Origin: Marivita geojedonensis
GTDB lineage: Bacteria > Pseudomonadota > Alphaproteobacteria > Rhodobacterales > Rhodobacteraceae
Assembly (NCBI RefSeq): GCF_002115805.1
Contig: NZ_JFKC01000002.1
Span: 310,001 to 374,000 of the forward strand
Length of the DNA stretch: 64,000 bases
Direction: 5' to 3'
Below are positions 1 through 64,000 of this stretch, in pieces; position 1 is the stretch's first letter; every line of letters starts with the position of its first letter. The notes beneath the pieces were generated by a model that was given only the letters and a program-made list of their open reading frames with translations, did no database searches and had not been told where the DNA came from. The position numbers and the translations under genes are program-made.

Positions 1-1
1 A

Positions 2-853
2 ACCCACAATCAGATGAGCCTTGGATTGGGGGACATTTACCCTTTGCTGGGGCAGGGGGTTTACGATGTCGCGATGACCGTTGCTGACTATGCCGTTGCG
101 GATGCCCCGGAACTTGAGGGGCTGGATGTTCCGCTTTTGGCACTGACAGCAGACGAGGCGCGCGCCATGGTCGATGCGGCGCGGCCTATGGTGACCGACA
201 TCTTCCACGACCGGTTCAATTCCCACGTTCTCGCCATCGCGCCCTATCCGCCGCAGGTCGTGTTCTGTAACGCTGAAATCAACGGACTGGACGACCTTCA
301 GGGTCTGAAGGTTCGGGCATCGGGGCGGATGACCGCCAAACTCCTTGAAGCGCTTGGCGCGGAAGGTGTGAACGTTTCGTTCTCGGAGGTTCCGGGTGCG
401 CTTCAGAACGGTGTCGTCGATTGCGCGGTGACCGGGGCTGGTTCGGGTTACAGTGCTGGGTGGTGGGAAGTCTCGACTCATCTGCTGCCTATTCCTCTTG
501 GCGGTTGGGACTCGGTCGTGACGGCAATGAACCTCGACAAGTGGAATGGTCTCAGTGCCGACATGCAGGCGCTCATCACAGAGCAGGTTGCAAGCGGATT
601 TGAAGATCCGGCCTGGGCAAGCGCTCAGGATGCTCTGGTTAATGACATCGCGTGTCTGACCGGCAATGGTACATGTCCGGCGGGCGATGCCCGGTCAATG
701 ACGCTTGTCGACGTCAGCGATGCGGATTTTGAGCGCGCGCGCGAAATCCTCACAAGCGAAGTTCTTCCCGACTGGGCGGAACGCGCAGGTGGGGATTGGT
801 CCAAGCGTTGGAATGAAAGTGTGGGCCAGGTTGTCGGTGTGACGATCAACTGA
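2..853 (+). CDS. TRAP transporter substrate-binding protein, DctP family (5' end outside window)
   Basis: This is the periplasmic solute receptor of a tripartite ATP-independent periplasmic transporter. The reading frame is open from base 2, so the start and the signal peptide lie to the left of the window; the ATG at 14 is internal. The family-typical segment around LKVRASGRMTAKLLEALGAE (about residue 100 of the visible part) contains the conserved arginine that usually salt-bridges the substrate carboxylate. A Cys pair (ACLTGNGTC) near the C terminus may form a disulfide. The gene is followed after 15 bp by the small permease and then the large permease, so this is a complete TRAP operon cut by the window edge. 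The substrate cannot be read from the sequence; a carboxylate is usual for the family. Confidence 0.88.
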   Translation, partial: THNQMSLGLGDIYPLLGQGVYDVAMTVADYAVADAPELEGLDVPLLALTADEARAMVDAARPMVTDIFHDRFNSHVLAIAPYPPQVVFCNAEINGLDDLQGLKVRASGRMTAKLLEALGAEGVNVSFSEVPGALQNGVVDCAVTGAGSGYSAGWWEVSTHLLPIPLGGWDSVVTAMNLDKWNGLSADMQALITEQVASGFEDPAWASAQDALVNDIACLTGNGTCPAGDARSMTLVDVSDADFERAREILTSEVLPDWAERAGGDWSKRWNESVGQVVGVTIN

Positions 854-868
854 CGCAACATCAGGGAC

Positions 869-1426
869 GTGTCGAAGATGGAACTGACGATTATCGAGAC
901 GCTCAGGCGCATCAATCGCGGGATCGCTCTTGCGGTTGGGATGGGGCTCCTGCTCTGTGCAGCGTTCGTGCTGACCGATATCGTCATGCGCCAGATCGGC
1001 ACGTCTCTTGGAGGCACGGAAGAGATCGCGGGCTATGCAATGGCGCTCGCGACATCTTGGGGCATGTCCTTTACCCTGCTTGAGTTGGGCCATGTTCGGA
1101 TTGACCTGTTACGCAGCCGGGTCGGCAGCTTTGGTCGCGCGCTGTTTGATGTATTCTCCATGATCGTCATGGCCGGAGTCGTCGTGATGATCGCGGTGAA
1201 GGCCTGGCCCGTGGTTGAGCGGTCCTTGGTGAACGGATCCCGCGCGAACACGCCGCTTGAGACGCCGCTGATCTGGGTGCAACTTCCATGGTTCGCAGGT
1301 TGGGTCTGGTTCGCATTCATGGCGTCCCTGATTGCGCTTGCCGCGCTGAGCCTGTTGCTCAAACGCCGCCATTCCGAGACCGAGGGTTTTGTAGGTGCGT
1401 TCGCAGAGCAGGAGAGCCTACAATGA
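869..1426 (+). CDS. TRAP transporter small permease, DctQ family
   Basis: This is the four-helix small membrane subunit that couples the binding protein to the large permease. Of about 185 residues, four hydrophobic stretches are visible (roughly 20-40, 55-75, 95-115 and 140-160). The segment LTDIVMRQIGTSLGGTEEIAGY after helix 1 is the usual DctQ pattern. The start is either GTG 869 or ATG 878; neither has a well-spaced ribosome site, so the N terminus is uncertain by three residues. It lies 15 bp after the receptor gene and its TGA overlaps the ATG of the large permease at 1423. Confidence 0.88.
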   Translation: MSKMELTIIETLRRINRGIALAVGMGLLLCAAFVLTDIVMRQIGTSLGGTEEIAGYAMALATSWGMSFTLLELGHVRIDLLRSRVGSFGRALFDVFSMIVMAGVVVMIAVKAWPVVERSLVNGSRANTPLETPLIWVQLPWFAGWVWFAFMASLIALAALSLLLKRRHSETEGFVGAFAEQESLQ

Positions 1427-2706
1427 TCGCTTACGTCTCTGTTGGATTGATTGGGCTGCTGGCCCTGTCCATTCCCGTTGGTATCGTGCTGTTCCTTCTC
1501 GGCTTCGGGATTGACGTCTTCTTTTCCTCGTTTCCCCTGTCGAAAGGCTTGGGGAACATGGTTTGGTCGTCATCAAACTCTGCCACGCTTATCGCCATTC
1601 CCTTCTTCGTCCTGTTGGGTGAAATCCTCGTCCGCAGTGGGGTTGCCACGCGGACCTACGCCGCGCTTGACCGTTGGGTGAGTTGGCTTCCGGGGGGATT
1701 GGTCCACGCCAACGTTGCAACCGCCACGATGTTTTCGGCCACGTCGGGGTCTTCGGTTGCGACCGCTGCCACAGTCGCCACTGTGGCTATGCCGCAGGCG
1801 GAAAAGCTGGGATATGATGCCAAGCTCTTTTCCGGTGCGATTGCGGCAGGCGGTACGCTGGGGATCATGATCCCGCCCTCGATCAACCTGATTGTTTATG
1901 GTTTCCTGACCCAGTCATCCATTCCGCAACTGTTTCTGGCTGGTCTGATACCGGGAATTCTGCTGGCAGCAGCGTTCATGGCTGTGACAGCCATCATCTG
2001 CCTGATCCGTCCTGATCTGGGTGGCGTGCGCCGGACCTTTCCGTTTTCGCTGATGCTGCGTGCGCTGGTCGATCTGGTGCCGATCCTGATCCTGTTTGGT
2101 CTGATTGTCGGCTCCATCTATCTTGGCTGGGCGACGCCGACCGAAGCTGCCGCCGTCGGCGTCGCGGGCGCGTTCCTGATCGCTTTTGCATTCGGAGGTG
2201 TCTCTTGGGACATGCTGCACCAAAGCCTGACGGGAACCGTGAAAATCACCTCCATGATCATGCTGATCGTGATTGGCGCCTCATTCCTGAACTTCACGTT
2301 GGCATCTGCTGGATTGGGACGCGAGTTGACCGACTTCATGACGGGCCTTGGATTGACGCCTCTCAAGACGATCCTTGTCGTCGTCGTCCTTTACATCGTG
2401 CTGGGCTTCTTCATCGAGACTCTGTCGCTGATGGTGGTGACAATTCCGATCATCGTCCCGTTGGTCGTGGCGCAGGGCTATGACGTGATCTGGTTCGGTA
2501 TCCTGATGATCGTTCTGATCGAAATGGCCCTGATCACGCCTCCGGTCGGTCTGAACCTCTATGTTGTGCAGGGCGCGCGAAAATCCGGAAGCCTGAACGA
2601 GGTGATGCTTGGCGCGCTGCCGTATTGCCTGACCATGTTGGCGATGGCGTTTCTGCTGATTGCGTTCCCGGCCATCGCGCTCTTCCTGCCGAACGCATTG
2701 CAATAG
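1423..2706 (+). CDS. TRAP transporter large permease, DctM family
   Basis: This is the ion-coupled transport subunit in the inner membrane, about 427 residues with twelve or so hydrophobic segments. Family marks include the SGSSVATAATVATVAMP stretch, GGTLGIMIPPSINLIVYG, and ATPTEAAAVGV in the second half. The ATG at 1423 overlaps the DctQ stop as ATGA, giving translational coupling; a longer in-frame opening from 1288 is an extension through dctQ and is not used. The gene ends 7 bp from the stop of the convergent regulator gene, with no obvious terminator between them. Confidence 0.92.
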   Translation: MIAYVSVGLIGLLALSIPVGIVLFLLGFGIDVFFSSFPLSKGLGNMVWSSSNSATLIAIPFFVLLGEILVRSGVATRTYAALDRWVSWLPGGLVHANVATATMFSATSGSSVATAATVATVAMPQAEKLGYDAKLFSGAIAAGGTLGIMIPPSINLIVYGFLTQSSIPQLFLAGLIPGILLAAAFMAVTAIICLIRPDLGGVRRTFPFSLMLRALVDLVPILILFGLIVGSIYLGWATPTEAAAVGVAGAFLIAFAFGGVSWDMLHQSLTGTVKITSMIMLIVIGASFLNFTLASAGLGRELTDFMTGLGLTPLKTILVVVVLYIVLGFFIETLSLMVVTIPIIVPLVVAQGYDVIWFGILMIVLIEMALITPPVGLNLYVVQGARKSGSLNEVMLGALPYCLTMLAMAFLLIAFPAIALFLPNALQ

Positions 2707-2713
2707 ATGACGG

Positions 2714-4576
2714 TCAGGCCCAATCGGCTTCGGAAATATTGAGCGCCCGGAGACGGGAATACAGCGTGGTTGGTTTTATCCCCAACAGGGCCGCTGCGCC
2801 GTTTGCTCCGGACACCCTGCCATGGGTTTCACGCAGACACGCGATGATGTTGTCGCGCTGCATTGCCTGCATCTCGGCCTCGGTGCGGATGGCGGTTTGA
2901 CCGGTTTGCGGGTCCGACCCTCCATGTCCCAGTTCGAGGATCAGTTTTCTCCCATTCGAGACAATCGTCGCCCGTTCGATCACGTTTCTCAATTCACGGA
3001 CATTTCCCGGCCAGTTGTAACTCATCAACTGGCTCATCGTCTTTTCCGTGATGACCGGTTTCGGCCTGTTCAGCCGTCGACATGCAAGGTCCAGAAGATG
3101 GCTGGCAAGAACCGGCACATCTTCGGAACGGTTTCGCAACGGGGTGCAGGTGATCGGGAACACGTTGAGAAACAGAAGGAGGTCCTCACGCATTCTGCCG
3201 CGGCTCACCGCTTTCTCCGGCGCCATCGTCATGGCGCTGATCACTCTTATGTCCAGACTTTTGGGTCGTGTGTCGCCCATACGCGTCACTGTCGAGGTTT
3301 GCAGAGCCTGCAGCAATCGACCCTGCACCTCGATTGGCAATTCGTCGATATCGTCGAGAAATACCGTGCCGCCATGGGCAAGTTCGAGCTTGCCAGGCTT
3401 GTCGCGCATTGCTCCGGCGATTGCACCGCGTACCTGACCAAAGAGTTCGGCTTCGACCGCGTCTGCACCGACCGACCCGCATTTGAAGTGGATCAGAGGA
3501 CGGCGTGATCGCTCGCTCGCCTTGTGGATCGCAGTGGCGACCAGGCCCTTGCCGGTCCCCGTCTCCCCATCGATCAGAACGCTGGCGTCGGTTTTCGCCA
3601 CAAGATCGATCCGGGTCAGAAGTTGACGGACGGCAGGTGAGATGCCGACGATGTCATGGTGGGCCCGTTCTGAGGTGATCGCTTCCTGGAGATACGCGTT
3701 TTCCTGCTCAAGCCGGTCGCGCAGGGCAGCCACTTCATCAAGTGCTTCGCGCAACTTCCGTTCACCTTCCTTGCGTTCCGTGATGTCTCGAAAGATCACA
3801 ACAGCACCCGCCAGAACCTGCTGGTCGTAAATGGGCGTCGAGACATATTCGACCCGGATCGGCTTGCCGTCCTTGCGCCAGAAGACCTCGTCTTCGATCC
3901 GGTGAACCTGCTCGAAGCGAAAGGACCGATAGATCGGGCATTGCTGCGAAGGATAAACCTCACCGTTAAGGTGGTGGTGGTGGATCATCGAGTGAATGTC
4001 GCGACCAAGCAGATCCTGCGTCGTCCAGCCCAGCATCTCCTGTGCGGCCCTGTTCACAAAGGTGGTCTTTCCCTCTGCGTTGACGCCATAAATTCCCTCA
4101 CCAGCCGCGTTCAGGATCAACTGGTTCTGCCGTTCAAGTTCGGCAAAAAAACTCTCGGCCCGTTTCCATTCCGAAAGCCCGGCGCGATGGAGTTCCGCAG
4201 TTTCCGCAAGTTGAGTGCGCTTTTCGAATGCTTCGAGGTCAGTGAAGGACAGGAAGAGGTATCCCTCCTGGTCAGGCACGGTCCTTGCACGGATTTCACA
4301 GTGCAAAGGCTTACCATTGAGCGCGTTCATGGGGACGTCGCGCGTCCAACATTCGCCTCGGTGATCGACCTCGGCGACAAATACGACGAATTTCCCGAGT
4401 GCCTTTCCGAGAAAGGATGAAAACTTCGGTCGGGGGTCATCTTCGGAGATTGCGCCAAACAGATCCCGCGCGCCTTTGTTCCAGCCGACAATTCTGTCTT
4501 CGGACGTGTCCAGAAGTATCGCCGCATCAGGGACAGCGGACAGCAGAGAATCGGACAGGTGCGCTTCGGTGATCAT
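2714..4576 (-). CDS. PAS-domain NtrC/FhlA-type regulator with degenerate sigma-54 contact motifs
   Basis: A 620-residue transcription regulator. Two PAS domains come first (about 8-115 and 150-268, the latter ending in the PAC-like FRDITERKEGE), then a coiled coil (270-305), an AAA+ domain (about 307-530) and a Fis-type helix-turn-helix (about 575-615, with GANGAAALLGIKPTTLYSRL). Walker A is intact (GETGTGKG, 337-344). The sigma-54 contact loop, normally GAFTGA, reads GAIAGA (384-389), so both the Phe and the essential Thr are lost. Walker B is LDD rather than LDE (409), and the arginine expected in the YYRLNVFPI-type segment is Phe 469. It may act without sigma-54, as some Rhodobacter NtrC-type proteins do. 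It is divergent from the cyanate operon and convergent with the TRAP operon, so either could be its target. Confidence 0.85.
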   Translation of the reverse strand: MITEAHLSDSLLSAVPDAAILLDTSEDRIVGWNKGARDLFGAISEDDPRPKFSSFLGKALGKFVVFVAEVDHRGECWTRDVPMNALNGKPLHCEIRARTVPDQEGYLFLSFTDLEAFEKRTQLAETAELHRAGLSEWKRAESFFAELERQNQLILNAAGEGIYGVNAEGKTTFVNRAAQEMLGWTTQDLLGRDIHSMIHHHHLNGEVYPSQQCPIYRSFRFEQVHRIEDEVFWRKDGKPIRVEYVSTPIYDQQVLAGAVVIFRDITERKEGERKLREALDEVAALRDRLEQENAYLQEAITSERAHHDIVGISPAVRQLLTRIDLVAKTDASVLIDGETGTGKGLVATAIHKASERSRRPLIHFKCGSVGADAVEAELFGQVRGAIAGAMRDKPGKLELAHGGTVFLDDIDELPIEVQGRLLQALQTSTVTRMGDTRPKSLDIRVISAMTMAPEKAVSRGRMREDLLLFLNVFPITCTPLRNRSEDVPVLASHLLDLACRRLNRPKPVITEKTMSQLMSYNWPGNVRELRNVIERATIVSNGRKLILELGHGGSDPQTGQTAIRTEAEMQAMQRDNIIACLRETHGRVSGANGAAALLGIKPTTLYSRLRALNISEADWA

Positions 4577-4794
4577 GGGGTAGAAAATATTCTGCGGCGC
4601 AGAAGTGTCTAACGAAAATTCGTAAATTATGAAAATTCGTAATTATTGCGTCACTCGAATAAAGTTTAAGGCATTGCTATTTAACAGTTTTTCAAAACTG
4701 TCCAAATTTTGTGCGGCGGATTTTTTTCCGGACCCGCTGCTGTCATCTTGTCAGCAAGACATCACTACGACGTTTCAGACACAGGGGAAATCAC
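4577..4794. promoter_or_regulatory. Divergent intergenic region with 12-bp direct repeat upstream of the cyanate operon
   Basis: This 218-bp AT-rich region separates the PAS regulator and the cyanate operon. The 12-mer GAAAATTCGTAA occurs twice on one face, at 4614-4625 and 4631-4642 (period 17 bp), which suits a regulator-binding site. I looked for a -24/-12 sigma-54 promoter (TGGC-N8-TTGC type) and did not see a convincing one. The purine-rich AGGGGAAA before ATG 4795 is the ribosome site of the first operon gene. Confidence 0.4.
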
Positions 4795-6189
4795 ATGACG
4801 ATCAAGAGCCTTGGAAACCCGTTCTCGGCAGAGACAGATCTGCGCCACGGCGCAGATTGCGGGTGCGACAGCTGCGCAGCCGGTCATGCACATGCGCATC
4901 ATGGAACCGAAGTCGAACCAACCCAGATGTCCTCCGAACAGATGATGGAGCGCGCTGTCGAAAGCGCGATCGTGCGTTCCGTCTTTGGCCAAAGCGATAT
5001 CGGACGCCGATCGTTCATGGGAATGCTGGGGGGCTCGACTGTTGCTGCAGCGCTCGCCTCTGTCTTCCCGATGGATCAGGCCAAAGCGGCAATCCTCGAC
5101 AATCTGGGCACACCGGAAAAGACAGACCTGAACATCGGGTTCGTGCCCATCACCTGCGCTACTCCGATCATCATGGCGCAGCCAATGGGCTTCTACGAGC
5201 GCTACGGTTTGAATGCGCAGGTGATCAAGACAGCCGGTTGGGCCGTGGCCCGCGACAAGTCGCTGTCTGGCGAATACGATGCGTCCCACATGCTGACACC
5301 AATGCCGCTGGCGATGACGCTGGGTGCCGGGTCGGTGGCCACGCCTTACATTATGCCTGCCGTCGAGAACATCAACGGACAGGCCATCGTGCTGTCCAAC
5401 GAACACATGGACAAGCGTGATCCGGCACAGTGGAAGGGCTTCACCTTCGGCGTTCCGTTCGAATACTCGATGCACAACTTCCTGCTGCGCTACTACGTGG
5501 CCGAGTTTGGCCTCGACCCGGATGTCGATATCCAGATCCGCGTTGTTCCGCCGCCCGAGATGGTAGCAAACCTGCGTGCGGGCAACCTTGATGGCTACCT
5601 GTCGCCTGACCCGTTCAACCAGCGCGCGGTTTGGGAAGGCATCGGCTTTATTCACACGCTGACAAAGGACATATGGGAGGGTCACCCGTGCTGTGCCTTT
5701 GCTGCCCCGCTGTCTTTTGCGACCGAGTTGCCGAACACCTACGGCGCGCTGCTCAAGTCGATCATCGACGCGACGCAATATGCATCGAACCCGGACAACC
5801 GGAAAGAGATCTCGGCCGCGATTGCGCCGACGAATTATCTCAACCAGCCGGTCCCGGTGATCGAACAGGTTCTGACCGGCACCTACGCCGACGGGCTTGG
5901 CGAAGTGAAGCAAGTTCCCGACCGTATCGATTTTGACCCGTTCCCGTGGCATTCGATGGGCGTCTGGATCCTGACCCAGATGAAGCGTTGGGGCTATATC
6001 GACGGAGACGTGGACTACAAGGCCGTGGCCGAGCAGGTCTACCTTGCGGCAGACGCCAAGAAGGTGATGGAAGATCTGGGCTACGAGGCGCCCGATGTGA
6101 CGTACAAGTCGCACACCATCATGGGCAAGACGTTCGATCCGTCCGAACCCGAAGCCTACGTGTCCAGCTTCGCGATCGGAAAGGGTTGA
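4795..6189 (+). CDS. Cyanate/nitrate-type ABC transporter substrate-binding protein (CmpA/NrtA family, Tat signal)
   Basis: This is the periplasmic receptor of an ABC importer of the nitrate/bicarbonate/cyanate class, about 464 residues as usual for NrtA/CmpA. ATG 4795 is chosen because AGGGGAAA precedes it; the longer in-frame start at 4711 runs into AT-rich intergenic DNA. A twin-arginine motif (GRRSFMGMLGG, about residues 72-82) precedes a hydrophobic stretch, so export is probably by Tat. The long n-region before it carries an unusual Cys/His cluster, CGCDSC then HAHAHH (about 22-38). The body shows typical NrtA-like segments such as NIGFVPITCATPIIMAQ. The downstream cyanase gene makes cyanate the most likely ligand. 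Confidence 0.82.
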   Translation: MTIKSLGNPFSAETDLRHGADCGCDSCAAGHAHAHHGTEVEPTQMSSEQMMERAVESAIVRSVFGQSDIGRRSFMGMLGGSTVAAALASVFPMDQAKAAILDNLGTPEKTDLNIGFVPITCATPIIMAQPMGFYERYGLNAQVIKTAGWAVARDKSLSGEYDASHMLTPMPLAMTLGAGSVATPYIMPAVENINGQAIVLSNEHMDKRDPAQWKGFTFGVPFEYSMHNFLLRYYVAEFGLDPDVDIQIRVVPPPEMVANLRAGNLDGYLSPDPFNQRAVWEGIGFIHTLTKDIWEGHPCCAFAAPLSFATELPNTYGALLKSIIDATQYASNPDNRKEISAAIAPTNYLNQPVPVIEQVLTGTYADGLGEVKQVPDRIDFDPFPWHSMGVWILTQMKRWGYIDGDVDYKAVAEQVYLAADAKKVMEDLGYEAPDVTYKSHTIMGKTFDPSEPEAYVSSFAIGKG

Positions 6190-6192
6190 TCC

Positions 6193-7029
6193 ATGTTGGG
6201 CAACCTTTCGATCAATCAGCGGGCTGCGGTTCTTTCGGTTGTCATGCTGGTGGTTGGCCTCCTGATCTGGGAGGCCGCCATTCCGGCGCAGAAGGCAGCA
6301 GAGGAACTGACCGAATATGAACGTCTGACCGGAGGTGGTGCACCAAAGGCGGGCGTTCCGCCACCCAGCCAGGTCATCGCCAAGGCGTGGGAACAGCTCT
6401 CGAACCCGTTCTATGATGCGGGCCCCAACGACAAGGGGATCGGCATTCAGATCGGCTACTCGATTTACCGCGTGCTCACCGGATACCTGATGGCTGCCAT
6501 GGTTGCGATCCCGCTGGGGTTCCTTATCGGCATGAGCCAGGTTGCCTACAAAGCGTTCAACCCCTTCATCCAGGTGCTGCGCCCCATCTCACCACTTGCA
6601 TGGATGCCGCTGGCCCTGTTCATCATTCAGGACAGCGAGGCATCAGCGATATTCGTGATTTTCGTCTGTTCGATCTGGCCGATGCTGCTCAACACGGCAT
6701 TTGGCGTCGCAGGTGTCAGACAGGACTGGGTGAATGTCGCCCGGACGCACGAACTTGGTCCGATCAAGACGGCCTTTACCGTCATTCTGCCAGCGGCGGC
6801 CCCGACAATCGTAACCGGGATGCGGATTTCCATCGGAATCGCCTGGCTGGTCATCGTCGCGGCGGAGATGCTCGTTGGTGGAACGGGGATTGGCTACTAC
6901 GTGTGGAACGAGTGGAACAATCTCGACCTGACCTCAGTCATCTTCTCAATCCTCATGATCGGCGTTGTCGGCATGTTGCTGGACTCGGCCTTTGGCGTCC
7001 TGCAGCGCGCGGTCGCCTACGCAGAATAA
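6193..7029 (+). CDS. ABC transporter permease, nitrate/cyanate type
   Basis: Inner-membrane permease of 278 residues in the NrtB/SsuC/TauC class, placed 3 bp after the receptor gene. It has an N-terminal helix, a soluble stretch, then five or six helices. The cytoplasmic coupling loop is visible as ARTHELGPIKTAFTVILPAAAPTIVTGM (about 180-206), the EAA-like segment that docks on the ATPase. The C-terminal part carries the family's typical GTGIGYYVWNEWN. It works with the ATPase that follows 10 bp later. Confidence 0.88.
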   Translation: MLGNLSINQRAAVLSVVMLVVGLLIWEAAIPAQKAAEELTEYERLTGGGAPKAGVPPPSQVIAKAWEQLSNPFYDAGPNDKGIGIQIGYSIYRVLTGYLMAAMVAIPLGFLIGMSQVAYKAFNPFIQVLRPISPLAWMPLALFIIQDSEASAIFVIFVCSIWPMLLNTAFGVAGVRQDWVNVARTHELGPIKTAFTVILPAAAPTIVTGMRISIGIAWLVIVAAEMLVGGTGIGYYVWNEWNNLDLTSVIFSILMIGVVGMLLDSAFGVLQRAVAYAE

Positions 7030-7039
7030 GGAGGCACTC

Positions 7040-7948
7040 ATGCCCAAACCGTTTCTCAGCATCGAGCGGCTGACACAACAGTACCCTGACGGTCAGGGAG
7101 GCACCCTGACCGTATTTGAGAATGCCAGTTTCGGGATCGAGAAAGGCGAGTTTGTCTGCATCCTCGGCCATTCCGGCTGTGGCAAGTCGACGATCATGAA
7201 CATCCTTGCCGGATTGGCTGAGCCCACATCCGGCGTGGTCAAGATGGACGGGTTCGAAGTCTCCGGTCCGTCGCTGGATCGTGGCGTCGTGTTCCAGAAT
7301 TACTCGCTCCTTCCGTGGCTGTCCGCGCTCAAGAATGTCACCTTCGGCATCAAGGCCCGGTACCCGGATTGGTCCGCGGACAAGGTGGAAGCCCATGCAC
7401 GGGACTTTCTGGCCAAGGTCGGACTTGAGGGTGACGTGGTGCATCGCAAGCCCAGCCAGTTGTCAGGCGGTATGCGCCAAAGGGTGTCGATCGCACGTGC
7501 GTTTGCCAACCAGCCAAAGCTCTTGCTTCTGGACGAACCATTCGGCGCATTGGATGCCCTGACACGTGGCACCATTCAGGAGGAGTTGCTCAAGATCTGG
7601 AGCGGCACCGAGCAAACGGTGTTCATGATCACGCACGATATCGACGAGGCGATCCTGCTTGCCGACCGTATTCTGCTCATGACGAACGGTCCCTTCGCCC
7701 GGGTTGCAGAGTCGGTTGAGATCACCATTCCACGGCCCCGCAGCCGTACGGAAATCGTGGAGCATCCGAACTACTATGCGATCCGCAACCACTTGGTGCA
7801 GTTTCTCGGCCAACGGTCGAAGGAATTGGCAGGCCAGCAAAGCGGAGATGCCGAGCAGAGCCCGGACAATGTTCGGATCGACATGACCAGTGCCGAAAAG
7901 GTCGAAGAGGACATCGCGCCTCCGCCTTTGCGGGCGGTGAATGACTGA
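7040..7948 (+). CDS. ABC transporter ATP-binding protein, nitrate/cyanate type
   Basis: ATPase subunit of 302 residues. Walker A is GHSGCGKS (about 43-50), the signature is LSGGMRQR, Walker B is LLLLDEP and the switch histidine lies in MITHDIDEA. The ATG at 7040 is preceded by a strong AAGGAGG at 7027-7033; the longer in-frame opening overlaps the permease gene and is discarded. About 50 hydrophilic residues follow the ATPase core and may be a regulatory tail, as in NrtC/CynD relatives. Genes 4795-8946 form one operon. Confidence 0.9.
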
Positions 7949-7959
7949 TCGGGTTTGGC

Positions 7960-8439
7960 ATGACCCTTCAACTTGCCCCACGCGCACCGTTGCCGCCATT
8001 TACGTTTGAGGATGCGGTCAAAAAGGTGCGTTTGGCCGAGGATGCGTGGAACAGCCGAGATCCGGCAAAGGTGGCGCAGGCCTACACGCCGGATACGCGC
8101 TGGCGGAACCGGGACACATTTCTGAACGGCCGTGCAGAGGTAGAGGCGTTCCTGACCGAGAAATGGCGCCGGGAAAACGGCTACCGGCTGATCAAGGAAA
8201 TCTGGGCGCATGAGGCCCATCGGATCGCCGTACGGTTTTGCTACGAATGGCATGACGAGACGGGCCAGTGGTTCAGAGCATTTGGCAACGAGAACTGGGA
8301 GTTCGACGTGCTTGGCTACATGGCGGTACGTCACGCGTCCATCAATGATGTGCCCATCTCGGAGAACGACCGCTTGTTTCACTGGCCTCAGGGACGTCGG
8401 CCTAACGACCACCCGGGCCTCACGGAACTCGGACTTTAA
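7960..8439 (+). CDS. DUF1348 / NTF2-like small protein
   Basis: A 159-residue single-domain protein of the DUF1348 (SnoaL/NTF2-fold) family. Aromatic-rich family segments are visible: [24 protein letters not shown] near the N terminus, [24 protein letters not shown] in the middle and [15 protein letters not shown] at the end. It lies between the cyanate transporter and cyanase genes, 11 bp after the ATPase and 36 bp before cynS. No enzymatic activity is established for the family, so its part in cyanate use is unknown. Confidence 0.8.
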
Positions 8440-8475
8440 CAACTGCTTTCGAAAAATGATCACGGAGGACAAGAC

Positions 8476-8946
8476 ATGAAAGACAACTACGAGGTACCTG
8501 TCATGATGACCAAGGAAGACGTGACGATGATGATCCTGTCGGCCAAGAAGCAGGCTGGCATGACATGGGAAGGCATCGCCGAGAAGATCGACATGTCTCC
8601 GGTCTGGACGCATTCGGCGTGCATGGGCATGAATGCATTTCCCAAGGACAAGGCCGAGGCGCTGGTTTCGGTCATGGGTCTGCCGCAGGAAGCGGCCAGC
8701 GTTCTCGAAGAGCCGCCCACCAAGGTCTGGGAGCAGTCTGTCCCGACCGACCCTTGCATCTATCGTCTTTACGAGATTGTCGGGGTCTATGGCCCGACCA
8801 TAAAGGCGCTGATCGAAGAGAAGTTCGGCACCGGTATCATGTCGGCCATCGACTTTGACATGAGCGTAACGCGCGTGCCGCATGAGAAGGGCGACCGGGT
8901 CAAGTTGGAAATGTCCGGCAAGTATCTGGCGTACAATTCCTGGTAA
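8476..8946 (+). CDS. cynS: Cyanate hydratase (cyanase)
   Basis: Catalyses cyanate plus bicarbonate to carbamate and CO2, the carbamate then giving ammonia and CO2; it is a cytoplasmic decamer. The 156 residues match the family length. The catalytic triad of the family is present: Arg97 and Glu100 in PTDPCIYRLYEIVGVYGPT and Ser123 in GTGIMSAIDF. The N-terminal five-helix part resembles a lambda-repressor-like domain. ATG 8476 follows ACGGAGGAC at about 8460-8470. Last gene of the cyanate operon, followed by a hairpin terminator. The operon lets the cell use cyanate as a nitrogen source or detoxify it. Confidence 0.95.
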   Translation: MKDNYEVPVMMTKEDVTMMILSAKKQAGMTWEGIAEKIDMSPVWTHSACMGMNAFPKDKAEALVSVMGLPQEAASVLEEPPTKVWEQSVPTDPCIYRLYEIVGVYGPTIKALIEEKFGTGIMSAIDFDMSVTRVPHEKGDRVKLEMSGKYLAYNSW

Positions 8947-8976
8947 GCGCGTCAGGACCCAATCGGTTTTCTTGAT

Positions 8977-9001
8977 AAACGCAGGCCATTGGCCTGCGTT
9001 T
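8977..9001. terminator. Hairpin terminator between cynS and the convergent CoA-transferase gene
   Basis: Perfect inverted repeat AACGCAGGCC - ATT - GGCCTGCGTT, extended by one A-T pair. The 3-base loop and GC-rich 10-11 bp stem suit a bidirectional terminator between the two convergent genes, though the following T run is short. Confidence 0.6.
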
Positions 9002-9009
9002 CGACCCTC

Positions 9010-10248
9010 TCAGGCCGCAGTGCGTGATTTGGAGAAATCGGGCGATTCAACGATGCCTTGATCGAAGAGCTGTGCGATTTCCGTTCCCGTACACCCCGCG
9101 ACGTCTGAAAGAATCTCTTCGGTGTGCTGGCCCAAAGTGGGCGCTGGTTGAGCGGTCGCGCGGGGAAGCGCGCTGAAGGATGCAGGGTGCGACGGAACAG
9201 GGTACTTGCCGATCCCTGGTTGCATCACCGGCGAAAACATCGGGTTGTCAGTACCAAGGTCCGGATCCTGCTCAACCGCTTCGCGGACAGTCCGGAACTC
9301 TGACCAGGTCAGTCCGCTCTTGTTGAAGTCAGCTTCGAAGTCTGAAACGCGGCGCTGGGCAAACCAGGGTTTCAGGACAGCGGTGATTTCGTCTCTGAAG
9401 CGCCAGCGATTTCCTTCATCCGTCAATGATGTTCCAAGTCTCTGTTCCAGTGCTGCCATTTCTTCGGTTGTCCCGGTTGCCTTGCAGATTCCGCGCCATT
9501 GGCGGTCGGTCAGCCCAATGATCATGACGCGGCGTCCGTCTGCACAAACAAAGTCCTGACCGTAGGCGCCAAAAAGCGCGTTTCCGGACTTGCCCCGGTC
9601 ACCGCTGTTCAGTGTAACATCACCGATCATCCCGAGATGCCCCAATGCAGCGGCCGCGACATCCTTGAGTGCGAGTTCCACCTCCTGACCGCCATGGCCG
9701 CGCAACCGATGCCGTTCCGCCGCCAACAGCGCTGACACACACATGTTGCCAGCGATCAGGTCCCAGGCCGGAAGTGCATTCGCAACAGGATCTGTGTACC
9801 CCTCCGGTCCCGTCATGTGCGGAATTCCAAGAGCAGGGTTCACGGTGTAGTCCACCTGCGGACGCCCATGCCTGTCGCCCGTGAGCGTAACCATGATCAG
9901 GTCGGATCGGTGTTGGCTCAGTGTTTCGTAATCCATCCAGCCTCGGACCCGGAGGTTTGTCAGAAACAGCCCTGCATCCTGTCCGGGGGCGGTGATGATG
10001 CGCGTGATCAATTCGCGCCCCTCCGGCGATTTCATGTCGACCGCAATGGATTTCTTGCCTTTGTTCATTCCGGCCCAGAAAAGGCTTTGGCCGTTCGGGG
10101 CCAATGGCCAGCGTCCGGCATCCAAACCGCCGCCCAACCGATCAAAGCGGATCACCTCCGCCCCCATCTGGGCAAGTGTCATTCCCGCCAGGGGGACTGC
10201 GACAAAGGCGGACCCTTCGACGACCCGCATTCCTTTCAGCACGTTCAC
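9010..10248 (-). CDS. Class III (CaiB/BaiF family) CoA-transferase
   Basis: Moves CoA between carboxylic acids through an aspartyl-CoA thioester. About 412 residues from the GTG at 10248, chosen because it overlaps the upstream stop as GTGA and has GGGAGGA six bases before; the ATG at 10284 lies inside the upstream gene. N-terminal features are typical: VLKGMRVVEGSAFVAVPLAGM and the GADVIRF-like QMGAEVIRFD. The likely catalytic Asp is in LPAWDLIAGNM. Coupled to a MaoC-like hydratase, the pair recalls mesaconate/itaconate CoA-transferase plus hydratase pairs, but no CoA-ester lyase is beside it, so the substrate is open. Confidence 0.85.
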   Translation of the reverse strand: MNVLKGMRVVEGSAFVAVPLAGMTLAQMGAEVIRFDRLGGGLDAGRWPLAPNGQSLFWAGMNKGKKSIAVDMKSPEGRELITRIITAPGQDAGLFLTNLRVRGWMDYETLSQHRSDLIMVTLTGDRHGRPQVDYTVNPALGIPHMTGPEGYTDPVANALPAWDLIAGNMCVSALLAAERHRLRGHGGQEVELALKDVAAAALGHLGMIGDVTLNSGDRGKSGNALFGAYGQDFVCADGRRVMIIGLTDRQWRGICKATGTTEEMAALEQRLGTSLTDEGNRWRFRDEITAVLKPWFAQRRVSDFEADFNKSGLTWSEFRTVREAVEQDPDLGTDNPMFSPVMQPGIGKYPVPSHPASFSALPRATAQPAPTLGQHTEEILSDVAGCTGTEIAQLFDQGIVESPDFSKSRTAA

Positions 10249-11096
10249 TGGGCATCCTCCCAGATGGCGGTTGCCTGCATGCACTGGTGACCATTCTGTC
10301 CTGTCCAGAGGCTCAGAACGGCGTCTTCGGTCTCCATCGCGATATCGCAGGATGTGCCGGCAAACATCGGATGGACGCCTCGGAAATCGAAGTATTTGGG
10401 AACGGAGCCCCGTGCCCGTACGGCAGCGCGCATCAGAAGGGTCGCCTGCAATGGGCCATGCACGACAAGGCCTGGGTACTTCTCGACCTGCTGTGTGTAG
10501 GGCAGATCATAATGGATGCGGTGTGCGTTGAAGGTGACCGCCGAATAGCGGAACAGGAGGGTCTCGGACGTATCGATCTGTTCCACTGGCGCGCTGGGCA
10601 AAGGCGTCTTGCGCGGCGGTGTGAAGGTTTCCGGGATTTCAAGGTAGACGATGTCCTGTCGTTCCTCGATTGCCAGCCCGGACGGTCCGTAGATTGCGTG
10701 ATCCACCGTCACGAAAACCATCGGCCCGGTCGCGCCTTGCTTTTCGGTTACCGCACGGATGGATGACCGCCGCTCGAGCGGATCCCCAATGCGCAGGGTT
10801 GGGCCGTGGAATTTGAGCGCCCCGCCTGCCCACATTCTTCGGTCCAGTCGAACTGGGGGCAGCAGGTCGGTGTTGCGGGGATGTCCGTCTTTGCCAAGCT
10901 GCTCATTCGGGGTCGAAAGCGGAAACGCACACCAATGCCAAAGCGGGGGGAGAGGATCGCCGTGAGAGGGTATTTTGCCCAAACCGACGGTCGCGTGAAG
11001 TTGCCGGGCAAGCTCTGGTGTGATGCTGCCCGCATCGTTTGTTACGCGTCCCTGCCACGCCTCGAGGTTCAACATATCCATGAACTTCCTCCCCAT
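10245..11096 (-). CDS. MaoC/FAS1-like dehydratase (mesaconyl-C4-CoA hydratase-like)
   Basis: A 283-residue double hot-dog protein resembling the COG3777 group (mesaconyl-C4-CoA hydratase, HTD2-type dehydratase). The C-terminal half holds the hot-dog segment RYSAVTFNAHRIHYDLPYTQ followed by YPGLVVHGPLQATLL, which carries the usual Asp/Asn-His catalytic pair region (HRIHYD). It would hydrate an enoyl-CoA in the cytoplasm. Its stop overlaps the CoA-transferase start, so the two proteins are made together. Exact substrate unknown. Confidence 0.78.
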   Translation of the reverse strand: MGRKFMDMLNLEAWQGRVTNDAGSITPELARQLHATVGLGKIPSHGDPLPPLWHWCAFPLSTPNEQLGKDGHPRNTDLLPPVRLDRRMWAGGALKFHGPTLRIGDPLERRSSIRAVTEKQGATGPMVFVTVDHAIYGPSGLAIEERQDIVYLEIPETFTPPRKTPLPSAPVEQIDTSETLLFRYSAVTFNAHRIHYDLPYTQQVEKYPGLVVHGPLQATLLMRAAVRARGSVPKYFDFRGVHPMFAGTSCDIAMETEDAVLSLWTGQNGHQCMQATAIWEDAQ

Positions 11097-11408
11097 TGAA
11101 TGAACATCAGATATGGCGGAAATCTAAAAAAATCAAATGATTTTAATGACTTAGCGGAATACCACGGTATACCGACATGGTGATTTTGCAGGTGCGGCAT
11201 TTGAGGGATAAGGGTTTTTCGCCTCTTTTCGCAGATGCGGCATCATGCAAAATAGTTGAAGTTTGGTTGCGGTTTGCCTGTGTGATGGGTCTCGGCTTCG
11301 GGATGGATCCCCGCTTTCGCATTTCGGATCGGCGCGGTAGCGTTCGGTTATGGATCGCACCCAGAGCACTCTGTCCCACTCGCTTCGGCATCGCTCAGGA
11401 GGGTTTGC
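11097..11408. promoter_or_regulatory. 312-bp intergenic region with palindrome ATACC-AC-GGTAT
   Basis: Divergent spacer between the MaoC-like gene and the Mla operon. The first 65 bp are AT-rich. At 11159-11170 there is an inverted repeat ATACC-AC-GGTAT, overlapping a perfect GGTATACC at 11166-11173; this resembles GntR-family operators and the palindrome ATACCGGTAT at 55496. No small gene with good start and codon use is seen in the remainder. Confidence 0.35.
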
Positions 11409-12539
11409 ATGACGCGCCCGGGTGGAGAAGACTTTTCGGTTTCGCAAGGAGACACCTCGAACGAGGTGGTCCTGCGCGGTGCGCTCACGATCCGCACCGT
11501 AACCCAGGCAAAGGCTGCGTTCGACGGCTTCAATCCTGAAACGCTAGCAAGGATCAATCTGTCTTCAGTAACACGTCTGGACACGGCCGGGGCATGGGCC
11601 ATCGTCCGTTTGCAAAACCGGTTTTCCGAGGCTCAGAAACCGCTGGAATTGACCGGGACCACTGACAAGGTGGCCAGCCTGCTGCACACTGTTGCGCAGA
11701 CCATGCCGAGTCCTGAAAAGGCGCCTCAAAGTCCGTTTTCTTTTGCTCAATGGCTCGATGGGATTGGGCAAAAGGTCTTTGCAGGGGCGATGTTTCTGCG
11801 CGCACTGACCGGCTATCTTGGCATTTTCCTGCATCGGATTGGCCGGGCTGTCCGCCATCCCAGCGAGTTTCGATTTACCTCTCTGGTCCATCACTGCGAC
11901 GAGGTGGGCTTCAAGGCTGTTCCGATTGTCGCTTTGATGGCGTTTCTGATCGGGGTGGTGCTGGCCTTTCAGGGGTCTACACAGCTGAGGCAGTTCGGGG
12001 CCGAAGTGTTCGTGGTCGATCTGATCGCCATCTCAGTCCTGCGCGAGCTGGGTATTCTGCTGACCTCCATCATCGTCGCGGGGCGAACGGCATCGGCCTT
12101 CACGGCTGCAATCGGGTCCATGAAAATGCGCGAAGAGATCGATGCGATGCGTACACTGGGCCTTGATCCGGCCATGATCCTATTTGTTCCTCGCATTCTC
12201 GCGCTGCTGGTCATGTTGCCGATCCTTGGATTGATCGCCAATGTCGCGGGCCTGTTCGGAGGCGGGTTGATGGCCTGGATCGATCTGGGAATTTCACCGG
12301 CGATGTTCATGACCCGGCTTGTCGAAGGCACGTCGGTCGACCATGTCTTTGTTGGTCTGGTCAAAGCGCCTGTCTTTGCACTGATCATCGGCGTTGTGGG
12401 CTGCCACGCAGGAATGCAGGTGGAAAGCAACGCAGAGTCGCTTGGACGTATGACATCGAACGCTGTGGTGACGGCGATTTTTGCAGTCATTGTTGCAGAC
12501 GCGGTGTTTTCGATCTTCTTTGCGAGGATCGGCATATGA
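11409..12539 (+). CDS. MlaE-family ABC lipid transport permease with N-terminal STAS domain (MlaB-MlaE fusion)
   Basis: Inner-membrane permease of a Mla/MCE phospholipid transporter, 376 residues. Residues about 10-95 form a STAS domain (LRGALTIRTVTQAKAAF, then INLSSVTRLDTAGAWAIVRL), equivalent to separate MlaB. Residues 110-376 are the MlaE domain with five or six helices; the family segment around ELGILLTSIIVAGRTASAFTAAIGSMKMREEIDAM is clear. Encoding MlaB and MlaE as one chain fixes their 1:1 ratio. It overlaps the ATPase gene as ATGA, and the same operon supplies MlaD and an auxiliary lipoprotein. Confidence 0.92.
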   Translation: MTRPGGEDFSVSQGDTSNEVVLRGALTIRTVTQAKAAFDGFNPETLARINLSSVTRLDTAGAWAIVRLQNRFSEAQKPLELTGTTDKVASLLHTVAQTMPSPEKAPQSPFSFAQWLDGIGQKVFAGAMFLRALTGYLGIFLHRIGRAVRHPSEFRFTSLVHHCDEVGFKAVPIVALMAFLIGVVLAFQGSTQLRQFGAEVFVVDLIAISVLRELGILLTSIIVAGRTASAFTAAIGSMKMREEIDAMRTLGLDPAMILFVPRILALLVMLPILGLIANVAGLFGGGLMAWIDLGISPAMFMTRLVEGTSVDHVFVGLVKAPVFALIIGVVGCHAGMQVESNAESLGRMTSNAVVTAIFAVIVADAVFSIFFARIGI

Positions 12540-13333
12540 CAGAGCGCGAGGTTATCATCCGGTTGCGCGGCATCCGAAATCAGTTCGGATCTCAGGTGGT
12601 GCATGAAGATCTGGACCTCGATGTCTATCGCGGTGAAATTCTTGGCGTGGTCGGAGGGTCGGGTACGGGAAAATCTGTCCTGCTGCGCACGATCGCCGGG
12701 TTGCAAAAGCCCGCTGCGGGAAGTGTAGACGTTCTGGGAACAGATGTTCTGACGGCGGACGAAGACACGCGGCAGGCACTTGAGAACCGCTGGGGCGTGA
12801 TGTTCCAGGACGGCGCGCTGTTCTCGTCGCTGACGGTGCGGGAAAACGTCGAGGTGCCGATGCGCGCAATCGAAGGGCTGGATCCGGAAATCCGAAGCGA
12901 ACTGGCCGATCTCAAGATTTCGATGGTCGGTCTGCAATACCTTGCTGGCGACAAATATCCGTCAGAGTTGTCTGGCGGGATGCGCAAGCGCGCGGGGCTG
13001 GCCCGTGCTCTCGCGCTCGATCCGGACATCGTTTTCCTTGATGAACCGACGGCGGGTCTGGACCCGATCGGCGCGTCGGCTTTCGATCAGCTGATCCGAG
13101 GACTGAGCCATTCGCTTGGCCTGACGGTCTTCTTGGTCACACATGACCTCGACACGCTGCACGCGACCTGTGATCGCATCGCGGTCTTGGCCGAGAGAAA
13201 GGTACTGGTGACTGGCAGCATGAAGGATATGCTGAAGGTTGAGCACCCTTGGGTTCACGAGTATTTCCATGGGCCGCGCGCTCGTGCCGCCGCATCCGAG
13301 GGATCCGCCGAACCCGGCGAGAAAGGCAACTGA
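12536..13333 (+). CDS. ABC transporter ATP-binding protein, MlaF family
   Basis: ATPase of 265 residues that powers the Mla-type lipid transporter. Walker A GGSGTGKS (about 39-46), signature LSGGMRKR, Walker B VFLDEPTAGLDP and switch histidine in VTHDLDTL are intact. The signature with Gly-Met-Arg-Lys-Arg is typical of MlaF. The ATG at 12536 overlaps the permease stop. The last 20 or so residues (GPRARAAASEGSAEPGEK) are a disordered tail that overlaps nothing. Confidence 0.92.
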   Translation: MTEREVIIRLRGIRNQFGSQVVHEDLDLDVYRGEILGVVGGSGTGKSVLLRTIAGLQKPAAGSVDVLGTDVLTADEDTRQALENRWGVMFQDGALFSSLTVRENVEVPMRAIEGLDPEIRSELADLKISMVGLQYLAGDKYPSELSGGMRKRAGLARALALDPDIVFLDEPTAGLDPIGASAFDQLIRGLSHSLGLTVFLVTHDLDTLHATCDRIAVLAERKVLVTGSMKDMLKVEHPWVHEYFHGPRARAAASEGSAEPGEKGN

Positions 13334-13334
13334 A

Positions 13335-15074
13335 TTGGAAACCAAGGCGAATTTTGTCCTGATCGGCGCCTTCACCCTTGCCGGGATGCTGGGCATCCTT
13401 GGGTTTTTCCTGTGGTTCGCGCAGGTCGAGCTGGATCGCCAGTTCGACTATTACGATATCCGGTTTTCGTCCGTTTCAGGTCTGGGAAATGCTTCCGACG
13501 TTCGCTTCAGCGGTTTGCCGGTGGGGCAGGTTGTGGATGTGAAACTGTCGCCAAATCAGGACGGAACCATCCTTGTCCGGGTCGAGGTCGATGCGGCGAC
13601 GCCTGTACGGACGGACAGCATTGCAACCATCGAAGCGCAAGGCGTAACGGGTGTGTCCTTTGTCGGGATCGATCCCGGCACTCCGACTGCGGACCTGCTG
13701 GAGCCGACCGAGGAACAACCTGTTCCCGAAATCATGGCCGGGCGCTCTACCCTGCAGAGCCTGTCGGAAGATGCCCCCCGACTGCTTCAGGAGTCATTGC
13801 AGCTTGTTTCGGATGTTGGCGACCTTCTGGGCGCGGACAACCGGGAACGGATCAATGCCATCATCGCCAATGTCGAACGCGCTTCTGCAGATTTTTCGGC
13901 CACCTTGGACGGGTTTTCATCTGTGACCACAACGGTCAATGATTTCGCGGAGCAGATCAATCGCTTCAACGAGACACTCAATACGTTGACGGGTGATCTG
14001 ACGGATGTTCTTGAAACCGCGGATGCCACACTGACCTCGATTGGCGAATTGTCGGAGCAGGGTAAAGGCGTTCTGGCAACTGGGGCCGAAACTCTGACGA
14101 CGGCGCAATCGGCCATAGAGAGGACAGAAGAATATGTGTCCTCGGAACTGAGTGTTACAACTGAGGAGTTGCGCGCGGCAGCAGCCTCTCTGCAGCAGGA
14201 GGTAACGGCGCTTGCTACGGATGCTCGGGCGCTTATGGCGACACTCAATCAAACGGGCGAGACCGCTACGGCCCGTTTGAGAGAGGCAGAGCAGACATTG
14301 GCCGCTACCGATGCGCTGATCGCGCGGTTGGATGGGGCAGCGGTGGTTGTCAGTGAAACTGCAGGAAACATTGATGCGCTGGTCCGCGAAGAAGGTGCGC
14401 CGCTTTTGTCAGAAACGCGTGACATGGTCGCCGAGGCCGACCGGGCCATTGCATCGGTCGCCGCTGTGGCGAACGACGATTTGCCGGTGATCATCGCGGA
14501 TATCCGGCAAACGGCAGAAACCTTCCGTACAGTGACAACAGAGGTGGGTGGCAACCTCACGGCCTCCAGTCAATCCGCGGAAGTGGTTCTCGAAACCGCG
14601 CGGATCACGCTGGAGGATGCGCGCGTTTCCTTTGCAAATGCGAACGAGACTTTGTCGGCGATCAATGGTGCGTTGGAAACCGGAGACCGAGCACTGGATG
14701 CGGCAGAGCGTGCGTTCAGCGGAGCGGACCGTGTGATCAATGAAGATCTGGCCGGTATCATCGATGGTCTGGAACGCTCACTCAACAGTCTTGATGGTGC
14801 AATCGCACAAGTGTCCGAGGATCTGCCCGGGATGTCGGATGACCTTCGCGCTGCCAGCCGGGCAGCCTCTGAAACTTTTGCTGAGTTGCGAAGACTGACT
14901 GATGCCGCGTCGCCCTCGATCCGGGAATTCTCGACCACCGCACTTCCACTCTATTCCAGGCTGGCGCAGGAAAGCCGCGCATTGGTTGCAAATCTCGACC
15001 GTCTGACCGATCAGATACAGCGGGATCCCACACGGTTCTTCCTGAATCGAGAAACGCCGGAGTTCAGACGATGA
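13335..15074 (+). CDS. MCE/MlaD-family substrate-binding protein with long coiled-coil tail
   Basis: Periplasmic lipid-binding subunit anchored by one N-terminal helix. TTG 13335 is the likely start, giving the family N terminus (M)ETKANFVLIGAF immediately after the ATPase stop; an in-frame ATG at 13239 would overlap the ATPase gene by 95 bp. The MCE domain spans about residues 38-115 (YDIRFSSVSGLGNASDVRFSG, VEVDAATPVRTDSIATIEAQG). Residues about 150-560 are a very long Ala/Thr/Glu-rich heptad region predicted to be coiled coil, about 579 residues overall against about 180 in E. coli MlaD. Such tails may form a helical tunnel spanning the periplasm, as in related MCE proteins. Confidence 0.88.
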   Translation: METKANFVLIGAFTLAGMLGILGFFLWFAQVELDRQFDYYDIRFSSVSGLGNASDVRFSGLPVGQVVDVKLSPNQDGTILVRVEVDAATPVRTDSIATIEAQGVTGVSFVGIDPGTPTADLLEPTEEQPVPEIMAGRSTLQSLSEDAPRLLQESLQLVSDVGDLLGADNRERINAIIANVERASADFSATLDGFSSVTTTVNDFAEQINRFNETLNTLTGDLTDVLETADATLTSIGELSEQGKGVLATGAETLTTAQSAIERTEEYVSSELSVTTEELRAAAASLQQEVTALATDARALMATLNQTGETATARLREAEQTLAATDALIARLDGAAVVVSETAGNIDALVREEGAPLLSETRDMVAEADRAIASVAAVANDDLPVIIADIRQTAETFRTVTTEVGGNLTASSQSAEVVLETARITLEDARVSFANANETLSAINGALETGDRALDAAERAFSGADRVINEDLAGIIDGLERSLNSLDGAIAQVSEDLPGMSDDLRAASRAASETFAELRRLTDAASPSIREFSTTALPLYSRLAQESRALVANLDRLTDQIQRDPTRFFLNRETPEFRR

Positions 15075-15697
15075 TCAATCGCGCCATAGTCCGTCGCACC
15101 ATTGCCGTCATAGGGCTGGCATTCATGTCGGGCTGTGCAGCGATTTCGGCTGTAAGTGATGCCGCGACACCCCTTGACGTGTTCGAGTTGCGGGCACCTG
15201 AGTCAATTCAGGGCTCTCAGCGCAGACCGCTCGACCGGGATGTGATCATCGAGTTGCCGACGACCAGCGGCGCTTTGGCTACGGATCGTATCATGATCCG
15301 TCCGAACGCGCTTCAGGCGCAGTACCTGCCGGATGTGCGCTGGAGTGAACCGACACCGGTCATGGTACAAACGCTCATGTTGCGCGCCATCGAGGCCACG
15401 GGGGCGGTGCGCTATGTCGGTCGCAAACCACTTGGCGTCAGCGGCGATTTTGCGCTTGTCACCGAGGTCGTCGATTTTCAGGCAGAACTGAACCCGGATG
15501 GAGAAACCGCGACGGTGCACGCAAAGTGGCTCGTGCGGATCGTCCGGGAGCAGGATGCGAGGATCATCGCAACGCGCACTTTTGCGGCGCAGGTCCCTTC
15601 GACCTCGACCGAGACAATGGCTGTTGTGGACGCCTTCAGCGCAGCTTCCGATCAGGTGCTGGTCGCGTTTGCGGAGTGGGTACGCGGCGTTCTTTGA
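15071..15697 (+). CDS. ABC-type transport auxiliary lipoprotein (PqiC/YmbA-like)
   Basis: A 208-residue predicted outer-membrane lipoprotein. A lipobox is visible (FMSGC, Cys about 22). The domain resembles the PqiC/YmbA auxiliary lipoprotein family: YFELRAP-like VFELRAPES near the N terminus and the C-terminal pattern TRTFAAQVPSTSTETMAVVDAFSAASDQVLVAFAEW. It overlaps the MCE gene as ATGA. In MCE systems such lipoproteins dock the MCE tube at the outer membrane; that is the likely role here. Confidence 0.85.
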   Translation: MINRAIVRRTIAVIGLAFMSGCAAISAVSDAATPLDVFELRAPESIQGSQRRPLDRDVIIELPTTSGALATDRIMIRPNALQAQYLPDVRWSEPTPVMVQTLMLRAIEATGAVRYVGRKPLGVSGDFALVTEVVDFQAELNPDGETATVHAKWLVRIVREQDARIIATRTFAAQVPSTSTETMAVVDAFSAASDQVLVAFAEWVRGVL

Positions 15698-15789
15698 CCA
15701 CGCTCAATCGCCGCTGTTGGCATAAATTGTACCTGCGGATCAAACCTGATTCCACATGGTTCCGCGAAACCCGGGCCGTCTGAAGAGCG

Positions 15790-17442
15790 TCACTCCAACC
15801 GCTTTCCGGGCGCGAGATAGGTTGGATCCGCAGGCACTTCTATCAGGTTCAGACCGCCACGTTCGCGCGCGGCCGCGAGGACCGCTGCAAAGCGGTCAAT
15901 ATCGCCTGCGCGTTCGGCATGTGCCCCGAACGACCGGGCAAAATCACAGAAATCCGGATTGGTCAGTGCGGTCCCCGAAACCCGATCCGGGTATTCCCGT
16001 TCCTGATGCGCGCGGATCGTTCCGTAGCGCGCGTTGTTGATAATGATGACCGTCAAGTTCAGGCCGTGATGCGCTGCCGTCGCCATTTCCTGACAGGTCA
16101 TCATGAAGCAACCGTCCCCGGCAATTGCGAATATCTCGCGGTCTGGTTCGCAAATTGCAGCGCCTATGGCAGCGGGCAGTCCGTATCCCATCGATCCCGA
16201 TGTGGGAGCAAGCTGCGAACCCGGCGCGCGATAGCAATAGAAGCGGTGCAGCCAAGCTGCGTAGTTCCCGGCGCCATTGCAGACGATCGCGTTCTCGGGA
16301 AGCACTCCCGCCAGATGTGCAAAAAGCGGGGCCAGCGGGTCGCCTGAAACTGACGCCGGATCGCTGAAGGTTTCGTACTGCTTCCGCAATTCAGTGGTGC
16401 GGTCGGTAAATGTGCCGGGCGTGATCGGCTCCCAATCGGCAACCGCCTCGCAAAAGCTTTCGGTATCTGCGGCGACGGCGATTTCCGGTTCGAACACCCG
16501 GCCCAGTTCCTCAGGCTCGGGAAAGACGTGTATCAGGGACAGGTTCGGAACGGGCGGAGAGAGCAGGGAGTATCCCGCCGTGGTCATCTCTCCCAGACGA
16601 GGACCGATGGCGATAAAGAGGTCTGTCTCGGCCATGATGTCCTTCAGGTAGGGCGGGGTGCCGACACCATAGTGGCCGATGTAATTCGGGTGGCGGTTGT
16701 CCATCAGGCCCTGACATCTGAGCGAGACTGATACCGGCAACCCCTGCGTTTCAGCAAAGGTCTGAAGCGCGGCAATTCCCTTGCTGGTCCAACCACCGCC
16801 GCCAGCCATCACCAGCGGTGACTTGGCCTGTGCAATCCGGTCTCTGATCGCGTTCAGGGCAGCGTGGCCCGGACCGAAACGCGGCGTTTCAACCCGCGCG
16901 GGCGGCTTCGGGCGCGGGATCTCATCGTAGAGCATGTCTTCAGGCAGGGCCAGTACGACCGGGCCGGGACGCCCAGACATTGCTGTTCGGAAGGCACGGC
17001 TGACATATTCCTGCAACCGAGACGCATCGTCGATCTGGGCGACCCATTTGGCCATCTGGCCAAACATGCGACGGTAGTCGATTTCCTGGAACGCCTCGCG
17101 GTCGAGCATGTCGCGCGCGACCTGCCCTAGGAAAAGGATCATTGGCGTCGAGTCCTGAAACGCGACATGCACACCGGCGCTTGCGTTGGTGGCGCCCGGT
17201 CCGCGCGTCGCAAAGCATATGCCCGGACGGCCTGTCAATTTTCCATAGGCGTCAGCCATCATCGCGGCACCGCCTTCCTGTCGGCAGGTGACAAACCGGA
17301 TATCACTTTCTCGTCCGTAGAATGCATCGAGTACGGGAAGATAGCTTTCACCGGGAACGCCGAATGCGGCGGTCGTGCCCTGCGCAACGAGTTGATCGAC
17401 AAGTAGGTCCGCCGCGCGGATGGTCGGGTGTGTGCGGGTCAT
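15790..17442 (-). CDS. Thiamine-diphosphate-dependent enzyme, acetolactate synthase-like
   Basis: A 550-residue ThDP enzyme with the three-domain acetohydroxyacid synthase/oxalyl-CoA-decarboxylase layout. The N-terminal pyrimidine-binding domain has the activating Glu in CRQEGGAAMMADAYGKLTG; the central domain begins about 190; the C-terminal domain carries the ThDP/Mg motif starting GDGCFMMTCQEM and ending INN (about 440-470). It is a stand-alone gene, divergent from the M19 dipeptidase gene, with no small regulatory subunit nearby, which argues for a catabolic lyase or decarboxylase rather than branched-chain synthesis. Substrate not readable. Confidence 0.85.
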   Translation of the reverse strand: MTRTHPTIRAADLLVDQLVAQGTTAAFGVPGESYLPVLDAFYGRESDIRFVTCRQEGGAAMMADAYGKLTGRPGICFATRGPGATNASAGVHVAFQDSTPMILFLGQVARDMLDREAFQEIDYRRMFGQMAKWVAQIDDASRLQEYVSRAFRTAMSGRPGPVVLALPEDMLYDEIPRPKPPARVETPRFGPGHAALNAIRDRIAQAKSPLVMAGGGGWTSKGIAALQTFAETQGLPVSVSLRCQGLMDNRHPNYIGHYGVGTPPYLKDIMAETDLFIAIGPRLGEMTTAGYSLLSPPVPNLSLIHVFPEPEELGRVFEPEIAVAADTESFCEAVADWEPITPGTFTDRTTELRKQYETFSDPASVSGDPLAPLFAHLAGVLPENAIVCNGAGNYAAWLHRFYCYRAPGSQLAPTSGSMGYGLPAAIGAAICEPDREIFAIAGDGCFMMTCQEMATAAHHGLNLTVIIINNARYGTIRAHQEREYPDRVSGTALTNPDFCDFARSFGAHAERAGDIDRFAAVLAAARERGGLNLIEVPADPTYLAPGKRLE

Positions 17443-17579
17443 GAGGTGTTTTGCCTTGGTTGTGCTTGCTTGAACGCTGGGTAGGTTCGGCAGTCAGAGC
17501 AAAACAGATGGTCGGTTCAGACACAATGGGTGTCGGCCATGGATTGCCAACCTCGCAGGGCCACTGCCAATATACTGGT

Positions 17580-18566
17580 ATGAAAAATTCTCTGCGCATC
17601 GATTGCCTGCAATACGCCAACTGGTCGGAGAAGGTCTTTCGGCAAATGCGTCAAGGACGCGTTGACGCGGTGCATGTGACAATCGCCTATCATGAGACAT
17701 TCCGGGAAACTGTCCTGAACTTTGAAAAGTGGAACAGGTGGTTCGAGCGTTTTCCCGATCTGATCATGAAGGGTCTGACGGCAAGCGACATTGATCGCGC
17801 ACAGCAAACCGACCGCACAGCCATATTCTTCGGTTTTCAAAACCCAAGTCCGATTGAGGACGATATTGGCCTCGTGGAGATTGTGCATACGCTCGGTGCA
17901 CGGTTCATGCAGTTGACCTACAACAACCAGTCGCTTCTCGCGACAGGCTGTTATGAAAACGAGGATACCGGCATAACCCGCATGGGCCGTCAGGTGATCC
18001 GTGAAATGAATCGGGTCGGTCTGGTTGTCGATATGAGCCATTCCGCCGACAGATCCACGATCGAGGCAGCGGACCTGTCTCAGCGTCCCATCGCAATCAC
18101 GCATGCAAACCCGCATGAGTGGGTACCGGCGCTTCGTAACAAGAAGGACGATGTGATCCGCGCGGTTACCAGCAATGGCGGAATGCTGGGCTTTTCTCTT
18201 TATCCACATCATCTGAAAGACAAGTCTGACTGCACGCTGGAAAGCTTCTGCGAAATGGTGGCGCGAACAGCTGACCGCTTTGGGACAGAGCATCTGGGGA
18301 TAGGGTCGGATCTGTGTCAGGATCAGCCGGACAGCGTTGTCGAATGGATGCGAACCGGGCGTTGGAGCAAGGATATCGACTACGGTGAAGGGTCAGCATC
18401 AGCGCCCGGATTCCCCGACATGCCGGCCTGGTTCCGGGACAACCGCGATTTCGGAAACATCGAAAAGGGGTTGCGCGACGTTGGTATGTCGGAGGACGAA
18501 GTTGCCGGCATCATGGGCGGGAACTGGTATCGCTTCTTTGCGGATAATTTTGGGGGGCAACGATGA
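17580..18566 (+). CDS. M19 (membrane dipeptidase) family protein with altered metal site
   Basis: About 328 residues from ATG 17580; two upstream in-frame ATGs (17451, 17526) exist and no candidate has a strong ribosome site, so the start is provisional. Peptidase M19 features retained: His154 in DMSHSAD, His175 in THANPHEW, Arg186 in LRNKKDD and Asp244 in GIGSDL. The usual N-terminal HxD is replaced (IDCLQY, 7-12) and the metal-bridging Glu is Gln87 (FFGFQNPSP). From memory the same pattern occurs in Pseudomonas PA5396-type proteins encoded beside dimethylglycine dehydrogenase. It is first of a tightly overlapping gene set and divergent from the ThDP enzyme. Classical dipeptide hydrolysis should not be assumed. 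Confidence 0.8.
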   Translation: MKNSLRIDCLQYANWSEKVFRQMRQGRVDAVHVTIAYHETFRETVLNFEKWNRWFERFPDLIMKGLTASDIDRAQQTDRTAIFFGFQNPSPIEDDIGLVEIVHTLGARFMQLTYNNQSLLATGCYENEDTGITRMGRQVIREMNRVGLVVDMSHSADRSTIEAADLSQRPIAITHANPHEWVPALRNKKDDVIRAVTSNGGMLGFSLYPHHLKDKSDCTLESFCEMVARTADRFGTEHLGIGSDLCQDQPDSVVEWMRTGRWSKDIDYGEGSASAPGFPDMPAWFRDNRDFGNIEKGLRDVGMSEDEVAGIMGGNWYRFFADNFGGQR

Positions 18567-20248
18567 GCAGAGCGGCGACATCGGTCTCGCGTCGTGCTCC
18601 CGACATGGTGATGCGACTGAGCCGTTTGGGGTCCTTGCATCAGTGCCGCCTGAGTTTCATGCGTGTTCTGACCCGAAGACTTGCCTCTGAAAAATGGCGG
18701 TTCGAGCGGCGCGAGTTTGAGGTCGATGACCAAGGCGTTGGCCATGCCGTCTATACGGCGATCGGCCCCAAACGTAGCTATTCGCTTGTTGCCTTCGCGA
18801 ATGATTTGCCGGCGGAGAAAAGATCTGACCGTGTGATTGCCGAGGCGTGGGATGCGACCTTCGCTCTTTTTGACGGTGTGCCAACGCAAGCCGACATTGA
18901 CCGTCTGGCGCGGAATGTGCCCTTGCAAGAGGCCGGGCGTATCTCAGAATCCGAACTTTCGCTCTCTCGTGCGAACCAGTCCGTTCGATTGTGGGATCAT
19001 GTTGTCGCGTCGCTGGCTTCGGGTCGCCAACCCGATGTCGCGCAGATCGACGCCGTGGGGTACCTGATGCGGACAACCGCTGTTTACGGCTCTGGCAAGT
19101 TCGGTGCGGCTGACCGTGACGTGATCGCGGACCGGGAAGAGTTGAACGGTCCATTTCAGGCAGAAATGCTGTCAGTGTATCTCACCCGTGCTTTTGTGCG
19201 CGATCTTGTTGAGCATATGGCGCACATGAAGGGTGGCGAAACAGCCGTCAGTCTTGATCCGAAACTCGCACGCCGCCTTGGGATCGGGAACTCGACGGGG
19301 CTCGGCATGGCGCCGTTTCTGATCAATCACCCGGTTCTGTTCAACAATTGGATCATGGCCCGCGAAGAAGCCATTGCACGCGTGCGTTCGTTGCCCAAGG
19401 CAGGCAACAAAGACATTGCCCTGTTTCACGATCTGCTGGAGCGCAGCGTGCAGAGCGTGCATCAGTGGCGGTCCGAGCATCCTGTTCAACGGAGAAAGCT
19501 GTCGGTTCTGAAACACGACCTGAGCGCATTGAAGGAGTATTTGGCTTCGGAAATCCTGACCCGTGAAAATCCGTGGGACGTGCTCTATCTGTGGGCTGAG
19601 CAAAACCTGAGCGAAGAGGGACAGGAACTGGTCGCCTCGCTGATGCTTGAGCCTTATCCGGAGCTTGTTGACGGGCTTGCCCATTGCATGTCCGACAGCC
19701 GCGCAGATGCATTCAGGATTGATGGCGGTCGCACCGTTGGTGAATTGCGCGATCAGATTGCGCGGACGTTCGGTTGGGCTTTGGATATCGACTGGTCCGT
19801 ACCGCAGTCTTGTGCCCGGGCATGGTACACATCCGAAGAAAAGCTGGAACCCAGGTTGGGTGAACGGTTCGAAGAGCCAATCGCAGACTATGAACAGCCT
19901 CTCGCGCCGGCTCGCGATGCCTGTGCCGCATTCGGGGCGCTTGAAGATTGGCCAGCCGACACGCCGATATCGGCATTCCTGCTGCTCCACCCTGAGCACA
20001 GGCATACGATCCGTCGCGCTCAGATCAGTGCGTCGGCGCCGTACGGAGAAATCCGCGACAACACCATCAGCAGCGATGTCATGCCGATCGACATGCTGCG
20101 GGCAAAACTTTCATTTTTCGGGGCCACCCATTTTGATCCGCGTTCTGATCGATGGGTTCGGATCTGTATGTATGCTGGCGCGCCCTATCCGGAAGACCTT
20201 TCTGAAAAGAACGCGGATTTCTGGGTCTATCCGAGTGTCGCAGAGTGA
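18563..20248 (+). CDS. Conserved-looking protein of unknown function (561 aa)
   Basis: I do not recognise a named family. The gene overlaps the M19 gene as ATGA and the DUF3726 gene as GTGA, so it is cotranscribed and probably coupled to both. The protein is soluble, with no signal peptide or membrane span, and acidic; it has one conspicuous Gly-rich stretch, LGIGNSTGLGMAPFLINHP (about 236-254), and a Trp/Arg-rich C terminus (HFDPRSDRWVRICMYAGAPYPED). Base composition matches its neighbours. Position suggests it serves the same pathway as the M19 and DUF3726 proteins; I infer no reaction. Confidence 0.8.
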   Translation: MSRAATSVSRRAPDMVMRLSRLGSLHQCRLSFMRVLTRRLASEKWRFERREFEVDDQGVGHAVYTAIGPKRSYSLVAFANDLPAEKRSDRVIAEAWDATFALFDGVPTQADIDRLARNVPLQEAGRISESELSLSRANQSVRLWDHVVASLASGRQPDVAQIDAVGYLMRTTAVYGSGKFGAADRDVIADREELNGPFQAEMLSVYLTRAFVRDLVEHMAHMKGGETAVSLDPKLARRLGIGNSTGLGMAPFLINHPVLFNNWIMAREEAIARVRSLPKAGNKDIALFHDLLERSVQSVHQWRSEHPVQRRKLSVLKHDLSALKEYLASEILTRENPWDVLYLWAEQNLSEEGQELVASLMLEPYPELVDGLAHCMSDSRADAFRIDGGRTVGELRDQIARTFGWALDIDWSVPQSCARAWYTSEEKLEPRLGERFEEPIADYEQPLAPARDACAAFGALEDWPADTPISAFLLLHPEHRHTIRRAQISASAPYGEIRDNTISSDVMPIDMLRAKLSFFGATHFDPRSDRWVRICMYAGAPYPEDLSEKNADFWVYPSVAE

Positions 20249-20880
20249 CCGTCTCGCTCAACGAAGTGGAGGCGATGGCCAAGAAGGCGACACGCGGCGC
20301 GGGCTACCCGTGGGGTGTTGCCGAAGACGCCGGCAAGGTCGCGCGCCAACTTGGAATGTGGGGCTACGACGGCTGCGGAACACTTGCGCGCGCTCTGACG
20401 CGGTTCGATGGTGTTTTATTGGAGGACAGGCTGCCGATCTTCGACGGTTCAGATGTCCAACCCAAGATAGGCATCCTCTGTCCCTTGCTCGCAGGAACCG
20501 CTCTTTCGGATCATGCTGAACGATTGTCAGTTGGAGCGATGGGGACAGGTCCAATCGCGGAACCGACGCTGCTTCTGCCATTCGCTGGGTTCGCGGCGCA
20601 GTTTCTTCGCTCTCCTGTTCGGGTGGCGGGGGCAGGGTTTTCTGTCACGACAAACGGGGAACATGTTTCGGTCGAGGGAGAGATACCCGACCAAGCGTCC
20701 GCGCTGACAATTGAGCGCGTTGCCACCTCTGTGCCTTGTCGTGAAAGAGCATACAGGGCTGCACCCCTTCAGGCAGATTGGGACGTTCTCGCGCGGTTCG
20801 CGCACCGGACTTATGCCCCGGCGACGGAAGAAAGCCGCCAGAAAGGCGCGGGGGCGGACTCCGCCTCGGACGACAGTTAG
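20245..20880 (+). CDS. DUF3726-domain protein
   Basis: A 211-residue protein beginning at GTG 20245, which overlaps the previous stop as GTGA. The N terminus (SLNEVEAMAKKATRGAGYPWGVAEDAGKVARQL) is the DUF3726 signature as I remember it; the function of the family is unknown. The last 20 residues are a charged, Ser/Ala-rich tail. It sits between the unknown 561-residue gene and a PLP enzyme gene and is part of the same transcription unit. Confidence 0.75.
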   Translation: MTVSLNEVEAMAKKATRGAGYPWGVAEDAGKVARQLGMWGYDGCGTLARALTRFDGVLLEDRLPIFDGSDVQPKIGILCPLLAGTALSDHAERLSVGAMGTGPIAEPTLLLPFAGFAAQFLRSPVRVAGAGFSVTTNGEHVSVEGEIPDQASALTIERVATSVPCRERAYRAAPLQADWDVLARFAHRTYAPATEESRQKGAGADSASDDS

Positions 20881-20888
20881 GAGAAGTC

Positions 20889-21932
20889 ATGGAAATCCAT
20901 CATAAGACAGAAGCCGAACGCAAAGCCGTGCTTGACGTTTTGGCTGACGTTCCCTTTCCCAGCGTCAATGCCGATCGTCCGGCAGGTTTGCTGAAACGCT
21001 GTCCTGCTGCGTCCGTGACCCCACTGGTTGACGCCCCGGAGCTTGCCTCGCGTGCGGGTGTCGCGCATGTACAAATCAAGGATGAACGTGAACGCATGGA
21101 TCTGGGCAGTTTCAAGGCTCTGGGCGCTGCTTACGTGATCGCGCAGGATGCCGAGACAGGGGCTGCCAAGGGGCAGACATATGTCACGGCAAGTGCCGGA
21201 AATCATGGCTTGTCTGTTGCTGCTGGCGCGCAGGCATTCGGCGCGCACGCGGTGGTCTATCTTGCGGAAACGGTGCCAGAGGGCTTTGCGGACCGGCTGC
21301 GTGGATTCGGGGCTGAGGTGGTGCGTCAGGGTGCAATCTACGAGGAAGCGATGGCCGCCGCCGCACAGGCAGCCAAGGACCGCGATTGGGCTTTGCTGTC
21401 CGACAGTTCCTGGCCCGGTTACTTCGACCGACCTCATGTATTGATGGAGGGGTATCTTGTCCTGATGCAGGAAGCCGTTTCCCAAATGCCCGCTCCGCCG
21501 ACGCACATCTTCCTTCAGGCCGGTGTTGGGGGGCTTGCCGCTGCGGCGGCCGCCTACGCCCGAAAAGCGTGGGGAGATGCCCCGAGGATCATCGTCGTCG
21601 AACCCGAGGTTGCGCCGGCGCTGTTTGCTTCGGTTGTGGCGGGTTCGCCTCAGATCACGGCAGGGCCGGAGTCAGCAATGGGACGGCTGGATTGCAAGGA
21701 GCCTTCCTTGATCGCTCTCAAAGGGCTGAGCCGCGATGCAGACGATTTCATGCTGATCACGGAATCGGAAGGCGCGACCGGAAGTGCCGCCTGTGCCGAG
21801 GCGGGATTGCCGACGTCACCTTCAGGGGCAGCTGGTTATGCGGGCTTATTGGCGGCGCGGGACAGCTTTGACGCGCTTGGTCTGAGTGACCAGTCGCGGG
21901 TGTTGGTCGTATTGAGCGAGCAGGCAGCATGA
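20889..21932 (+). CDS. PLP-dependent enzyme, diaminopropionate ammonia-lyase / threonine dehydratase-like
   Basis: A fold-type II PLP enzyme of about 347 residues. ATG 20889 follows TTAGGAGAAG; the longer in-frame start overlaps the previous gene. The Schiff-base Lys lies in MDLGSFKALGAAYV (about residue 76), and phosphate-loop and cofactor segments follow (TASAGNHGLSVAAGA, FLQAGVGGLAAAAAAY, IIVVEPE). These segments are closest, in my reading, to diaminopropionate ammonia-lyase; the EutB dehydratase of hydroxyectoine use is an alternative suggested by the EutA-like and M24 neighbours. It would eliminate ammonia or water from a small amino acid. Confidence 0.8.
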   Translation: MEIHHKTEAERKAVLDVLADVPFPSVNADRPAGLLKRCPAASVTPLVDAPELASRAGVAHVQIKDERERMDLGSFKALGAAYVIAQDAETGAAKGQTYVTASAGNHGLSVAAGAQAFGAHAVVYLAETVPEGFADRLRGFGAEVVRQGAIYEEAMAAAAQAAKDRDWALLSDSSWPGYFDRPHVLMEGYLVLMQEAVSQMPAPPTHIFLQAGVGGLAAAAAAYARKAWGDAPRIIVVEPEVAPALFASVVAGSPQITAGPESAMGRLDCKEPSLIALKGLSRDADDFMLITESEGATGSAACAEAGLPTSPSGAAGYAGLLAARDSFDALGLSDQSRVLVVLSEQAA

Positions 21933-23089
21933 CCGCGCCAGAGCGAGGGTTTTCAACAGCGGAGTTCCGCAATCGAACCCGTGCCGCGCAATCCCTTATG
22001 GCGGAACATGATCTTGCGGCTCTGCTCCTGACAACAGAGGCTGAAATCAGGTATTACACCGGATTCCTGACCCGCTTCTGGGAAAGCCCGACACGCCCCT
22101 GGTTTGTCGTGCTTCCGTCTTCCGGCGAACCGATTGCCGTGATCCCCTCCATCGGCGCGCATCTGATGAAGCAAAGCTGGATCACCGATATCCGCACGTG
22201 GTCGGCACCGGATTACGTTGATGATGGGATAAGCCTGCTGTCAGACACCTTGGGCGAGGTCACGCCACCGACCGGCCGGATTGGCGTTGCAGATCAGATG
22301 GAAAGTTTGGTGCGCATTCCGCTTGCGGATTTGCGAATGCTGGAGAGCCGCCTTTTGCCGCGCCTGCTCGTCAGCGATCAAACGATCACGCGGAGACTCA
22401 GGCTGGTCAAATCAGAAACTGAGATCGCCAAAGTCCGGCATGCCTGCGCCATAGCAGATCGTGCTTTCAACAGGGTCCCCGAGATCGCATCGGAAGGCGT
22501 CGCGCTGTCAATGGTGTTTCGTCGGTTTCAGATGCTCTGCCTCGAAGAAGGGGCGGATTGGCTGCCGTATCTTGCCGGTGCGGCAGGCCAAAGCGGTTAC
22601 GGGGATGTCATTTCGCCGGCGACCGATGTCCCGCTGTCCAAGGGCGATGTCTTGATGCTGGACACAGGTTTGGTCTGGGACGGGTACTTCTGCGATTTTG
22701 ACCGGAATTTCAGTGTCGGTTCGCCGGACAAAGAAGTTGAAGTCGCGCATGGGTGCCTTATCGACTCCGTTCAGGCTGCTGCGGAACGCGCGCGTCCGGG
22801 TGCCATGATTGCGGACCTGTTCCATGCCATGAACGCCGTCGTGAATCCTTCGGGCAACATCATGGAGGCCGGGCGTTTGGGGCATGGTCTGGGGATGCAG
22901 CTGACGGAGTGGCCATCGATCATCCCACAGGACGAAACCGTTCTTGTCCCGGGCATGGTATTGACCCTTGAACCATCGGTCGAGGTCGCGAATGGTCAAA
23001 TCATGGTTCACGAAGAAAACATCGTCATTCGAGAAAACGGCGCCGAATTCCTTTCAGCGCCGCAGCCCCCTGAGATACGGGTGGTCTGA
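21929..23089 (+). CDS. M24-family metallohydrolase (Xaa-Pro peptidase / ectoine hydrolase-like)
   Basis: A 386-residue pita-bread-fold hydrolase with a creatinase-type N-terminal domain (residues about 10-160, including LLTTEAEIRYYTGFLTRFW) and an M24 catalytic domain (about 170-375). The five metal ligands are all visible: Asp in LMLDTGLVWDGYF, Asp in CDFDRNF, His in GRLGHGLGMQ, Glu in LTLEPSV and Glu in MVHEENIV. Members include aminopeptidase P, creatinase and ectoine hydrolase DoeA/EutD. With a EutA-like and a EutB-like gene on either side, C-N bond hydrolysis in a cyclic or N-substituted amino acid is plausible. ATGA overlap with the preceding gene. Confidence 0.85.
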   Translation: MTAPERGFSTAEFRNRTRAAQSLMAEHDLAALLLTTEAEIRYYTGFLTRFWESPTRPWFVVLPSSGEPIAVIPSIGAHLMKQSWITDIRTWSAPDYVDDGISLLSDTLGEVTPPTGRIGVADQMESLVRIPLADLRMLESRLLPRLLVSDQTITRRLRLVKSETEIAKVRHACAIADRAFNRVPEIASEGVALSMVFRRFQMLCLEEGADWLPYLAGAAGQSGYGDVISPATDVPLSKGDVLMLDTGLVWDGYFCDFDRNFSVGSPDKEVEVAHGCLIDSVQAAAERARPGAMIADLFHAMNAVVNPSGNIMEAGRLGHGLGMQLTEWPSIIPQDETVLVPGMVLTLEPSVEVANGQIMVHEENIVIRENGAEFLSAPQPPEIRVV

Positions 23090-23841
23090 TGGCGCTTCCG
23101 TATTCCGTTGACACAGACAGGCCGACGCAGATCGGGCTGATTGCCCTGCAAAGCGACGAGACCATCGAACGCGATTTCCGTCTGATGATGCCTCCTGATG
23201 TTGAAGTCCTCGTGACACGGGTCCCCTCAAGCACAACTGTGTCGCTCGAAACTTTGCGCGCCATGGAGGAGAGCCTGACGAATAGTGCAGCGCTGCTTCC
23301 GAGGGGGGCACACTGCGCAGCAGTAGGTTACGGATGCACGTCCGCCAGCGCGGCTATCGGGGCCGGGCGCGTCTCTGAACTGATCCGGAAAGGCGTTTCG
23401 ACGCCCCATGTGACGGACCCGCTGACCGCCCTGATTGCCGCCTGCAAAGCCCTTGATCTGCGCCGGATCGGTCTGGTGAGTCCCTATGTTGCGTCCGTCA
23501 GTGACCAACTGATCTCTGCGCTGGACCAGGCAGGTGTAAGCGTCGTGTCTTTCGGCAGTTTCGATGAACCGTCCGAAGAACGCGTGGTACGCATCTCCCG
23601 CGAGTCTGTGCGTGATGCGGCTTTGCACGTTGGACGAAACGGTGCTTGTGACGCGGTGTTTCTATCCTGTACGAACCTGCGGTCGCTGGAAATCGTCGAT
23701 GAAGTCGAAGGGGCCCTTGGCATTCCGGTTCTCGGCAGCAATCAGGTTCTGGCCTGGCATCTTGGCAAATTGGCAGGGTGCCTGAACGGATTTTCCGGCA
23801 TCGGTCGGCTTTTCCTGAGTGGTGCAGATCTACAGCCGTGA
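23089..23841 (+). CDS. Asp/Glu racemase superfamily protein, EutA/maleate isomerase-like
   Basis: A 250-residue protein of the arylmalonate decarboxylase/maleate isomerase/EutA group. The two catalytic cysteines are visible in VGYGCTSASAAIGAGR (about Cys83) and FLSCTNLRSLE (about Cys190). The N-terminal IGLIALQSDETIERDFR resembles EutA of the hydroxyectoine pathway as I recall it. It starts on the last base of the previous stop (TGATG overlap). It ends the 17580-23841 gene set; 69 bp separate it from a convergent gene. Confidence 0.82.
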   Translation: MALPYSVDTDRPTQIGLIALQSDETIERDFRLMMPPDVEVLVTRVPSSTTVSLETLRAMEESLTNSAALLPRGAHCAAVGYGCTSASAAIGAGRVSELIRKGVSTPHVTDPLTALIAACKALDLRRIGLVSPYVASVSDQLISALDQAGVSVVSFGSFDEPSEERVVRISRESVRDAALHVGRNGACDAVFLSCTNLRSLEIVDEVEGALGIPVLGSNQVLAWHLGKLAGCLNGFSGIGRLFLSGADLQP

Positions 23842-23910
23842 GGCGTTTTCAGGTCGTTCAGAAGTCCAACAGCCGACCTTTGCTGATTTGACCGACCATT
23901 CCAGTCAGCG

Positions 23911-24300
23911 TCACGAAGGCGGCTGCTCGTCCAGCACCTTCTTCGCGACCCGGAAGCATTCCAGTGCCTGCGGAACGCCGCAGTAAATTCCGATGACGTG
24001 GATGATTGCGCGGATTTCCTCGCGGGTCACACCGTTGTTGAGAGCGCCTTTGCAGTGCGTTTCCCATTCATGCATCTTCCCCAAGGCTCCGATCATGGAC
24101 AGGTTCATCATGGATCGCGTCTTGGCTTCGATCACGTCATCGCCCCAACCGAACCCCCAGCACCATGCAGTCATGGCCTCTTGAAAGGGTCGTGTGAAAT
24201 CATCTGCAGCGGCAAGGTTTTTCTCGACGTACTCCGCGCCCAATGTCGCTTTGCGCTGTTCAAGCCCTTTGAGGAAAAGGTCCTCGTCAAACGTGCTCAT
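23911..24300 (-). CDS. Carboxymuconolactone decarboxylase-family protein
   Basis: A 129-residue all-helical CMD/AhpD-like protein. The CMD core is seen in IEAKTRSMMNLSMIGALGKMHEWETHCKGALNNGVTREEIRAIIHVIGIYCGVPQALEC. It is the last gene of the RpiR-Rieske-aldehyde dehydrogenase operon, 3 bp after the dehydrogenase stop. PcaC-type lactone decarboxylase activity is possible, but many such proteins of catabolic operons have no proven activity. Confidence 0.8.
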   Translation of the reverse strand: MSTFDEDLFLKGLEQRKATLGAEYVEKNLAAADDFTRPFQEAMTAWCWGFGWGDDVIEAKTRSMMNLSMIGALGKMHEWETHCKGALNNGVTREEIRAIIHVIGIYCGVPQALECFRVAKKVLDEQPPS

Positions 24301-24303
24301 GGA

Positions 24304-25758
24304 TTATCCCTTCAATCTCACCGCAATATTTTTTGTCTGGACATAGTTCCACAGTGCTTCGCGTCCCTTTTCTCGACCATAGCCCGATTTTCCGAAGCCA
24401 CCGAACGGTGTTTCGACGCCGCCCGCGTACCATTCGTTGACGAAGACCTGCCCGGTGCGCAACCGTCGGGCAGCTCTTGTCGCGCGGTCCAGATCGGCGG
24501 TGAAGACCCCGCCCACCAAGCCGTAATCGGTTCCATTGGCGATTTCGATGGCCTCTGTGTCATCGCGGAATGTCATCACCGAGAGGACGGGGCCGAAGAC
24601 TTCCTGCCGCGCGATCTCCATGTCCGGAGTGACCTGAGCAAGGACGGTCGGTTCCATGAAAGCGCCCGGGCGATTGAGCCGACGCCCACCAGTGACAACC
24701 CGCGCTCCCTGTTCTTCTGCGCAGGCGACCATACCGACAGCCCGATCACACTGGGCGTCGCTGACCATTGACCCCATGTTCGCACCAAATTCAACCCTTT
24801 CGATTCCGGGGCCAACGGACAGAGATTTGGCGATGCGCTCCGCACGCTCAAAGAGCTCGTCGGATCGGCTCTCATGCACGATGACGCGCGACATGGCAGA
24901 GCAGACCTGTCCTGCGTTGAAATAGATACCCCAGCGGATGTCGTTCTCGAACGCATCGAGATCCGCGTCGTCATGGACGATGGCCGCGGACTTGCCTCCC
25001 AGTTCCAGCACGCAGGGCACCACATTGCCCGCCGCCGCCGTTGCAATGGCGATGCCCGTCGGAACGGACCCTGTAAAGACGATCTGATTGACGTTCGGAT
25101 GCCCGGCCAACGCGGCACCAGCCTCACGTCCGAGACCGCAGATCACGTTGACCGCACCCGGCGGAAGCCCGGCAGCTTCCGCAGCACGGGCGAACCATGC
25201 GTTGGTCAGCGGGGTCAGCTCAGGAGACTTGATCACACAGGCATTGCCCGTCGCCAAACCTGCCGAAAGCGACCGGGCGGTCATTTCCAGAGGGTAGTTC
25301 CACGGGATGATATGAGCCGATACGCCGAAAGGTTCATATTCCGTCCAATCCATGTACCCAGCGCCCAAGGGGATGGAGCGGCCTTCGACTGTGCTGGCCT
25401 GATTGGCATAATACTCGAAGTAAAGGGCGGCGCCTTCCACCTCGATATGGGACTCCCATAGCGGTTTGCCCTGTTCCCGCGTCAGCACGTGGGCGATTTC
25501 GTCTTTATGCTCGAGCAGATAACGCCCCATCGCCTGGACAAGGCGACCCCGTTGGATGGGGCGCATGTCCGTCAGATCACCGGCAAGATGCACGCGCCGT
25601 GCGGCCTTGACCGCGCGGTCGACGTCGGTGACATCCGCCAACGCTTGTTCGGCAACTCGTTCGCCAGTAGCGGGATCGATCACATCGATCCGCCCCGCAC
25701 CCCCGTCGACCCATGATCCGTTGATGTAGTTCTGCCAGTATGATGCAATCTCAACCAT
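24304..25758 (-). CDS. NAD(P)-dependent aldehyde dehydrogenase (betaine-aldehyde type)
   Basis: A 484-residue aldehyde dehydrogenase of normal length. The general-base Glu is in VLELGGKSAAIV and the nucleophile Cys in GQVCSAMSRVIVH. The C terminus (ETPFGGFGKSGYGREKGREALWNYVQTKNIAVR) is typical for betaine-aldehyde and 4-trimethylaminobutyraldehyde dehydrogenases. The gene overlaps the Rieske oxygenase stop by 8 bp. In this operon it probably oxidises an aldehyde made from a betaine-like substrate, but formaldehyde or a semialdehyde cannot be excluded. Confidence 0.9.
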   Translation of the reverse strand: MVEIASYWQNYINGSWVDGGAGRIDVIDPATGERVAEQALADVTDVDRAVKAARRVHLAGDLTDMRPIQRGRLVQAMGRYLLEHKDEIAHVLTREQGKPLWESHIEVEGAALYFEYYANQASTVEGRSIPLGAGYMDWTEYEPFGVSAHIIPWNYPLEMTARSLSAGLATGNACVIKSPELTPLTNAWFARAAEAAGLPPGAVNVICGLGREAGAALAGHPNVNQIVFTGSVPTGIAIATAAAGNVVPCVLELGGKSAAIVHDDADLDAFENDIRWGIYFNAGQVCSAMSRVIVHESRSDELFERAERIAKSLSVGPGIERVEFGANMGSMVSDAQCDRAVGMVACAEEQGARVVTGGRRLNRPGAFMEPTVLAQVTPDMEIARQEVFGPVLSVMTFRDDTEAIEIANGTDYGLVGGVFTADLDRATRAARRLRTGQVFVNEWYAGGVETPFGGFGKSGYGREKGREALWNYVQTKNIAVRLKG

Positions 25759-26839
25759 CGACCGCCTCCCGCATCCAGCGTTGAAGTTGCAGGATCGAAT
25801 GTTCGGAATTCACGCCGCATTTCGGATCCACGATCAATGGTCCCGGCACGTATCCGCGTGATTTCAAACCGCGTTGGACGCTTTCGACACGATGAATGTC
25901 TTCTTCGACCGTTGTTGCGCGATCCTGCTGTGCCATGTGGCGCACGGTTTCATTGTCGCATCCACCAACGGAATACCATCCGCGCCAGACCACGACATGA
26001 TCCGCATCCACTGCGCGCCAGTGGTAGGTGTTCAGAAGATTGCCGGGATAGACCTGGAAGCTGAACATCGGCCAGAGAAACCACGATGAATATCTTTCGT
26101 TGTTCTTAAAGCCGCTTTGAATGTCATAGCTCATCTGGCTGAGGTCGTTGCACTCGGTCGTGTGACGCAGGCAGTAGCCTTGCGGCTGGATGTCATAGGT
26201 CTCGGGTCGGATCACACCGGTTGAAAAGGTTGGGTGGTTAAGGCTGCAATGGAAACATTCCGAATAGTTCTCAACAGAAACCTTCCAGTTGCAGCGCTCC
26301 GGTATCTCCACCCATTCAAGAGGTTTGAGCTCGGCCCAGTTGGGTACGAAGCCTTCCAGTTCGCTCCGCACATTCGGGAACCAGTCGTCCATAGGCGCGG
26401 CGTCGGGATCGAGATTGACGAAGACGAAACCCAGAAAAACCTCTGTCCGGATTTCTGTAAGGCAGATCTCTGACGCATCGAAACCCGGTACGGACTTCGC
26501 ATTGGGTGCGGCGCGCAGTTTACCTGTCAATTCGTAGGTCCAGGCGTGGTAGGGGCACACAACGACACGGGTCGATCCCTCACCACTGACCAGTTGATGC
26601 GCACGGTGCTGGCAGACATTGTAGAAGGTGCGGATTACGCCATCGCGCCCTTTTATGTAGAACAGACTTTCATCGGCCAGCTCGAAAGCCACGTAGTCGC
26701 CGGGGGACTCCAACTGGCTCGCGTGGCAGGCGAATTGCCATGTGCGTGCCAAAAGCCCCGCTTTCTCGGCCGCGAAAACCTGTGGATCGGTGTAGTACCG
26801 GGCGTCAAGCGAGCGCACCGGAGTAGTTTCGTCCTTCAT
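25751..26839 (-). CDS. Rieske non-heme iron oxygenase, GbcA/stachydrine-demethylase type
   Basis: A 362-residue complete oxygenase alpha subunit. The Rieske cluster ligands are CQHR (about 76-79) and CPYHAW (about 95-100); the mononuclear iron His pair lies in ENYSECFHCSLNHP (about 200-213). Overall pattern resembles glycine-betaine and proline-betaine (stachydrine) demethylases, which remove an N-methyl group as formaldehyde. It needs a reductase, not found in this window. ATGA overlap with the RpiR gene before it and 8-bp overlap with the aldehyde dehydrogenase after it. Regulation by the RpiR protein is likely. Confidence 0.88.
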   Translation of the reverse strand: MKDETTPVRSLDARYYTDPQVFAAEKAGLLARTWQFACHASQLESPGDYVAFELADESLFYIKGRDGVIRTFYNVCQHRAHQLVSGEGSTRVVVCPYHAWTYELTGKLRAAPNAKSVPGFDASEICLTEIRTEVFLGFVFVNLDPDAAPMDDWFPNVRSELEGFVPNWAELKPLEWVEIPERCNWKVSVENYSECFHCSLNHPTFSTGVIRPETYDIQPQGYCLRHTTECNDLSQMSYDIQSGFKNNERYSSWFLWPMFSFQVYPGNLLNTYHWRAVDADHVVVWRGWYSVGGCDNETVRHMAQQDRATTVEEDIHRVESVQRGLKSRGYVPGPLIVDPKCGVNSEHSILQLQRWMREAVDG

Positions 26840-27723
26840 TCAGGCTCCCCCTCGTAGATGCCCAATTGGTGGCGGCGGCGGTGAAACGTCTCGACACGGT
26901 CCACGATTTCATCGCTGGCGACTGCGATGACAAAGCTCAGCAGTGTTTCCAGAAGTCCGATCATGGCAACCGAGGACGGGAAGAACTGAGGCGTGTCGGC
27001 GGCGACGACGAATCCGTGCTGTGCTGCCCGTATGATTGGGCTGGCCGGGCTGTCCGAGATGCCGATGATCGTCAGACCCTGTTCGCGGGCGATGCGCACG
27101 GCCTCGATCACCTCGGTGCGATAGGGTCGGCAGGTTATGGCGATCAGAACGTCGTGCTGATCCGCCCAGGCAAGATCGTCTATGGCCGTCGATCCGGGGC
27201 CGGGAATGGCGTGGAAATCCGTCATTCCGGTTGAAGCAAGATAGGTGAAATTGCGAGCGTTCGCGTTCATCACACCGACACCCAGCGTAAAGACCTGCCG
27301 CGAAGACCAGATCGCATCAGCTGCTGCCTTGAGGCGATCCGCGTCGATCCCCGCGAAGGTGTCTTCGAGGTTGCGGATCGCGCCTTCGACCATGTCGGCG
27401 TACAAGCCGCCCAAATCGCCGGATTTCCGAATATCCTGCAACCAACGCGCACGGTCCGGAAAGCTGATAGAGCCTTTACGTATCGCCTCGCGGAAGGGCG
27501 CGCGGAAATCCTCGTATCCATCGAAGCCTACCTGCCGGGCCATGCGGACAAAGGTATTGGGCTTTACATTCGCCGCTACAGCGATTTCCCGCACGGTGGA
27601 AACGCCCACGTCCGCGGGGTTTTCCAGCACGTACCGTGCGGCTTTCTGTGCTTCCGGTGTCAGCGCGTCCCACTCCTCGGTCAGGCGGTCCAGAACGCGA
27701 TATGATACATTTGTGTCATTCAT
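26836..27723 (-). CDS. RpiR/MurR-family transcriptional regulator
   Basis: A 295-residue regulator with an N-terminal helix-turn-helix (about 20-85, VSTVREIAVAANVKPNTFVRMARQVGF) and a C-terminal SIS domain (about 125-265, ending with the ligand-binding-like ISDSPASPI). It is the first gene of the Rieske-aldehyde dehydrogenase-CMD operon and is divergent from the flavoprotein operon, so it probably controls both through the 70-bp spacer. A SIS domain normally binds phosphosugars; in betaine operons the ligand may differ. Confidence 0.9.
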   Translation of the reverse strand: MNDTNVSYRVLDRLTEEWDALTPEAQKAARYVLENPADVGVSTVREIAVAANVKPNTFVRMARQVGFDGYEDFRAPFREAIRKGSISFPDRARWLQDIRKSGDLGGLYADMVEGAIRNLEDTFAGIDADRLKAAADAIWSSRQVFTLGVGVMNANARNFTYLASTGMTDFHAIPGPGSTAIDDLAWADQHDVLIAITCRPYRTEVIEAVRIAREQGLTIIGISDSPASPIIRAAQHGFVVAADTPQFFPSSVAMIGLLETLLSFVIAVASDEIVDRVETFHRRRHQLGIYEGEPE

Positions 27724-27734
27724 GATTTACAGTG

Positions 27735-27746
27735 GTACACATGTAC
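27735..27746. promoter_or_regulatory. Candidate RpiR operator GTACA-CA-TGTAC
   Basis: Perfect 5-bp half-sites separated by 2 bp in the 70-bp spacer between the divergent RpiR and flavoprotein genes. A second, imperfect palindrome (TGATACATTTGTGTCA) overlaps the RpiR start. Placement fits autoregulation and control of both operons; no binding data are available. Confidence 0.4.
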
Positions 27747-27793
27747 GCACATGCTGTCGAGCAGTTTTGCGACTCGTTTGAAGGATCAGCGAC

Positions 27794-30241
27794 ATGACCG
27801 ATTTTCCCAGCCATGCCCGCGTGGTGATCGTGGGCGGTGGAGTGATGGGGGTGGGGCTTGCCTACCACCTTGCGCACGAAGGCTGGGGGGCAGAGACCAT
27901 CCTGCTTGAGAAGGCCGAACTGACCAGCGGCAGCACGTGGCACGCGGCAGGGCAGATCACCCATTCGACCAGCAGTTTCAGCCTTGGCAAATGCGTTGAC
28001 TACAACATCGGTCTCTATTCCGGTGGTTTGGAAGCGGAAACAGGACAGGCGGTGACGTGGCACGGCTGCGGATCGTTTAGACTGGCCTACACCGAAGACG
28101 AGATGGACTGGCTGCGCCATACTTTGTCCGTAGGGCGGTCTTTGGGGTTCAACATCGAACTGGTTGGCCCGTCCCGCATCGCCGAGCTGCACCCGTTCTA
28201 CAATCTCGACGGCGTTCTGGGCGCGCTGCACACGCCCGATGACGGGCACGTGGATCCGACCAATGTGACCATGGCGATGGCCGCCGGCGCGCGCGCCAAG
28301 GGCGTTCGGATCATCCGCCGGTGCCGGGCCACGAATATTACGCAGCAGCCAACGGGCGAATGGTTGGTGGAAACGGAACGCGGTTCAATCCTCTGCGAAC
28401 ATGTGGTCAATGCGGGTGGCACCTATGCGCGGCAGATGGGCGAATGGTCGGGGCTGCAATTGCCCATGACGTCAATGACGCACCATTATTTTGTCACCGA
28501 CGAGGTGCCTGAATTCCGCGATCTGGAGCGCGAACTCCCAGTCATCCGCGACGACCGCAAGGTGTCGGGTTACATCCGGATGGAGCAGAAAAAGGGCCTC
28601 ATCGGCATCTACGAGAAAACCAATCCCAACACCGTCTGGGAAGACCATTGCCCATGGGACGCCGAAAACGAGCTCTTTGAGGCGGATTACGACCGTGTCA
28701 TGCCGTGGCTGGAGGAAAGCCTCAATCGAATGCCGATCTTTGCAGAGCTTGGTATAACCCGTGACGTGCATGGCGCGATCTCGCACCCGCCCGATGGTAA
28801 CCCGCTTATCGGCCCGGCGCCGGGTGTGCGCAACTATTGGTGTTGTTGCGGTACCCAGATTGGGATCGGCTGGGGTCCAGGGTTGACCCGCGAACTGGCG
28901 CGCTGGATGGTGCACGGTGCCGCAGACATCAACATGCGCGATTACGATCCGCGTCGCTTCGGGGCTTACGCAAAGAAGGATTGGCAGGTCATCAAGGCCA
29001 AAGAGGATTACTGCCTGCGCCACGAGATCCCGTTTCCGCATTTCAACCGCTTGGCGGGGCGTCCGATCAAGCCCTCGCCGCTTTATGAAACGCTGAAGGC
29101 CAAGGGCGCGGTCTTTGAAGAAGTCTACGGCTTCGAGCGCCCCCGGTTCTTTGCCAAGGGCATCGACCAGCGGGATCACTATTCCTTCCGCCGTACTCCG
29201 GTAGATAAAATGGTAGCCGCCGAGGTCAGGGCCGTGCGCGAGCGGGTGGGCGTAATGGACGTGACCGCCTTCACCAAGGTTCTGGTTGAAGGACCTGACG
29301 CTTTTGCCTTGCTCGACCGTCTCACTGCGAACCGCATGCCGGAGAAAATTGAATCAATCACGCTGACGCACATGCTGAACCGGCGCGGGCGGATCGAGCT
29401 GGAAACGACCATCGTGCGGATGGCCGAGGACAGGTTCTACCTCGTTTGCGCGGCGTTTTTCGAACAGCGTCTGTTGGACCACCTCAACAACCATAGCGAA
29501 AACGCAGATGTCTCCATCTCCGCGCTTTCGGATAGCTGGGGTGCGCTGAGCCTCAACGGTCCGAGGTCGAGGGATGTTCTGGCCGCCTGCACCGATGCGC
29601 GTCTCGACAACACCGCTTTCCGCTGGCTTTCGGCACAGGAGATCGTTGTTGCGGGTTACACTGTCTGGGCCTTCCGCATGTCCTATGCTGGGGAACTTGG
29701 TTGGGAACTCCATATGCCGTTCGAAGCCATGTCGGACGTTTACGCCGCACTGTGGCAGGCGGGTGAGGCGCATGGGATCGCCGATTACGGCAGCTTCGCC
29801 ATGAACGTCATGCGCATGGAGAAAGGCTTCAAAGGGGCAGGGGAGTTGACCAACGAGGTCACGCTGGCAGAGGCAGATGTGTTGCGTTTTGCCCGGAGGG
29901 ACAAAGCGTATCTTGGTCGTGATACAACCCTGAACTCCAACCTGCCCTGGGACTGCGCCTATCTTGAGATCGAACCCGATGGCCTGCGCGATGGCCACGG
30001 CGGAGAGGCAGTGATGCTGAACGGGCAGGTTGTCGGATCGACCGCATCGGTGGTGTATGGGCATACGGTCGGCAAGATACTGGCCTTCGCCTACATCAAA
30101 CCCTTCGCGGCCAAACCCGGTACTGCGCTGGAGGTGGTCATCCACGGTCAACCCCGTGCGGCGCGCGTTCTGAGCGAACCTGCCTATGACCCGCAGAGCT
30201 TGAAACCACGAGCCGACGTAGTGACGGAGCCTGCAGAATGA
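27794..30241 (+). CDS. FAD-dependent oxidoreductase with GcvT domain, dimethylglycine/sarcosine dehydrogenase-like
   Basis: An 815-residue flavoprotein. The N-terminal FAD fold has VVIVGGGVMGVGLAYHLA (about 11-28) and the covalent-FAD-type segment GSTWHAAGQITHS (about 49-61). Residues about 1-390 are a DAO domain, about 390-440 a FAO_M-like linker, and about 450-800 the GcvT/aminomethyltransferase-type folate domain ending with SVVYGHTVGKILAFAYI. Such enzymes oxidatively remove N-methyl groups and transfer the C1 unit to tetrahydrofolate. It overlaps the next gene as ATGA. A paralogue lies at 41345-43780. The precise amine is not readable. Confidence 0.9.
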   Translation: MTDFPSHARVVIVGGGVMGVGLAYHLAHEGWGAETILLEKAELTSGSTWHAAGQITHSTSSFSLGKCVDYNIGLYSGGLEAETGQAVTWHGCGSFRLAYTEDEMDWLRHTLSVGRSLGFNIELVGPSRIAELHPFYNLDGVLGALHTPDDGHVDPTNVTMAMAAGARAKGVRIIRRCRATNITQQPTGEWLVETERGSILCEHVVNAGGTYARQMGEWSGLQLPMTSMTHHYFVTDEVPEFRDLERELPVIRDDRKVSGYIRMEQKKGLIGIYEKTNPNTVWEDHCPWDAENELFEADYDRVMPWLEESLNRMPIFAELGITRDVHGAISHPPDGNPLIGPAPGVRNYWCCCGTQIGIGWGPGLTRELARWMVHGAADINMRDYDPRRFGAYAKKDWQVIKAKEDYCLRHEIPFPHFNRLAGRPIKPSPLYETLKAKGAVFEEVYGFERPRFFAKGIDQRDHYSFRRTPVDKMVAAEVRAVRERVGVMDVTAFTKVLVEGPDAFALLDRLTANRMPEKIESITLTHMLNRRGRIELETTIVRMAEDRFYLVCAAFFEQRLLDHLNNHSENADVSISALSDSWGALSLNGPRSRDVLAACTDARLDNTAFRWLSAQEIVVAGYTVWAFRMSYAGELGWELHMPFEAMSDVYAALWQAGEAHGIADYGSFAMNVMRMEKGFKGAGELTNEVTLAEADVLRFARRDKAYLGRDTTLNSNLPWDCAYLEIEPDGLRDGHGGEAVMLNGQVVGSTASVVYGHTVGKILAFAYIKPFAAKPGTALEVVIHGQPRAARVLSEPAYDPQSLKPRADVVTEPAE

Positions 30242-31386
30242 CCGTTCTTGCGACCCCTGTTCCAATCACAGCTAGAACCGACACACGTATCAGGACCGTG
30301 TCTCTGTGGCATGTGCCTTTGACCAGCCATACGGCCTACTACATGGCCGATGGCAAGACCTGCGATACGGTGGAAACCGTTGTGATCGCAGTAGAGACCA
30401 ATTCGGGTCTGACCGGGTGGGGGGAGGTCTGTCCGATCCCGCATTACCTGCCGGCCTATGCGCGGGGCGTGGAACCGGCTTTGCTGGAACTGGCCCCGGT
30501 GATCCTTGGGGCCGATCCTGTGGGTGTGGGAGCGACGATGGCGGCGGCGGAGTCCTGGTTGCCAGGCCATGTCTATGCGAAGTCGGCGCTCGACATTGCG
30601 CTGTGGGACATCACCGGTCAGGTGGCGGGGCTGCCGCTGCATGCGCTGCTTGGCGGGCGCCGACAGGCAGACTTGCCGCTCTATCACTCCATCACGTGTA
30701 TCGACCCGGACGAAATGTCCCGTATCGCTCGGGATGCGCAGGCGCAGGGAATTACACAGTTTCAGGCAAAGCTGGGTGCATCGGGTGACTGGCAGACGGA
30801 TGTGGAACGGCTGACCAAGGTGCGTGAAGCCGTTGGGCCGGGACCTCTGGTCTATGGCGACTGGAACTGCGGAGCGACGTCGCTGGACGCGACCCGCGTC
30901 GGCCGGGCCGTTTCCCATCTGGATGTGATGCTCGAACAACCCTGTGCCACGCTTGACGATTGCGCTCGCGTGCGCGCGGCAACGGGTCTGCCGATGAAAC
31001 TCGACGAGTTGGCGCATGACACGGCCAGCCTTCTCGAGGCCCATCGCCTCGGTATCATGGATGCGGTTGCACTGAAGCTGTCGAAATTCGGCGGACTCTC
31101 GGCGACACGCCGGGCGCGCGATCTGTGCCTGCATCTCGGGTCAAAGATGTGCATCGAGGACACGTGGGGAAGCGACATCACAACCGCCGCTCTGCTGCAT
31201 CTCGGGGCTGCGACCGAGCCTGCGCGCGTTCTCAATGTCTGCGACCTGTCCGGCTATGTTGCACCGCGGCTGGCTCCGGACGCCCCGACGCGCGCAAACG
31301 GACGTATCGCGCCGCCCGAAGGTCCGGGCCTTGGTGTCGTTGTGGACCGCGTCGCGCTTGGTAAGCCTGACCTGATCCTGGAGTAA
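30238..31386 (+). CDS. Enolase-superfamily racemase/epimerase (MLE subgroup, proline-betaine epimerase-like)
   Basis: A 382-residue protein of the mandelate racemase/muconate lactonizing group. The base Lys is in QFQAKLGAS; metal ligands are Asp in VYGDWNCG, Glu in VMLEQPCATLDD and Asp in MKLDELAHD; the second Lys is in ALKLSKFGG. The motif LEQPC and the EDTWGSDI segment resemble hydroxyproline-betaine 2-epimerase (HpbD) as I remember it, which fits neighbouring Rieske and flavoprotein demethylases. An initial 18 residues before the TIM-barrel capping domain are unusual. Coupled by ATGA to the flavoprotein gene. Confidence 0.85.
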   Translation: MTVLATPVPITARTDTRIRTVSLWHVPLTSHTAYYMADGKTCDTVETVVIAVETNSGLTGWGEVCPIPHYLPAYARGVEPALLELAPVILGADPVGVGATMAAAESWLPGHVYAKSALDIALWDITGQVAGLPLHALLGGRRQADLPLYHSITCIDPDEMSRIARDAQAQGITQFQAKLGASGDWQTDVERLTKVREAVGPGPLVYGDWNCGATSLDATRVGRAVSHLDVMLEQPCATLDDCARVRAATGLPMKLDELAHDTASLLEAHRLGIMDAVALKLSKFGGLSATRRARDLCLHLGSKMCIEDTWGSDITTAALLHLGAATEPARVLNVCDLSGYVAPRLAPDAPTRANGRIAPPEGPGLGVVVDRVALGKPDLILE

Positions 31387-31390
31387 ACCA

Positions 31391-32680
31391 ATGAACCGCA
31401 TCCACAGCCAAGACGATTGGATCGCACGTGCCCGCGCTGTGCTGCCTGCTGGCGGATTCGGCAATTTCGACCCGGGCGTTGTCATCGCCCGGGGTCAGGG
31501 TAGCCGCATTTGGGATGAAGACGGTCGGGAATACGTGGACTACCTGATCGGTTCCGGCCCGATGCTTCTTGGGCACGGCCACCCCGAAGTATTGGAAGCT
31601 GTTCTTGAACAATTGCCCAATGGCCTGACATTCTTTGCCAACAATGCCAAAGGCATCGAGTTGGCCGAGGCCATCGTCGAGGCTGTCCCTTGCTGCGAAC
31701 AGGTGCGTTTCGTCGGGTCAGGTGGTGAGGCGGACATGTATGCGCTCAGGCTGGCACGAGCATATACGGGCAAATCCAAGATCCTGAAATTTGAAGGGGG
31801 ATATCACGGCATGAGCGCCGAAGCGCAGATGTCGCTTGCCCCTTCCCGCCAGGTGAACTTCCCGACACCCGTGCCAGACAGTGCGGGTATCCCTCAGGGC
31901 GTCGCGGACGAAATGCTGATCGCGCCATTCAATGATCTGGATGCGGTGGCCGGACTTTTGGATGAGCACACGGATGTCGCGGCCATCATCGTCGAGCCGC
32001 TCCAGCGCATCATTCCCGCGCAACCCGGTTTCCTGCAAGGGCTGCGCGACCTGTGTGATCGCCACGGGCTTCTTCTGATCTTCGACGAGATTGTCACCGG
32101 TTTCCGTCTTGCATATGGCGGCGCACAGGAACGGTACGGGGTGGTTCCCGATATCTGCACTTTGGGCAAAATAATCGGCGGTGGATTTCCCCTTGCCGCG
32201 CTTGGTGCCAGTGCAGAGATCATGGCACATTTCGACAAAGCGATTGTCGGCGCCGACAAGTGGCTGATGCAGCTCGGAACCCTGTCCGGGAATCCGGTCG
32301 CGGCGGCTGCGGGCCTCAAAACAATGGAAATCCTGCGACGCTCGCAGCAGTATGAGCGGCTGCGCCAGCTTGGGCAGACCCTGATGAAGATGCAGTCTTC
32401 CGCATTATCGGATCAAGGCATATCGCATCGCATATGTGGCGACCCGACGCTGTTCGACGTGTATTTCACCACGCAGCACCCAACGGATTACCGCAACGCA
32501 CGCCATTCACACCCGCGCTTTGGAGAGGTGTGGAATTCAGCTCTACGCGGGCAGGGAGTCTTCAAAAGCCCCGGGAAGATGTACCCCTCTCTGTCCTTGA
32601 CGACGGCGGACCTCGATCAGACGGAACAGGCGTTTCTGGTCGCTGCACAAGCGGTCGCTCAAGTTTCCTCAACTGCCTGA
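31391..32680 (+). CDS. Class III aminotransferase, glutamate-1-semialdehyde aminomutase-like
   Basis: A 429-residue PLP enzyme of fold type I. The Schiff-base Lys is in CTLGKIIGGGFPLAALG and the PLP-ring Asp in LLIFDEIVTGFRL. Gene length and sequence resemble the HemL group, but the position as last gene of a betaine catabolic operon (4 bp after the epimerase) suggests a catabolic omega-type aminotransferase. Likely acts on an amino or keto acid made by the upstream enzymes; I cannot tell which. Confidence 0.88.
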   Translation: MNRIHSQDDWIARARAVLPAGGFGNFDPGVVIARGQGSRIWDEDGREYVDYLIGSGPMLLGHGHPEVLEAVLEQLPNGLTFFANNAKGIELAEAIVEAVPCCEQVRFVGSGGEADMYALRLARAYTGKSKILKFEGGYHGMSAEAQMSLAPSRQVNFPTPVPDSAGIPQGVADEMLIAPFNDLDAVAGLLDEHTDVAAIIVEPLQRIIPAQPGFLQGLRDLCDRHGLLLIFDEIVTGFRLAYGGAQERYGVVPDICTLGKIIGGGFPLAALGASAEIMAHFDKAIVGADKWLMQLGTLSGNPVAAAAGLKTMEILRRSQQYERLRQLGQTLMKMQSSALSDQGISHRICGDPTLFDVYFTTQHPTDYRNARHSHPRFGEVWNSALRGQGVFKSPGKMYPSLSLTTADLDQTEQAFLVAAQAVAQVSSTA

Positions 32681-32825
32681 CGGGCAGAAATGCCAAGGTC
32701 GGTCGCAGCATGGGGCAGGCGTATTGGGCGGTGCTTCCATTGAGATCAGGTTTGCCCGACACCAACACCGCGATTAAAAGCACGACGCTCCCATCGAGCA
32801 AACAACGGCTGTACCGGCCAGCCCG

Positions 32826-33701
32826 CTAGAACGCGCCGGATTTCCGTCTTGAAATCACGACAAGCATCAGGATCGTCACCAGATAGGGAAGGCTCGACAA
32901 GACCTGCGACGGCAGCCCGACCCCGATGGCCTGGGCCGTCAGTTCGCCGAGGGACAGAATTCCGAAGAGCAGAGCGCCAAAGGCGACACGTCCGGTTTGC
33001 CATGTCCCGAACACCACGAGCGCGAGTGCAATCCACCCGCGGCCGGCAATCATCCCGTCGGCCCAAAGCGGTGTGTAAACGGTCGAGGCATAGGCCCCAG
33101 CAACGCCACACATCGCACCGCCAAATGCCGCGGCGGCAAGACGTATCAGGACGACCGGGTATCCGATGGCGCGGGCTGCCTCAGCGTTTTCGCCCACCGC
33201 GGCAATGATGAGGCCTAGTTTTGTTCGGTTGAGGGTCCACCACAAACCGAAAGTGCCGATTACTGCCAGCCAGACCACAATGTCCTGTGTCAGCACCGTT
33301 GGACCTATCACGGGGATATCGGACAGCACTGGAATGTCGATCTTTGGCAGTCCTTTGATGGTCAGGCTCTCGTATGTCTTCCCGAACAGGGCTGACAGGC
33401 CCAGCCCCAAAACACCAATGGCCAGTCCAGAAGCAACTTCGTTGGCGCGCACGGCAATCACCAGAACGGCAAAAAGCATTGCTATCAACGTACTCACCGC
33501 TGCCGCAGCCACGAACCCGACAACATGAGATCCGGTGTGGTAAACGCATATGAAAGCGATCGCGGCACCGATGGCCATCATGCCTTCCAACCCGAGGTTC
33601 AGCAGCCCGGTCTTTTCAACGACCATCTCTCCGAGAGCGGCCAGCAGCAGCGGAAGGGATGCGGCGAGCGTACCCGCCAGAAGAAACTCCAGCCCGCTCA
33701 T
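32826..33701 (-). CDS. ABC transporter permease 2, BMP/nucleoside family
   Basis: About 291 residues and eight or more helices, in the branched-permease (YufQ/PnrE-like) family: LLAALGEMVVEKTGLLNLGLEGMMAIGA. The ATG at 33701 overlaps the preceding permease stop as ATGA; the much longer upstream opening lies inside that gene. It is the last gene of the eight-gene operon and forms the transmembrane heterodimer with the next entry, importing a purine or nucleoside type ligand. Confidence 0.88.
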   Translation of the reverse strand: MSGLEFLLAGTLAASLPLLLAALGEMVVEKTGLLNLGLEGMMAIGAAIAFICVYHTGSHVVGFVAAAAVSTLIAMLFAVLVIAVRANEVASGLAIGVLGLGLSALFGKTYESLTIKGLPKIDIPVLSDIPVIGPTVLTQDIVVWLAVIGTFGLWWTLNRTKLGLIIAAVGENAEAARAIGYPVVLIRLAAAAFGGAMCGVAGAYASTVYTPLWADGMIAGRGWIALALVVFGTWQTGRVAFGALLFGILSLGELTAQAIGVGLPSQVLSSLPYLVTILMLVVISRRKSGAF

Positions 33702-34768
33702 GCCGGCACCTTTCGGCTGAACTCGATCCGGTAGCGGATCAGTGTGAAGGTCAGCAGGTAGAAGAACAGAAGCAATCCCTGGAACACCTCGACCGCTGCA
33801 ACCGGGAGCCTTGCGGACACGGTAGCGCTGTCGCCACCGATATAGATGACCGATATCAGGAAGCTGGACGCGATGATCCCGAGGGGGTTCAAACCGCCCA
33901 CATAGGCTACGATGATCGCGGCGTAGCCGTAGCCAGACGTGACCGAGCGTTGGAGTTGTCCCAGTGGCCCCGCAACCTCGCTCGCCCCCGCGATCCCAGC
34001 CGCCAATCCGCCCAGGCCAAGACCCAACCACACCATGCGTGGGGCGGAAAACCCGGCATAGAGTGCGGCGCGTGGTGCCAACCCCGCAGTGCGCAACTGG
34101 TAGCCGCGGAAGTGGTGCTGCATCATCAGGTAGGCAAAAAGGCTCGCCAGCAGCGAGAAGATGAGCGAGATATTCGTTCGGGTCCCATCGAACAGGATCG
34201 GCAAAAGCGCATTGTCCGGGAACATCACAGTCTGCGGGAAGTTGAACCCACGTGGATCCTTCCACGGACCGAGCAGCAGGTAGTTCAGGATCTGCACGGC
34301 GATCAGCGCCATCATGAGTGTGACAAGAATCTCCGACGCACCGAACCGGGTGCGCAAGGCTGCTGCGATCAAAGCATAGACCGTACCGCCCAACGCCCCG
34401 AAGGCGATCATCGCGGGCAGCATCATCGGGAAATCCCCGTCAGGGAAATACACCGGCAGCGCGGAGGCGCAAAGCGCACCGACGATGAACTGGCCCTCTG
34501 CGCCAATGTTGAAAACGTTGGCGCGGAACCCGATGGCCAGCCCTTGCGCGATCAGGAGCAGCGGCGCCATCTTCAAGAGTACTTCGGAAAAGCTGTACCA
34601 ACTCAGGAACGGCTTGAGCAGCAGGGCATGTAATGCCGCGCCAGCGTCTTTGCCCAATGCCGCGAACAGGACGAGGCTCGCCAGACAGGTGAAGACCAGC
34701 GCCAGAACGGGCGCGGTGAACATCGCAAGTCGCGAGGCGGAGTCGCGGCGGATCAGTCGGAGTTTCAC
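33698..34768 (-). CDS. ABC transporter permease 1, BMP/nucleoside family
   Basis: About 356 residues from GTG 34768, which overlaps the ATPase stop as GTGA; the longer in-frame opening lies inside the ATPase gene. It resembles YufP-type permeases (PLLLIAQGLAIGFRANVFNIGAEGQFIVGA) with about nine helices. Partner of the permease ending at 32826. Both are coupled to the ATPase and receptor genes upstream. Confidence 0.88.
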   Translation of the reverse strand: MKLRLIRRDSASRLAMFTAPVLALVFTCLASLVLFAALGKDAGAALHALLLKPFLSWYSFSEVLLKMAPLLLIAQGLAIGFRANVFNIGAEGQFIVGALCASALPVYFPDGDFPMMLPAMIAFGALGGTVYALIAAALRTRFGASEILVTLMMALIAVQILNYLLLGPWKDPRGFNFPQTVMFPDNALLPILFDGTRTNISLIFSLLASLFAYLMMQHHFRGYQLRTAGLAPRAALYAGFSAPRMVWLGLGLGGLAAGIAGASEVAGPLGQLQRSVTSGYGYAAIIVAYVGGLNPLGIIASSFLISVIYIGGDSATVSARLPVAAVEVFQGLLLFFYLLTFTLIRYRIEFSRKVPA

Positions 34769-36264
34769 GTCGCAGCCCCAATCATGTAGCGCCCGATTTC
34801 CTGCGGGCTGGTCTCGGCCGCGTCCAGGGCGGACGACAGGTGCCCTTTGTGAAGCACATGCAGCTTGCTGCACATCTCGAACAACTCGTCCATTTCCTCG
34901 GAAATCACGAGGATCGCACAGCCCTGATCGCGCATGTCGAGCAGACGCCTGCGAATGGCGGTCGCGGCCCCGATGTCGACCCCCCATGTGGGTTGCGACA
35001 CCAGCATCACGTCCGGGTTCAGCATGATCTCGCGGCCCAGAATGAATTTCTGCAGATTGCCACCCGACATCGCGCCGGCTTCGGCATCCGGTCCCGGGGT
35101 CCGCACATCGAACGCGTCGATGCATTCGCGCGTAAAGGCGCGCTCCACGCTGCGCCGAATGAACCCGCGCGACAACATATTGCGACTGTGGGCGGTCAGA
35201 AGGCTGTTGTCGGCTAACGACATCTCGGGCACCGCGCCTCGCCCAAGCCGTTCTTCCGGCACAAAAGCAAAGCCCAGCTTGCGCCGCGCCATCGGGCCAA
35301 GGTGCCCGACCTTCTTGCCCATGATCTCGATCATGCCAGGTTCCTGCGCCCGGGTCTCACCGGAAATCAGCGCCGCCAGTTCCTGCTGCCCGTTGCCAGA
35401 AATCCCTGCGATCCCGACAATCTCGCCGCTGCGAAGTTTGAGGTCGATGCCCTCAAGCGTCGTCCCGAACCGACTGGCCCGCGGATGGCTCAGCGCGTTA
35501 AGGCGCAGCCGTTCTTCCCTCGGCGGGCGCGGCGCGGCATGTGCTACGTTCGGCATCTCGCGCCCGATCATCAATTGCGCCAGAGACCGCGCATCATGCT
35601 CGCGCGGATCTACGCGGCCCGTTACCTCACCGCTGCGCAGGACACTTGCGGTGTCGCACAGCTCGCGGATCTCATCCAGCTTGTGCGAAATGAACAGGAT
35701 CGCCATCCCCTCGGCCTGCAGCTTGCGCAAGGTCTCGAACAGGCGACGCACGCTTTGCGGCGGCAGCACGGAGGTCGGTTCGTCAAGGATCAAGAGCTTC
35801 GGATTGAGCAGCAGACAACGGATGATCTCGACCCGCTGGCGCTCGCCCACCGACAGACGATGCACCATCGCGTGGGGATCGACAGAAAGCCCGAACTGGT
35901 CCCCCAGATCACTTATCTTCTGCGCCAGGTCCGCCGGTTTGCCGGGGATCATCAGCGACACGTTCTGCACGACGCTCAGCGTTTCGAAAAGCGAGAAATG
36001 CTGGAACACCATCCCGATGCCAAGCGCCTGGGCGTCGGAGGGCCGGGCAAGATGCACCTCCTGCCCGTTCCAGTAGATATGCCCCGCATCCGGCTGTTCG
36101 ACGCCGTAGATGAGCTTCATCAGGGTGGATTTGCCCGCCCCGTTTTCACCCAGCACGGCATGGATCGACCCCGAATGCACCTCGAGGTCGATCTCCTTGT
36201 TGGCCTGAACGGTGCCGTAGCGCTTGGAGACCTTTGCAAGCCTCAGCAGCGCAGGCTGGCTCAC
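34765..36264 (-). CDS. ABC transporter dual ATP-binding protein, BMP/nucleoside family
   Basis: A 499-residue tandem ATPase of the YufO/RbsA type. The first domain has Walker A GENGAGKSTL (about 36-45), signature LSVGERQR and Walker B LLILDEPTSV. The second (from about 255) has the degenerate Walker A GISGNGQQEL and signature MSGGNLQK, the usual pattern of this family. The GTG at 36264 overlaps the receptor stop as GTGA. Sugar, nucleoside or purine transporters share this architecture; the operon context points to a purine. Confidence 0.9.
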   Translation of the reverse strand: MSQPALLRLAKVSKRYGTVQANKEIDLEVHSGSIHAVLGENGAGKSTLMKLIYGVEQPDAGHIYWNGQEVHLARPSDAQALGIGMVFQHFSLFETLSVVQNVSLMIPGKPADLAQKISDLGDQFGLSVDPHAMVHRLSVGERQRVEIIRCLLLNPKLLILDEPTSVLPPQSVRRLFETLRKLQAEGMAILFISHKLDEIRELCDTASVLRSGEVTGRVDPREHDARSLAQLMIGREMPNVAHAAPRPPREERLRLNALSHPRASRFGTTLEGIDLKLRSGEIVGIAGISGNGQQELAALISGETRAQEPGMIEIMGKKVGHLGPMARRKLGFAFVPEERLGRGAVPEMSLADNSLLTAHSRNMLSRGFIRRSVERAFTRECIDAFDVRTPGPDAEAGAMSGGNLQKFILGREIMLNPDVMLVSQPTWGVDIGAATAIRRRLLDMRDQGCAILVISEEMDELFEMCSKLHVLHKGHLSSALDAAETSPQEIGRYMIGAAT

Positions 36265-37355
36265 GACGGCAGCGGCGTGGTCACGCCCGCAACATGCCAG
36301 TCCATGCCGATGATTTCGCCATCCGTCATCGCCACGCCATCCGCCACACGCTCGGTGCCGGACTGGTCGGTGAGCGGACCTTTGAAGACCACGAAGTCAC
36401 CCGCCTCGATCTCGGCTTCCTTGGCTTTGATCTGTTCGATCATGTCGGCCGGGATGTCCGGGTTCCAGTCGGCAGTGAAGACCACATCGTCTTCCATGCC
36501 CAGCCAGTAGTTCGCACCGGGGAATTCGCCCGCCACGTGCCCATCGACCAGACGCTTGAAATGCGGACCCCAATCGGTGCCGACGACACCGAGGTACTTG
36601 GAGGGCGCGTATTTCTTCATTGAGGAGTTGAGGTTGTAGGCATAGACCCCGGCCTCTTCCGCCACAGCGATCACCGATGGCGTGTCCTGCGCGTTCGAGA
36701 AAAGAATATCCACGTCCTGCGAAATCAGAGCCTTGGCGGCTTCCTGTTCCGACGCGGGGTCGAACCAGCTGTTCACCCAGACGACGCTCATGGTGATTTC
36801 GGGATCAACCGACAGCGCGCCCAGCATGAAAGCGTTGATCGAGGTGATCAGTTCCGGGATCGCGAACGCGCCGACACAGCCGATCTTCTTGGTCTTGGTC
36901 AACGACGCGGCGGCCATCCCCATCAGGTAGGTGCCCTGCCAGTATTTCGCGGTGAAGGGGGCGAAGTTCGGCTCGACCATGAAGCCCGAGGCATGGATGA
37001 TCGACACATCGCGGTTGCGCTTGGCGATCTGGATGCCGCCGTTCTGGTAGCCGAAGGAGCCCAGCAGCAGAACCTCGTTGCCCTCGGACACCAACCCGTT
37101 GGCGATGCGGTCGGCATCCGGACCTTCCATGATGTTTTCCAGCACCGTCACCTCAAGCTTGTCGCCATAGGCTTCCTTCACGGTGTTCACGCCTTCCATG
37201 AGCGTGTGCGACCAACCCACATCCGCGATGGGCGAGGGCAGCACAACGCCCATCTTGAGAACGTCCTGCGCATGTGCGCGCATCGGCAGAGCGAGCGCGG
37301 TTGTGGCGGCAAGCGTGCCTTTCAGGAAACTGCGGCGTTTGAGTGTGTCAGACAT
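36261..37355 (-). CDS. BMP-family ABC transporter substrate-binding protein (Tat signal)
   Basis: A 364-residue periplasmic receptor in the Bmp/PnrA family, whose members bind nucleosides or purines. A twin-arginine signal is visible (KRRSFLKGTLAATTALALPMRAHA, cleavage about residue 29). Family segments include VLPSPIADVGWSHTLMEGV and VGTDWGPHFKRLVDGHVAG. It overlaps the amidohydrolase stop by 8 bp and starts the four transporter genes. With a purine-deaminase-like enzyme and an NdmC-like oxygenase in the same operon, a methylated purine is a good candidate ligand. Confidence 0.88.
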   Translation of the reverse strand: MSDTLKRRSFLKGTLAATTALALPMRAHAQDVLKMGVVLPSPIADVGWSHTLMEGVNTVKEAYGDKLEVTVLENIMEGPDADRIANGLVSEGNEVLLLGSFGYQNGGIQIAKRNRDVSIIHASGFMVEPNFAPFTAKYWQGTYLMGMAAASLTKTKKIGCVGAFAIPELITSINAFMLGALSVDPEITMSVVWVNSWFDPASEQEAAKALISQDVDILFSNAQDTPSVIAVAEEAGVYAYNLNSSMKKYAPSKYLGVVGTDWGPHFKRLVDGHVAGEFPGANYWLGMEDDVVFTADWNPDIPADMIEQIKAKEAEIEAGDFVVFKGPLTDQSGTERVADGVAMTDGEIIGMDWHVAGVTTPLPS

Positions 37356-38745
37356 GGTTATCCCCGTTGGTTGTGTTTGGCAGAATGGTGTGAAGTGTCT
37401 CTTCGGCGGCGGCGAACAGTGCGCCTTCGTCGATCCCCGGAAACGCGCCTTTGTGCCAGACGATGCGACCGTTGATCATGGTAAGGTCCGTTGGCGCACC
37501 GACACCGACCTTGGCCAGAAGGCTGATCGGATCATGGCGCGTGCCCACGAAATCAAGCTTGCGCGTGTCGATGGCGAAGAGGTCCGCGGCCATGCCGGGG
37601 CGCAATGCGCCGATGTCTTTGCGCCCAAGCAGCGAGGCCCCGCCTTCGGTCGCATAGTGCAGGAACCGTCCGGGCACTGGCACGCCGTCCTGTCGGGTCG
37701 AGGCGACAAGGCATTGCAGCATGTACCCGGAATGGATGCAGTGCATCAGATTCGAATTGTCGTTCGACGCCGCCCCGTCGCAGCCCAGTCCGACGCGGAC
37801 CCCCAGCGTATCCATCGCCGGGATGTCTGTGACTTCGGCCCCGACCAGATATACCGGCTCAGGACAATGCGAAACGCCGGTGCCGGAGGTCGCCAGCTTG
37901 CCCAATTCTTCGCGCGTCAGTTCCCAGCCATGGGCATAGAACACGTCCGGCCCGGCAAAGCCGATCTCTTCGCAGTAATCAACAGTCCGCTTTCCATGGA
38001 CCTGTTCAATCACCGGGCTTTCCCCTTCGCCCACATGGCTGTGCAGGATCACGCCCTTGTCGCGCGCAAGCGACACGGACTGCTCGAATGTCTCGCGGTA
38101 GCAGTTGACCGGCTGGCAGGGAGCCACTGCCACCTGTCGCATCGAAAAGGGTGCCGGATCGTGGAACGCGTCGATGGCACGTTCGCAGGCCGAGATGAAT
38201 TCGTCGGTCGACTCCAGCATCTCGTCTGGGATCGTGCTGCCCTCGGATTTTGGCAGCGTGTTGCCGCCCCGGCCCGCGTGAAAGCGCATGCCCAAGAGGT
38301 CTGCCGCCTCGAATTGCCGGTCGATGATGTGAGACCCGGCATGGCGCGGGAAGCAGTATTGGTGGTCAAACGCAGAGGTGCAGCCGTGTTTGATCAGTTC
38401 GGCCATCGCGACGACAGAGCTGTGATAGAAACAGTCCTCGGTCAGACGAGAGAAGATCGGGTAGATGCGGTCGAGCCATTCGATCACCGAATAGCGCGTC
38501 CAGTCCAGTTCGGCCCGGTTGCGGACGAAGCATTGGAAGAAATGGTGGTGTGTATTGACGAGGCCCGGATAGATGAAGTGCCCGGTGGCTTCGATGACCT
38601 CGGTCCCGTCGGGCGCCTGACGGGCCAGGTCGGGTCCAATGGCCGTGATTGCACCGTTCTCGCAAAGAATGTCTTGGTGCCGCAGAACCGGAGCGCTGGC
38701 CGAGGTGACGATCGCCTCGCAGTTCTTGAGCAGGATCGCGGTCAT
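37348..38745 (-). CDS. Amidohydrolase, 8-oxoguanine deaminase / chlorohydrolase-like
   Basis: A 465-residue metal-dependent deaminase of the cog0402 group. The metal and catalytic residues are visible in order: NTHHHFFQ (about 65-72), HSHVGEGE (about 235), HGWEL (about 270) and GCDGAASNDNSN (about 320). The overall pattern is that of 8-oxoguanine deaminases, which hydrolyse the purine C2 amino group. It is coupled to the GST gene by ATGA and to the receptor gene by overlap. Within this operon I infer deamination of a methylated guanine to the matching xanthine, but 8-oxoguanine or other purines fit the family equally well. Confidence 0.82.
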   Translation of the reverse strand: MTAILLKNCEAIVTSASAPVLRHQDILCENGAITAIGPDLARQAPDGTEVIEATGHFIYPGLVNTHHHFFQCFVRNRAELDWTRYSVIEWLDRIYPIFSRLTEDCFYHSSVVAMAELIKHGCTSAFDHQYCFPRHAGSHIIDRQFEAADLLGMRFHAGRGGNTLPKSEGSTIPDEMLESTDEFISACERAIDAFHDPAPFSMRQVAVAPCQPVNCYRETFEQSVSLARDKGVILHSHVGEGESPVIEQVHGKRTVDYCEEIGFAGPDVFYAHGWELTREELGKLATSGTGVSHCPEPVYLVGAEVTDIPAMDTLGVRVGLGCDGAASNDNSNLMHCIHSGYMLQCLVASTRQDGVPVPGRFLHYATEGGASLLGRKDIGALRPGMAADLFAIDTRKLDFVGTRHDPISLLAKVGVGAPTDLTMINGRIVWHKGAFPGIDEGALFAAAEETLHTILPNTTNGDNHV

Positions 38746-39356
38746 GCCGGGTGGGCCAGTTCATGCAGACGGTGGATGCCAGGCATTTCGATGAAGCCCG
38801 GCAGCGATCGGACTGCCCGCATCCAGAGCCGGATCGAAGGATAGGGATCGAGGCTAAAGCCGCCATCAGGCGCAAGAGCCGTGTTCGGGAAGCAAGCGAT
38901 ATCCGCGATGGTCGGTGCCTTGCCGGTCAAGAAGATCAGACCGTCAAAGCGCTGTTCCGTCAGATGCGCCTCGAGCTTGCGCAGAGCCGTCACACCTGCC
39001 GCGCGGGCTGTGTCGATGTCAGCCTCGTACCCGATCACGTCATGAAGCCGAGCGAGACCAAGGCTTTCGTTCAGGTCCGAAGCAAATGCCAGCCAGCGGT
39101 CATCGTCGGGGCTCCGCCATTCGGGATGGTCCATGGTCAGGTGCCGCAGGATGTCGGCGCTGTCGGTCAGTACAGTTTCGCCGTCTTGCAGGATCGGGAG
39201 AGTACCCTTGGGGTTCAGCGCCAGCATTTCGGGCGACTTGTGTTCGCGGGCCGGGTGGAAGTTCACCGCCCGCAGGATCAGCGGCGTACCGAGCAGCGCC
39301 GCCATCAGGCGGACTTTGTAGCAACTGGCGCTCAGAACGTAGTCGTAAAGGATCAT
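38742..39356 (-). CDS. Glutathione S-transferase-like protein (possible NdmE-type structural subunit)
   Basis: A 204-residue GST with thioredoxin-like N-terminal domain (SASCYKVRLMAALL, cis-Pro in GTLPILQDG, DSADILRHL) and helical C-terminal domain. It lies between, and is coupled by ATGA to, the NdmC-like oxygenase gene and the deaminase gene. In Pseudomonas putida CBB5 a GST homologue, NdmE, is required structurally for the N7-demethylase complex NdmCDE. The same gene pairing here supports that role; ordinary GST activity is the alternative. Confidence 0.82.
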   Translation of the reverse strand: MILYDYVLSASCYKVRLMAALLGTPLILRAVNFHPAREHKSPEMLALNPKGTLPILQDGETVLTDSADILRHLTMDHPEWRSPDDDRWLAFASDLNESLGLARLHDVIGYEADIDTARAAGVTALRKLEAHLTEQRFDGLIFLTGKAPTIADIACFPNTALAPDGGFSLDPYPSIRLWMRAVRSLPGFIEMPGIHRLHELAHPA

Positions 39357-40189
39357 GCCGCCACCAATTGCGCGCCGTAGGTGTAACCGATCTTCTTGAG
39401 CCAGCGGCGATAGGCGACCGAGGTCATGTCTGCCTGTGTCGGCACCTCCATCCCCGGATCGAGCGGCAGTTTGCGCGGGATCTGGTTTTCGAGGATCGAG
39501 CGGTCCTGCATGAAGATCAGCTGCTGGAAAGAGACCATCTCGGACATGGTCGACTCGTCATCATAGAGCGCCATCCACGGCCAGACCTCGCACCATTCGT
39601 CGGTCAGAGGCTGCACGAAAAGCGTGATTATGTCCCATTCGCCCGGTCGGGGCGGACAGGTCTTGTAGAGTACCGAACAGGTCGGCGCGGGCACGCGGTA
39701 CATGTATTCTGTGGTGATCCCGCCCGCAGCGGATTTCGCGGCCTGCGGTTGGTAGAATTTCACCTTGGTCGCCCAGACCTCGTCCACCTCTTCGCGGATC
39801 TTGACGTCGTAACGGTCCACCTCGGTATGTGGCTCGGCTCCGAGAATGTCGGTATGCACAAACGGGAAATGCGCGATGTCGAGGAAGTTCTCGACCGCAC
39901 GCAGGGGCGAGCATTTGACCTTGACCGACCCCACATCCACCAGGCGACGACCGGGGCTGTCGGCTTCTGGGATGGTGAAGAGGTCACGGTTGGGCTGGCC
40001 GGGGCTGGTCCAGAGATGGCCGAACCGTTCGACGGTCGGTAGTGCTTTTCCGGTCGCGTCCTTGACCCAGCAAGTGCCATCCTTCCGGCCCAAAGTGATT
40101 TTTTTACCAAGCAGTAAAGTTTCGCGCGGGCCGTCTATGCCCGAGATCATTGCGACCGGATACCAATGGTTTTCAATGGCTGTATTCAT
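39353..40189 (-). CDS. Rieske-less oxygenase catalytic subunit, resembles 7-methylxanthine N7-demethylase NdmC
   Basis: A 278-residue catalytic chain of a Rieske oxygenase. The start (NHWYPVAMISG, then LLLGKKITLGRKDG) matches the beginning of an oxygenase Rieske domain, but the cluster-binding CxH and CxxH segments are missing and the chain passes directly to the catalytic domain. The iron site is visible in ENFLDIAHFPFVHTDILGAE (about 105-124). The C-terminal segments ILENQIPRKLPLDP and YRRWLKKIGYTYGAQ match what I remember of NdmC, which also lacks a Rieske domain. It needs a Rieske partner, supplied by the overlapping upstream gene. Probable reaction: oxidative N-demethylation releasing formaldehyde. 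Confidence 0.85.
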   Translation of the reverse strand: MNTAIENHWYPVAMISGIDGPRETLLLGKKITLGRKDGTCWVKDATGKALPTVERFGHLWTSPGQPNRDLFTIPEADSPGRRLVDVGSVKVKCSPLRAVENFLDIAHFPFVHTDILGAEPHTEVDRYDVKIREEVDEVWATKVKFYQPQAAKSAAGGITTEYMYRVPAPTCSVLYKTCPPRPGEWDIITLFVQPLTDEWCEVWPWMALYDDESTMSEMVSFQQLIFMQDRSILENQIPRKLPLDPGMEVPTQADMTSVAYRRWLKKIGYTYGAQLVAA

Positions 40190-40788
40190 GCCGGAACCCC
40201 TTCAAGCGTTGCCCGCAAGTCCTCCACCCAGCGTGACACGGCTTTTGGATCGGCGTCCGGCGATGCAAGAACATGCGCCATTGTCAGAGTGTCTGTGCAG
40301 GGTTGGAGCGCAAGAACCGTGTCGTGGTCCGAGACCACTGCGACGGTCGGGGCGGATCCTGCGCCGAAATGCGCCGCGACGTTTTCCGCAGACAGGGCTA
40401 TCGGCACCGAGCGGACCGGTACGCGCCCGCCCAGTTCGGGAAGCGGTTGGTCCGTGGCTTCCAGCGACACCCAGATCACACCGCCTGCCTCGGTGCAGGA
40501 GTAGGTCGGCACGCAGATCGTATCGGGTGGCGTCAACTTGGGGTGGGCGGGAATGTAGTCGCATGAGCCGGCTTCGTTGTATTGCCAGCCGTGGTAGATA
40601 CAGGCGAGTGTATTGCCCCGGACAAAACCGTGCGACAGGCGCATGCCGCGATGCGGACAGCGGTCAGACCAAGCGTGATAACTGCCGGAAGGCGCACACC
40701 AGACAGCAAGCTCTGTATCTGCGAGGCGGCTGGGGATCACGATGCCTGGCGGAACGTCCTTCTTCAATCCAACAGCAATCCAGCTCAT
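40186..40788 (-). CDS. Stand-alone Rieske [2Fe-2S] protein, partner of the NdmC-like subunit
   Basis: A 200-residue protein with a Rieske domain at about residues 5-110: ligands Cys44-His46 in CPHRGMRLSHG and Cys63-His66 in CIYHGWQYN. The cluster motifs are of the oxygenase type (CPHRG/CxYHGWQ), not ferredoxin type. It is followed by an 80-residue extension (ENVAAHFGAGSAP... EDLRATLEGVPA) with no iron-site motif. It is the first gene of the eight-gene operon and overlaps the NdmC-like gene as ATGA. It presumably delivers electrons to that subunit, replacing the extra Rieske domain that reductase NdmD carries in Pseudomonas. The reductase itself is not in the window. Confidence 0.85.
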   Translation of the reverse strand: MSWIAVGLKKDVPPGIVIPSRLADTELAVWCAPSGSYHAWSDRCPHRGMRLSHGFVRGNTLACIYHGWQYNEAGSCDYIPAHPKLTPPDTICVPTYSCTEAGGVIWVSLEATDQPLPELGGRVPVRSVPIALSAENVAAHFGAGSAPTVAVVSDHDTVLALQPCTDTLTMAHVLASPDADPKAVSRWVEDLRATLEGVPA

Positions 40789-40914
40789 AACCGCTCCGCG
40801 AAAGTCGGGGCAAGTAAGGCAGAGCGGACGTCTCTAATCAATAACGGCAGTTTGCAAATCAGTGCCAGCACCGAGATATTCGCACATTTTTTTGGCTGTT
40901 AGACTATTTTGTAG

Positions 40915-41181
40915 TCACTTCGCTTCGGCTGCGCACTCAACGGTTGTAATTTCGATGGTGTCAACCAGCACGCTTTGCGGGCCAAGGCTGGCTCCAAGAG
41001 CAAGCGCGTGAAGCATCTCTTCCGCGCCACGGGCACTGATTTCCAAGCCTGATGGCACAGGTTTTGTAGCGATGCCGGATAGCCCCAACTTATGCGCGTG
41101 ATGCGCGATCCATCCGGGGAAGTCGCTGCTGTGCACGTCGCCCGTCAGATGAATTGTTGCCAAGTGCGTGCCTGGTGTCAT
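40915..41181 (-). CDS. Acylphosphatase-like small protein lacking catalytic residues
   Basis: An 88-residue protein whose ending (GLSGIATKPVPSGLEISARGAEE... VDTIEITTVE) follows the acylphosphatase fold. The catalytic loop, normally GxVQGVGFR, reads GDVHSSDFP (14-22), so the Arg is Pro22, and the essential Asn of the following strand is replaced by Lys (ATK). It therefore should not hydrolyse acyl phosphates. It sits 163 bp downstream of the flavoprotein gene on the same strand and 126 bp upstream of the Rieske operon. A binding or scaffolding role is possible; the weak similarity leaves the fold assignment tentative. Confidence 0.55.
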   Translation of the reverse strand: MTPGTHLATIHLTGDVHSSDFPGWIAHHAHKLGLSGIATKPVPSGLEISARGAEEMLHALALGASLGPQSVLVDTIEITTVECAAEAK

Positions 41182-41344
41182 GGTGTGGTGTCCAGCCGGA
41201 TTTTCCTGTTCCTGTCAGGATTGCGGGAACGGACCTGTTTCGCAAGGTGCTGGACCAGTGGCGATGCATTTCCTGCAAAACTCCGGATGGGCCGCGATGC
41301 CGGACATGGCACCCAATACGTGGCACATGGCAACGAGAGACCCG

Positions 41345-43780
41345 CTAGACCCGCAGGTTCGTGTGGCCCGGATCATAAGGCGACGGCGGAATAACCTTCG
41401 CGGGCACCCTGGCTCCGCATAGATCCAGTTCGATCACCTGACCAACCTCGGAAATCCCGGGGTCAACAAAGGCATAGGCGAGGTTCATTCCGACCCGATA
41501 CCCCCACGCGCCGGACGTTACGGTTCCCACAACCTTTCCCTTCTCCATAAGAGAGGCACCACCATGTGCGGGCGCGCGGGTCGATGCTATGTCAAGAGTG
41601 ACAAGTTTTCTGCGTGGCCCCTCAAGCTGCCGTCGGCACAGCCCACCTTTGCCGATGAAATCACCTTTCTCGAGTTTCACGAACCGGTCCAGCCCGGTTT
41701 CGAAAGGGTCGAACTCGGTCAGAAGGTCCGCTTTCCAGTGAAGAAAGCCTTTTTCCATCCGCATCGACTCGATTGCCCGGGCGCCGAACAGGTGCATCCC
41801 GTAGCTCTGTCCGGCTTCCCGCAGCGCCAGAAATGCGGCGTACAGAGAGGCGTTCGGGACATGGATTTCATACGCCAATTCACCAGAGAAGCTGACGCTC
41901 ATCACAGTGGCAGGCGCAAATCCAACAAAACACTCCCGGACCGAAAGCCATGGAAAGGCTTCTGCTGACCAATCGGCGCGACTCACGGCCTGCATGACCT
42001 CCCGCGATCTGGGTCCAGCGAGAACGAGGATGGTCTGGTCATTTGTCAGGCTGTTGAGATGAACATCTTCGTCCTGCCTGCGATGTGTGCTCAACCAATC
42101 AAGGTCATGCCATTCTGCGGCTGCGGCCGATCCGAACCAGACCCTTGCCGGCCCTCGGTCCGATGCGGGGATGTTGGCAACCGTTGCTTCGGCTTTGAGC
42201 ATTCCGTGATGGTTGAGCAGGTAGCCAAGTCCAACCCTGCCGTCACGCTTGGTGACCGCTCCACACATCATTCGATCAAGAAACGCATGCCTGTCCGCGC
42301 CTGTGATCTCGATCCGGTTGAAGCCATTGACCTCGGTAAGGCCAACATTGGTCTGCACATTACGGACCTCGGACGCGATCAGGTCAAAGGTTTCGTCAAA
42401 ATCGAAACTCAGGCTTGGGTGAAAATCCGGCGAAGGCTTGATGTAGTCGACCCGTTCCCAGCCATTGACCACGGTGAACTCGGCCCCTTCTGCTGCCAGC
42501 ACCGGCGTCAGAGGAGTGGTCTTGGCGGGCCGGCCTGCAGGGCGGTGTTCGTGCGGGAAATGGAACCGAAATTCGTTTTGGTAGTCTTCAATGGCTTTCC
42601 GGGAGGTCAGTTCGACATTCGCGTGACCGGTGAACCGGCGGGGATCAAGGCACCAGGTGTCATAGCAGGCTTCGCCATGAACGATCTGCTGGGCGAGAAG
42701 CCAACCATGGCCACCACCTTCGCCGACGCCGGCGCGCAGGCCGATGATGCAGAACGCATTGCGTTTGCCCGGTATCGGGCCGACCAATGGCGCGCCATCG
42801 ATTGTGTAGGTGATCGGACCGTTTACAACCCGTTTGATGCCGACCTCAGCCAAGGCGGGCATTCTTGAAAATGCACCTTCGAGCACGTCCATGACGCGAT
42901 CCAGATCGTCCGGGCAGAGATCATTGGCAAATGACGGGCTAATGCCGTCCATGCCCCAGGTCTTGCAGCCCTGTTCGTAGAAGCCCACCAAAAGCCCGTT
43001 CTTTTCCTGCCGCGCATAGTAGTCCGAGATCGGGCAGCGCAGCAGCGGCATGCGGTGACCTGCCTCAATGATTGCGGGGATGTCCTCGGTGACGAAATAC
43101 TGGTGTTCCATCGACGCAACCGGATGATGGGCACCCATCATCGCGGCGACCTCGTTCACACGGTAACCGCAGGCGTTCACCACTATGTCCGCGTCGATGT
43201 TGCCTTGTGTGGTTTCGACCGTCCAAGTGTCGTCAGAGTGCTGCGTGAGGCCCGTCACAGGGGTGTGGCGGTAAACCTCTGCTCCGGCCTTGCGTGCGTG
43301 GAAGGCAAGCGCCTGACAGAGCTGTGCGGGGTCAATGTCGCCATCTTCACCATCCCACAGTCCGCCCAGCAGGTTTTCTGTCGAAATGAGCGGATGGCGC
43401 CGCGCACATTCCTCCGCGTCTATGATCTCGAACTCGACGCCCATCCCCCGCGCCATCGACGAGAAATGACGGTAGCCCTGCATTTGCGCTTCGGTGTTGG
43501 CCAGACGGATCCCACCGTCGCCGTGGTGATAACCAACCGGGTATTCCGGGTCATCGCGCAGCTTTTTGTAGAGCGCGATGGAATGGGATTTCAGGCCGAC
43601 CATTGTCTGGTTCATCCCGAAATTCGTCACCTGTGCTGCGGAATGCCATGTGGTTCCCGATGTCAGCTCATCCCGTTCGATGAGCACCACATCGCTCCAT
43701 CCCTCCTGTGTCAGGTGATAGAGCGTCGAGCACCCGGCGATGCCGCCACCGATGACAACGACCCTGGTCCGCGATTTCAT
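41345..43780 (-). CDS. FAD-dependent oxidoreductase with GcvT domain, dimethylglycine dehydrogenase-like
   Basis: An 811-residue paralogue of the flavoprotein at 27794. N-terminal FAD fold VVVIGGGIAGCSTLYHLTQEGW (about 6-27) and the His-containing GTTWHSAAQVTNFG segment (about 42-55) suit covalent FAD. C-terminal GcvT domain from about 440. Such enzymes demethylate N-methylated amines with transfer of the C1 unit to folate. It starts divergently from the MttB-family gene at 43968; together they suggest consecutive demethylation of a quaternary or tertiary amine. The substrate is unknown. Confidence 0.9.
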   Translation of the reverse strand: MKSRTRVVVIGGGIAGCSTLYHLTQEGWSDVVLIERDELTSGTTWHSAAQVTNFGMNQTMVGLKSHSIALYKKLRDDPEYPVGYHHGDGGIRLANTEAQMQGYRHFSSMARGMGVEFEIIDAEECARRHPLISTENLLGGLWDGEDGDIDPAQLCQALAFHARKAGAEVYRHTPVTGLTQHSDDTWTVETTQGNIDADIVVNACGYRVNEVAAMMGAHHPVASMEHQYFVTEDIPAIIEAGHRMPLLRCPISDYYARQEKNGLLVGFYEQGCKTWGMDGISPSFANDLCPDDLDRVMDVLEGAFSRMPALAEVGIKRVVNGPITYTIDGAPLVGPIPGKRNAFCIIGLRAGVGEGGGHGWLLAQQIVHGEACYDTWCLDPRRFTGHANVELTSRKAIEDYQNEFRFHFPHEHRPAGRPAKTTPLTPVLAAEGAEFTVVNGWERVDYIKPSPDFHPSLSFDFDETFDLIASEVRNVQTNVGLTEVNGFNRIEITGADRHAFLDRMMCGAVTKRDGRVGLGYLLNHHGMLKAEATVANIPASDRGPARVWFGSAAAAEWHDLDWLSTHRRQDEDVHLNSLTNDQTILVLAGPRSREVMQAVSRADWSAEAFPWLSVRECFVGFAPATVMSVSFSGELAYEIHVPNASLYAAFLALREAGQSYGMHLFGARAIESMRMEKGFLHWKADLLTEFDPFETGLDRFVKLEKGDFIGKGGLCRRQLEGPRRKLVTLDIASTRAPAHGGASLMEKGKVVGTVTSGAWGYRVGMNLAYAFVDPGISEVGQVIELDLCGARVPAKVIPPSPYDPGHTNLRV

Positions 43781-43967
43781 GGCTGGTCTCCGATTGACTC
43801 CATCAGAACAGCAGGAAAACTTTTTGTTCCGTGCGCAACTGAATCCAAAGAGTTTCGAATAAACAGAATTTATTTTTCGATAAAATCAGAAAAACCAAAT
43901 GCGTATTGATGTCGTGATCGATTCAGAGCGTGATCCGGTTGCACAACACATCGAGGACGGTTTTCTC

Positions 43968-45491
43968 GTGAGCGGACAATTACGACGCGCAGGTCGGAAA
44001 GAACGTATCGCGCTGCGCAAGGCGAAACCGGCATTTGATCCTTGTCCGCCAGGACAAATCGGCGGGGCTTACAAGCCGCTGAGCGAAGCCGAGTTGAACG
44101 CGATTTTTGATACAGCACTCAGACTTCTGGAAACGCTCGGATTGGGTGAGGTTCCCGAAAGGCTGCGCAGGGACCTTGAGGCGGTTGGAGCAAAAAGTAA
44201 CGCCAATGGGCGCGTTTGTTTTCCCGCGCGACTGGTGCATCAGGCTATCGACCAATCGGCGAAAACCTTTGCCCTTCATGGTCGCGACAGTGCGCGTTCG
44301 ATTGAAGTGGGGCTCAACCGCGTTCATTTCGGAACCGGTGGGGCGGCGGTGCAGACGCTTGATCTGGAGACGCGCAGATACCGTCCATCGACCTTGCGAG
44401 ATCTGCACGATTTCACCCGGTTGCAGGACACTCTGACCAATGTCAGCTGGTACACGCGATGCTGTGTCGCGACGGACGTCCCGGACAACTACGATCTTGA
44501 TGTCAACACGGCCTATGCTCTGCTGAGGAACACGACGAAACCGGTTGCGACCTCGTTCACGCTGGCATCGCACGTGGCTCCGATTGTCGAAATGCTCGAC
44601 ATTGCGGCCGGCGGGCAAGGAAGATTCTCCGAACGTCCGTTTCTAAAAGCGCATATCAGCCCGATCATTTCGCCCATGCGATTTGGTGAGGATGCGGTTG
44701 AGGTCGTGTATGAGTGTATCCGCCATAATATTCCCATGTCCTGCATCACTGCTGCGCAGGCGGGGGCAACGGCCCCAGCGACCATGGCGGGATTTCTTGC
44801 TCAATCCCTGGCCGAGACCCTGGCAAGCCTCGTGATGGTGCATGCGATCCAGCCAGGCTTTCCGATGGTGTTTTCGAACTGGCCTCTTGTGGTTGATCTG
44901 CGCACAGGAGCCTTTGCCGGAGGCAGCGGGGAAACGGCCCTTCTCAATGCAGCGTCGGCACAGGTGTCGAACTGGTTGGGGCTTCCGTCAGGCGTTGCCT
45001 GTTCGATGACCGACGCCAAAGCGATTGACGCGCAATATGGAATGGAAAAGGGGCTTACGTCTTTGGCGGCGGCACTCGCGGGTGGAAACCTGATCTACGA
45101 AAGCTCTGGAATGACGGCGTCACTGTTGGGTGCGAGCTTTGAAGCCTTCGTGCTGGATGACGAGATGCATTCGAACACCTACCGCATCCTCAGAGGGATC
45201 GAGGTTTCCGAGGAAAACCTCGGGTATGAAGCCATTGTAGAGTCGGTTTTGGGGGAGGGACATTTCCTTGGTGGGTTCCACACCTACGCTGCGATGGAAC
45301 GTGATTATTTCTATCCGTCACTTGCGGATCGCTCAGAACCGCGGAGTTGGGCAGAAGGTGGGGCAAAGGACGCCTGGGACAGAGCACATTCGAAGGTGAG
45401 AGACCTTCTTGCAACTCATAATCCCGAGTACCTGACGCCGGAACAGGATGCCGAAATCCGGACGCGCTTCAACATTCTTTATCCAGCGTGA
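43968..45491 (+). CDS. Trimethylamine methyltransferase (MttB) family protein, non-pyrrolysine type
   Basis: A corrinoid-dependent methyltransferase homologue of about 507 residues. GTG 43968 is chosen because the protein then begins with the basic segment and FDPCPPGQIGGAYKPL usual for this family and GAGGA lies about 10 bases before; ATG 43899 is an in-frame alternative adding 23 residues. The TIM-barrel body is full length with no internal TAG, so it lacks pyrrolysine and is of the glycine-betaine/other quaternary amine type rather than trimethylamine MttB. No corrinoid protein gene is adjacent. It is divergent from a DMGDH-like gene, supporting methylated-amine catabolism. Confidence 0.88.
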   Translation: MSGQLRRAGRKERIALRKAKPAFDPCPPGQIGGAYKPLSEAELNAIFDTALRLLETLGLGEVPERLRRDLEAVGAKSNANGRVCFPARLVHQAIDQSAKTFALHGRDSARSIEVGLNRVHFGTGGAAVQTLDLETRRYRPSTLRDLHDFTRLQDTLTNVSWYTRCCVATDVPDNYDLDVNTAYALLRNTTKPVATSFTLASHVAPIVEMLDIAAGGQGRFSERPFLKAHISPIISPMRFGEDAVEVVYECIRHNIPMSCITAAQAGATAPATMAGFLAQSLAETLASLVMVHAIQPGFPMVFSNWPLVVDLRTGAFAGGSGETALLNAASAQVSNWLGLPSGVACSMTDAKAIDAQYGMEKGLTSLAAALAGGNLIYESSGMTASLLGASFEAFVLDDEMHSNTYRILRGIEVSEENLGYEAIVESVLGEGHFLGGFHTYAAMERDYFYPSLADRSEPRSWAEGGAKDAWDRAHSKVRDLLATHNPEYLTPEQDAEIRTRFNILYPA

Positions 45492-45499
45492 CGCTCCTC

Positions 45500-46474
45500 T
45501 CAATCGATCAGGGTGAACTGATCTTTCAGCCACGGCATGCGGTCGAGAGACGGTTGGATGACATGCTGTTCGAGTGACGATCTTAACTTTTGGTCAACGA
45601 TTTCCAGAACCGCTCGCGAACAATCCGGCGTCACGACAAGCGAGAGCGTGCGTGAAAATCGCTTTCCCGGAAAAGGATGCACGGTCAATTTTGCGTGGAA
45701 CCGTTTGGCACGGGCAAAGAGAAGCGGCGTGTTGATCGTCCAACCAGCTCCTGCAGCAACCATCGCCATCAATGTCTGATTGCTTCCACATTCGAATGTA
45801 TTTGGCAGAGTGACACCCAGTCGGCGCAGTTGCGCTTCGACTTGCCTTGCAATGATAAGGTCGCCTGAAAACTGCAGGAACGGCAGGCTGGCCTTGCCCG
45901 ACACAACATCTGACAGCGGTTCTTTCCTCCCCGCGGGCAGGACCACGACAAACGGATCGCGCAGGAGCGGCATATCCTCCAGATCGCGCATCCGCTCTGG
46001 CGGCGTAATGGTGATCCCCAGATCGAGCTTCCGGTCGCGCAACATGCCGATGATCTCGTGACTGGACGCCGTGTGATAAAGGAACGCGCAGTCAGGCATT
46101 CTGGCTGACAGGAAGACGGCAAGTTCAGGTGTGACGTCGCTGTCCAGATCCTCGATTGTGCCCAACCTCAGATACCGCGCCCCGGCGAGATCGCCGGAGG
46201 AGGTTTCCGCCGTGGCCTTGCGGATCGCGTGCAGAGCGACATCGATGTTCCGAAGAAAGACCTCACCCTTGGGTGTCAGAACCATGGGCCGACGCGCATG
46301 ATTGAACAATTCGGTGCCGAGGTGGTCTTCAAGGCAACGCAGGTGATGCGAGACGGTGCTGACCGCCAAGCCGGTCTCTCGTGCGGTTTCTCGCAGCGAT
46401 CCACTTCGGGCACAGGCCTGAAATATCTCAAGCCATTTCAGGCTAAGCGTTTTTTGCGAAAAGGGTTTTGGCAT
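45500..46474 (-). CDS. LysR-family transcriptional regulator
   Basis: A 324-residue LysR regulator. N-terminal winged helix (about 10-70: WLEIFQACARSGSLRETARETGLAVSTVSHHLRCLEDHLGTELFNH) is intact; a substrate-binding domain follows from about 95. The recognition helix uses HHLRCLE rather than the commoner RQIRRLE. The stop is 8 bp from that of the convergent MttB-family gene. Its target is not evident; neighbours in methylated-amine catabolism are candidates. Confidence 0.9.
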   Translation of the reverse strand: MPKPFSQKTLSLKWLEIFQACARSGSLRETARETGLAVSTVSHHLRCLEDHLGTELFNHARRPMVLTPKGEVFLRNIDVALHAIRKATAETSSGDLAGARYLRLGTIEDLDSDVTPELAVFLSARMPDCAFLYHTASSHEIIGMLRDRKLDLGITITPPERMRDLEDMPLLRDPFVVVLPAGRKEPLSDVVSGKASLPFLQFSGDLIIARQVEAQLRRLGVTLPNTFECGSNQTLMAMVAAGAGWTINTPLLFARAKRFHAKLTVHPFPGKRFSRTLSLVVTPDCSRAVLEIVDQKLRSSLEQHVIQPSLDRMPWLKDQFTLID

Positions 46475-46552
46475 GGCCGCCCTTGCCTGCTTCCGATCCC
46501 ATCTGGAAGTTCAAACGGGGTTTGAACGATCTGTATCACAGTAGGGGGTACT

Positions 46553-47386
46553 TTATCCCAATTCCAATGTCGCGACAGCGTGGAGCGTATCAACCGCCTG
46601 CGGGCCTGCGCCACGATACATGCGCGCCGTTGCAAAGCTTTCTGTAAATCCTTTCTTCCGAAGGATATCACCGAAAGCGATACTGCTGTCGGGCACATCA
46701 ATGATGACGGTGGAGCAATCCAAAGCGGCGGCGGCCTGATGTACGAGGTGCAGAGCTGTATTCGCATCGGGCGCGATGACAGGACCGATTTTACAGTTCG
46801 ACCGACAAAGCCGTGCCGTCGCAAAGCCTGTGATCATTCCATTTTCTTTGAGCACCACTGTTTTTCGTGTGGGCGCAGATTTGAGCCAAGACCGCAAAAA
46901 ATCTGTGCGCGCCACACCGTTTGCCACCTCGTCGAGGTTGGCAAGTGCGGCGAACTCCTCTTGTGTCGCAAGCGGCAGAACCAAGTCTTCTTTGGAAATC
47001 GACCCGGTCAGGCGGCGTGTCCGGTCGGCCAGGACGAAACCTGATTTGGCATAATTGGATTCCTGTTCAGGAACGCCGTCCAGACCGATCACGCGCTCGC
47101 CAGCATGTGCAATGGCGTGCTGCCATAGCGCGTAACCGATCCCGCGCCCTCGATACTCCGGTAGGCACAGATAAAGACCCAGGAATGAGAAGCTGTCGCT
47201 GTGGTTCACGACGGAAATCGCCGCGACGATTTTTTCGGCCGTTTCGGCCACAAAGAAGCCCGCCGGGTCAGCGGCGAAAAAGGCCTCGGCATCGTCCAGC
47301 CCTGGGTTCCAGCCTTCGTCAGCCGCCCAGTTCAACATCTGTGCAACTTCGGATTGGGATGCAGTACGACAGGAAATGTTGCTCAT
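46553..47386 (-). CDS. GNAT acetyltransferase with second GNAT-like domain
   Basis: A 277-residue protein of the two-domain YitH/HolE-type group. The first GNAT domain spans about 5-140, with the acetyl-CoA loop in LCLPEYRGRGIGYALWQHA (about 72-90). The second (about 145-270) is a divergent GNAT-like domain. It overlaps the upstream GntR gene's stop as ATGA, so both are coexpressed. It may modify a small molecule handled by the divergent ABC transporter operon. Acceptor unknown. Confidence 0.82.
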   Translation of the reverse strand: MSNISCRTASQSEVAQMLNWAADEGWNPGLDDAEAFFAADPAGFFVAETAEKIVAAISVVNHSDSFSFLGLYLCLPEYRGRGIGYALWQHAIAHAGERVIGLDGVPEQESNYAKSGFVLADRTRRLTGSISKEDLVLPLATQEEFAALANLDEVANGVARTDFLRSWLKSAPTRKTVVLKENGMITGFATARLCRSNCKIGPVIAPDANTALHLVHQAAAALDCSTVIIDVPDSSIAFGDILRKKGFTESFATARMYRGAGPQAVDTLHAVATLELG

Positions 47387-48069
47387 CGTTGCAGGGCTTC
47401 GCGCAGAGACGTGGCGGGTTGGGCGACATTGCGCAGGTCAAGCGAAGCGACAAGATCAAGCAGATGGCTTTTCATCAATTGCTCTGCCGCATCTCCATCG
47501 CGACGTTCAAACGCATCAAGCAATGCGTGATGGGCCTGTGTCTCACACAAAGCGGCGCGTCGTCTCCAATACAGTGCGATGATCAGGGAAGATCGTGAGA
47601 TCAGCTCGGAAATGAAAGCCTCGATCGTGCTCTGGTCTGCGATACGTGCGATTTCGAGGTGGAACTGCCCTGACAGAAACAGTGCCCGCCCGTCTTCGCT
47701 GGCATCCAGTGCCGCATGTTCGTCCTCGATATTCTCGCGCAGTCGCGCAAGTTCGATATCCGTCATCCGTTCGGCAGCGGACCGGGCCGTTCGGGGTTCC
47801 AGCAATGAACGCGCCTCGAAGACTTCTCGGGCCTCGCGTACGCTGGGTTGTGCAACGAACGCACCGCGGTTGCGCTTCAATTCTACCAGACGGCGATGAG
47901 ACAGCGCATGAAGCGCCGCCCGCACTGTCGTCCGGCTGATCCCGTAGGCATCACCCAATTCGTCTTCGCCGAGCTTTGTAGCGGGAGGCAGACGGTGTTC
48001 GTGGATCGCACGCTCCAAATCAGCCGCGACGCTGTCACTGGTCCATTGCTTTATCTCTATCGCGTCCAT
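47383..48069 (-). CDS. GntR-family regulator (FCD subfamily)
   Basis: A 228-residue FadR-type regulator: winged helix at about 8-75 (LGEDELGDAYGISRTTVRAALHALSHRRLVELKRNRGAFV) and an all-helical FCD ligand domain at about 80-215, with the metal-binding His residues in FHLEIA and AHHALLDAFERRD. It is divergent from the ABC importer operon beginning at 48322 and probably represses it. The spacer carries matching repeats. Confidence 0.9.
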   Translation of the reverse strand: MDAIEIKQWTSDSVAADLERAIHEHRLPPATKLGEDELGDAYGISRTTVRAALHALSHRRLVELKRNRGAFVAQPSVREAREVFEARSLLEPRTARSAAERMTDIELARLRENIEDEHAALDASEDGRALFLSGQFHLEIARIADQSTIEAFISELISRSSLIIALYWRRRAALCETQAHHALLDAFERRDGDAAEQLMKSHLLDLVASLDLRNVAQPATSLREALQR

Positions 48070-48166
48070 CGCGCCCCACGCCTGCTAGTCTTCCGCGTTC
48101 TTTGGTTATTTCGATTCGGAGACAGCAGGACAAGAGACAAGCTGCCCTGAGTTGTTGTCGCCAGTT

Positions 48167-48200
48167 TTGTGTACAATCTTGCGCACATTTTTGCGCACAT
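48167..48200. promoter_or_regulatory. Candidate GntR operators: TTGTGTACAA and paired TTGCGCACAT
   Basis: In the 252-bp divergent spacer (48070-48321) between the GntR gene and the ABC operon there is TTGTGTACAA at 48167-48176 (half-sites TTGT/ACAA) followed by a 10-bp direct repeat TTGCGCACAT at 48179-48188 and 48191-48200. FCD-type GntR regulators often bind TTGT-N-ACAA palindromes. The cluster lies about 120-150 bp upstream of the ATPase start. Confidence 0.4.
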
Positions 48201-48321
48201 CACTTTGGATATTGCCCATAAAATGGGCGAAAGTGGTTTCTGTGCCGTTTGGGGTGCGAAAGACTTATCTTTCCATGCCATCGCACCGTCTCATGTCCCC
48301 GACGCCTTGAACGGGGATGAC

Positions 48322-49296
48322 ATGCGCAGCGGATACGATCTTGAATTGGTCCACCTGACCAAGCGCTACGGCAGCACGGTTGCAGTGAGAGACATAAACC
48401 ATGTCTTTGCGCCCGGCAGCTATGTCTGCCTGCTTGGTCCGAGCGGCTGCGGGAAATCGTCAACCCTGCGGATGATCGCTGGCCATGAAGAGGTGAGCGA
48501 GGGATCGATCGTACTTGACGGTCAGGATGTGTCGTCTCTTCCGCCGGCCCAGCGTGGCACGGCCATGATGTTTCAGAATTACGCGCTGTTCCCCCACCTG
48601 TCAGTCCGGGACAACGTCGCATTTTCACTGCGGATGAAAGGCGTGGACAAGCCAACACGGCACAAGCGGGCTGACGAACTGCTTGCTCTTGTGGATATGA
48701 CGCATCTTGCCGATCGACTTCCGGACCAACTGTCTGGTGGGCAGCAGCAGCGCGTGGCTCTGGCTCGGGCCCTCGTGACCGAGCCGAAAGTGCTGTTGCT
48801 GGACGAACCTCTTTCCGCGCTCGACCCGTTTCTCCGTGTCCGGATGCGGACTGAACTGAAAAAGCTGCAGCGTGAGTTGGGCATCACCTTTATTCACGTG
48901 ACCCACGGTCAGGATGAAGCGCTCGCGCTGGCTGATGAGATCGTCGTGATGAACGATGCGGTGATCGAACAGGCCGGGCCGGCGCGCGAGGTTTGGGCCG
49001 CACCCCGAACCGAGTTCGTGGCGCGATTCATCGGGGGCCACAACGTGATCGATCTGCCCGAAGGCAAATCAACGATAAGATCGGACGCTATCCGGCTTTC
49101 CGACGATGGGCTGGCCGCGACGATCACGGCGGTCGAATACCAAGGCGCATCAGTCGCAATTTCCACCAGAACCGACAGCGGTGACGACGTATTGGCCCTG
49201 CTGCCGGAAGAAGACTTCTTCAAATCTCCGAAATCGCCCGGCGACGCCGTCCGGCTGAGCTGGGATGACGGTCGGCTGCACCGTCTGGAGGTTTGA
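48322..49296 (+). CDS. ABC transporter ATP-binding protein, PotA family
   Basis: ATPase of 324 residues for a polyamine/opine-type importer. Start ATG 48322 follows GGGGA; the upstream in-frame opening runs through the operator region. Walker A GPSGCGKSS (about 38-46), signature LSGGQQQR, Walker B LLLDEPLSALDP, switch histidine in HVTHGQDEA. A TOBE-like regulatory domain occupies the C terminus (about 230-324). First gene of the importer operon, divergent from the GntR regulator. Confidence 0.92.
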   Translation: MRSGYDLELVHLTKRYGSTVAVRDINHVFAPGSYVCLLGPSGCGKSSTLRMIAGHEEVSEGSIVLDGQDVSSLPPAQRGTAMMFQNYALFPHLSVRDNVAFSLRMKGVDKPTRHKRADELLALVDMTHLADRLPDQLSGGQQQRVALARALVTEPKVLLLDEPLSALDPFLRVRMRTELKKLQRELGITFIHVTHGQDEALALADEIVVMNDAVIEQAGPAREVWAAPRTEFVARFIGGHNVIDLPEGKSTIRSDAIRLSDDGLAATITAVEYQGASVAISTRTDSGDDVLALLPEEDFFKSPKSPGDAVRLSWDDGRLHRLEV

Positions 49297-49351
49297 GATC
49301 AGGACTTTCCTTCACGAATGACCCAATTGATCCAACAGAGAGGACCAAAAA

Positions 49352-50623
49352 ATGGCTAAACCCAAGGTAGGATACACCCGCCGTTCCATGCTGAAGGCCG
49401 GCGGCGCGGCATTGGCTGCAAGCGCGCTTCCGGCCCCGATGCTCTAGGCACAGGATACCAAGAACATCGTTCTGCGCCAGTTCGGCACCGGGGTTTCGAA
49501 CCTCAACGACGTGGCAAACAAGGTCAAGGAAGACCTTGGCTTCACGCTTGAGATGACCGCGCTCGACTCCGACAGCGTGACTCAGCGCGCGGCGACCCAG
49601 CCCGACAGCTTCGACATCGCGGATATCGAATACTGGATCTGCAAGAAGGTCTGGCCGACGGGCAACCTTCAGGCGATGGATACCTCCAAGATCGCCAACT
49701 ACGACAAGATCGTCGGCATCTTCCGCAACGGCAAGCTGACCCCCGAGAGCGTGATCGCGCAGGGTACGGCGCCGCACACGGTGGGCTTTGTCGATGGTCC
49801 CGGCGGCACATCGTTCGCCAGCGAGGAAACCGGCTGGATGACCTTGATCCCGACGATCTACAACGCCGACACGCTGGGCATCCGCCCGGACCTGATCGGC
49901 CGTCCGATCGAAAGCTGGACCGAGCTGCTGAACCCCGAGTTCAAGGGCAAGGCGTCGATCCTCGACATCTCGTCCATCGGCATCATGGACATGGCCATGG
50001 TCTGCGAGGCGATGGGCGAAATCCAGTATGGCGACAAGGGCAACATGACCAAGGAGGAGATCGACAAGACGATCGGCATCTTCACCGAGGCAAAACGCAA
50101 CGGCCAGTTCCGCGCCTTCTGGAAGACCTTTGACGAAAGCGTCAACCTGATGGCGTCCGGCGAAGTTGTGATCCAGTCGATGTGGTCGCCTGCCATCACC
50201 GCCGTGAAATCGCGCGGCATCCCCTGCGTCTACCAGCCGCTCAAGGAAGGCTACCGTTCGTGGGGCGGCGGCATCGGCCTGTCCTCGTCGCTGTCCGGAA
50301 TGGAGCTCGACGCGGCCTATGAATACATCAACTGGTACCTGTCCGGCTGGGTCGGCGGCTACCTGATGCGCCAGGGTTACTATTCGGCCGTTCCCGAAAC
50401 CTCCAAGGACTTCATGAGCGAAAACGAGTGGGGCTACTGGTTCGAGGGCAAGGAAGCCACTGACATCATCACCTCGCCCACGGGTGACACGCTGGCCCAG
50501 GCGGGTGAGACCCGCGATGGCGGTTCTTTCTACGACCGTATGGGCGCTGTGGCCTGCTGGAACGCCGTCATGGACGAAAACCAGTACATGGTCCGCAAGT
50601 GGAACGAATTCATCGCGGCCTGA
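49352..50623 (+). pseudogene. ABC substrate-binding protein gene (PotD/PotF type) with in-frame TAG at signal-peptide boundary
   Basis: Reading from ATG 49352 (preceded by AGAGAGGA) gives MAKPKVGYTRRSMLKAG and a hydrophobic stretch typical of a Tat signal, then a TAG stop at 49445-49447 where the signal ends (PAPML-stop-AQDTK). The frame then stays open for 391 codons to 50623 and encodes a full periplasmic receptor (VLRQFGTGVSNLNDVANKV, PTIYNADTLGIRPDL, TFDESVNLMASGEVVIQSMWSP). The stop probably replaces a Trp codon (TGG to TAG), which I recall at this place in relatives. It may be a recent nonsense mutation, a sequencing error or a suppressed stop; the body has not decayed. Receptor of the importer 48322-52456. 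Confidence 0.85.
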
Positions 50624-50638
50624 TGTGATGACATGTTT

Positions 50639-50689
50639 CGCCTCGCTTACCGCGAGGCGACTGGCCGGGGGGACGTTCAGTCCCCCCGG
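50639..50689 (+). other. Two strong hairpins between receptor and permease genes
   Basis: Hairpin 1: CGCCTCGC - 5-base loop - GCGAGGCG (50639-50659). Hairpin 2: CCGGGGGGA - 7-base loop - TCCCCCCGG (50665-50689), followed by a C run, not a T run. Stem-loops at this place commonly protect the receptor mRNA 3' end or partly terminate, giving more receptor than permease. Part of the 137-bp spacer 50624-50760. Confidence 0.55.
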
Positions 50690-50760
50690 ACCCCCCTTGA
50701 GAGTTTAACCGGCAAGATGAAGCCGGACGCGCCCCGACCGGGCTCAACGATGGTGAGAGC

Positions 50761-51618
50761 ATGCAAACGAAAAGCAGGCACGTGTTGGGATGGCTTCAGG
50801 CGGCACCGCTGGCGTTGATCCTTCTTGCGTTCCTGATCGCTCCAATCGTGATGATCGTCATCGTCAGCTTCTGGGGCGCGACCGAGTTCTCGATCTTCCC
50901 GGCCTTCCAGTTCGACAATTACGAATTCCTGTTCAGTTCTCCGGTGACCTACCGGGTCTTCGGCGCGACACTGAAATACGCTTTCATCACTTGGGCGCTG
51001 ACTTTGGCCATCGGCTTTACCACCGCCTACTTCCTCGCGTTTCATGTGCGCAGCCTGACGATGCAGATCGCGCTTTTCCTTGTCTGCACGATCCCGTTCT
51101 GGACCTCGAACATCATCCGCATGATCTCGTGGATTCCGTTTCTCGGGCGCAACGGCATCGCGAACCAGACGCTCATTTCATGGGGCGTCATCGACGAGCC
51201 GCTGGAATGGCTGCTCTATTCGGATTTCTCGGTCATCCTGGCCTTCGTGCATCTTTACACGCTGTTCATGGTGGTGCCGATCTTCAACACAATGATGCGG
51301 ATCGACAAATCGCTGCTCGAAGCCGCGCGCGACAATGGCGCATCCGGTTTTCAGACGCTCGTGCATGTGATCATCCCGCTGACAAAGCCCGGTATCATGA
51401 TCGGAACGATCTTTGTTTTCACCCTTGTGATGGGCGACTTCATCACCGTGCGGTTCATGTCGGGATCGCAGCGCGCCAATGTCGGACGGCTGATTTCAAA
51501 CGACATCGGGCTGATGCAATACCCGTCCGCCGCCGCGACCGCTGTGGTGCTGCTGTGCACGGTCTTGATCGTGATTGCGATTCTGCTGCGCTTCGTCAAC
51601 ATCCGGAAGGAGTTGTAA
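50761..51618 (+). CDS. ABC transporter permease, PotB family
   Basis: A 285-residue permease with six helices. The ATPase-docking EAA loop is visible: LLEAARDNGASGFQTLVHVIIPLTKPGI (about 180-208). An N-terminal helix (PLALILLAFLIAPIVMIVIVSF) precedes a periplasmic loop. It pairs with the PotC-type permease two bases downstream and with the ATPase at 48322. Separated from the receptor gene by a hairpin-rich spacer. Confidence 0.9.
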   Translation: MQTKSRHVLGWLQAAPLALILLAFLIAPIVMIVIVSFWGATEFSIFPAFQFDNYEFLFSSPVTYRVFGATLKYAFITWALTLAIGFTTAYFLAFHVRSLTMQIALFLVCTIPFWTSNIIRMISWIPFLGRNGIANQTLISWGVIDEPLEWLLYSDFSVILAFVHLYTLFMVVPIFNTMMRIDKSLLEAARDNGASGFQTLVHVIIPLTKPGIMIGTIFVFTLVMGDFITVRFMSGSQRANVGRLISNDIGLMQYPSAAATAVVLLCTVLIVIAILLRFVNIRKEL

Positions 51619-51619
51619 G

Positions 51620-52456
51620 ATGGAACGCCGATCCCGGAGTTTTTACATTCTTGCTGCCTTTTTCACTCTGTTCGTTCTCTTTCTCTACGGTCCGATCGTG
51701 ACCATAGGCATCCTGAGCTTTCAGAGTCCGCAGGGTGGACTGACCTTTCCAATGAACGGGTTTTCTTTGCACTGGTTCCGCGACCTGTTTCAGGAACAGG
51801 CGGTCGGTGACATCTGGGGTGCGTTCCGACGCAGCTTTGCGCTGGGTTTGATGGTGATGGTCACGACCGTCATTGTCTCGGTCATGGCAGGTCTTGCGTT
51901 CCGCAAACGGTTCTGGGGGTCGGGACTGTTGTTTTATGCGGCCATCACATCGCTTGTGATCCCGTCCATCCTGATCTCGCTCGGGGTCGGGCTGATCTTC
52001 AACCAGTTGGGTTTCAAGATTCATTGGGCGACAAGCGGTTTCGGCGCGCAGCTTACATGGACGCTCCCTTTCGGATTGCTGATCATGTTCGCGGTCTTCA
52101 ACCGCTTTGACAAAAGTTTCGAGGAAGCCGCGCGCGATCAGGGCGCGACGGCGTGGCAAACGATCCGATACGTTGTTCTGCCGATTATTGCGCCTTCGCT
52201 GATCGGTGTGGCCCTGTTCGGTTTTACCCTGAGCTATGACGAGTTTGCCCGGACACTTCTGACGGCAGGAAGCTACAATACCCTGCCACTGGAAATTTTC
52301 GGGATGACGACCAATGTGACGACACCTGTCATCTACGCGCTTGGAACGCTGACGACGGCCTTCTCCTTTGCCATCATCGCGGCTTTTCTTCTTGGCGTTT
52401 GGATTGTCGGCAAGCGCCGGGCGCGGCATGGGTCGGATGCAGGGAAGGGCGTATGA
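51620..52456 (+). CDS. ABC transporter permease, PotC family
   Basis: A 278-residue permease, six helices. EAA loop: FEEAARDQGATAWQTIRYVVLPIIAPSL (about 168-195). ATG 51620 follows AAGGAGT one base after the PotB-type stop; the earlier in-frame opening lies within that gene. Its TGA overlaps the racemase gene's ATG. With the ATPase and receptor it forms an importer for a polyamine-, opine- or amino-acid-like compound. Confidence 0.9.
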   Translation: MERRSRSFYILAAFFTLFVLFLYGPIVTIGILSFQSPQGGLTFPMNGFSLHWFRDLFQEQAVGDIWGAFRRSFALGLMVMVTTVIVSVMAGLAFRKRFWGSGLLFYAAITSLVIPSILISLGVGLIFNQLGFKIHWATSGFGAQLTWTLPFGLLIMFAVFNRFDKSFEEAARDQGATAWQTIRYVVLPIIAPSLIGVALFGFTLSYDEFARTLLTAGSYNTLPLEIFGMTTNVTTPVIYALGTLTTAFSFAIIAAFLLGVWIVGKRRARHGSDAGKGV

Positions 52457-53115
52457 AACTCGCATATATCAATCCCAATGCGACTGCGAGCATGACCGAA
52501 AGCATTCTGTCTGTGGCGCGCGCGGCTCTGCCTGAAACCGAGATTTTCGGTCTGACGAACTTCGGCGGGCCCGCCGCCATTCAGGGCAAGGCGGATGGAG
52601 ATGCCGCCATACCGGGGCTTCTCGATCTTGTATCGCGCGCCGAGGCGCAGGGTGCGGAAGCCATCGTCATCGGCTGCTTTGATGACACCGGTTTGGCCGA
52701 AGCACGCGAACTCGCATCCTGTCCGGTTTTAGGGATTGGTGAGTCCAGCTACACAATGGCTCAACTTCTGGGGCTGAAATTTTCCGTGATCACGTCGCTG
52801 CCGGTGTCCATTCCGGTGATCGAAAGCAATATTCGCGAGCATGGGTTTTCCGCGCTTTGCGCTTCTGTCCGCGCCAGTGGTCTGCCGGTTCTGACAATTG
52901 ACGAAGGCGCAGCGGAAACGATTGATCGGATTGCGGAAGAAATTCAGGCTGCCGAACGTGAGGATCATGCGTCCTGCGCCATTTTGGGTTGCGCAGGAAT
53001 GGCGCAACTGGCGCCTGTTTTGTCCTTGCGTACGAACATGCGCCTGATCGACGGTGTCGCTGCCTCGGGCCATCTTGCAAGCGCGGTTTGCAGGCGTTTT
53101 TCGGCCAAAACGTAA
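52453..53115 (+). CDS. Asp/Glu/hydantoin racemase family protein
   Basis: A 220-residue racemase of the hydantoin/allantoin racemase type. The two catalytic cysteines are visible: IVIGCFDDTGL (about Cys76) and ILGCAGMAQL (about Cys179). The N terminus, KLAYINPNATASMTE, is typical for the group. The ATG overlaps the permease stop as ATGA, making this the last gene of the importer operon and suggesting that the imported compound must be racemised, for example a hydantoin or allantoin. Confidence 0.88.
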   Translation: MKLAYINPNATASMTESILSVARAALPETEIFGLTNFGGPAAIQGKADGDAAIPGLLDLVSRAEAQGAEAIVIGCFDDTGLAEARELASCPVLGIGESSYTMAQLLGLKFSVITSLPVSIPVIESNIREHGFSALCASVRASGLPVLTIDEGAAETIDRIAEEIQAAEREDHASCAILGCAGMAQLAPVLSLRTNMRLIDGVAASGHLASAVCRRFSAKT

Positions 53116-53124
53116 GGACGAGGG

Positions 53125-53144
53125 GCCGCACACGCCGATGCGGC
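53125..53144 (+). terminator. Possible terminator after the racemase gene
   Basis: GCCGCA - 8-base loop - TGCGGC, 9 bp after the stop of the importer operon, followed by a weak T-rich stretch. A second hairpin CAGCCGA/TCGGCTG (53176-53182 with 53194-53200) follows and precedes the MFS gene. Confidence 0.4.
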
Positions 53145-53221
53145 TCAGGGTTTGTTTCGCGGACGAAGAGGCTTCCAGCCGATAGGCTTTTCTTCGGCTG
53201 TCAGGCTGTTAACCTTACCCT

Positions 53222-54574
53222 ATGGTCAGACAACTTGTTCCAATTTCTGCATTGCTCTTGGGGTCGGGGCTCTTACTTTTCGCCGGTGGCGTTCACGGCC
53301 TCATTCTTCCCGTGCGTGGCTCGATAGAGGGCTTTTCGGCCAGTTCACTCGGTCTGCTCGGAACTGGATGGGCCATTGGGTACGTCGCGGGGTGTCTGAT
53401 TGCTCCGCGTCTGGTTGGTGCTGTCGGGCACATTCGAACGTTTGGCGTCATGTGTGTGCTGGCAGCTGTTTCGATCCTGATACAGGCGTTGATTGTCGAA
53501 ACCTGGGCTTGGATACCTGTGCGCGGGATTTCCGGTTTTTGTTTTGCTGGCGCTGCCATGATTGTTGAATCGTGGCTCAATGAGCGGGCGCAGCCCAACA
53601 CACGGGGCACCATCTTTGGCATCTACACCATGGTGAATCTCGGGGCCGTGACGGCGGGCCAGATGGCGATTTCGCTTGGCGATGCGAGTGCTTTCACATT
53701 CTTTGCGATCGGGGCGGTCGTCTATTGTCTGGCACTGATCCCGACCGCCCTGTCGACGTCCGCGTCGCCGGCGCCGCTCACATCCGTGCGCCTCGACCTT
53801 CGTGCTCTGTGGCGGAATTCTCCAGTGGCGGTGGCGGCGGTCTTTCTGGTCGGAATTTCAAATGCGTCGTTCGGGACGCTTGCCGCCGTTTATGCTGATC
53901 GGGTCGGTCTCGGGCTTACGGCTATTGCGCTTTTTGCCAGTATTCCAGTGCTTGCAGGGGCACTTGCTCAAGTGCCCATCGGTTTTGCCAGTGACCGGGT
54001 CGATCGCCGCAAGGTTCTGGTCGGCACGGCCCTTGTGGCGCTTGCGGCCGATATTGCATTTGTCGTGCTGGTTCCGGAGAGTCGCCTGCTCAATTTGATC
54101 CTTGTCGGTGTGTTTGGCGCGGCAATCTTTGCCATGTACCCGATCATCGTTGCGCACGCGAATGACCATGCGCCAGCGGGCACGTCCATCCAGGTCTCGG
54201 GCGGGCTTTTGATGGTGTTCGGCATTGGGTCGATCATTGGCCCCCTGATCGCGGGTGTCCTGATGACGGAATTCGGGCCGCAGGGCCTGTTTCTGACAAC
54301 CGTCGTCGCACATGTCGTCATGATCCTTTTCACAATCTGGCGGATCAGGGTGAAAGCCCCGGTCCCGGATGCCAAGAAGACGGCGTTCCAGGTAAGCGTG
54401 CCAGCGCGAGCAGCCACGCCTGAAACGGCAGTTTTGGCGGCGGGCCAGGACAAGGTTGAGCCCGCTGGAGCAATGGGAACCGACCCCGGCCACGAAAATG
54501 GAAATGTCGATGTGTCGGAAGGATTGGAAGCGGAGGAGACCAGCGTACCGGATGGCAAAGCGCAGTCTGACTAG
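53222..54574 (+). CDS. MFS transporter, YcaD-like
   Basis: A 450-residue major facilitator with twelve predicted helices (about 5-390). The cytoplasmic loop 2-3 motif is in APRLVGAVGHIRTFG and the loop 8-9 motif in GFASDRVDRRKVLVG. The segment ESWLNERAQPNTRGTIFGIYTM is typical of YcaD/TsgA-like transporters. About 60 hydrophilic, Glu/Ala-rich residues form a C-terminal tail after the last helix. It is monocistronic, 106 bp after the racemase gene and convergent with a GntR gene. Substrate unknown. Confidence 0.88.
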   Translation: MVRQLVPISALLLGSGLLLFAGGVHGLILPVRGSIEGFSASSLGLLGTGWAIGYVAGCLIAPRLVGAVGHIRTFGVMCVLAAVSILIQALIVETWAWIPVRGISGFCFAGAAMIVESWLNERAQPNTRGTIFGIYTMVNLGAVTAGQMAISLGDASAFTFFAIGAVVYCLALIPTALSTSASPAPLTSVRLDLRALWRNSPVAVAAVFLVGISNASFGTLAAVYADRVGLGLTAIALFASIPVLAGALAQVPIGFASDRVDRRKVLVGTALVALAADIAFVVLVPESRLLNLILVGVFGAAIFAMYPIIVAHANDHAPAGTSIQVSGGLLMVFGIGSIIGPLIAGVLMTEFGPQGLFLTTVVAHVVMILFTIWRIRVKAPVPDAKKTAFQVSVPARAATPETAVLAAGQDKVEPAGAMGTDPGHENGNVDVSEGLEAEETSVPDGKAQSD

Positions 54575-54761
54575 CCGATTTCATTGACGACAACATCGGC
54601 GCCTCGTTCCGTTCAGGTGCGAAGTGTCGGCGTTTCCGGTTTCATGCGTGCCAAACGGAACGGGGCTGCTGTGCTGTTAAGGTCGTTTGCTTGTGCGACA
54701 CTAGGGCGGAGTTCGGCGGCGCATCTTTGGGCAAAGTTCGTCGGAGTACTGCGCCATGGCT

Positions 54762-55442
54762 TCAAGCGTAGGTATCGACCATTTTCCAGTCCATCGCGTC
54801 GCTGGTGTGCGCAAGGCCGCCGATGATGTGCTTCTTTAACAGATCCTTTGCACGATCCGCATCGCGGAAAATCGCGGCGTCGAGAAGGTCTGCGTGTTCC
54901 TGGCTCGCGATTTCGCCTCGATGAGTCAATACGAGGTTCTGATAGCGAAGATATTTGTCATAGATGATGGAATGCAGGTCGAGAAGGTTCTGCGAACGGC
55001 AGGCCTGAATGGTGGCCAAGTGGAACTCCCAATCGTATCGCTTCCAGGTTTCCTTGGATGATTTGTCGCCCAGGAGCATCTTTTTCTCCATCCGGCTCAA
55101 CTTGTGATGCGCTGCAACCAGATTGCTTTCCCATTCCGTGTCGCCATTGGCCAGCGAAAGCTCAAGCGCGTGACATTCCAAAAGGATTCGAAGTCCAGCG
55201 ATCTCGCTGAGATCTTCGGGAGAAACGTCGCGCACGAAGAAGCCACGTTGTGCAGGCGCATCGACAAACCCTTCGCTCGCAAGCCGATTGAGAGTCTCGC
55301 GGAGAGTCGAAAGGCTTGCGGCATAGCGCTCTTTCAAAGCATTCAGCTTCAGTTTCGCTCCCGGTGCGAGTTCACCGAAAATGATGTCGTGCTTGATCTG
55401 ATGATAGACAGTGGAGCCGACGGTGGTGTTGGCATCATTCAT
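54762..55442 (-). CDS. GntR-family regulator (FCD subfamily)
   Basis: About 226 residues from ATG 55442, chosen because AGGA lies 8 bases before; an ATG three codons upstream is possible, while earlier starts enter AT-rich spacer. Winged helix: about 10-78 (LKLNALKERYAASLSTLRETLNRLASEGFVDAPAQRGFFV). FCD ligand domain: about 85-215, with WEFHLATIQACRS and EHADLLDAAIFRDADRAKDLLKKHI containing the metal-type residues. Divergent from the Gfo/Idh gene; the palindrome in the spacer is its likely operator, and the downstream catabolic module its likely target. Confidence 0.9.
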   Translation of the reverse strand: MNDANTTVGSTVYHQIKHDIIFGELAPGAKLKLNALKERYAASLSTLRETLNRLASEGFVDAPAQRGFFVRDVSPEDLSEIAGLRILLECHALELSLANGDTEWESNLVAAHHKLSRMEKKMLLGDKSSKETWKRYDWEFHLATIQACRSQNLLDLHSIIYDKYLRYQNLVLTHRGEIASQEHADLLDAAIFRDADRAKDLLKKHIIGGLAHTSDAMDWKMVDTYA

Positions 55443-55495
55443 GCCGATCATCCTATTTTTCTTGCCATAGCAGAGATTTAACACTTTTTTTGTCG

Positions 55496-55505
55496 ATACC
55501 GGTAT
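55496..55505. promoter_or_regulatory. Candidate GntR operator ATACCGGTAT
   Basis: Perfect 10-bp palindrome in the 164-bp divergent spacer, 54 bp from the GntR start and 102 bp from the Gfo/Idh start. The half-site ATACC also occurs in the palindrome at 11159-11170. A GntR-family protein is the obvious binder. Confidence 0.5.
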
Positions 55506-55606
55506 ATGAAATAACTTCAGGTAAATTCGAAAATAACATATATTCTTGCGAGTTGAAATTGTTCTGGATAGCTTCGTGGAGGTCCGGCAGAACAAGGCAA
55601 GACACT

Positions 55607-56650
55607 ATGGCGAAGCCGCTTCGATTTGGATTGGCCGGGTATGGTTTGGTCGGCCGACGACATGCGGCGTCCATTTCTCAGGCTGCCGGTGCCACCTTGG
55701 CTGCTGTTGTCGAAACCGACGGCGTCTCAGGGCGCAAAGCCAAAGCCGAAGGTTTCGAGGTTTTCACAACAATTCAGCGTGCGCTTTTGTCGGGTGACAT
55801 CGACGGCATGATCCTCGCCACACCCAACACGGTGCATGTTGAGCAAGCTCTGCAATGTGTCGAGATGGGGTGCCCTGTCCTGATCGAGAAACCAATCGCA
55901 AACAGTGCGTCGGACGCAAAATCGTTGGTCGCACAAGCCGCAGCAAGGCAGGTCCCTGTCCTGGTAGGGCATCACCGGCGACACAATCCAATCATCAAGC
56001 GTGCGCGCCAGATCATAGAAGACGGCCAGATCGGAGACGTTCGGGCCGTTCAGGCGAGTTGCTGGTTCTACAAGCCGGATACCTATTTCGAGGCAGCCCC
56101 CTGGAGGCGCCAGGCGGGAGCCGGTCCCATTTCAGTCAACCTTGTCCACGATGTCGACCTGCTGCGCCATCTAATTGGCGAAGTGGTATCGGTTCGGGCG
56201 ATTGCGCGTCCTGCCCGACGGGGCGGAGCAAACGAGGATGTTGCAAGTGCGCTTCTTGATTTCGCAAACGGAGCTGTGGGAACGATCACGGTTTCAGACA
56301 GCATCGTGGCGCCCTGGAGTTGGGAAATGACTGCGGGGGAATACCCGATCTATCCGCGCACCTCGGAGTCCTGCTATCTGTTCGGTGGGTCACTGGGATC
56401 GCTTTCGTTGCCTGACCTCAGGGTTTGGCGACATGAAGGCGAGGAACCTGACTGGTGGACGCCGATCTCAGCGACAGCACAGATTCGGGAAGGCTCGGAC
56501 CCTTTGGTCAATCAGATCGCGCATTTTAGGGATGTGATCCAAGGAAATGCCGCGCCTTTGGTCCCCGGCGAGGAGGGCGTGCGAACGCTGGAAATTATTG
56601 AGGCTATTCAACAGTCTGTGCAGTCGGGGGAAACCATCTCGATCGGGTAG
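55607..56650 (+). CDS. Gfo/Idh/MocA-family NAD(P)-dependent oxidoreductase
   Basis: About 347 residues from ATG 55607; the longer in-frame opening begins in the regulatory spacer. N-terminal Rossmann fold with RFGLAGYGLVGRRHAASI (about 5-22) and the EKPIANSASDAK signature (about 93-104). C-terminal alpha/beta domain contains NLVHDVDLLRHLIGEV (about 178-193). Such enzymes oxidise hydroxy groups of sugars, inositols or shikimate-like rings. First gene of the module 55607-60525, which includes a TRAP importer and a shikimate dehydrogenase-like enzyme. Confidence 0.88.
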   Translation: MAKPLRFGLAGYGLVGRRHAASISQAAGATLAAVVETDGVSGRKAKAEGFEVFTTIQRALLSGDIDGMILATPNTVHVEQALQCVEMGCPVLIEKPIANSASDAKSLVAQAAARQVPVLVGHHRRHNPIIKRARQIIEDGQIGDVRAVQASCWFYKPDTYFEAAPWRRQAGAGPISVNLVHDVDLLRHLIGEVVSVRAIARPARRGGANEDVASALLDFANGAVGTITVSDSIVAPWSWEMTAGEYPIYPRTSESCYLFGGSLGSLSLPDLRVWRHEGEEPDWWTPISATAQIREGSDPLVNQIAHFRDVIQGNAAPLVPGEEGVRTLEIIEAIQQSVQSGETISIG

Positions 56651-56777
56651 GGGACTGAGCGGAACATAGGAAGCGCGAGAAAATATCAGATATTTTTCAA
56701 AAAATATTGCGTTTGAGTTTTCATTTGGCGAGGCTCTTTGCGGAGATTGAAAACAAGATCACTCCAGGGAGGAAAAA

Positions 56778-57788
56778 ATGATCACGAAATTTACGCGCCG
56801 TGCTGCCATTGGCGCGGCCCTTTCCGTCGGAGTTATGGTCGGCGCTGCGGGCAGCGCCGTTGCTCAGGACCGGATGACCTTTACGCTGGCAACTGCTGGG
56901 TCCGAAACCGATCAACGCTCGGTCGCCATGGCCCAGGTGTTTGCCCCGATGGTCTCGGAGTTTGCAGACTATCAGCCGGGCTATAACGCGACTTTGTTTG
57001 CACAGGGAACTGAACTCGAAGCGATCAGCCGCGGAAACCTGACCATGTCGATCGCGTCCGCACAGGAACTGGCGCAGTTCTTCCCGGAATTCTCGATCTT
57101 CGCCACCGGCTATGTGCATCAGGATGCTGCGCATCAGGTCCGTGTCTTCAACGACCCGCTGATGGATCCCTTCAAGCAGAAGGTTGAGGATGAGCTTGGG
57201 GTAAAACTCCTGTCCGTCATGTATCTCGGCCGCCGTCATGTGAACCTGCGTCAGAGCCGTGAAGAGCTCGATGTGCAGACACCTGCAGATCTTGCCGGTG
57301 TGAACCTGCGCATGCCTGGCACCGACGCGTGGCAGTTCCTGGGATCCGCTTTGGGAGCGTCGCCTACTCCGGTTGCCTTTACAGAGGTTTACACCGCACT
57401 TTCGACAGGGGCCGTTGATGGTCAGGACAACCCGCTTCCCACAGTTGTCGATGCGAAGTTCTACGAGGTGACTAAACAGATCGCGCTGACGTCGCACCTT
57501 GTTGACCTCAATTACATCGCATTCTCGAAAGAGACATGGGACAGCCTGACGGCTGATCAGCAGCTGACGGTTCAGCGCGCTGCCGATGCAGCAGCGGCGT
57601 GGGGCCGTCTCAAGCAGCTTGATAAGGAAAACAGCCTTGCCGATTTCATTCGGAGTCAGGGCGTAGAGATTTACACGCCTGACCTCGAAGCATTCCGCAC
57701 ACATGTTCAGGCCCAGTATGTTGGCAGCGAATTTGCGGCTGCATGGCCCGAAGGCGTACTCGAGCGGATCAACGAACTCGGCAACTAA
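56778..57788 (+). CDS. TRAP transporter substrate-binding protein, DctP family
   Basis: A 336-residue periplasmic receptor. Signal peptide at residues 1-29 (KFTRRAAIGAALSVGVMVGA, ending AVAQD); the RR may indicate Tat export. The conserved substrate-carboxylate Arg is in LAGVNLRMPGTDAWQ (about 178) and the neighbouring AFTEVYTALSTGAVDGQDNPLP is diagnostic. GGAGGAAAAA precedes the ATG. The spacer before it (56651-56777) has an AT-rich inverted repeat (ATATTTTT/AAAAATAT, 56690-56707). Ligand likely a sugar acid or cyclic carboxylate, by operon context. Confidence 0.92.
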   Translation: MITKFTRRAAIGAALSVGVMVGAAGSAVAQDRMTFTLATAGSETDQRSVAMAQVFAPMVSEFADYQPGYNATLFAQGTELEAISRGNLTMSIASAQELAQFFPEFSIFATGYVHQDAAHQVRVFNDPLMDPFKQKVEDELGVKLLSVMYLGRRHVNLRQSREELDVQTPADLAGVNLRMPGTDAWQFLGSALGASPTPVAFTEVYTALSTGAVDGQDNPLPTVVDAKFYEVTKQIALTSHLVDLNYIAFSKETWDSLTADQQLTVQRAADAAAAWGRLKQLDKENSLADFIRSQGVEIYTPDLEAFRTHVQAQYVGSEFAAAWPEGVLERINELGN

Positions 57789-57821
57789 GCCGGGTTCACT
57801 GTTTCGTTGCGGGAGGACCGG

Positions 57822-58382
57822 ATGAAATCCGCTGTCAAATGGTTCACCCACGGTGCCGAATTCATCGCCGCCACAATGCTGGCGGCGATGTTTTTCACAT
57901 TTCTGCTTCAGATTTTTTCAAGATACGTGCTGCAAGCGCCCTTCGGCTGGACGTTGGAGCTGTGCCTGATCCTCTGGGTTTGGATCGTGTTCTTCGGCTG
58001 CGCGTTCATCGTGCGGGAAAGGGACCACGTCACCTTTGACGTCTTCTATCTTGCGGCACCGCAGCGCGTTCGTAAGACACTTGCCCTGATCTCCGCCGGG
58101 GCCATTGCCATCGGAATGGTCTGGTCGTTCCTGCCGACCTGGGACTATATCGATTTTCTCAGGCTGCGTGGCACCTCGACAGTGCGATTGCCGATCACGG
58201 GCGACAAGATCCCGATGCGAACGGTCTTTTCGATCTACGCTGTATTCATGGCCGTTGTTGCGCTTCGGTACGCATGGCGCTTCATGGACTTACTTCGGAA
58301 TGGTCCGTCTGACGAGGATCACCAACCACCAGGGCACAAAGACGAAGGTCCCGCCATTCGGGAAGGGGACGAGGTGGTATGA
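57822..58382 (+). CDS. TRAP transporter small permease, DctQ family
   Basis: About 186 residues from ATG 57822, which follows GGGAGGA; a TTG at 57807 is an in-frame alternative. Four helices are visible (about 15-37, 48-68, 85-105 and 130-150), with LQIFSRYVLQAPFGWTLELC after helix 1. A 30-residue hydrophilic tail follows helix 4. The stop overlaps the large permease start as ATGA. Confidence 0.9.
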   Translation: MKSAVKWFTHGAEFIAATMLAAMFFTFLLQIFSRYVLQAPFGWTLELCLILWVWIVFFGCAFIVRERDHVTFDVFYLAAPQRVRKTLALISAGAIAIGMVWSFLPTWDYIDFLRLRGTSTVRLPITGDKIPMRTVFSIYAVFMAVVALRYAWRFMDLLRNGPSDEDHQPPGHKDEGPAIREGDEVV

Positions 58383-59674
58383 GCATTGAACTGGCGCTGT
58401 GCCTTATCACGCTCTTCGGTCTGGCCGGGATAGGAACTCCGATCGGCTATGCGATCATGCTCGCATCGCTCGTCTATCTTGGCATGGCGGGAATGGATCT
58501 CGCGCTCACGGGCGAAAAGATCCTGCAGGGCCTTTACAGGAGCTTTGTTCTGCTCGCGGTGCCACTTTTTATCGTGGCGGCAAATATCATGAACGCTGGA
58601 ACGATTTCAGAGAGGCTCCTGAATTTCTGCGTCGCTGCTGTCGGCCGGTTCCGCGGAGGTCTTGGTCATGTCAACGTCGTTGCCTCGCTGATATTTTCGG
58701 GAATGTCTGGGTCTGCGGTCGCGGATGCCGCCGGAATTGGCAAGATCATCATCCAAATGATGACGAAGGACGGTCGCTACACCGGTGGCTATGCGGCGGC
58801 AATCACGGCGGCTTCGGCAACAATCGGACCGATAATCCCGCCTTCTATCCCCATGGTTCTCTATGCGCTGGTCTCGAATGCCTCGATCGGATCGCTCTTC
58901 CTTGCCGGTATCGTGCCAGGATTGCTGATGGGCTGCGTTCTGATGGGGATGAACAGCTACCTTGCGCGGAAGCGGGGATTTGCAGTCGAAGAGCCCGTGC
59001 CGCTGAAAGAGCTTCCGCGAAAGACGGCGAATGCGTTTCCGGCCCTTCTGATGCCTGTGATCCTGCTGTACGGCATATACGGGGGCGTCACGACTCCGAC
59101 CGAGGCTGCGGCCGTCGCCGCGTTTTACGCGCTGCTTCTTGCGGGGCTCTTCTACCGCGCCCTGAGCTTTGGCGCGCTCTATCGGATCTTTGTGGAAAGC
59201 GCGCGTTCGTCCGCCGCAGTTGGTGTTGTTATCGGGGGCGCGCTCATCCTCAACTTCATTGTGGTTTCCGAGAACATCCCCGGCATGATGTCGGAATTTC
59301 TGACCGGCATTGAAGTGCATCCGCTCGTCTTCCTGATTGCTGTGAATGTCCTCATTCTTCTGCTTGGCTGCGTGCTTGACGCGACAACCATCATCCTTGT
59401 GATCGTGCCTCTTTTTATCCCGACCTGTCAGGCGTTGGGCATTGACCTGGTTCATTTCGGTGTTCTTGTGGTCGTCAATTCCATGATCGGCCTGATCACG
59501 CCACCTTACGGAATTCTCCTGTTCGTCATCAATGCAGTTACGGGAATTCCGCTTCGAGAGATCATTGGTGAGATCTGGGCATTTCTTGGTGTGCTCGTTC
59601 TTGCGTTGCTGATCATGATACTCGTGCCGGATGTCGTTCTCTTTCTCCCTCGGCTTTTGGGTTACTCGGGATGA
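58379..59674 (+). CDS. TRAP transporter large permease, DctM family
   Basis: A 431-residue large permease with twelve or so helices. Family segments: SGMSGSAVADAAGIGKIIIQMM, TAASATIGPIIPPSIPMVLYA, and TTPTEAAAVAAFYA. It overlaps the small permease and the dehydrogenase gene, each by ATGA. Together with the receptor it imports the module's substrate using an ion gradient. Confidence 0.93.
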   Translation: MSIELALCLITLFGLAGIGTPIGYAIMLASLVYLGMAGMDLALTGEKILQGLYRSFVLLAVPLFIVAANIMNAGTISERLLNFCVAAVGRFRGGLGHVNVVASLIFSGMSGSAVADAAGIGKIIIQMMTKDGRYTGGYAAAITAASATIGPIIPPSIPMVLYALVSNASIGSLFLAGIVPGLLMGCVLMGMNSYLARKRGFAVEEPVPLKELPRKTANAFPALLMPVILLYGIYGGVTTPTEAAAVAAFYALLLAGLFYRALSFGALYRIFVESARSSAAVGVVIGGALILNFIVVSENIPGMMSEFLTGIEVHPLVFLIAVNVLILLLGCVLDATTIILVIVPLFIPTCQALGIDLVHFGVLVVVNSMIGLITPPYGILLFVINAVTGIPLREIIGEIWAFLGVLVLALLIMILVPDVVLFLPRLLGYSG

Positions 59675-60525
59675 AAGCGGCGTTGGTGGGCAGCGGGATC
59701 GGTCAGTCTTTGACACCGGGGATGCACGAGGCGGAGGGGCGCGAAATCGGGCTGGACTATACCTACGCCTCTTTCGACACGGGCCATGCGCCCTGGAAGG
59801 ATATGGCCCTGTCGGAAATCCTAGATTACGCCGAATCCGAGGGCTTCGCCGGATTGAACATCACGCACCCTCACAAGATGTCCGTGGTTGCGCATCTCGA
59901 TCAGTTGTCCGGGGCGGCTGATACGCTTGGCACGGTCAATACAGTGGTGTTTAGGGGTGGCAAGAGGATCGGCCACACGACCGACTATACCGGTTTCGCG
60001 GCTGCTCTGCGCGCGCATAAACTTTTCACTGACGATGCACATGTCGCCCAGTTTGGCGCGGGCGGGGCTGGATCGGCCACTGCACTTGCACTCGTAGACG
60101 CAGGCGCACGGGTTTCGCTTTTTGACCGGGACGAAGCGCGCGCGGTAAGCTTGGCAAAGCAGATTAAGCGCGCGCGACAGGATGCGAAAATCGACGTGGG
60201 CTTGGTCGACTTGTCCCAAGTCGATGGTGCGGTAAACGCAACGCCGCTCGGTATGGACGCCTATCCCGGCATGGCTTTTGATCCGGCGGATTTGAACCCG
60301 CGCGCGTGGGTCGCCGATATCGTCTATTTTCCGCTCGAGACGCCCCTGACATTGGCCGCACGCGCGCGTGGTCACCAGGTGATGAACGGCGGTGCAATGG
60401 CGCTTTATCAGGCTGTGGCGGCTTTTGAGTTGATTACAGGTGCAAAGCCGGATGCGGAGCGAATGGGCGCATCCTTTGATCGACTGATCGCGCAACGCCA
60501 CCTTGACACAACACACGTCAGCTGA
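59671..60525 (+). CDS. Shikimate/quinate dehydrogenase-like protein (AroE/YdiB family)
   Basis: A 284-residue NAD(P)-dependent dehydrogenase. The substrate-binding SxSxxxH region is present as GIGQSLTPGMHE; the catalytic Lys69 lies in NITHPHKMS and Asp105 in TTDYTGF. The cofactor loop is GAGGAGSA (about 128-135). Because the gene is coupled by ATGA to a TRAP permease and sits in a catabolic module, a role in quinate or shikimate uptake and oxidation is more likely than aromatic amino-acid synthesis. Catabolic paralogues of AroE are common. Confidence 0.85.
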   Translation: MKAALVGSGIGQSLTPGMHEAEGREIGLDYTYASFDTGHAPWKDMALSEILDYAESEGFAGLNITHPHKMSVVAHLDQLSGAADTLGTVNTVVFRGGKRIGHTTDYTGFAAALRAHKLFTDDAHVAQFGAGGAGSATALALVDAGARVSLFDRDEARAVSLAKQIKRARQDAKIDVGLVDLSQVDGAVNATPLGMDAYPGMAFDPADLNPRAWVADIVYFPLETPLTLAARARGHQVMNGGAMALYQAVAAFELITGAKPDAERMGASFDRLIAQRHLDTTHVS

Positions 60526-60549
60526 GGTGCCTGCACCCTCGAAAAGCTG

Positions 60550-60567
60550 TTAGCGATCGAGCGCTAA
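60550..60567. terminator. Weak hairpin between convergent genes
   Basis: TTAGCG - ATCGAG - CGCTAA in the 138-bp convergent spacer (60526-60663). A 6-bp stem without a T run, so only a possible terminator. Confidence 0.3.
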
Positions 60568-60663
60568 TGGTTCCAAATTCTCGGACAGGACGTGCTGAAC
60601 GCGTCATTCTGTGCAGCATTGCAGGAACTTGTGGGGTCTCCAATATGCACGCCAATTGGTTTG

Positions 60664-61425
60664 TCAGAATTGCGAACGAAGATGTGCAACGGCATCCGCC
60701 AGAAGCACCAGATCCACGCCGACTGCTGTGAAGAGAGAGCCTTTGTCCATGAATCTCTTCGCCGCGATGGGATCCAGTGCCATGACACCTCCCGCAACGC
60801 CCATATCGGCAAGACGGGTAAGACCATCCTCGATCGCTGCGACGACGTCGGGATGCCCCATCTGTCCTGGCAAGCCCATCGAAGCGCTCAGGTCGGCGGG
60901 TCCGAAAAAGATGGCATCGACACCATCGGTCCCGGCGATCTCCTCCAACGCGTTGAGGCCTGAGACAGTCTCTATCTGGCAGACCAGACACAGCTCGTCT
61001 TCGGCTGTGGTAAAGTAGTTCTCGACCTGTCCATACCGCGTAGCCCGGGTCATACCAGCCATCCCGCGAATGCCGCGCGGACCGTAACGCATTGCGCTGA
61101 CGGCGGATTCTGCCTGTTCCTTGTTCTCGACATATGGCACCAGAAGCGTCTGTGCGCCCATGTCGAGGAGGCGTTTGAAAAGAACCGGATCGTTCGCGGC
61201 AGGTCGCACAAGTGCCGACGCGTGGGGATTTGCGGCAATCGCCTGAAGTGCAGGCAGGACTTCTACGGCTTCGATTGCAGCGTGCTCGCAGTCTATCAAG
61301 ACCCAATCATAGCCAGCGCCGCCAAGAAGCTCAGGAACGGTATTCCCACCAATGGTGTTCCAGATACCCAGCTGGTGCTGCCCTTCCTTCAGTGCAGCCT
61401 TAAAGCGATTGCCGGGCAACTTCAT
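60664..61425 (-). CDS. HpcH/HpaI-family class II aldolase (2-keto-3-deoxy acid aldolase-like)
   Basis: A 253-residue metal-dependent aldolase. Catalytic and metal residues are visible: Arg in ALVRPAANDPV, Gln-Ile-Glu in CQIETVSGLN, and Asp in FFGPADLSASMGLPGQ. The N terminus LGIWNTIGGNTVPELLGGAGYDWVLIDCEH is typical. Family members split 4-hydroxy-2-oxo acids into pyruvate and an aldehyde. Divergent from the KDG-kinase-like gene, 110 bp apart, suggesting that both handle a 2-keto-3-deoxy acid. Confidence 0.9.
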   Translation of the reverse strand: MKLPGNRFKAALKEGQHQLGIWNTIGGNTVPELLGGAGYDWVLIDCEHAAIEAVEVLPALQAIAANPHASALVRPAANDPVLFKRLLDMGAQTLLVPYVENKEQAESAVSAMRYGPRGIRGMAGMTRATRYGQVENYFTTAEDELCLVCQIETVSGLNALEEIAGTDGVDAIFFGPADLSASMGLPGQMGHPDVVAAIEDGLTRLADMGVAGGVMALDPIAAKRFMDKGSLFTAVGVDLVLLADAVAHLRSQF

Positions 61426-61535
61426 AACAAAAGCTCCACCTTGGGGAAGTCATTCACAACTCTGACCGCTACCGGTGCGGCGGGCAAGTCCCGATATCTG
61501 GACAAGCTGCTGCTTTCTCTTCCATAAATCCTCAT

Positions 61536-62453
61536 ATGTCCGGAATTGATATCGTCGCCTTGGGTGAACCGCTCGTCGAGATGGTGCAGCAACCATCTGC
61601 TGATGCCGCATCACAGATTGGACAGAGGCTGTTTCGGTCCGGCGTCGGTGGGGATGTGTTGAACGCCATGGTTGCCGCCGCGCGACAAGGCGCGCGGACC
61701 GGGTTGATCTCTGCCGTAGGCGATGACCCCTTTGGAAAAGATATCATCGATTTCTGTAAATTCGAGGATATCGCAGTAGATGCGGTCCGAGTTGATCCGT
61801 CACACCCGACCGGTTTGGTCTATATCGACCCTGACCCCACTGAGCGGCGTTTCCATTATGCGCGCCGTGAATCTGCGGCAAGTCACGTGGGACCGGACGA
61901 ACTGGTTGCAGATCTGATCGCACAGGCCAGGGTGCTCCACCTCACCGGTGTAAGCCTCGCAATCAGTGAGACCATGCGGAGCGCGGTGTATCGTGCGGTG
62001 GATATTGCAAAAGCGCATGGCACGCTGGTCTCGTTCGATCCGAATTACCGATCGAAACTCTGGACGGTGGAGGTCGCAAAACGGGTGATGGAGGATTTGC
62101 TTCCCTTGGTCGATATCGTCCTTCCCTCGGAAGACGAGGCGATAACTCTGACCGGTCTTTTGCCTGTGCCGGACATCCTGCGCCACTATGGCAGACACGG
62201 CGCGAGGGTCGTGATCCTCAAACGTGGCGCTCTGGGTGCTGTTCTGGCGACAGGAGATACAACGGTGGTCTTCCCGGCGATCCCGGTTGTTGCGGTTGAC
62301 AGCACGGGTGCCGGGGACAGCTTTGCCGGAGCTTTTCTGGCACATTATCTGGAAACGGATGATCCCGTTAAGGCAGCACGAAGTGCAACTGAAGTGGCTG
62401 CCGCAACTGTCACCGGATGGGGCGCAACGCAAGCCATTCCGAGGCGTTACTAG
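61536..62453 (+). CDS. PfkB-family sugar kinase, 2-keto-3-deoxygluconate kinase-like
   Basis: A 305-residue ribokinase-fold kinase. N-terminal IVALGEPLVEMVQQ and SGVGGDVLNAMVAAARQG (about 34-51) resemble KDG kinases. The anion-hole and catalytic Asp motif is DSTGAGDSFAGAFLAH (about 253-268). It would phosphorylate 2-keto-3-deoxygluconate or a similar acid with ATP. Divergent from the HpcH aldolase gene; a good hairpin terminator follows. Confidence 0.88.
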   Translation: MSGIDIVALGEPLVEMVQQPSADAASQIGQRLFRSGVGGDVLNAMVAAARQGARTGLISAVGDDPFGKDIIDFCKFEDIAVDAVRVDPSHPTGLVYIDPDPTERRFHYARRESAASHVGPDELVADLIAQARVLHLTGVSLAISETMRSAVYRAVDIAKAHGTLVSFDPNYRSKLWTVEVAKRVMEDLLPLVDIVLPSEDEAITLTGLLPVPDILRHYGRHGARVVILKRGALGAVLATGDTTVVFPAIPVVAVDSTGAGDSFAGAFLAHYLETDDPVKAARSATEVAAATVTGWGATQAIPRRY

Positions 62454-62477
62454 CGCCTTCACTTGAAGTGATGCAGC

Positions 62478-62511
62478 ACCCGTGCCGCGTCAGGACTGGT
62501 CCGGCGCGGGT
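62478..62511. terminator. Hairpin between kinase and convergent E2 gene
   Basis: ACCCGTGCCG - 14-base loop - CGGCGCGGGT, 10 bp with one T-G wobble, 24 bp after the kinase stop in the 84-bp convergent spacer. The sequence after it is T/A-rich (TGATCATATT). Confidence 0.5.
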
Positions 62512-62537
62512 TGATCATATTCTCGGCCCGGCTTGTC

Positions 62538-63425
62538 TCAGACCATGATTCGCCTTGGATCGGAGATCAGACTGGCGAGATAGCTTGTGAACCGGGCAGC
62601 ATCTGCGCCGTTGATGACGCGATGATCATAGCTCAGGTCAAGCGGAACCATCGGCACGGGGCGGGGGACATCATTTTCCCAGACCGTCACGATTTCTGTC
62701 CGCGTCAGACCGAGAATGGCAACTTCCGGCGGGTTTACGATTGGCGTGAAGCCAATCCCACCGATACCGCCGAGGTTCGAAATGCTCATGGACGCACCGC
62801 CCATTTCATCCGGTCCGATCTTGCGGGCCTGCGCGCGCGAAGCAAGGTCCGTGATTTCCGCAGCGATCTGCCAAAGCCCCTTTTTGTCGACGTCACGAAT
62901 GACGGGAACCATCAGACCGTGTGCAGTATCAACGGCAATTCCGATATGGACATACTCCTTGAATATCAGAGTCTTGCCATCAGCAGAAAGCGAGGCGTTG
63001 AAGCGCGGGAATTCCCGCAGGGTCCGCGCCAGGGCCTTGGCGTGGAACGCCAGCGCAGTAAGTTTGATGGCCCTTGCCTGTGCCTCAGGTTTCAGATCCT
63101 TGCGCAGCGCCTCAATTTCCGAAACATCAGCGCGGTCGTGATGCGTAACCTGAGGTATAAGCGCATTTGCAGCGGTCAGGTTGGCCGAGGCCAGCTGTGC
63201 GAAACGGCTCATCGGTTCTTCTGTCACGGGCCCATAAGCAGCGTGGTCCACATCCCAGTATGACCTATCGCCATCAGGTGCGGATGCCGCTGTCGGGCTC
63301 GCCGCGCTGTCCAGGTCTTCGCGCGCAATCGTTGTTCGCCCAAGATCGCGGGCCAGTGCCTCTATGTCGATGCCCTTTCGCTGGGCCAGCGCCCGGACAG
63401 AGGGCGCAGCAATGACTGTGGTCAT
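62538..63425 (-). CDS. 2-oxo acid dehydrogenase E2 acyltransferase, lacking the lipoyl domain
   Basis: A 295-residue E2 protein. From ATG 63425, preceded by AAGGGGACAACC, the chain begins at the peripheral subunit-binding domain (about 6-40: APSVRALAQRKGIDIEAL, then LGRTTIAREDL). After a linker the acyltransferase domain spans about 70-295 and ends with the active site SYDHRVINGADAARF (about 267-281). Normal E2 chains carry one to three lipoyl domains before the subunit-binding domain; none is present, and the region upstream belongs to an aldehyde dehydrogenase gene, so no truncation by frameshift is apparent. It could use a lipoyl domain on another protein. Confidence 0.85.
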   Translation of the reverse strand: MTTVIAAPSVRALAQRKGIDIEALARDLGRTTIAREDLDSAASPTAASAPDGDRSYWDVDHAAYGPVTEEPMSRFAQLASANLTAANALIPQVTHHDRADVSEIEALRKDLKPEAQARAIKLTALAFHAKALARTLREFPRFNASLSADGKTLIFKEYVHIGIAVDTAHGLMVPVIRDVDKKGLWQIAAEITDLASRAQARKIGPDEMGGASMSISNLGGIGGIGFTPIVNPPEVAILGLTRTEIVTVWENDVPRPVPMVPLDLSYDHRVINGADAARFTSYLASLISDPRRIMV

Positions 63426-63435
63426 GGTTGTCCCC

Positions 63436-64000
63436 TTACCAGCTTGCTGAAATATATTGCGTTTCCATGAATTCGAGCATCCCTTCATGCCCGCCTTCAC
63501 GACCCAGGCCCGATTGCTTGGTGCCCCCGAATGGCGCAGCAGGGTCGGATACCAGACCGCGGTTCAGACCGACCATGCCGTAGTCAAGGCGCTCGCAGAC
63601 CTGTAACGCGCGTTTCATATCGCCGGAAAAGACGTAGGCGACGAGGCCATATTCGGTGTCGTTTGCACGGCGGATGACCTCTTCCTGATCGCGGAAAGTC
63701 TGAATCGCGGCGACCGGGCCGAAGATTTCGTCATGCACGCAGTCTGCGGTTTCAGGCACGTTCGACAGAACGGTGGGCGGGTAATAGAACCCGGGGCCTT
63801 CCGGCGTGGTGCCGCCACATTCGATTATCGCGCCCTTGGCCACAGCATCGGCCACAAATTCTGCCACCTTGTCCCGCGTTTCGGCATTGACCAGCGGACC
63901 CACATCGACCGTGGGATCGATGCCATCGCCGACCTTGAGCGCGGACATCTTCTCGGTCAGCCGTTTTGTGAAAGTCTCGGCAATCGCTTCGTGAACGTAG
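63436..64000 (-). CDS. Aldehyde dehydrogenase, succinate-semialdehyde type (5' end outside window)
   Basis: C-terminal part of about 188 residues of an aldehyde dehydrogenase; the frame is open to the right window edge, so the ATG at 63948 is internal. The visible part begins YVHEAIAETFTKRL and includes VGDGIDPTVDVGPLVN, EIFGPVAAIQTF and the C-terminal PFGGTKQSGLGREGGHEGMLEFMETQYIS, which together match succinate- and related semialdehyde dehydrogenases. The catalytic Cys lies outside. Ten bp separate it from the E2 gene, so they are cotranscribed. Confidence 0.9.
   Translation of the reverse strand, partial: YVHEAIAETFTKRLTEKMSALKVGDGIDPTVDVGPLVNAETRDKVAEFVADAVAKGAIIECGGTTPEGPGFYYPPTVLSNVPETADCVHDEIFGPVAAIQTFRDQEEVIRRANDTEYGLVAYVFSGDMKRALQVCERLDYGMVGLNRGLVSDPAAPFGGTKQSGLGREGGHEGMLEFMETQYISASW

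Follow-up and report, generated by a model that had tools for sequence, protein, structure and literature searches.

A conserved eight-gene operon of Marivita geojedonensis that probably imports and degrades a methylated guanine

The N7-methyl group of purines is known to be removed by NdmCDE of Pseudomonas putida CBB5, reported as an N7-specific demethylase (PMC4408171). Methylation at N2 of guanine is dealt with by NdmH, which converts N2,N2-dimethylguanine to xanthine and dimethylamine, and a 150-3600 fold preference for the N2,N2-dimethylated base, relative to guanine, is reported for the published NdmH enzymes (PMC13054789). The NdmH activity was first reported in March 2026, its authors describe its physiological context as still being investigated, and the words Rieske and operon are absent from the main text of that paper (PMC13054789). 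As for uptake, the receptor AtzT is reported to bind guanine at 110 nM, with a KD of at least 620 μM given for tested nucleobases other than guanine and adenine (PMC6834077). In the open-licence literature, none of the matches listed joins catabolism of dimethyl- or trimethylguanine, or of 7-methylguanine, with a Rieske enzyme, and no paper was found there that combines 7-methylguanine, a deaminase and 7-methylxanthine.

The eight-gene locus and its importer

The window, a stretch of 64,000 nucleotides of the M. geojedonensis contig NZ_JFKC01000002.1, includes eight intact ORFs on the minus strand between positions 32826 and 40788. In the preliminary description these were read as an operon for uptake, deamination and N7-demethylation of a methylated purine. 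The extents, strand and order of the eight genes given there were confirmed by ORF and Pfam analysis, and the coordinates bear out that every junction is an overlap of 4 or 8 bp (4, 4, 4, 8, 4, 4 and 4 bp, successively). As for riboswitches, no Rfam family reached the gathering score across the window, and no Rfam match up to E 1 was obtained at 40600-41500.

The last four genes, all on the minus strand, encode an ABC transporter that consists of a BMP-family substrate-binding protein (36261..37355, 364 aa; Bmp, PF02608, E 6.8e-37), a dual-domain ATPase with a GTG start (34765..36264, 499 aa; ABC_tran, PF00005, twice in one protein), and two permeases (33698..34768, 356 aa, with a GTG start at 34768, and 32826..33701, 291 aa; BPD_transp_2, PF02653, in each). 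The BMP receptor is 35% identical to AtzT and 37% identical to the Brucella protein 3s99, and its TAT signal scores 22.0 bits, just below the cut-off of 22.7. The AtzT pocket residues Ser97, Phe98, Glu165 and Trp194 are kept, Tyr45 is replaced by Trp and Asn220 by Asp, both as in 3s99, and a one-residue insertion blurs the position of Asn218. An AtzT-like purine pocket is predicted, and the earlier proposal of a purine-type BMP importer linked to a demethylase module is supported.

The split oxygenase and the amidohydrolase

The first three genes, also on the minus strand, encode the putative N-demethylase. The Rieske [2Fe-2S] subunit (40186..40788, 200 aa; Pfam Rieske, E 2.3e-21) is free-standing, with a shrunken catalytic domain and no reductase domain found by Pfam, and the catalytic non-heme iron subunit (39353..40189, 278 aa; VanA_C, E 5e-21) has lost the Rieske domain and its cluster, the iron ligands being kept. 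The division of the oxygenase into separately encoded parts is seen both by sequence and in predicted structure, and according to the models, each iron subunit would correspond to a complete Rieske oxygenase in which the domain supplied by the other has shrunk. The gene adjoining that of the catalytic subunit encodes a GST-like protein (38742..39356, 204 aa; GST_N/GST_C, PF13417/PF13410), a presumed NdmE-like scaffold that is 42% identical to the GST of a Klebsiella NdmC/D-like cluster. No reductase gene is present in the operon, and the best candidate for an NdmD-like reductase elsewhere in the genome, encoded on a different contig, shows a 33% match.

The phylogeny of the oxygenase was examined in a tree of 72 sequences picked from the retrieved loci and 6 outgroup sequences, with longer fusion sequences trimmed or omitted. 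The window oxygenase falls within the NdmC family, which stands apart from the HpxD and NdmA sequences (100/99), the two HpxD sequences falling with the outgroup (100/99). CBB5 NdmC was not identified among the loci and is represented in this tree by stand-ins, namely homologues whose clusters also include NdmA-like, NCS2 and TIM-barrel genes; SxtT-type enzymes are not part of the tree. The window clade lies outside these NdmC-type sequences, on a branch with mostly free-Rieske relatives; this clade (100/99) includes, besides 12 operon sequences, three from loci without a close NdmH (L053, L054 and L055). Its nearest neighbours (88/86) include a Komagataeibacter/Paracoccus versutus trio adjoining NdmA homologues, one of which scores 559 bits to PDB NdmA, and this indicates a methylxanthine setting for the nearest relatives of the oxygenase. 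The solved structures nearest by sequence, SxtDIOX and SxtT, are hydroxylases, not demethylases, and the PDB matches include no NdmC chain. The assignment of the oxygenase, Rieske protein and GST to an NdmC/NdmE-like N-demethylase module is supported, and the check proposed in the preliminary description, whether the oxygenase would group with non-purine demethylases, placed it with the NdmC family and away from HpxD and NdmA.

The fourth gene (37348..38745, minus strand, 465 aa; Amidohydro_1, E 9.8e-47) encodes an amidohydrolase of the NdmH/AtzB type, predicted from its residues to be an N2-methylated guanine hydrolase. Compared by published residue numbers, it has all 13 NdmH residues (Q74, W85, W93, Y98, Y133, N165, C213, Q214, N217, E243, H275, P300 and D326 in poNdmH numbering) at a constant offset of -3, and the spacing of the CQNN site, taken from the published numbering of poNdmH, hsNdmH and rbNdmH, is the same in the window protein. 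The same residues are found in 20 of 20 operon amidohydrolases at the positions present, four of these sequences ending before the last two. They are also complete in 28 of the 29 sequences from a second bacterial family, the remaining one being cut and three of the 29 being genes already among the 20. In a tree of the amidohydrolases, the operon enzymes form a clade (99/95) that is sister to AtzB (100/100) and apart from the 8-oxoguanine deaminases. AtzB, a hydroxyatrazine ethylaminohydrolase, is the closest named relative of the window enzyme, with 57% identity.

The amidohydrolase had been described as 8-oxoguanine-deaminase-like, a likeness that proved to be distant, the match to 8-oxoguanine deaminase NF006055 being 370.4 bits, below the curated cut-off of 532. 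PDB chain 7ww2, an 8-oxoguanine deaminase according to its depositors, belongs to the same amidohydrolase branch and is 38% identical to the window protein, but departs from it at W85, N165, Q214, N217 and P300 and has M, C, S and S at the four specificity sites. On the strength of the NCBIfam cut-off and the residues, 8-oxoguanine deamination was dismissed as the main activity.

Conservation and linkage of the gene set

Loci were retrieved by searching with either the oxygenase or the amidohydrolase; gene starts in them were set by script, and N-termini may be off. Around a close amidohydrolase, the same eight-gene set was found in 16 of the 19 fully read loci (the window, L036, L043, L046-L052, L056, L183-L186 and L190), the other three (L187, L220 and L221) being without the other genes. 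Among 295 genomes of the family of the window, taken as Rhodobacteraceae, a close amidohydrolase (E up to 1e-110) is encoded by nine, the window included, and in 9/9 it sits inside the complete eight-gene set, which argues that the set is not a chance assembly. The gene order, which the preliminary description proposed to examine across Rhodobacteraceae, is conserved, as is the link of the oxygenase with the deaminase and transporter.

The second family (297 genomes) is taken as Rhizobiaceae, as its amidohydrolases nest with those of Rhizobium plasmids. An NdmH-type amidohydrolase is encoded by 29 of these genomes; genes for the GST and oxygenase directly adjoin it in 26, a contig end cuts one locus, and they are absent in two, where NdmH is separate from the oxygenase/Rieske/GST trio. 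Plasmids of Rhizobiaceae also carry the set, e.g. pRL10 of Rhizobium johnstonii 3841 and a plasmid of Shinella zoogloeoides; six plasmid records were chosen among those whose oxygenase had not been listed, and near-copies in plasmid records inflate the match totals. Sinorhizobium numidicum has a lone damaged NdmH copy.

A close NdmH is missing from 14 of the 23 oxygenase-bearing genomes in the family of the window. Among the 104 oxygenase-holding loci of at least 12 kb (a count that excludes L044, anything shorter than 12 kb and the short loci L066-L081), a GST is present in 102 and a close NdmH in 10. The oxygenase was found in 24 of 398 genomes in a sample of the phylum. The amidohydrolase, at 1e-90, was found in 2 of 385 genomes in a sample of the class, these being the window and one relative of about 39-41% identity with residues as in PDB chain 7ww2.

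Candidate substrates and comparison with known systems

The general reading of the locus, import and breakdown of a methylated purine, holds. The operon probably imports a methylated guanine and degrades it to xanthine via removal of the C2 substituent and ring N-demethylation. Judging by homology, the BMP-type ABC transporter would take up the free base. Given its 13 NdmH residues and its position in the tree, the amidohydrolase would then release dimethylamine, methylamine or ammonia from C2, and the product would be xanthine or an N-methylxanthine. From its family, the three-piece Rieske N-demethylase would strip the ring N-methyl group as formaldehyde to give xanthine, with electrons for the oxygenase supplied by a reductase encoded elsewhere, and xanthine would be passed on by the xanthine dehydrogenase of the host. 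The latter, of the molybdenum type, is clear in the genome (1215 bits against a cut-off of 849.5), and a PF11927 protein of the host (145 bits) may serve dimethylamine use.

An operon that combines an N2-methylamine hydrolase with an NdmC-family demethylase suggests a guanine with methyl groups both on N2 and on a ring nitrogen. As a single candidate, N2,N2,7-trimethylguanine, known as the cap base of small nuclear RNAs in eukaryotes, is perhaps the likeliest. A fuller account can be drawn, in which the pathway is dedicated to N2,N2,7-trimethylguanine, NdmH removes the N2,N2-dimethylamino group and the three-subunit oxygenase the N7-methyl group, the oxygenase arose by complementary shrinkage of two ordinary Rieske oxygenase copies, plant-associated and other alphaproteobacteria eat eukaryotic RNA caps, and AtzB descends from the hydrolase line of the operon. 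Taken with all of its parts, this account is tentative and has only a modest chance of being correct.

Since NdmH alone takes N2,N2-dimethylguanine to xanthine, the oxygenase may act on another compound. The operon might then scavenge methylated purines broadly, NdmH acting on N2-methylated guanines and the Rieske N-demethylase on N-methylxanthines, with a shared importer and xanthine as the common product. This would suit an NdmH that reaches xanthine without a demethylase (PMC13054789) and a trio that often occurs without NdmH (close NdmH in 10/104 loci, as above). However, the tight linkage (9/9 and 26/29) and the 4-bp overlaps are better suited to a single linear pathway, and methylxanthines may be poor ligands of a guanine-type pocket, as the AtzT KD of at least 620 μM suggests (PMC6834077); broad scavenging is accordingly judged unlikely.

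For plain 7-methylguanine, the substrate put forward in the preliminary description, import would be followed by deamination to 7-methylxanthine and N7-demethylation to xanthine. This base is common in RNA decay, and the NdmC-family oxygenase with its GST would fit such a route, as would the reported N7 specificity of NdmCDE (PMC4408171). Yet it is not the best single guess for an amidohydrolase of the NdmH/AtzB type because the published NdmH members favour the N2,N2-dimethylated base 150-3600 fold (PMC13054789), and the specificity residues are those of NdmH rather than of chain 7ww2. The 7-methylguanine route is thus doubtful.

Two further readings are highly improbable. In molybdenum-free guanine catabolism, the amidohydrolase would convert guanine to xanthine and an HpxD-like enzyme would convert xanthine to urate. 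HpxD is a Rieske enzyme, and the catalytic subunit shares 29% identity with a Pantoea dispersa protein annotated as HpxD, but xanthine hydroxylation of this kind is put low given the oxygenase tree, in which HpxD lies outside the NdmC family (100/99). A molybdenum-type xanthine dehydrogenase is, moreover, already encoded by the genome, and NdmH enzymes are reported to be poor on guanine (PMC13054789). Degradation of alkylamino-triazine-like or other non-purine compounds, comparable to the handling of hydroxyatrazine by AtzB and AtzT, could be argued from the 57% identity to AtzB and the AtzT-like receptor, but is put low because the four changes that make AtzB from NdmH (SSII) are absent, the sites staying CQNN in the operon sequences examined, and sequences 66% identical across two bacterial families suggest an operon far older than herbicides.

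With a methylated guanine as the probable substrate, the operon is a candidate physiological setting for NdmH, and its presence in R. johnstonii 3841 makes the idea testable there. Since the sister group of AtzB belongs to this conserved operon, together with a purine receptor resembling AtzT, the origin of an atrazine-degrading enzyme becomes testable in a natural pathway. The split oxygenase, with each iron subunit apparently keeping a shrunken copy of the domain of the other, offers a system for studying the disassembly of such enzymes.

AtzB (WP_011117160.1 of pADP-1, residue numbers checked) shows the published I170, S218, S219 and I222, and thus has I, S, S and I at the four specificity sites where the operon enzymes have N, C, Q and N. 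Its gene is surrounded by insertion sequences, a TetR gene and an NCS2 gene, unlike the operon setting. The likeness to NdmCDE claimed in the preliminary description stands for the NdmC-family oxygenase and the GST but not for the reductase, no NdmD-like reductase being encoded in the operon, nor for a place of the window clade among the NdmC-type sequences. A catalytic subunit without a Rieske cluster, a Rieske domain on another chain, and a GST-like partner are shared with NdmCDE of P. putida CBB5 as reported (PMC4408171), and the oxygenase is of one family with sequences of Klebsiella, Pseudomonas, Stutzerimonas and Burkholderiaceae taken as NdmC-type from their clusters. However, whereas the Rieske domain of NdmD is described as fused to an NADH reductase and NdmCDE as linked to NdmA/NdmB, the Rieske protein of the window is a free subunit and the gene linked to its module encodes a guanine-type hydrolase.

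The eight-gene operon and its conservation

The eight minus-strand genes at 32826-40788, in a genome of 4.3 Mb, are best explained by the breakdown to xanthine of a guanine methylated at N2 and at a ring nitrogen, the substrate itself being a candidate. In transcription order they encode a Rieske protein, an oxygenase catalytic protein, a GST-like protein, an amidohydrolase, a BMP receptor, a dual ATPase and two permeases. The reading frames are clean and successive genes overlap by 4, 4, 4, 8, 4, 4 and 4 bp, bearing out the overlapping operon of the preliminary description.

Of 295 genomes sampled from the window's family, taken to be Rhodobacteraceae as in the preliminary description, 23 have relatives of the catalytic subunit (E <= 1e-10), as do 24 of 398 in a phylum-wide sample (E <= 1e-20). 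A close amidohydrolase (66-100% identity, E <= 1e-110) occurs in nine of the 295, and the complete eight-gene set surrounds it in all nine; the gene order proposed earlier for comparison across Rhodobacteraceae is conserved in these genomes. Of 297 genomes sampled from a second family, f10 (treated here as Rhizobiaceae), 29 carry a close amidohydrolase, which GST and oxygenase genes directly adjoin in 26; one contig starts inside the gene, and in two genomes of one genus it stands alone. Both of these carry NdmC-family oxygenases elsewhere, and the stand-alone gene checked by Pfam adjoins genes for a solute-binding protein of family 5 and the corresponding permease. All eight genes are present in five of six plasmid records chosen for having the amidohydrolase; the sixth, from Sinorhizobium numidicum, has only this gene, its N-terminal part no longer matching. 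Counting Shinella and R. johnstonii 3841 pRL10, the complete set was present in 16 of the 19 loci that were read from end to end. Three NdmH-type genes outside the operon, one of them damaged, count against the proposed pathway.

An Rfam search matched no family, either in the window at gathering score or in the operon's upstream region (40600-41500) at E up to 1. Upstream, at 41345-46474, lie genes for an FAD/GCV_T enzyme (41345-43780, 556 bp from the operon's first gene), a LysR regulator and a methyltransferase of the MttB family (354 bits to PF06253); they could serve methylamines. The adjoining cluster at 24304-32680, with a full-length Rieske oxygenase (25751-26839), an RpiR-type regulator, an FAD/GCV_T enzyme, a mandelate-racemase-like enzyme and a class III aminotransferase, resembles a betaine-type catabolic island. 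Two Rhizobium plasmids and Shinella each carry a small acylphosphatase gene immediately before the operon (L036:10919-11185, L043:10934-11203, L184:6467-6718; L numbers denote homologous loci).

The amidohydrolase

The likeness to 8-oxoguanine deaminase first assigned to the amidohydrolase falls below the cut-off of the NCBIfam model (370 against 532 bits). In the tree, the operon proteins form one clade (99/95), sister to the atrazine-pathway enzyme AtzB (100/100) and apart from chain 7ww2, named 8-oxoguanine deaminase. The identification of AtzB rests on a protein accession shared with pADP-1 and on the published residues S218, S219, I170 and I222. In a plasmid search, identities fell stepwise: 128 of 172 records lay at 60-80%, and among the 60 matches listed, four atrazine-type plasmid records lay at 54-56% and the next below at no more than 39%, mostly annotated as 8-oxoguanine deaminase.

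Drexler and colleagues showed three AtzB relatives to be N2,N2-dimethylguanine hydrolases (NdmH), naming thirteen residues by number (PMC13054789). As compared by published residue numbers rather than sequences, the window protein has all 13, each shifted by 3 positions (Q71, W82, W90, Y95, Y130, N162, C210, Q211, N214, E240, H272, P297, D323). AtzB, offset by 5 from the published poNdmH, keeps nine and carries the four changes. The four specificity sites are NdmH-type in 20 operon rows of the tree and in 29 f10 rows, three genes being common to both sets. A word search of the main text of PMC13054789 returned no Rieske, operon or 7-methylguanine.

At the specificity sites, an AtzB-type protein of Aminobacter sp. 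SR38 (L189:8959-10416), which shares 99% identity with AtzB, shows I, C, G, I in place of I, S, S, I. Sister clusters (L045, L060, L097, L136, L146, L154 and others) combine a split oxygenase and BMP transporter with a different amidohydrolase having the 8-oxoguanine-deaminase-type residues of 7ww2; some carry a second or third amidohydrolase.

The oxygenase family

The oxygenase had been called NdmC-like, and in a 78-row tree the catalytic subunit indeed shares one family with rows taken as NdmC-type, HpxD and NdmA rows lying apart (100/99). On one side (81/80), which includes Klebsiella, Pseudomonas and Paraburkholderia caffeinitolerans clusters, the Rieske domain is mostly fused to a reductase, as in NdmD; relatives on the other (83/79) mostly have a free Rieske protein. 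Both deep branches have no more than moderate support, and a free-Rieske pair, the first trios (oxygenase, Rieske, GST) of L037 and L158, falls outside both. A firm clade of 15 (100/99) contains the 12 NdmH-operon rows; its remaining three loci have the trio without a close NdmH. Neighbours of this clade (88/86) include a trio that adjoins NdmA homologues in Paracoccus versutus and on a Komagataeibacter plasmid from kombucha; one of these homologues scores 559 bits to PDB NdmA.

Those two loci (L037:6923-18988 and L158) have nine proteins in common, 94-99% alike (NdmA homologues, two split trios and a reductase), which points to a methylxanthine pathway having been transferred recently. In a further arrangement, on a Variovorax paradoxus plasmid (L042:11241-14388), a free Rieske protein is followed by a fusion of the catalytic domain with an NAD-binding/Fer2 reductase and then by a GST. 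On Sinorhizobium meliloti pSymA (L039:11962-16222), two consecutive NdmC-family catalytic subunits with one common Rieske-reductase and GST are divergent from a BMP transporter.

Across the 104 oxygenase loci that span 12 kb or more, a Rieske gene is present in 103, GST in 102, a BMP receptor in 71, an NdmD-type reductase in 53 and a close NdmH in 10. That most lack a close NdmH counts against the proposed breakdown of a doubly methylated guanine, as do the solved structures nearest the oxygenase by sequence, which are hydroxylases.

Candidate substrate and receptor

Because a predicted N2-methylamine hydrolase, a predicted ring N-demethylase and a guanine-type receptor are encoded in one tight operon, the candidate substrate is a guanine with methyl groups at N2 and at a ring nitrogen; the two enzymes would degrade it to xanthine, and the host genome encodes a clear xanthine dehydrogenase. 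Plain 7-methylguanine, the substrate proposed in the preliminary description, is a possible alternative, as are two separate substrates for hydrolase and oxygenase. For a doubly methylated guanine, a 3-methyl group is disfavoured because NdmH chemistry protonates N3 (PMC13054789), and the one studied oxygenase-family member acts on N7 (NdmCDE, PMC4408171). Our best guess is N2,N2,7-trimethylguanine, which satisfies both constraints. Eukaryotes produce this compound as an RNA cap.

The receptor shares 37% identity with Brucella 3s99, modelled with adenine, and 35% with AtzT, a receptor that binds guanine with an affinity of 110 nM (PMC6834077). Operon receptors keep Ser97, Phe98, Glu165 and Trp194; position 45 is Trp, position 220 is Asp, and one residue is inserted next to position 218. 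In AtzT, Asn218 approaches the exocyclic amine (PMC6834077). As judged from sequence, these pocket changes would be compatible with a guanine altered at the amino group.
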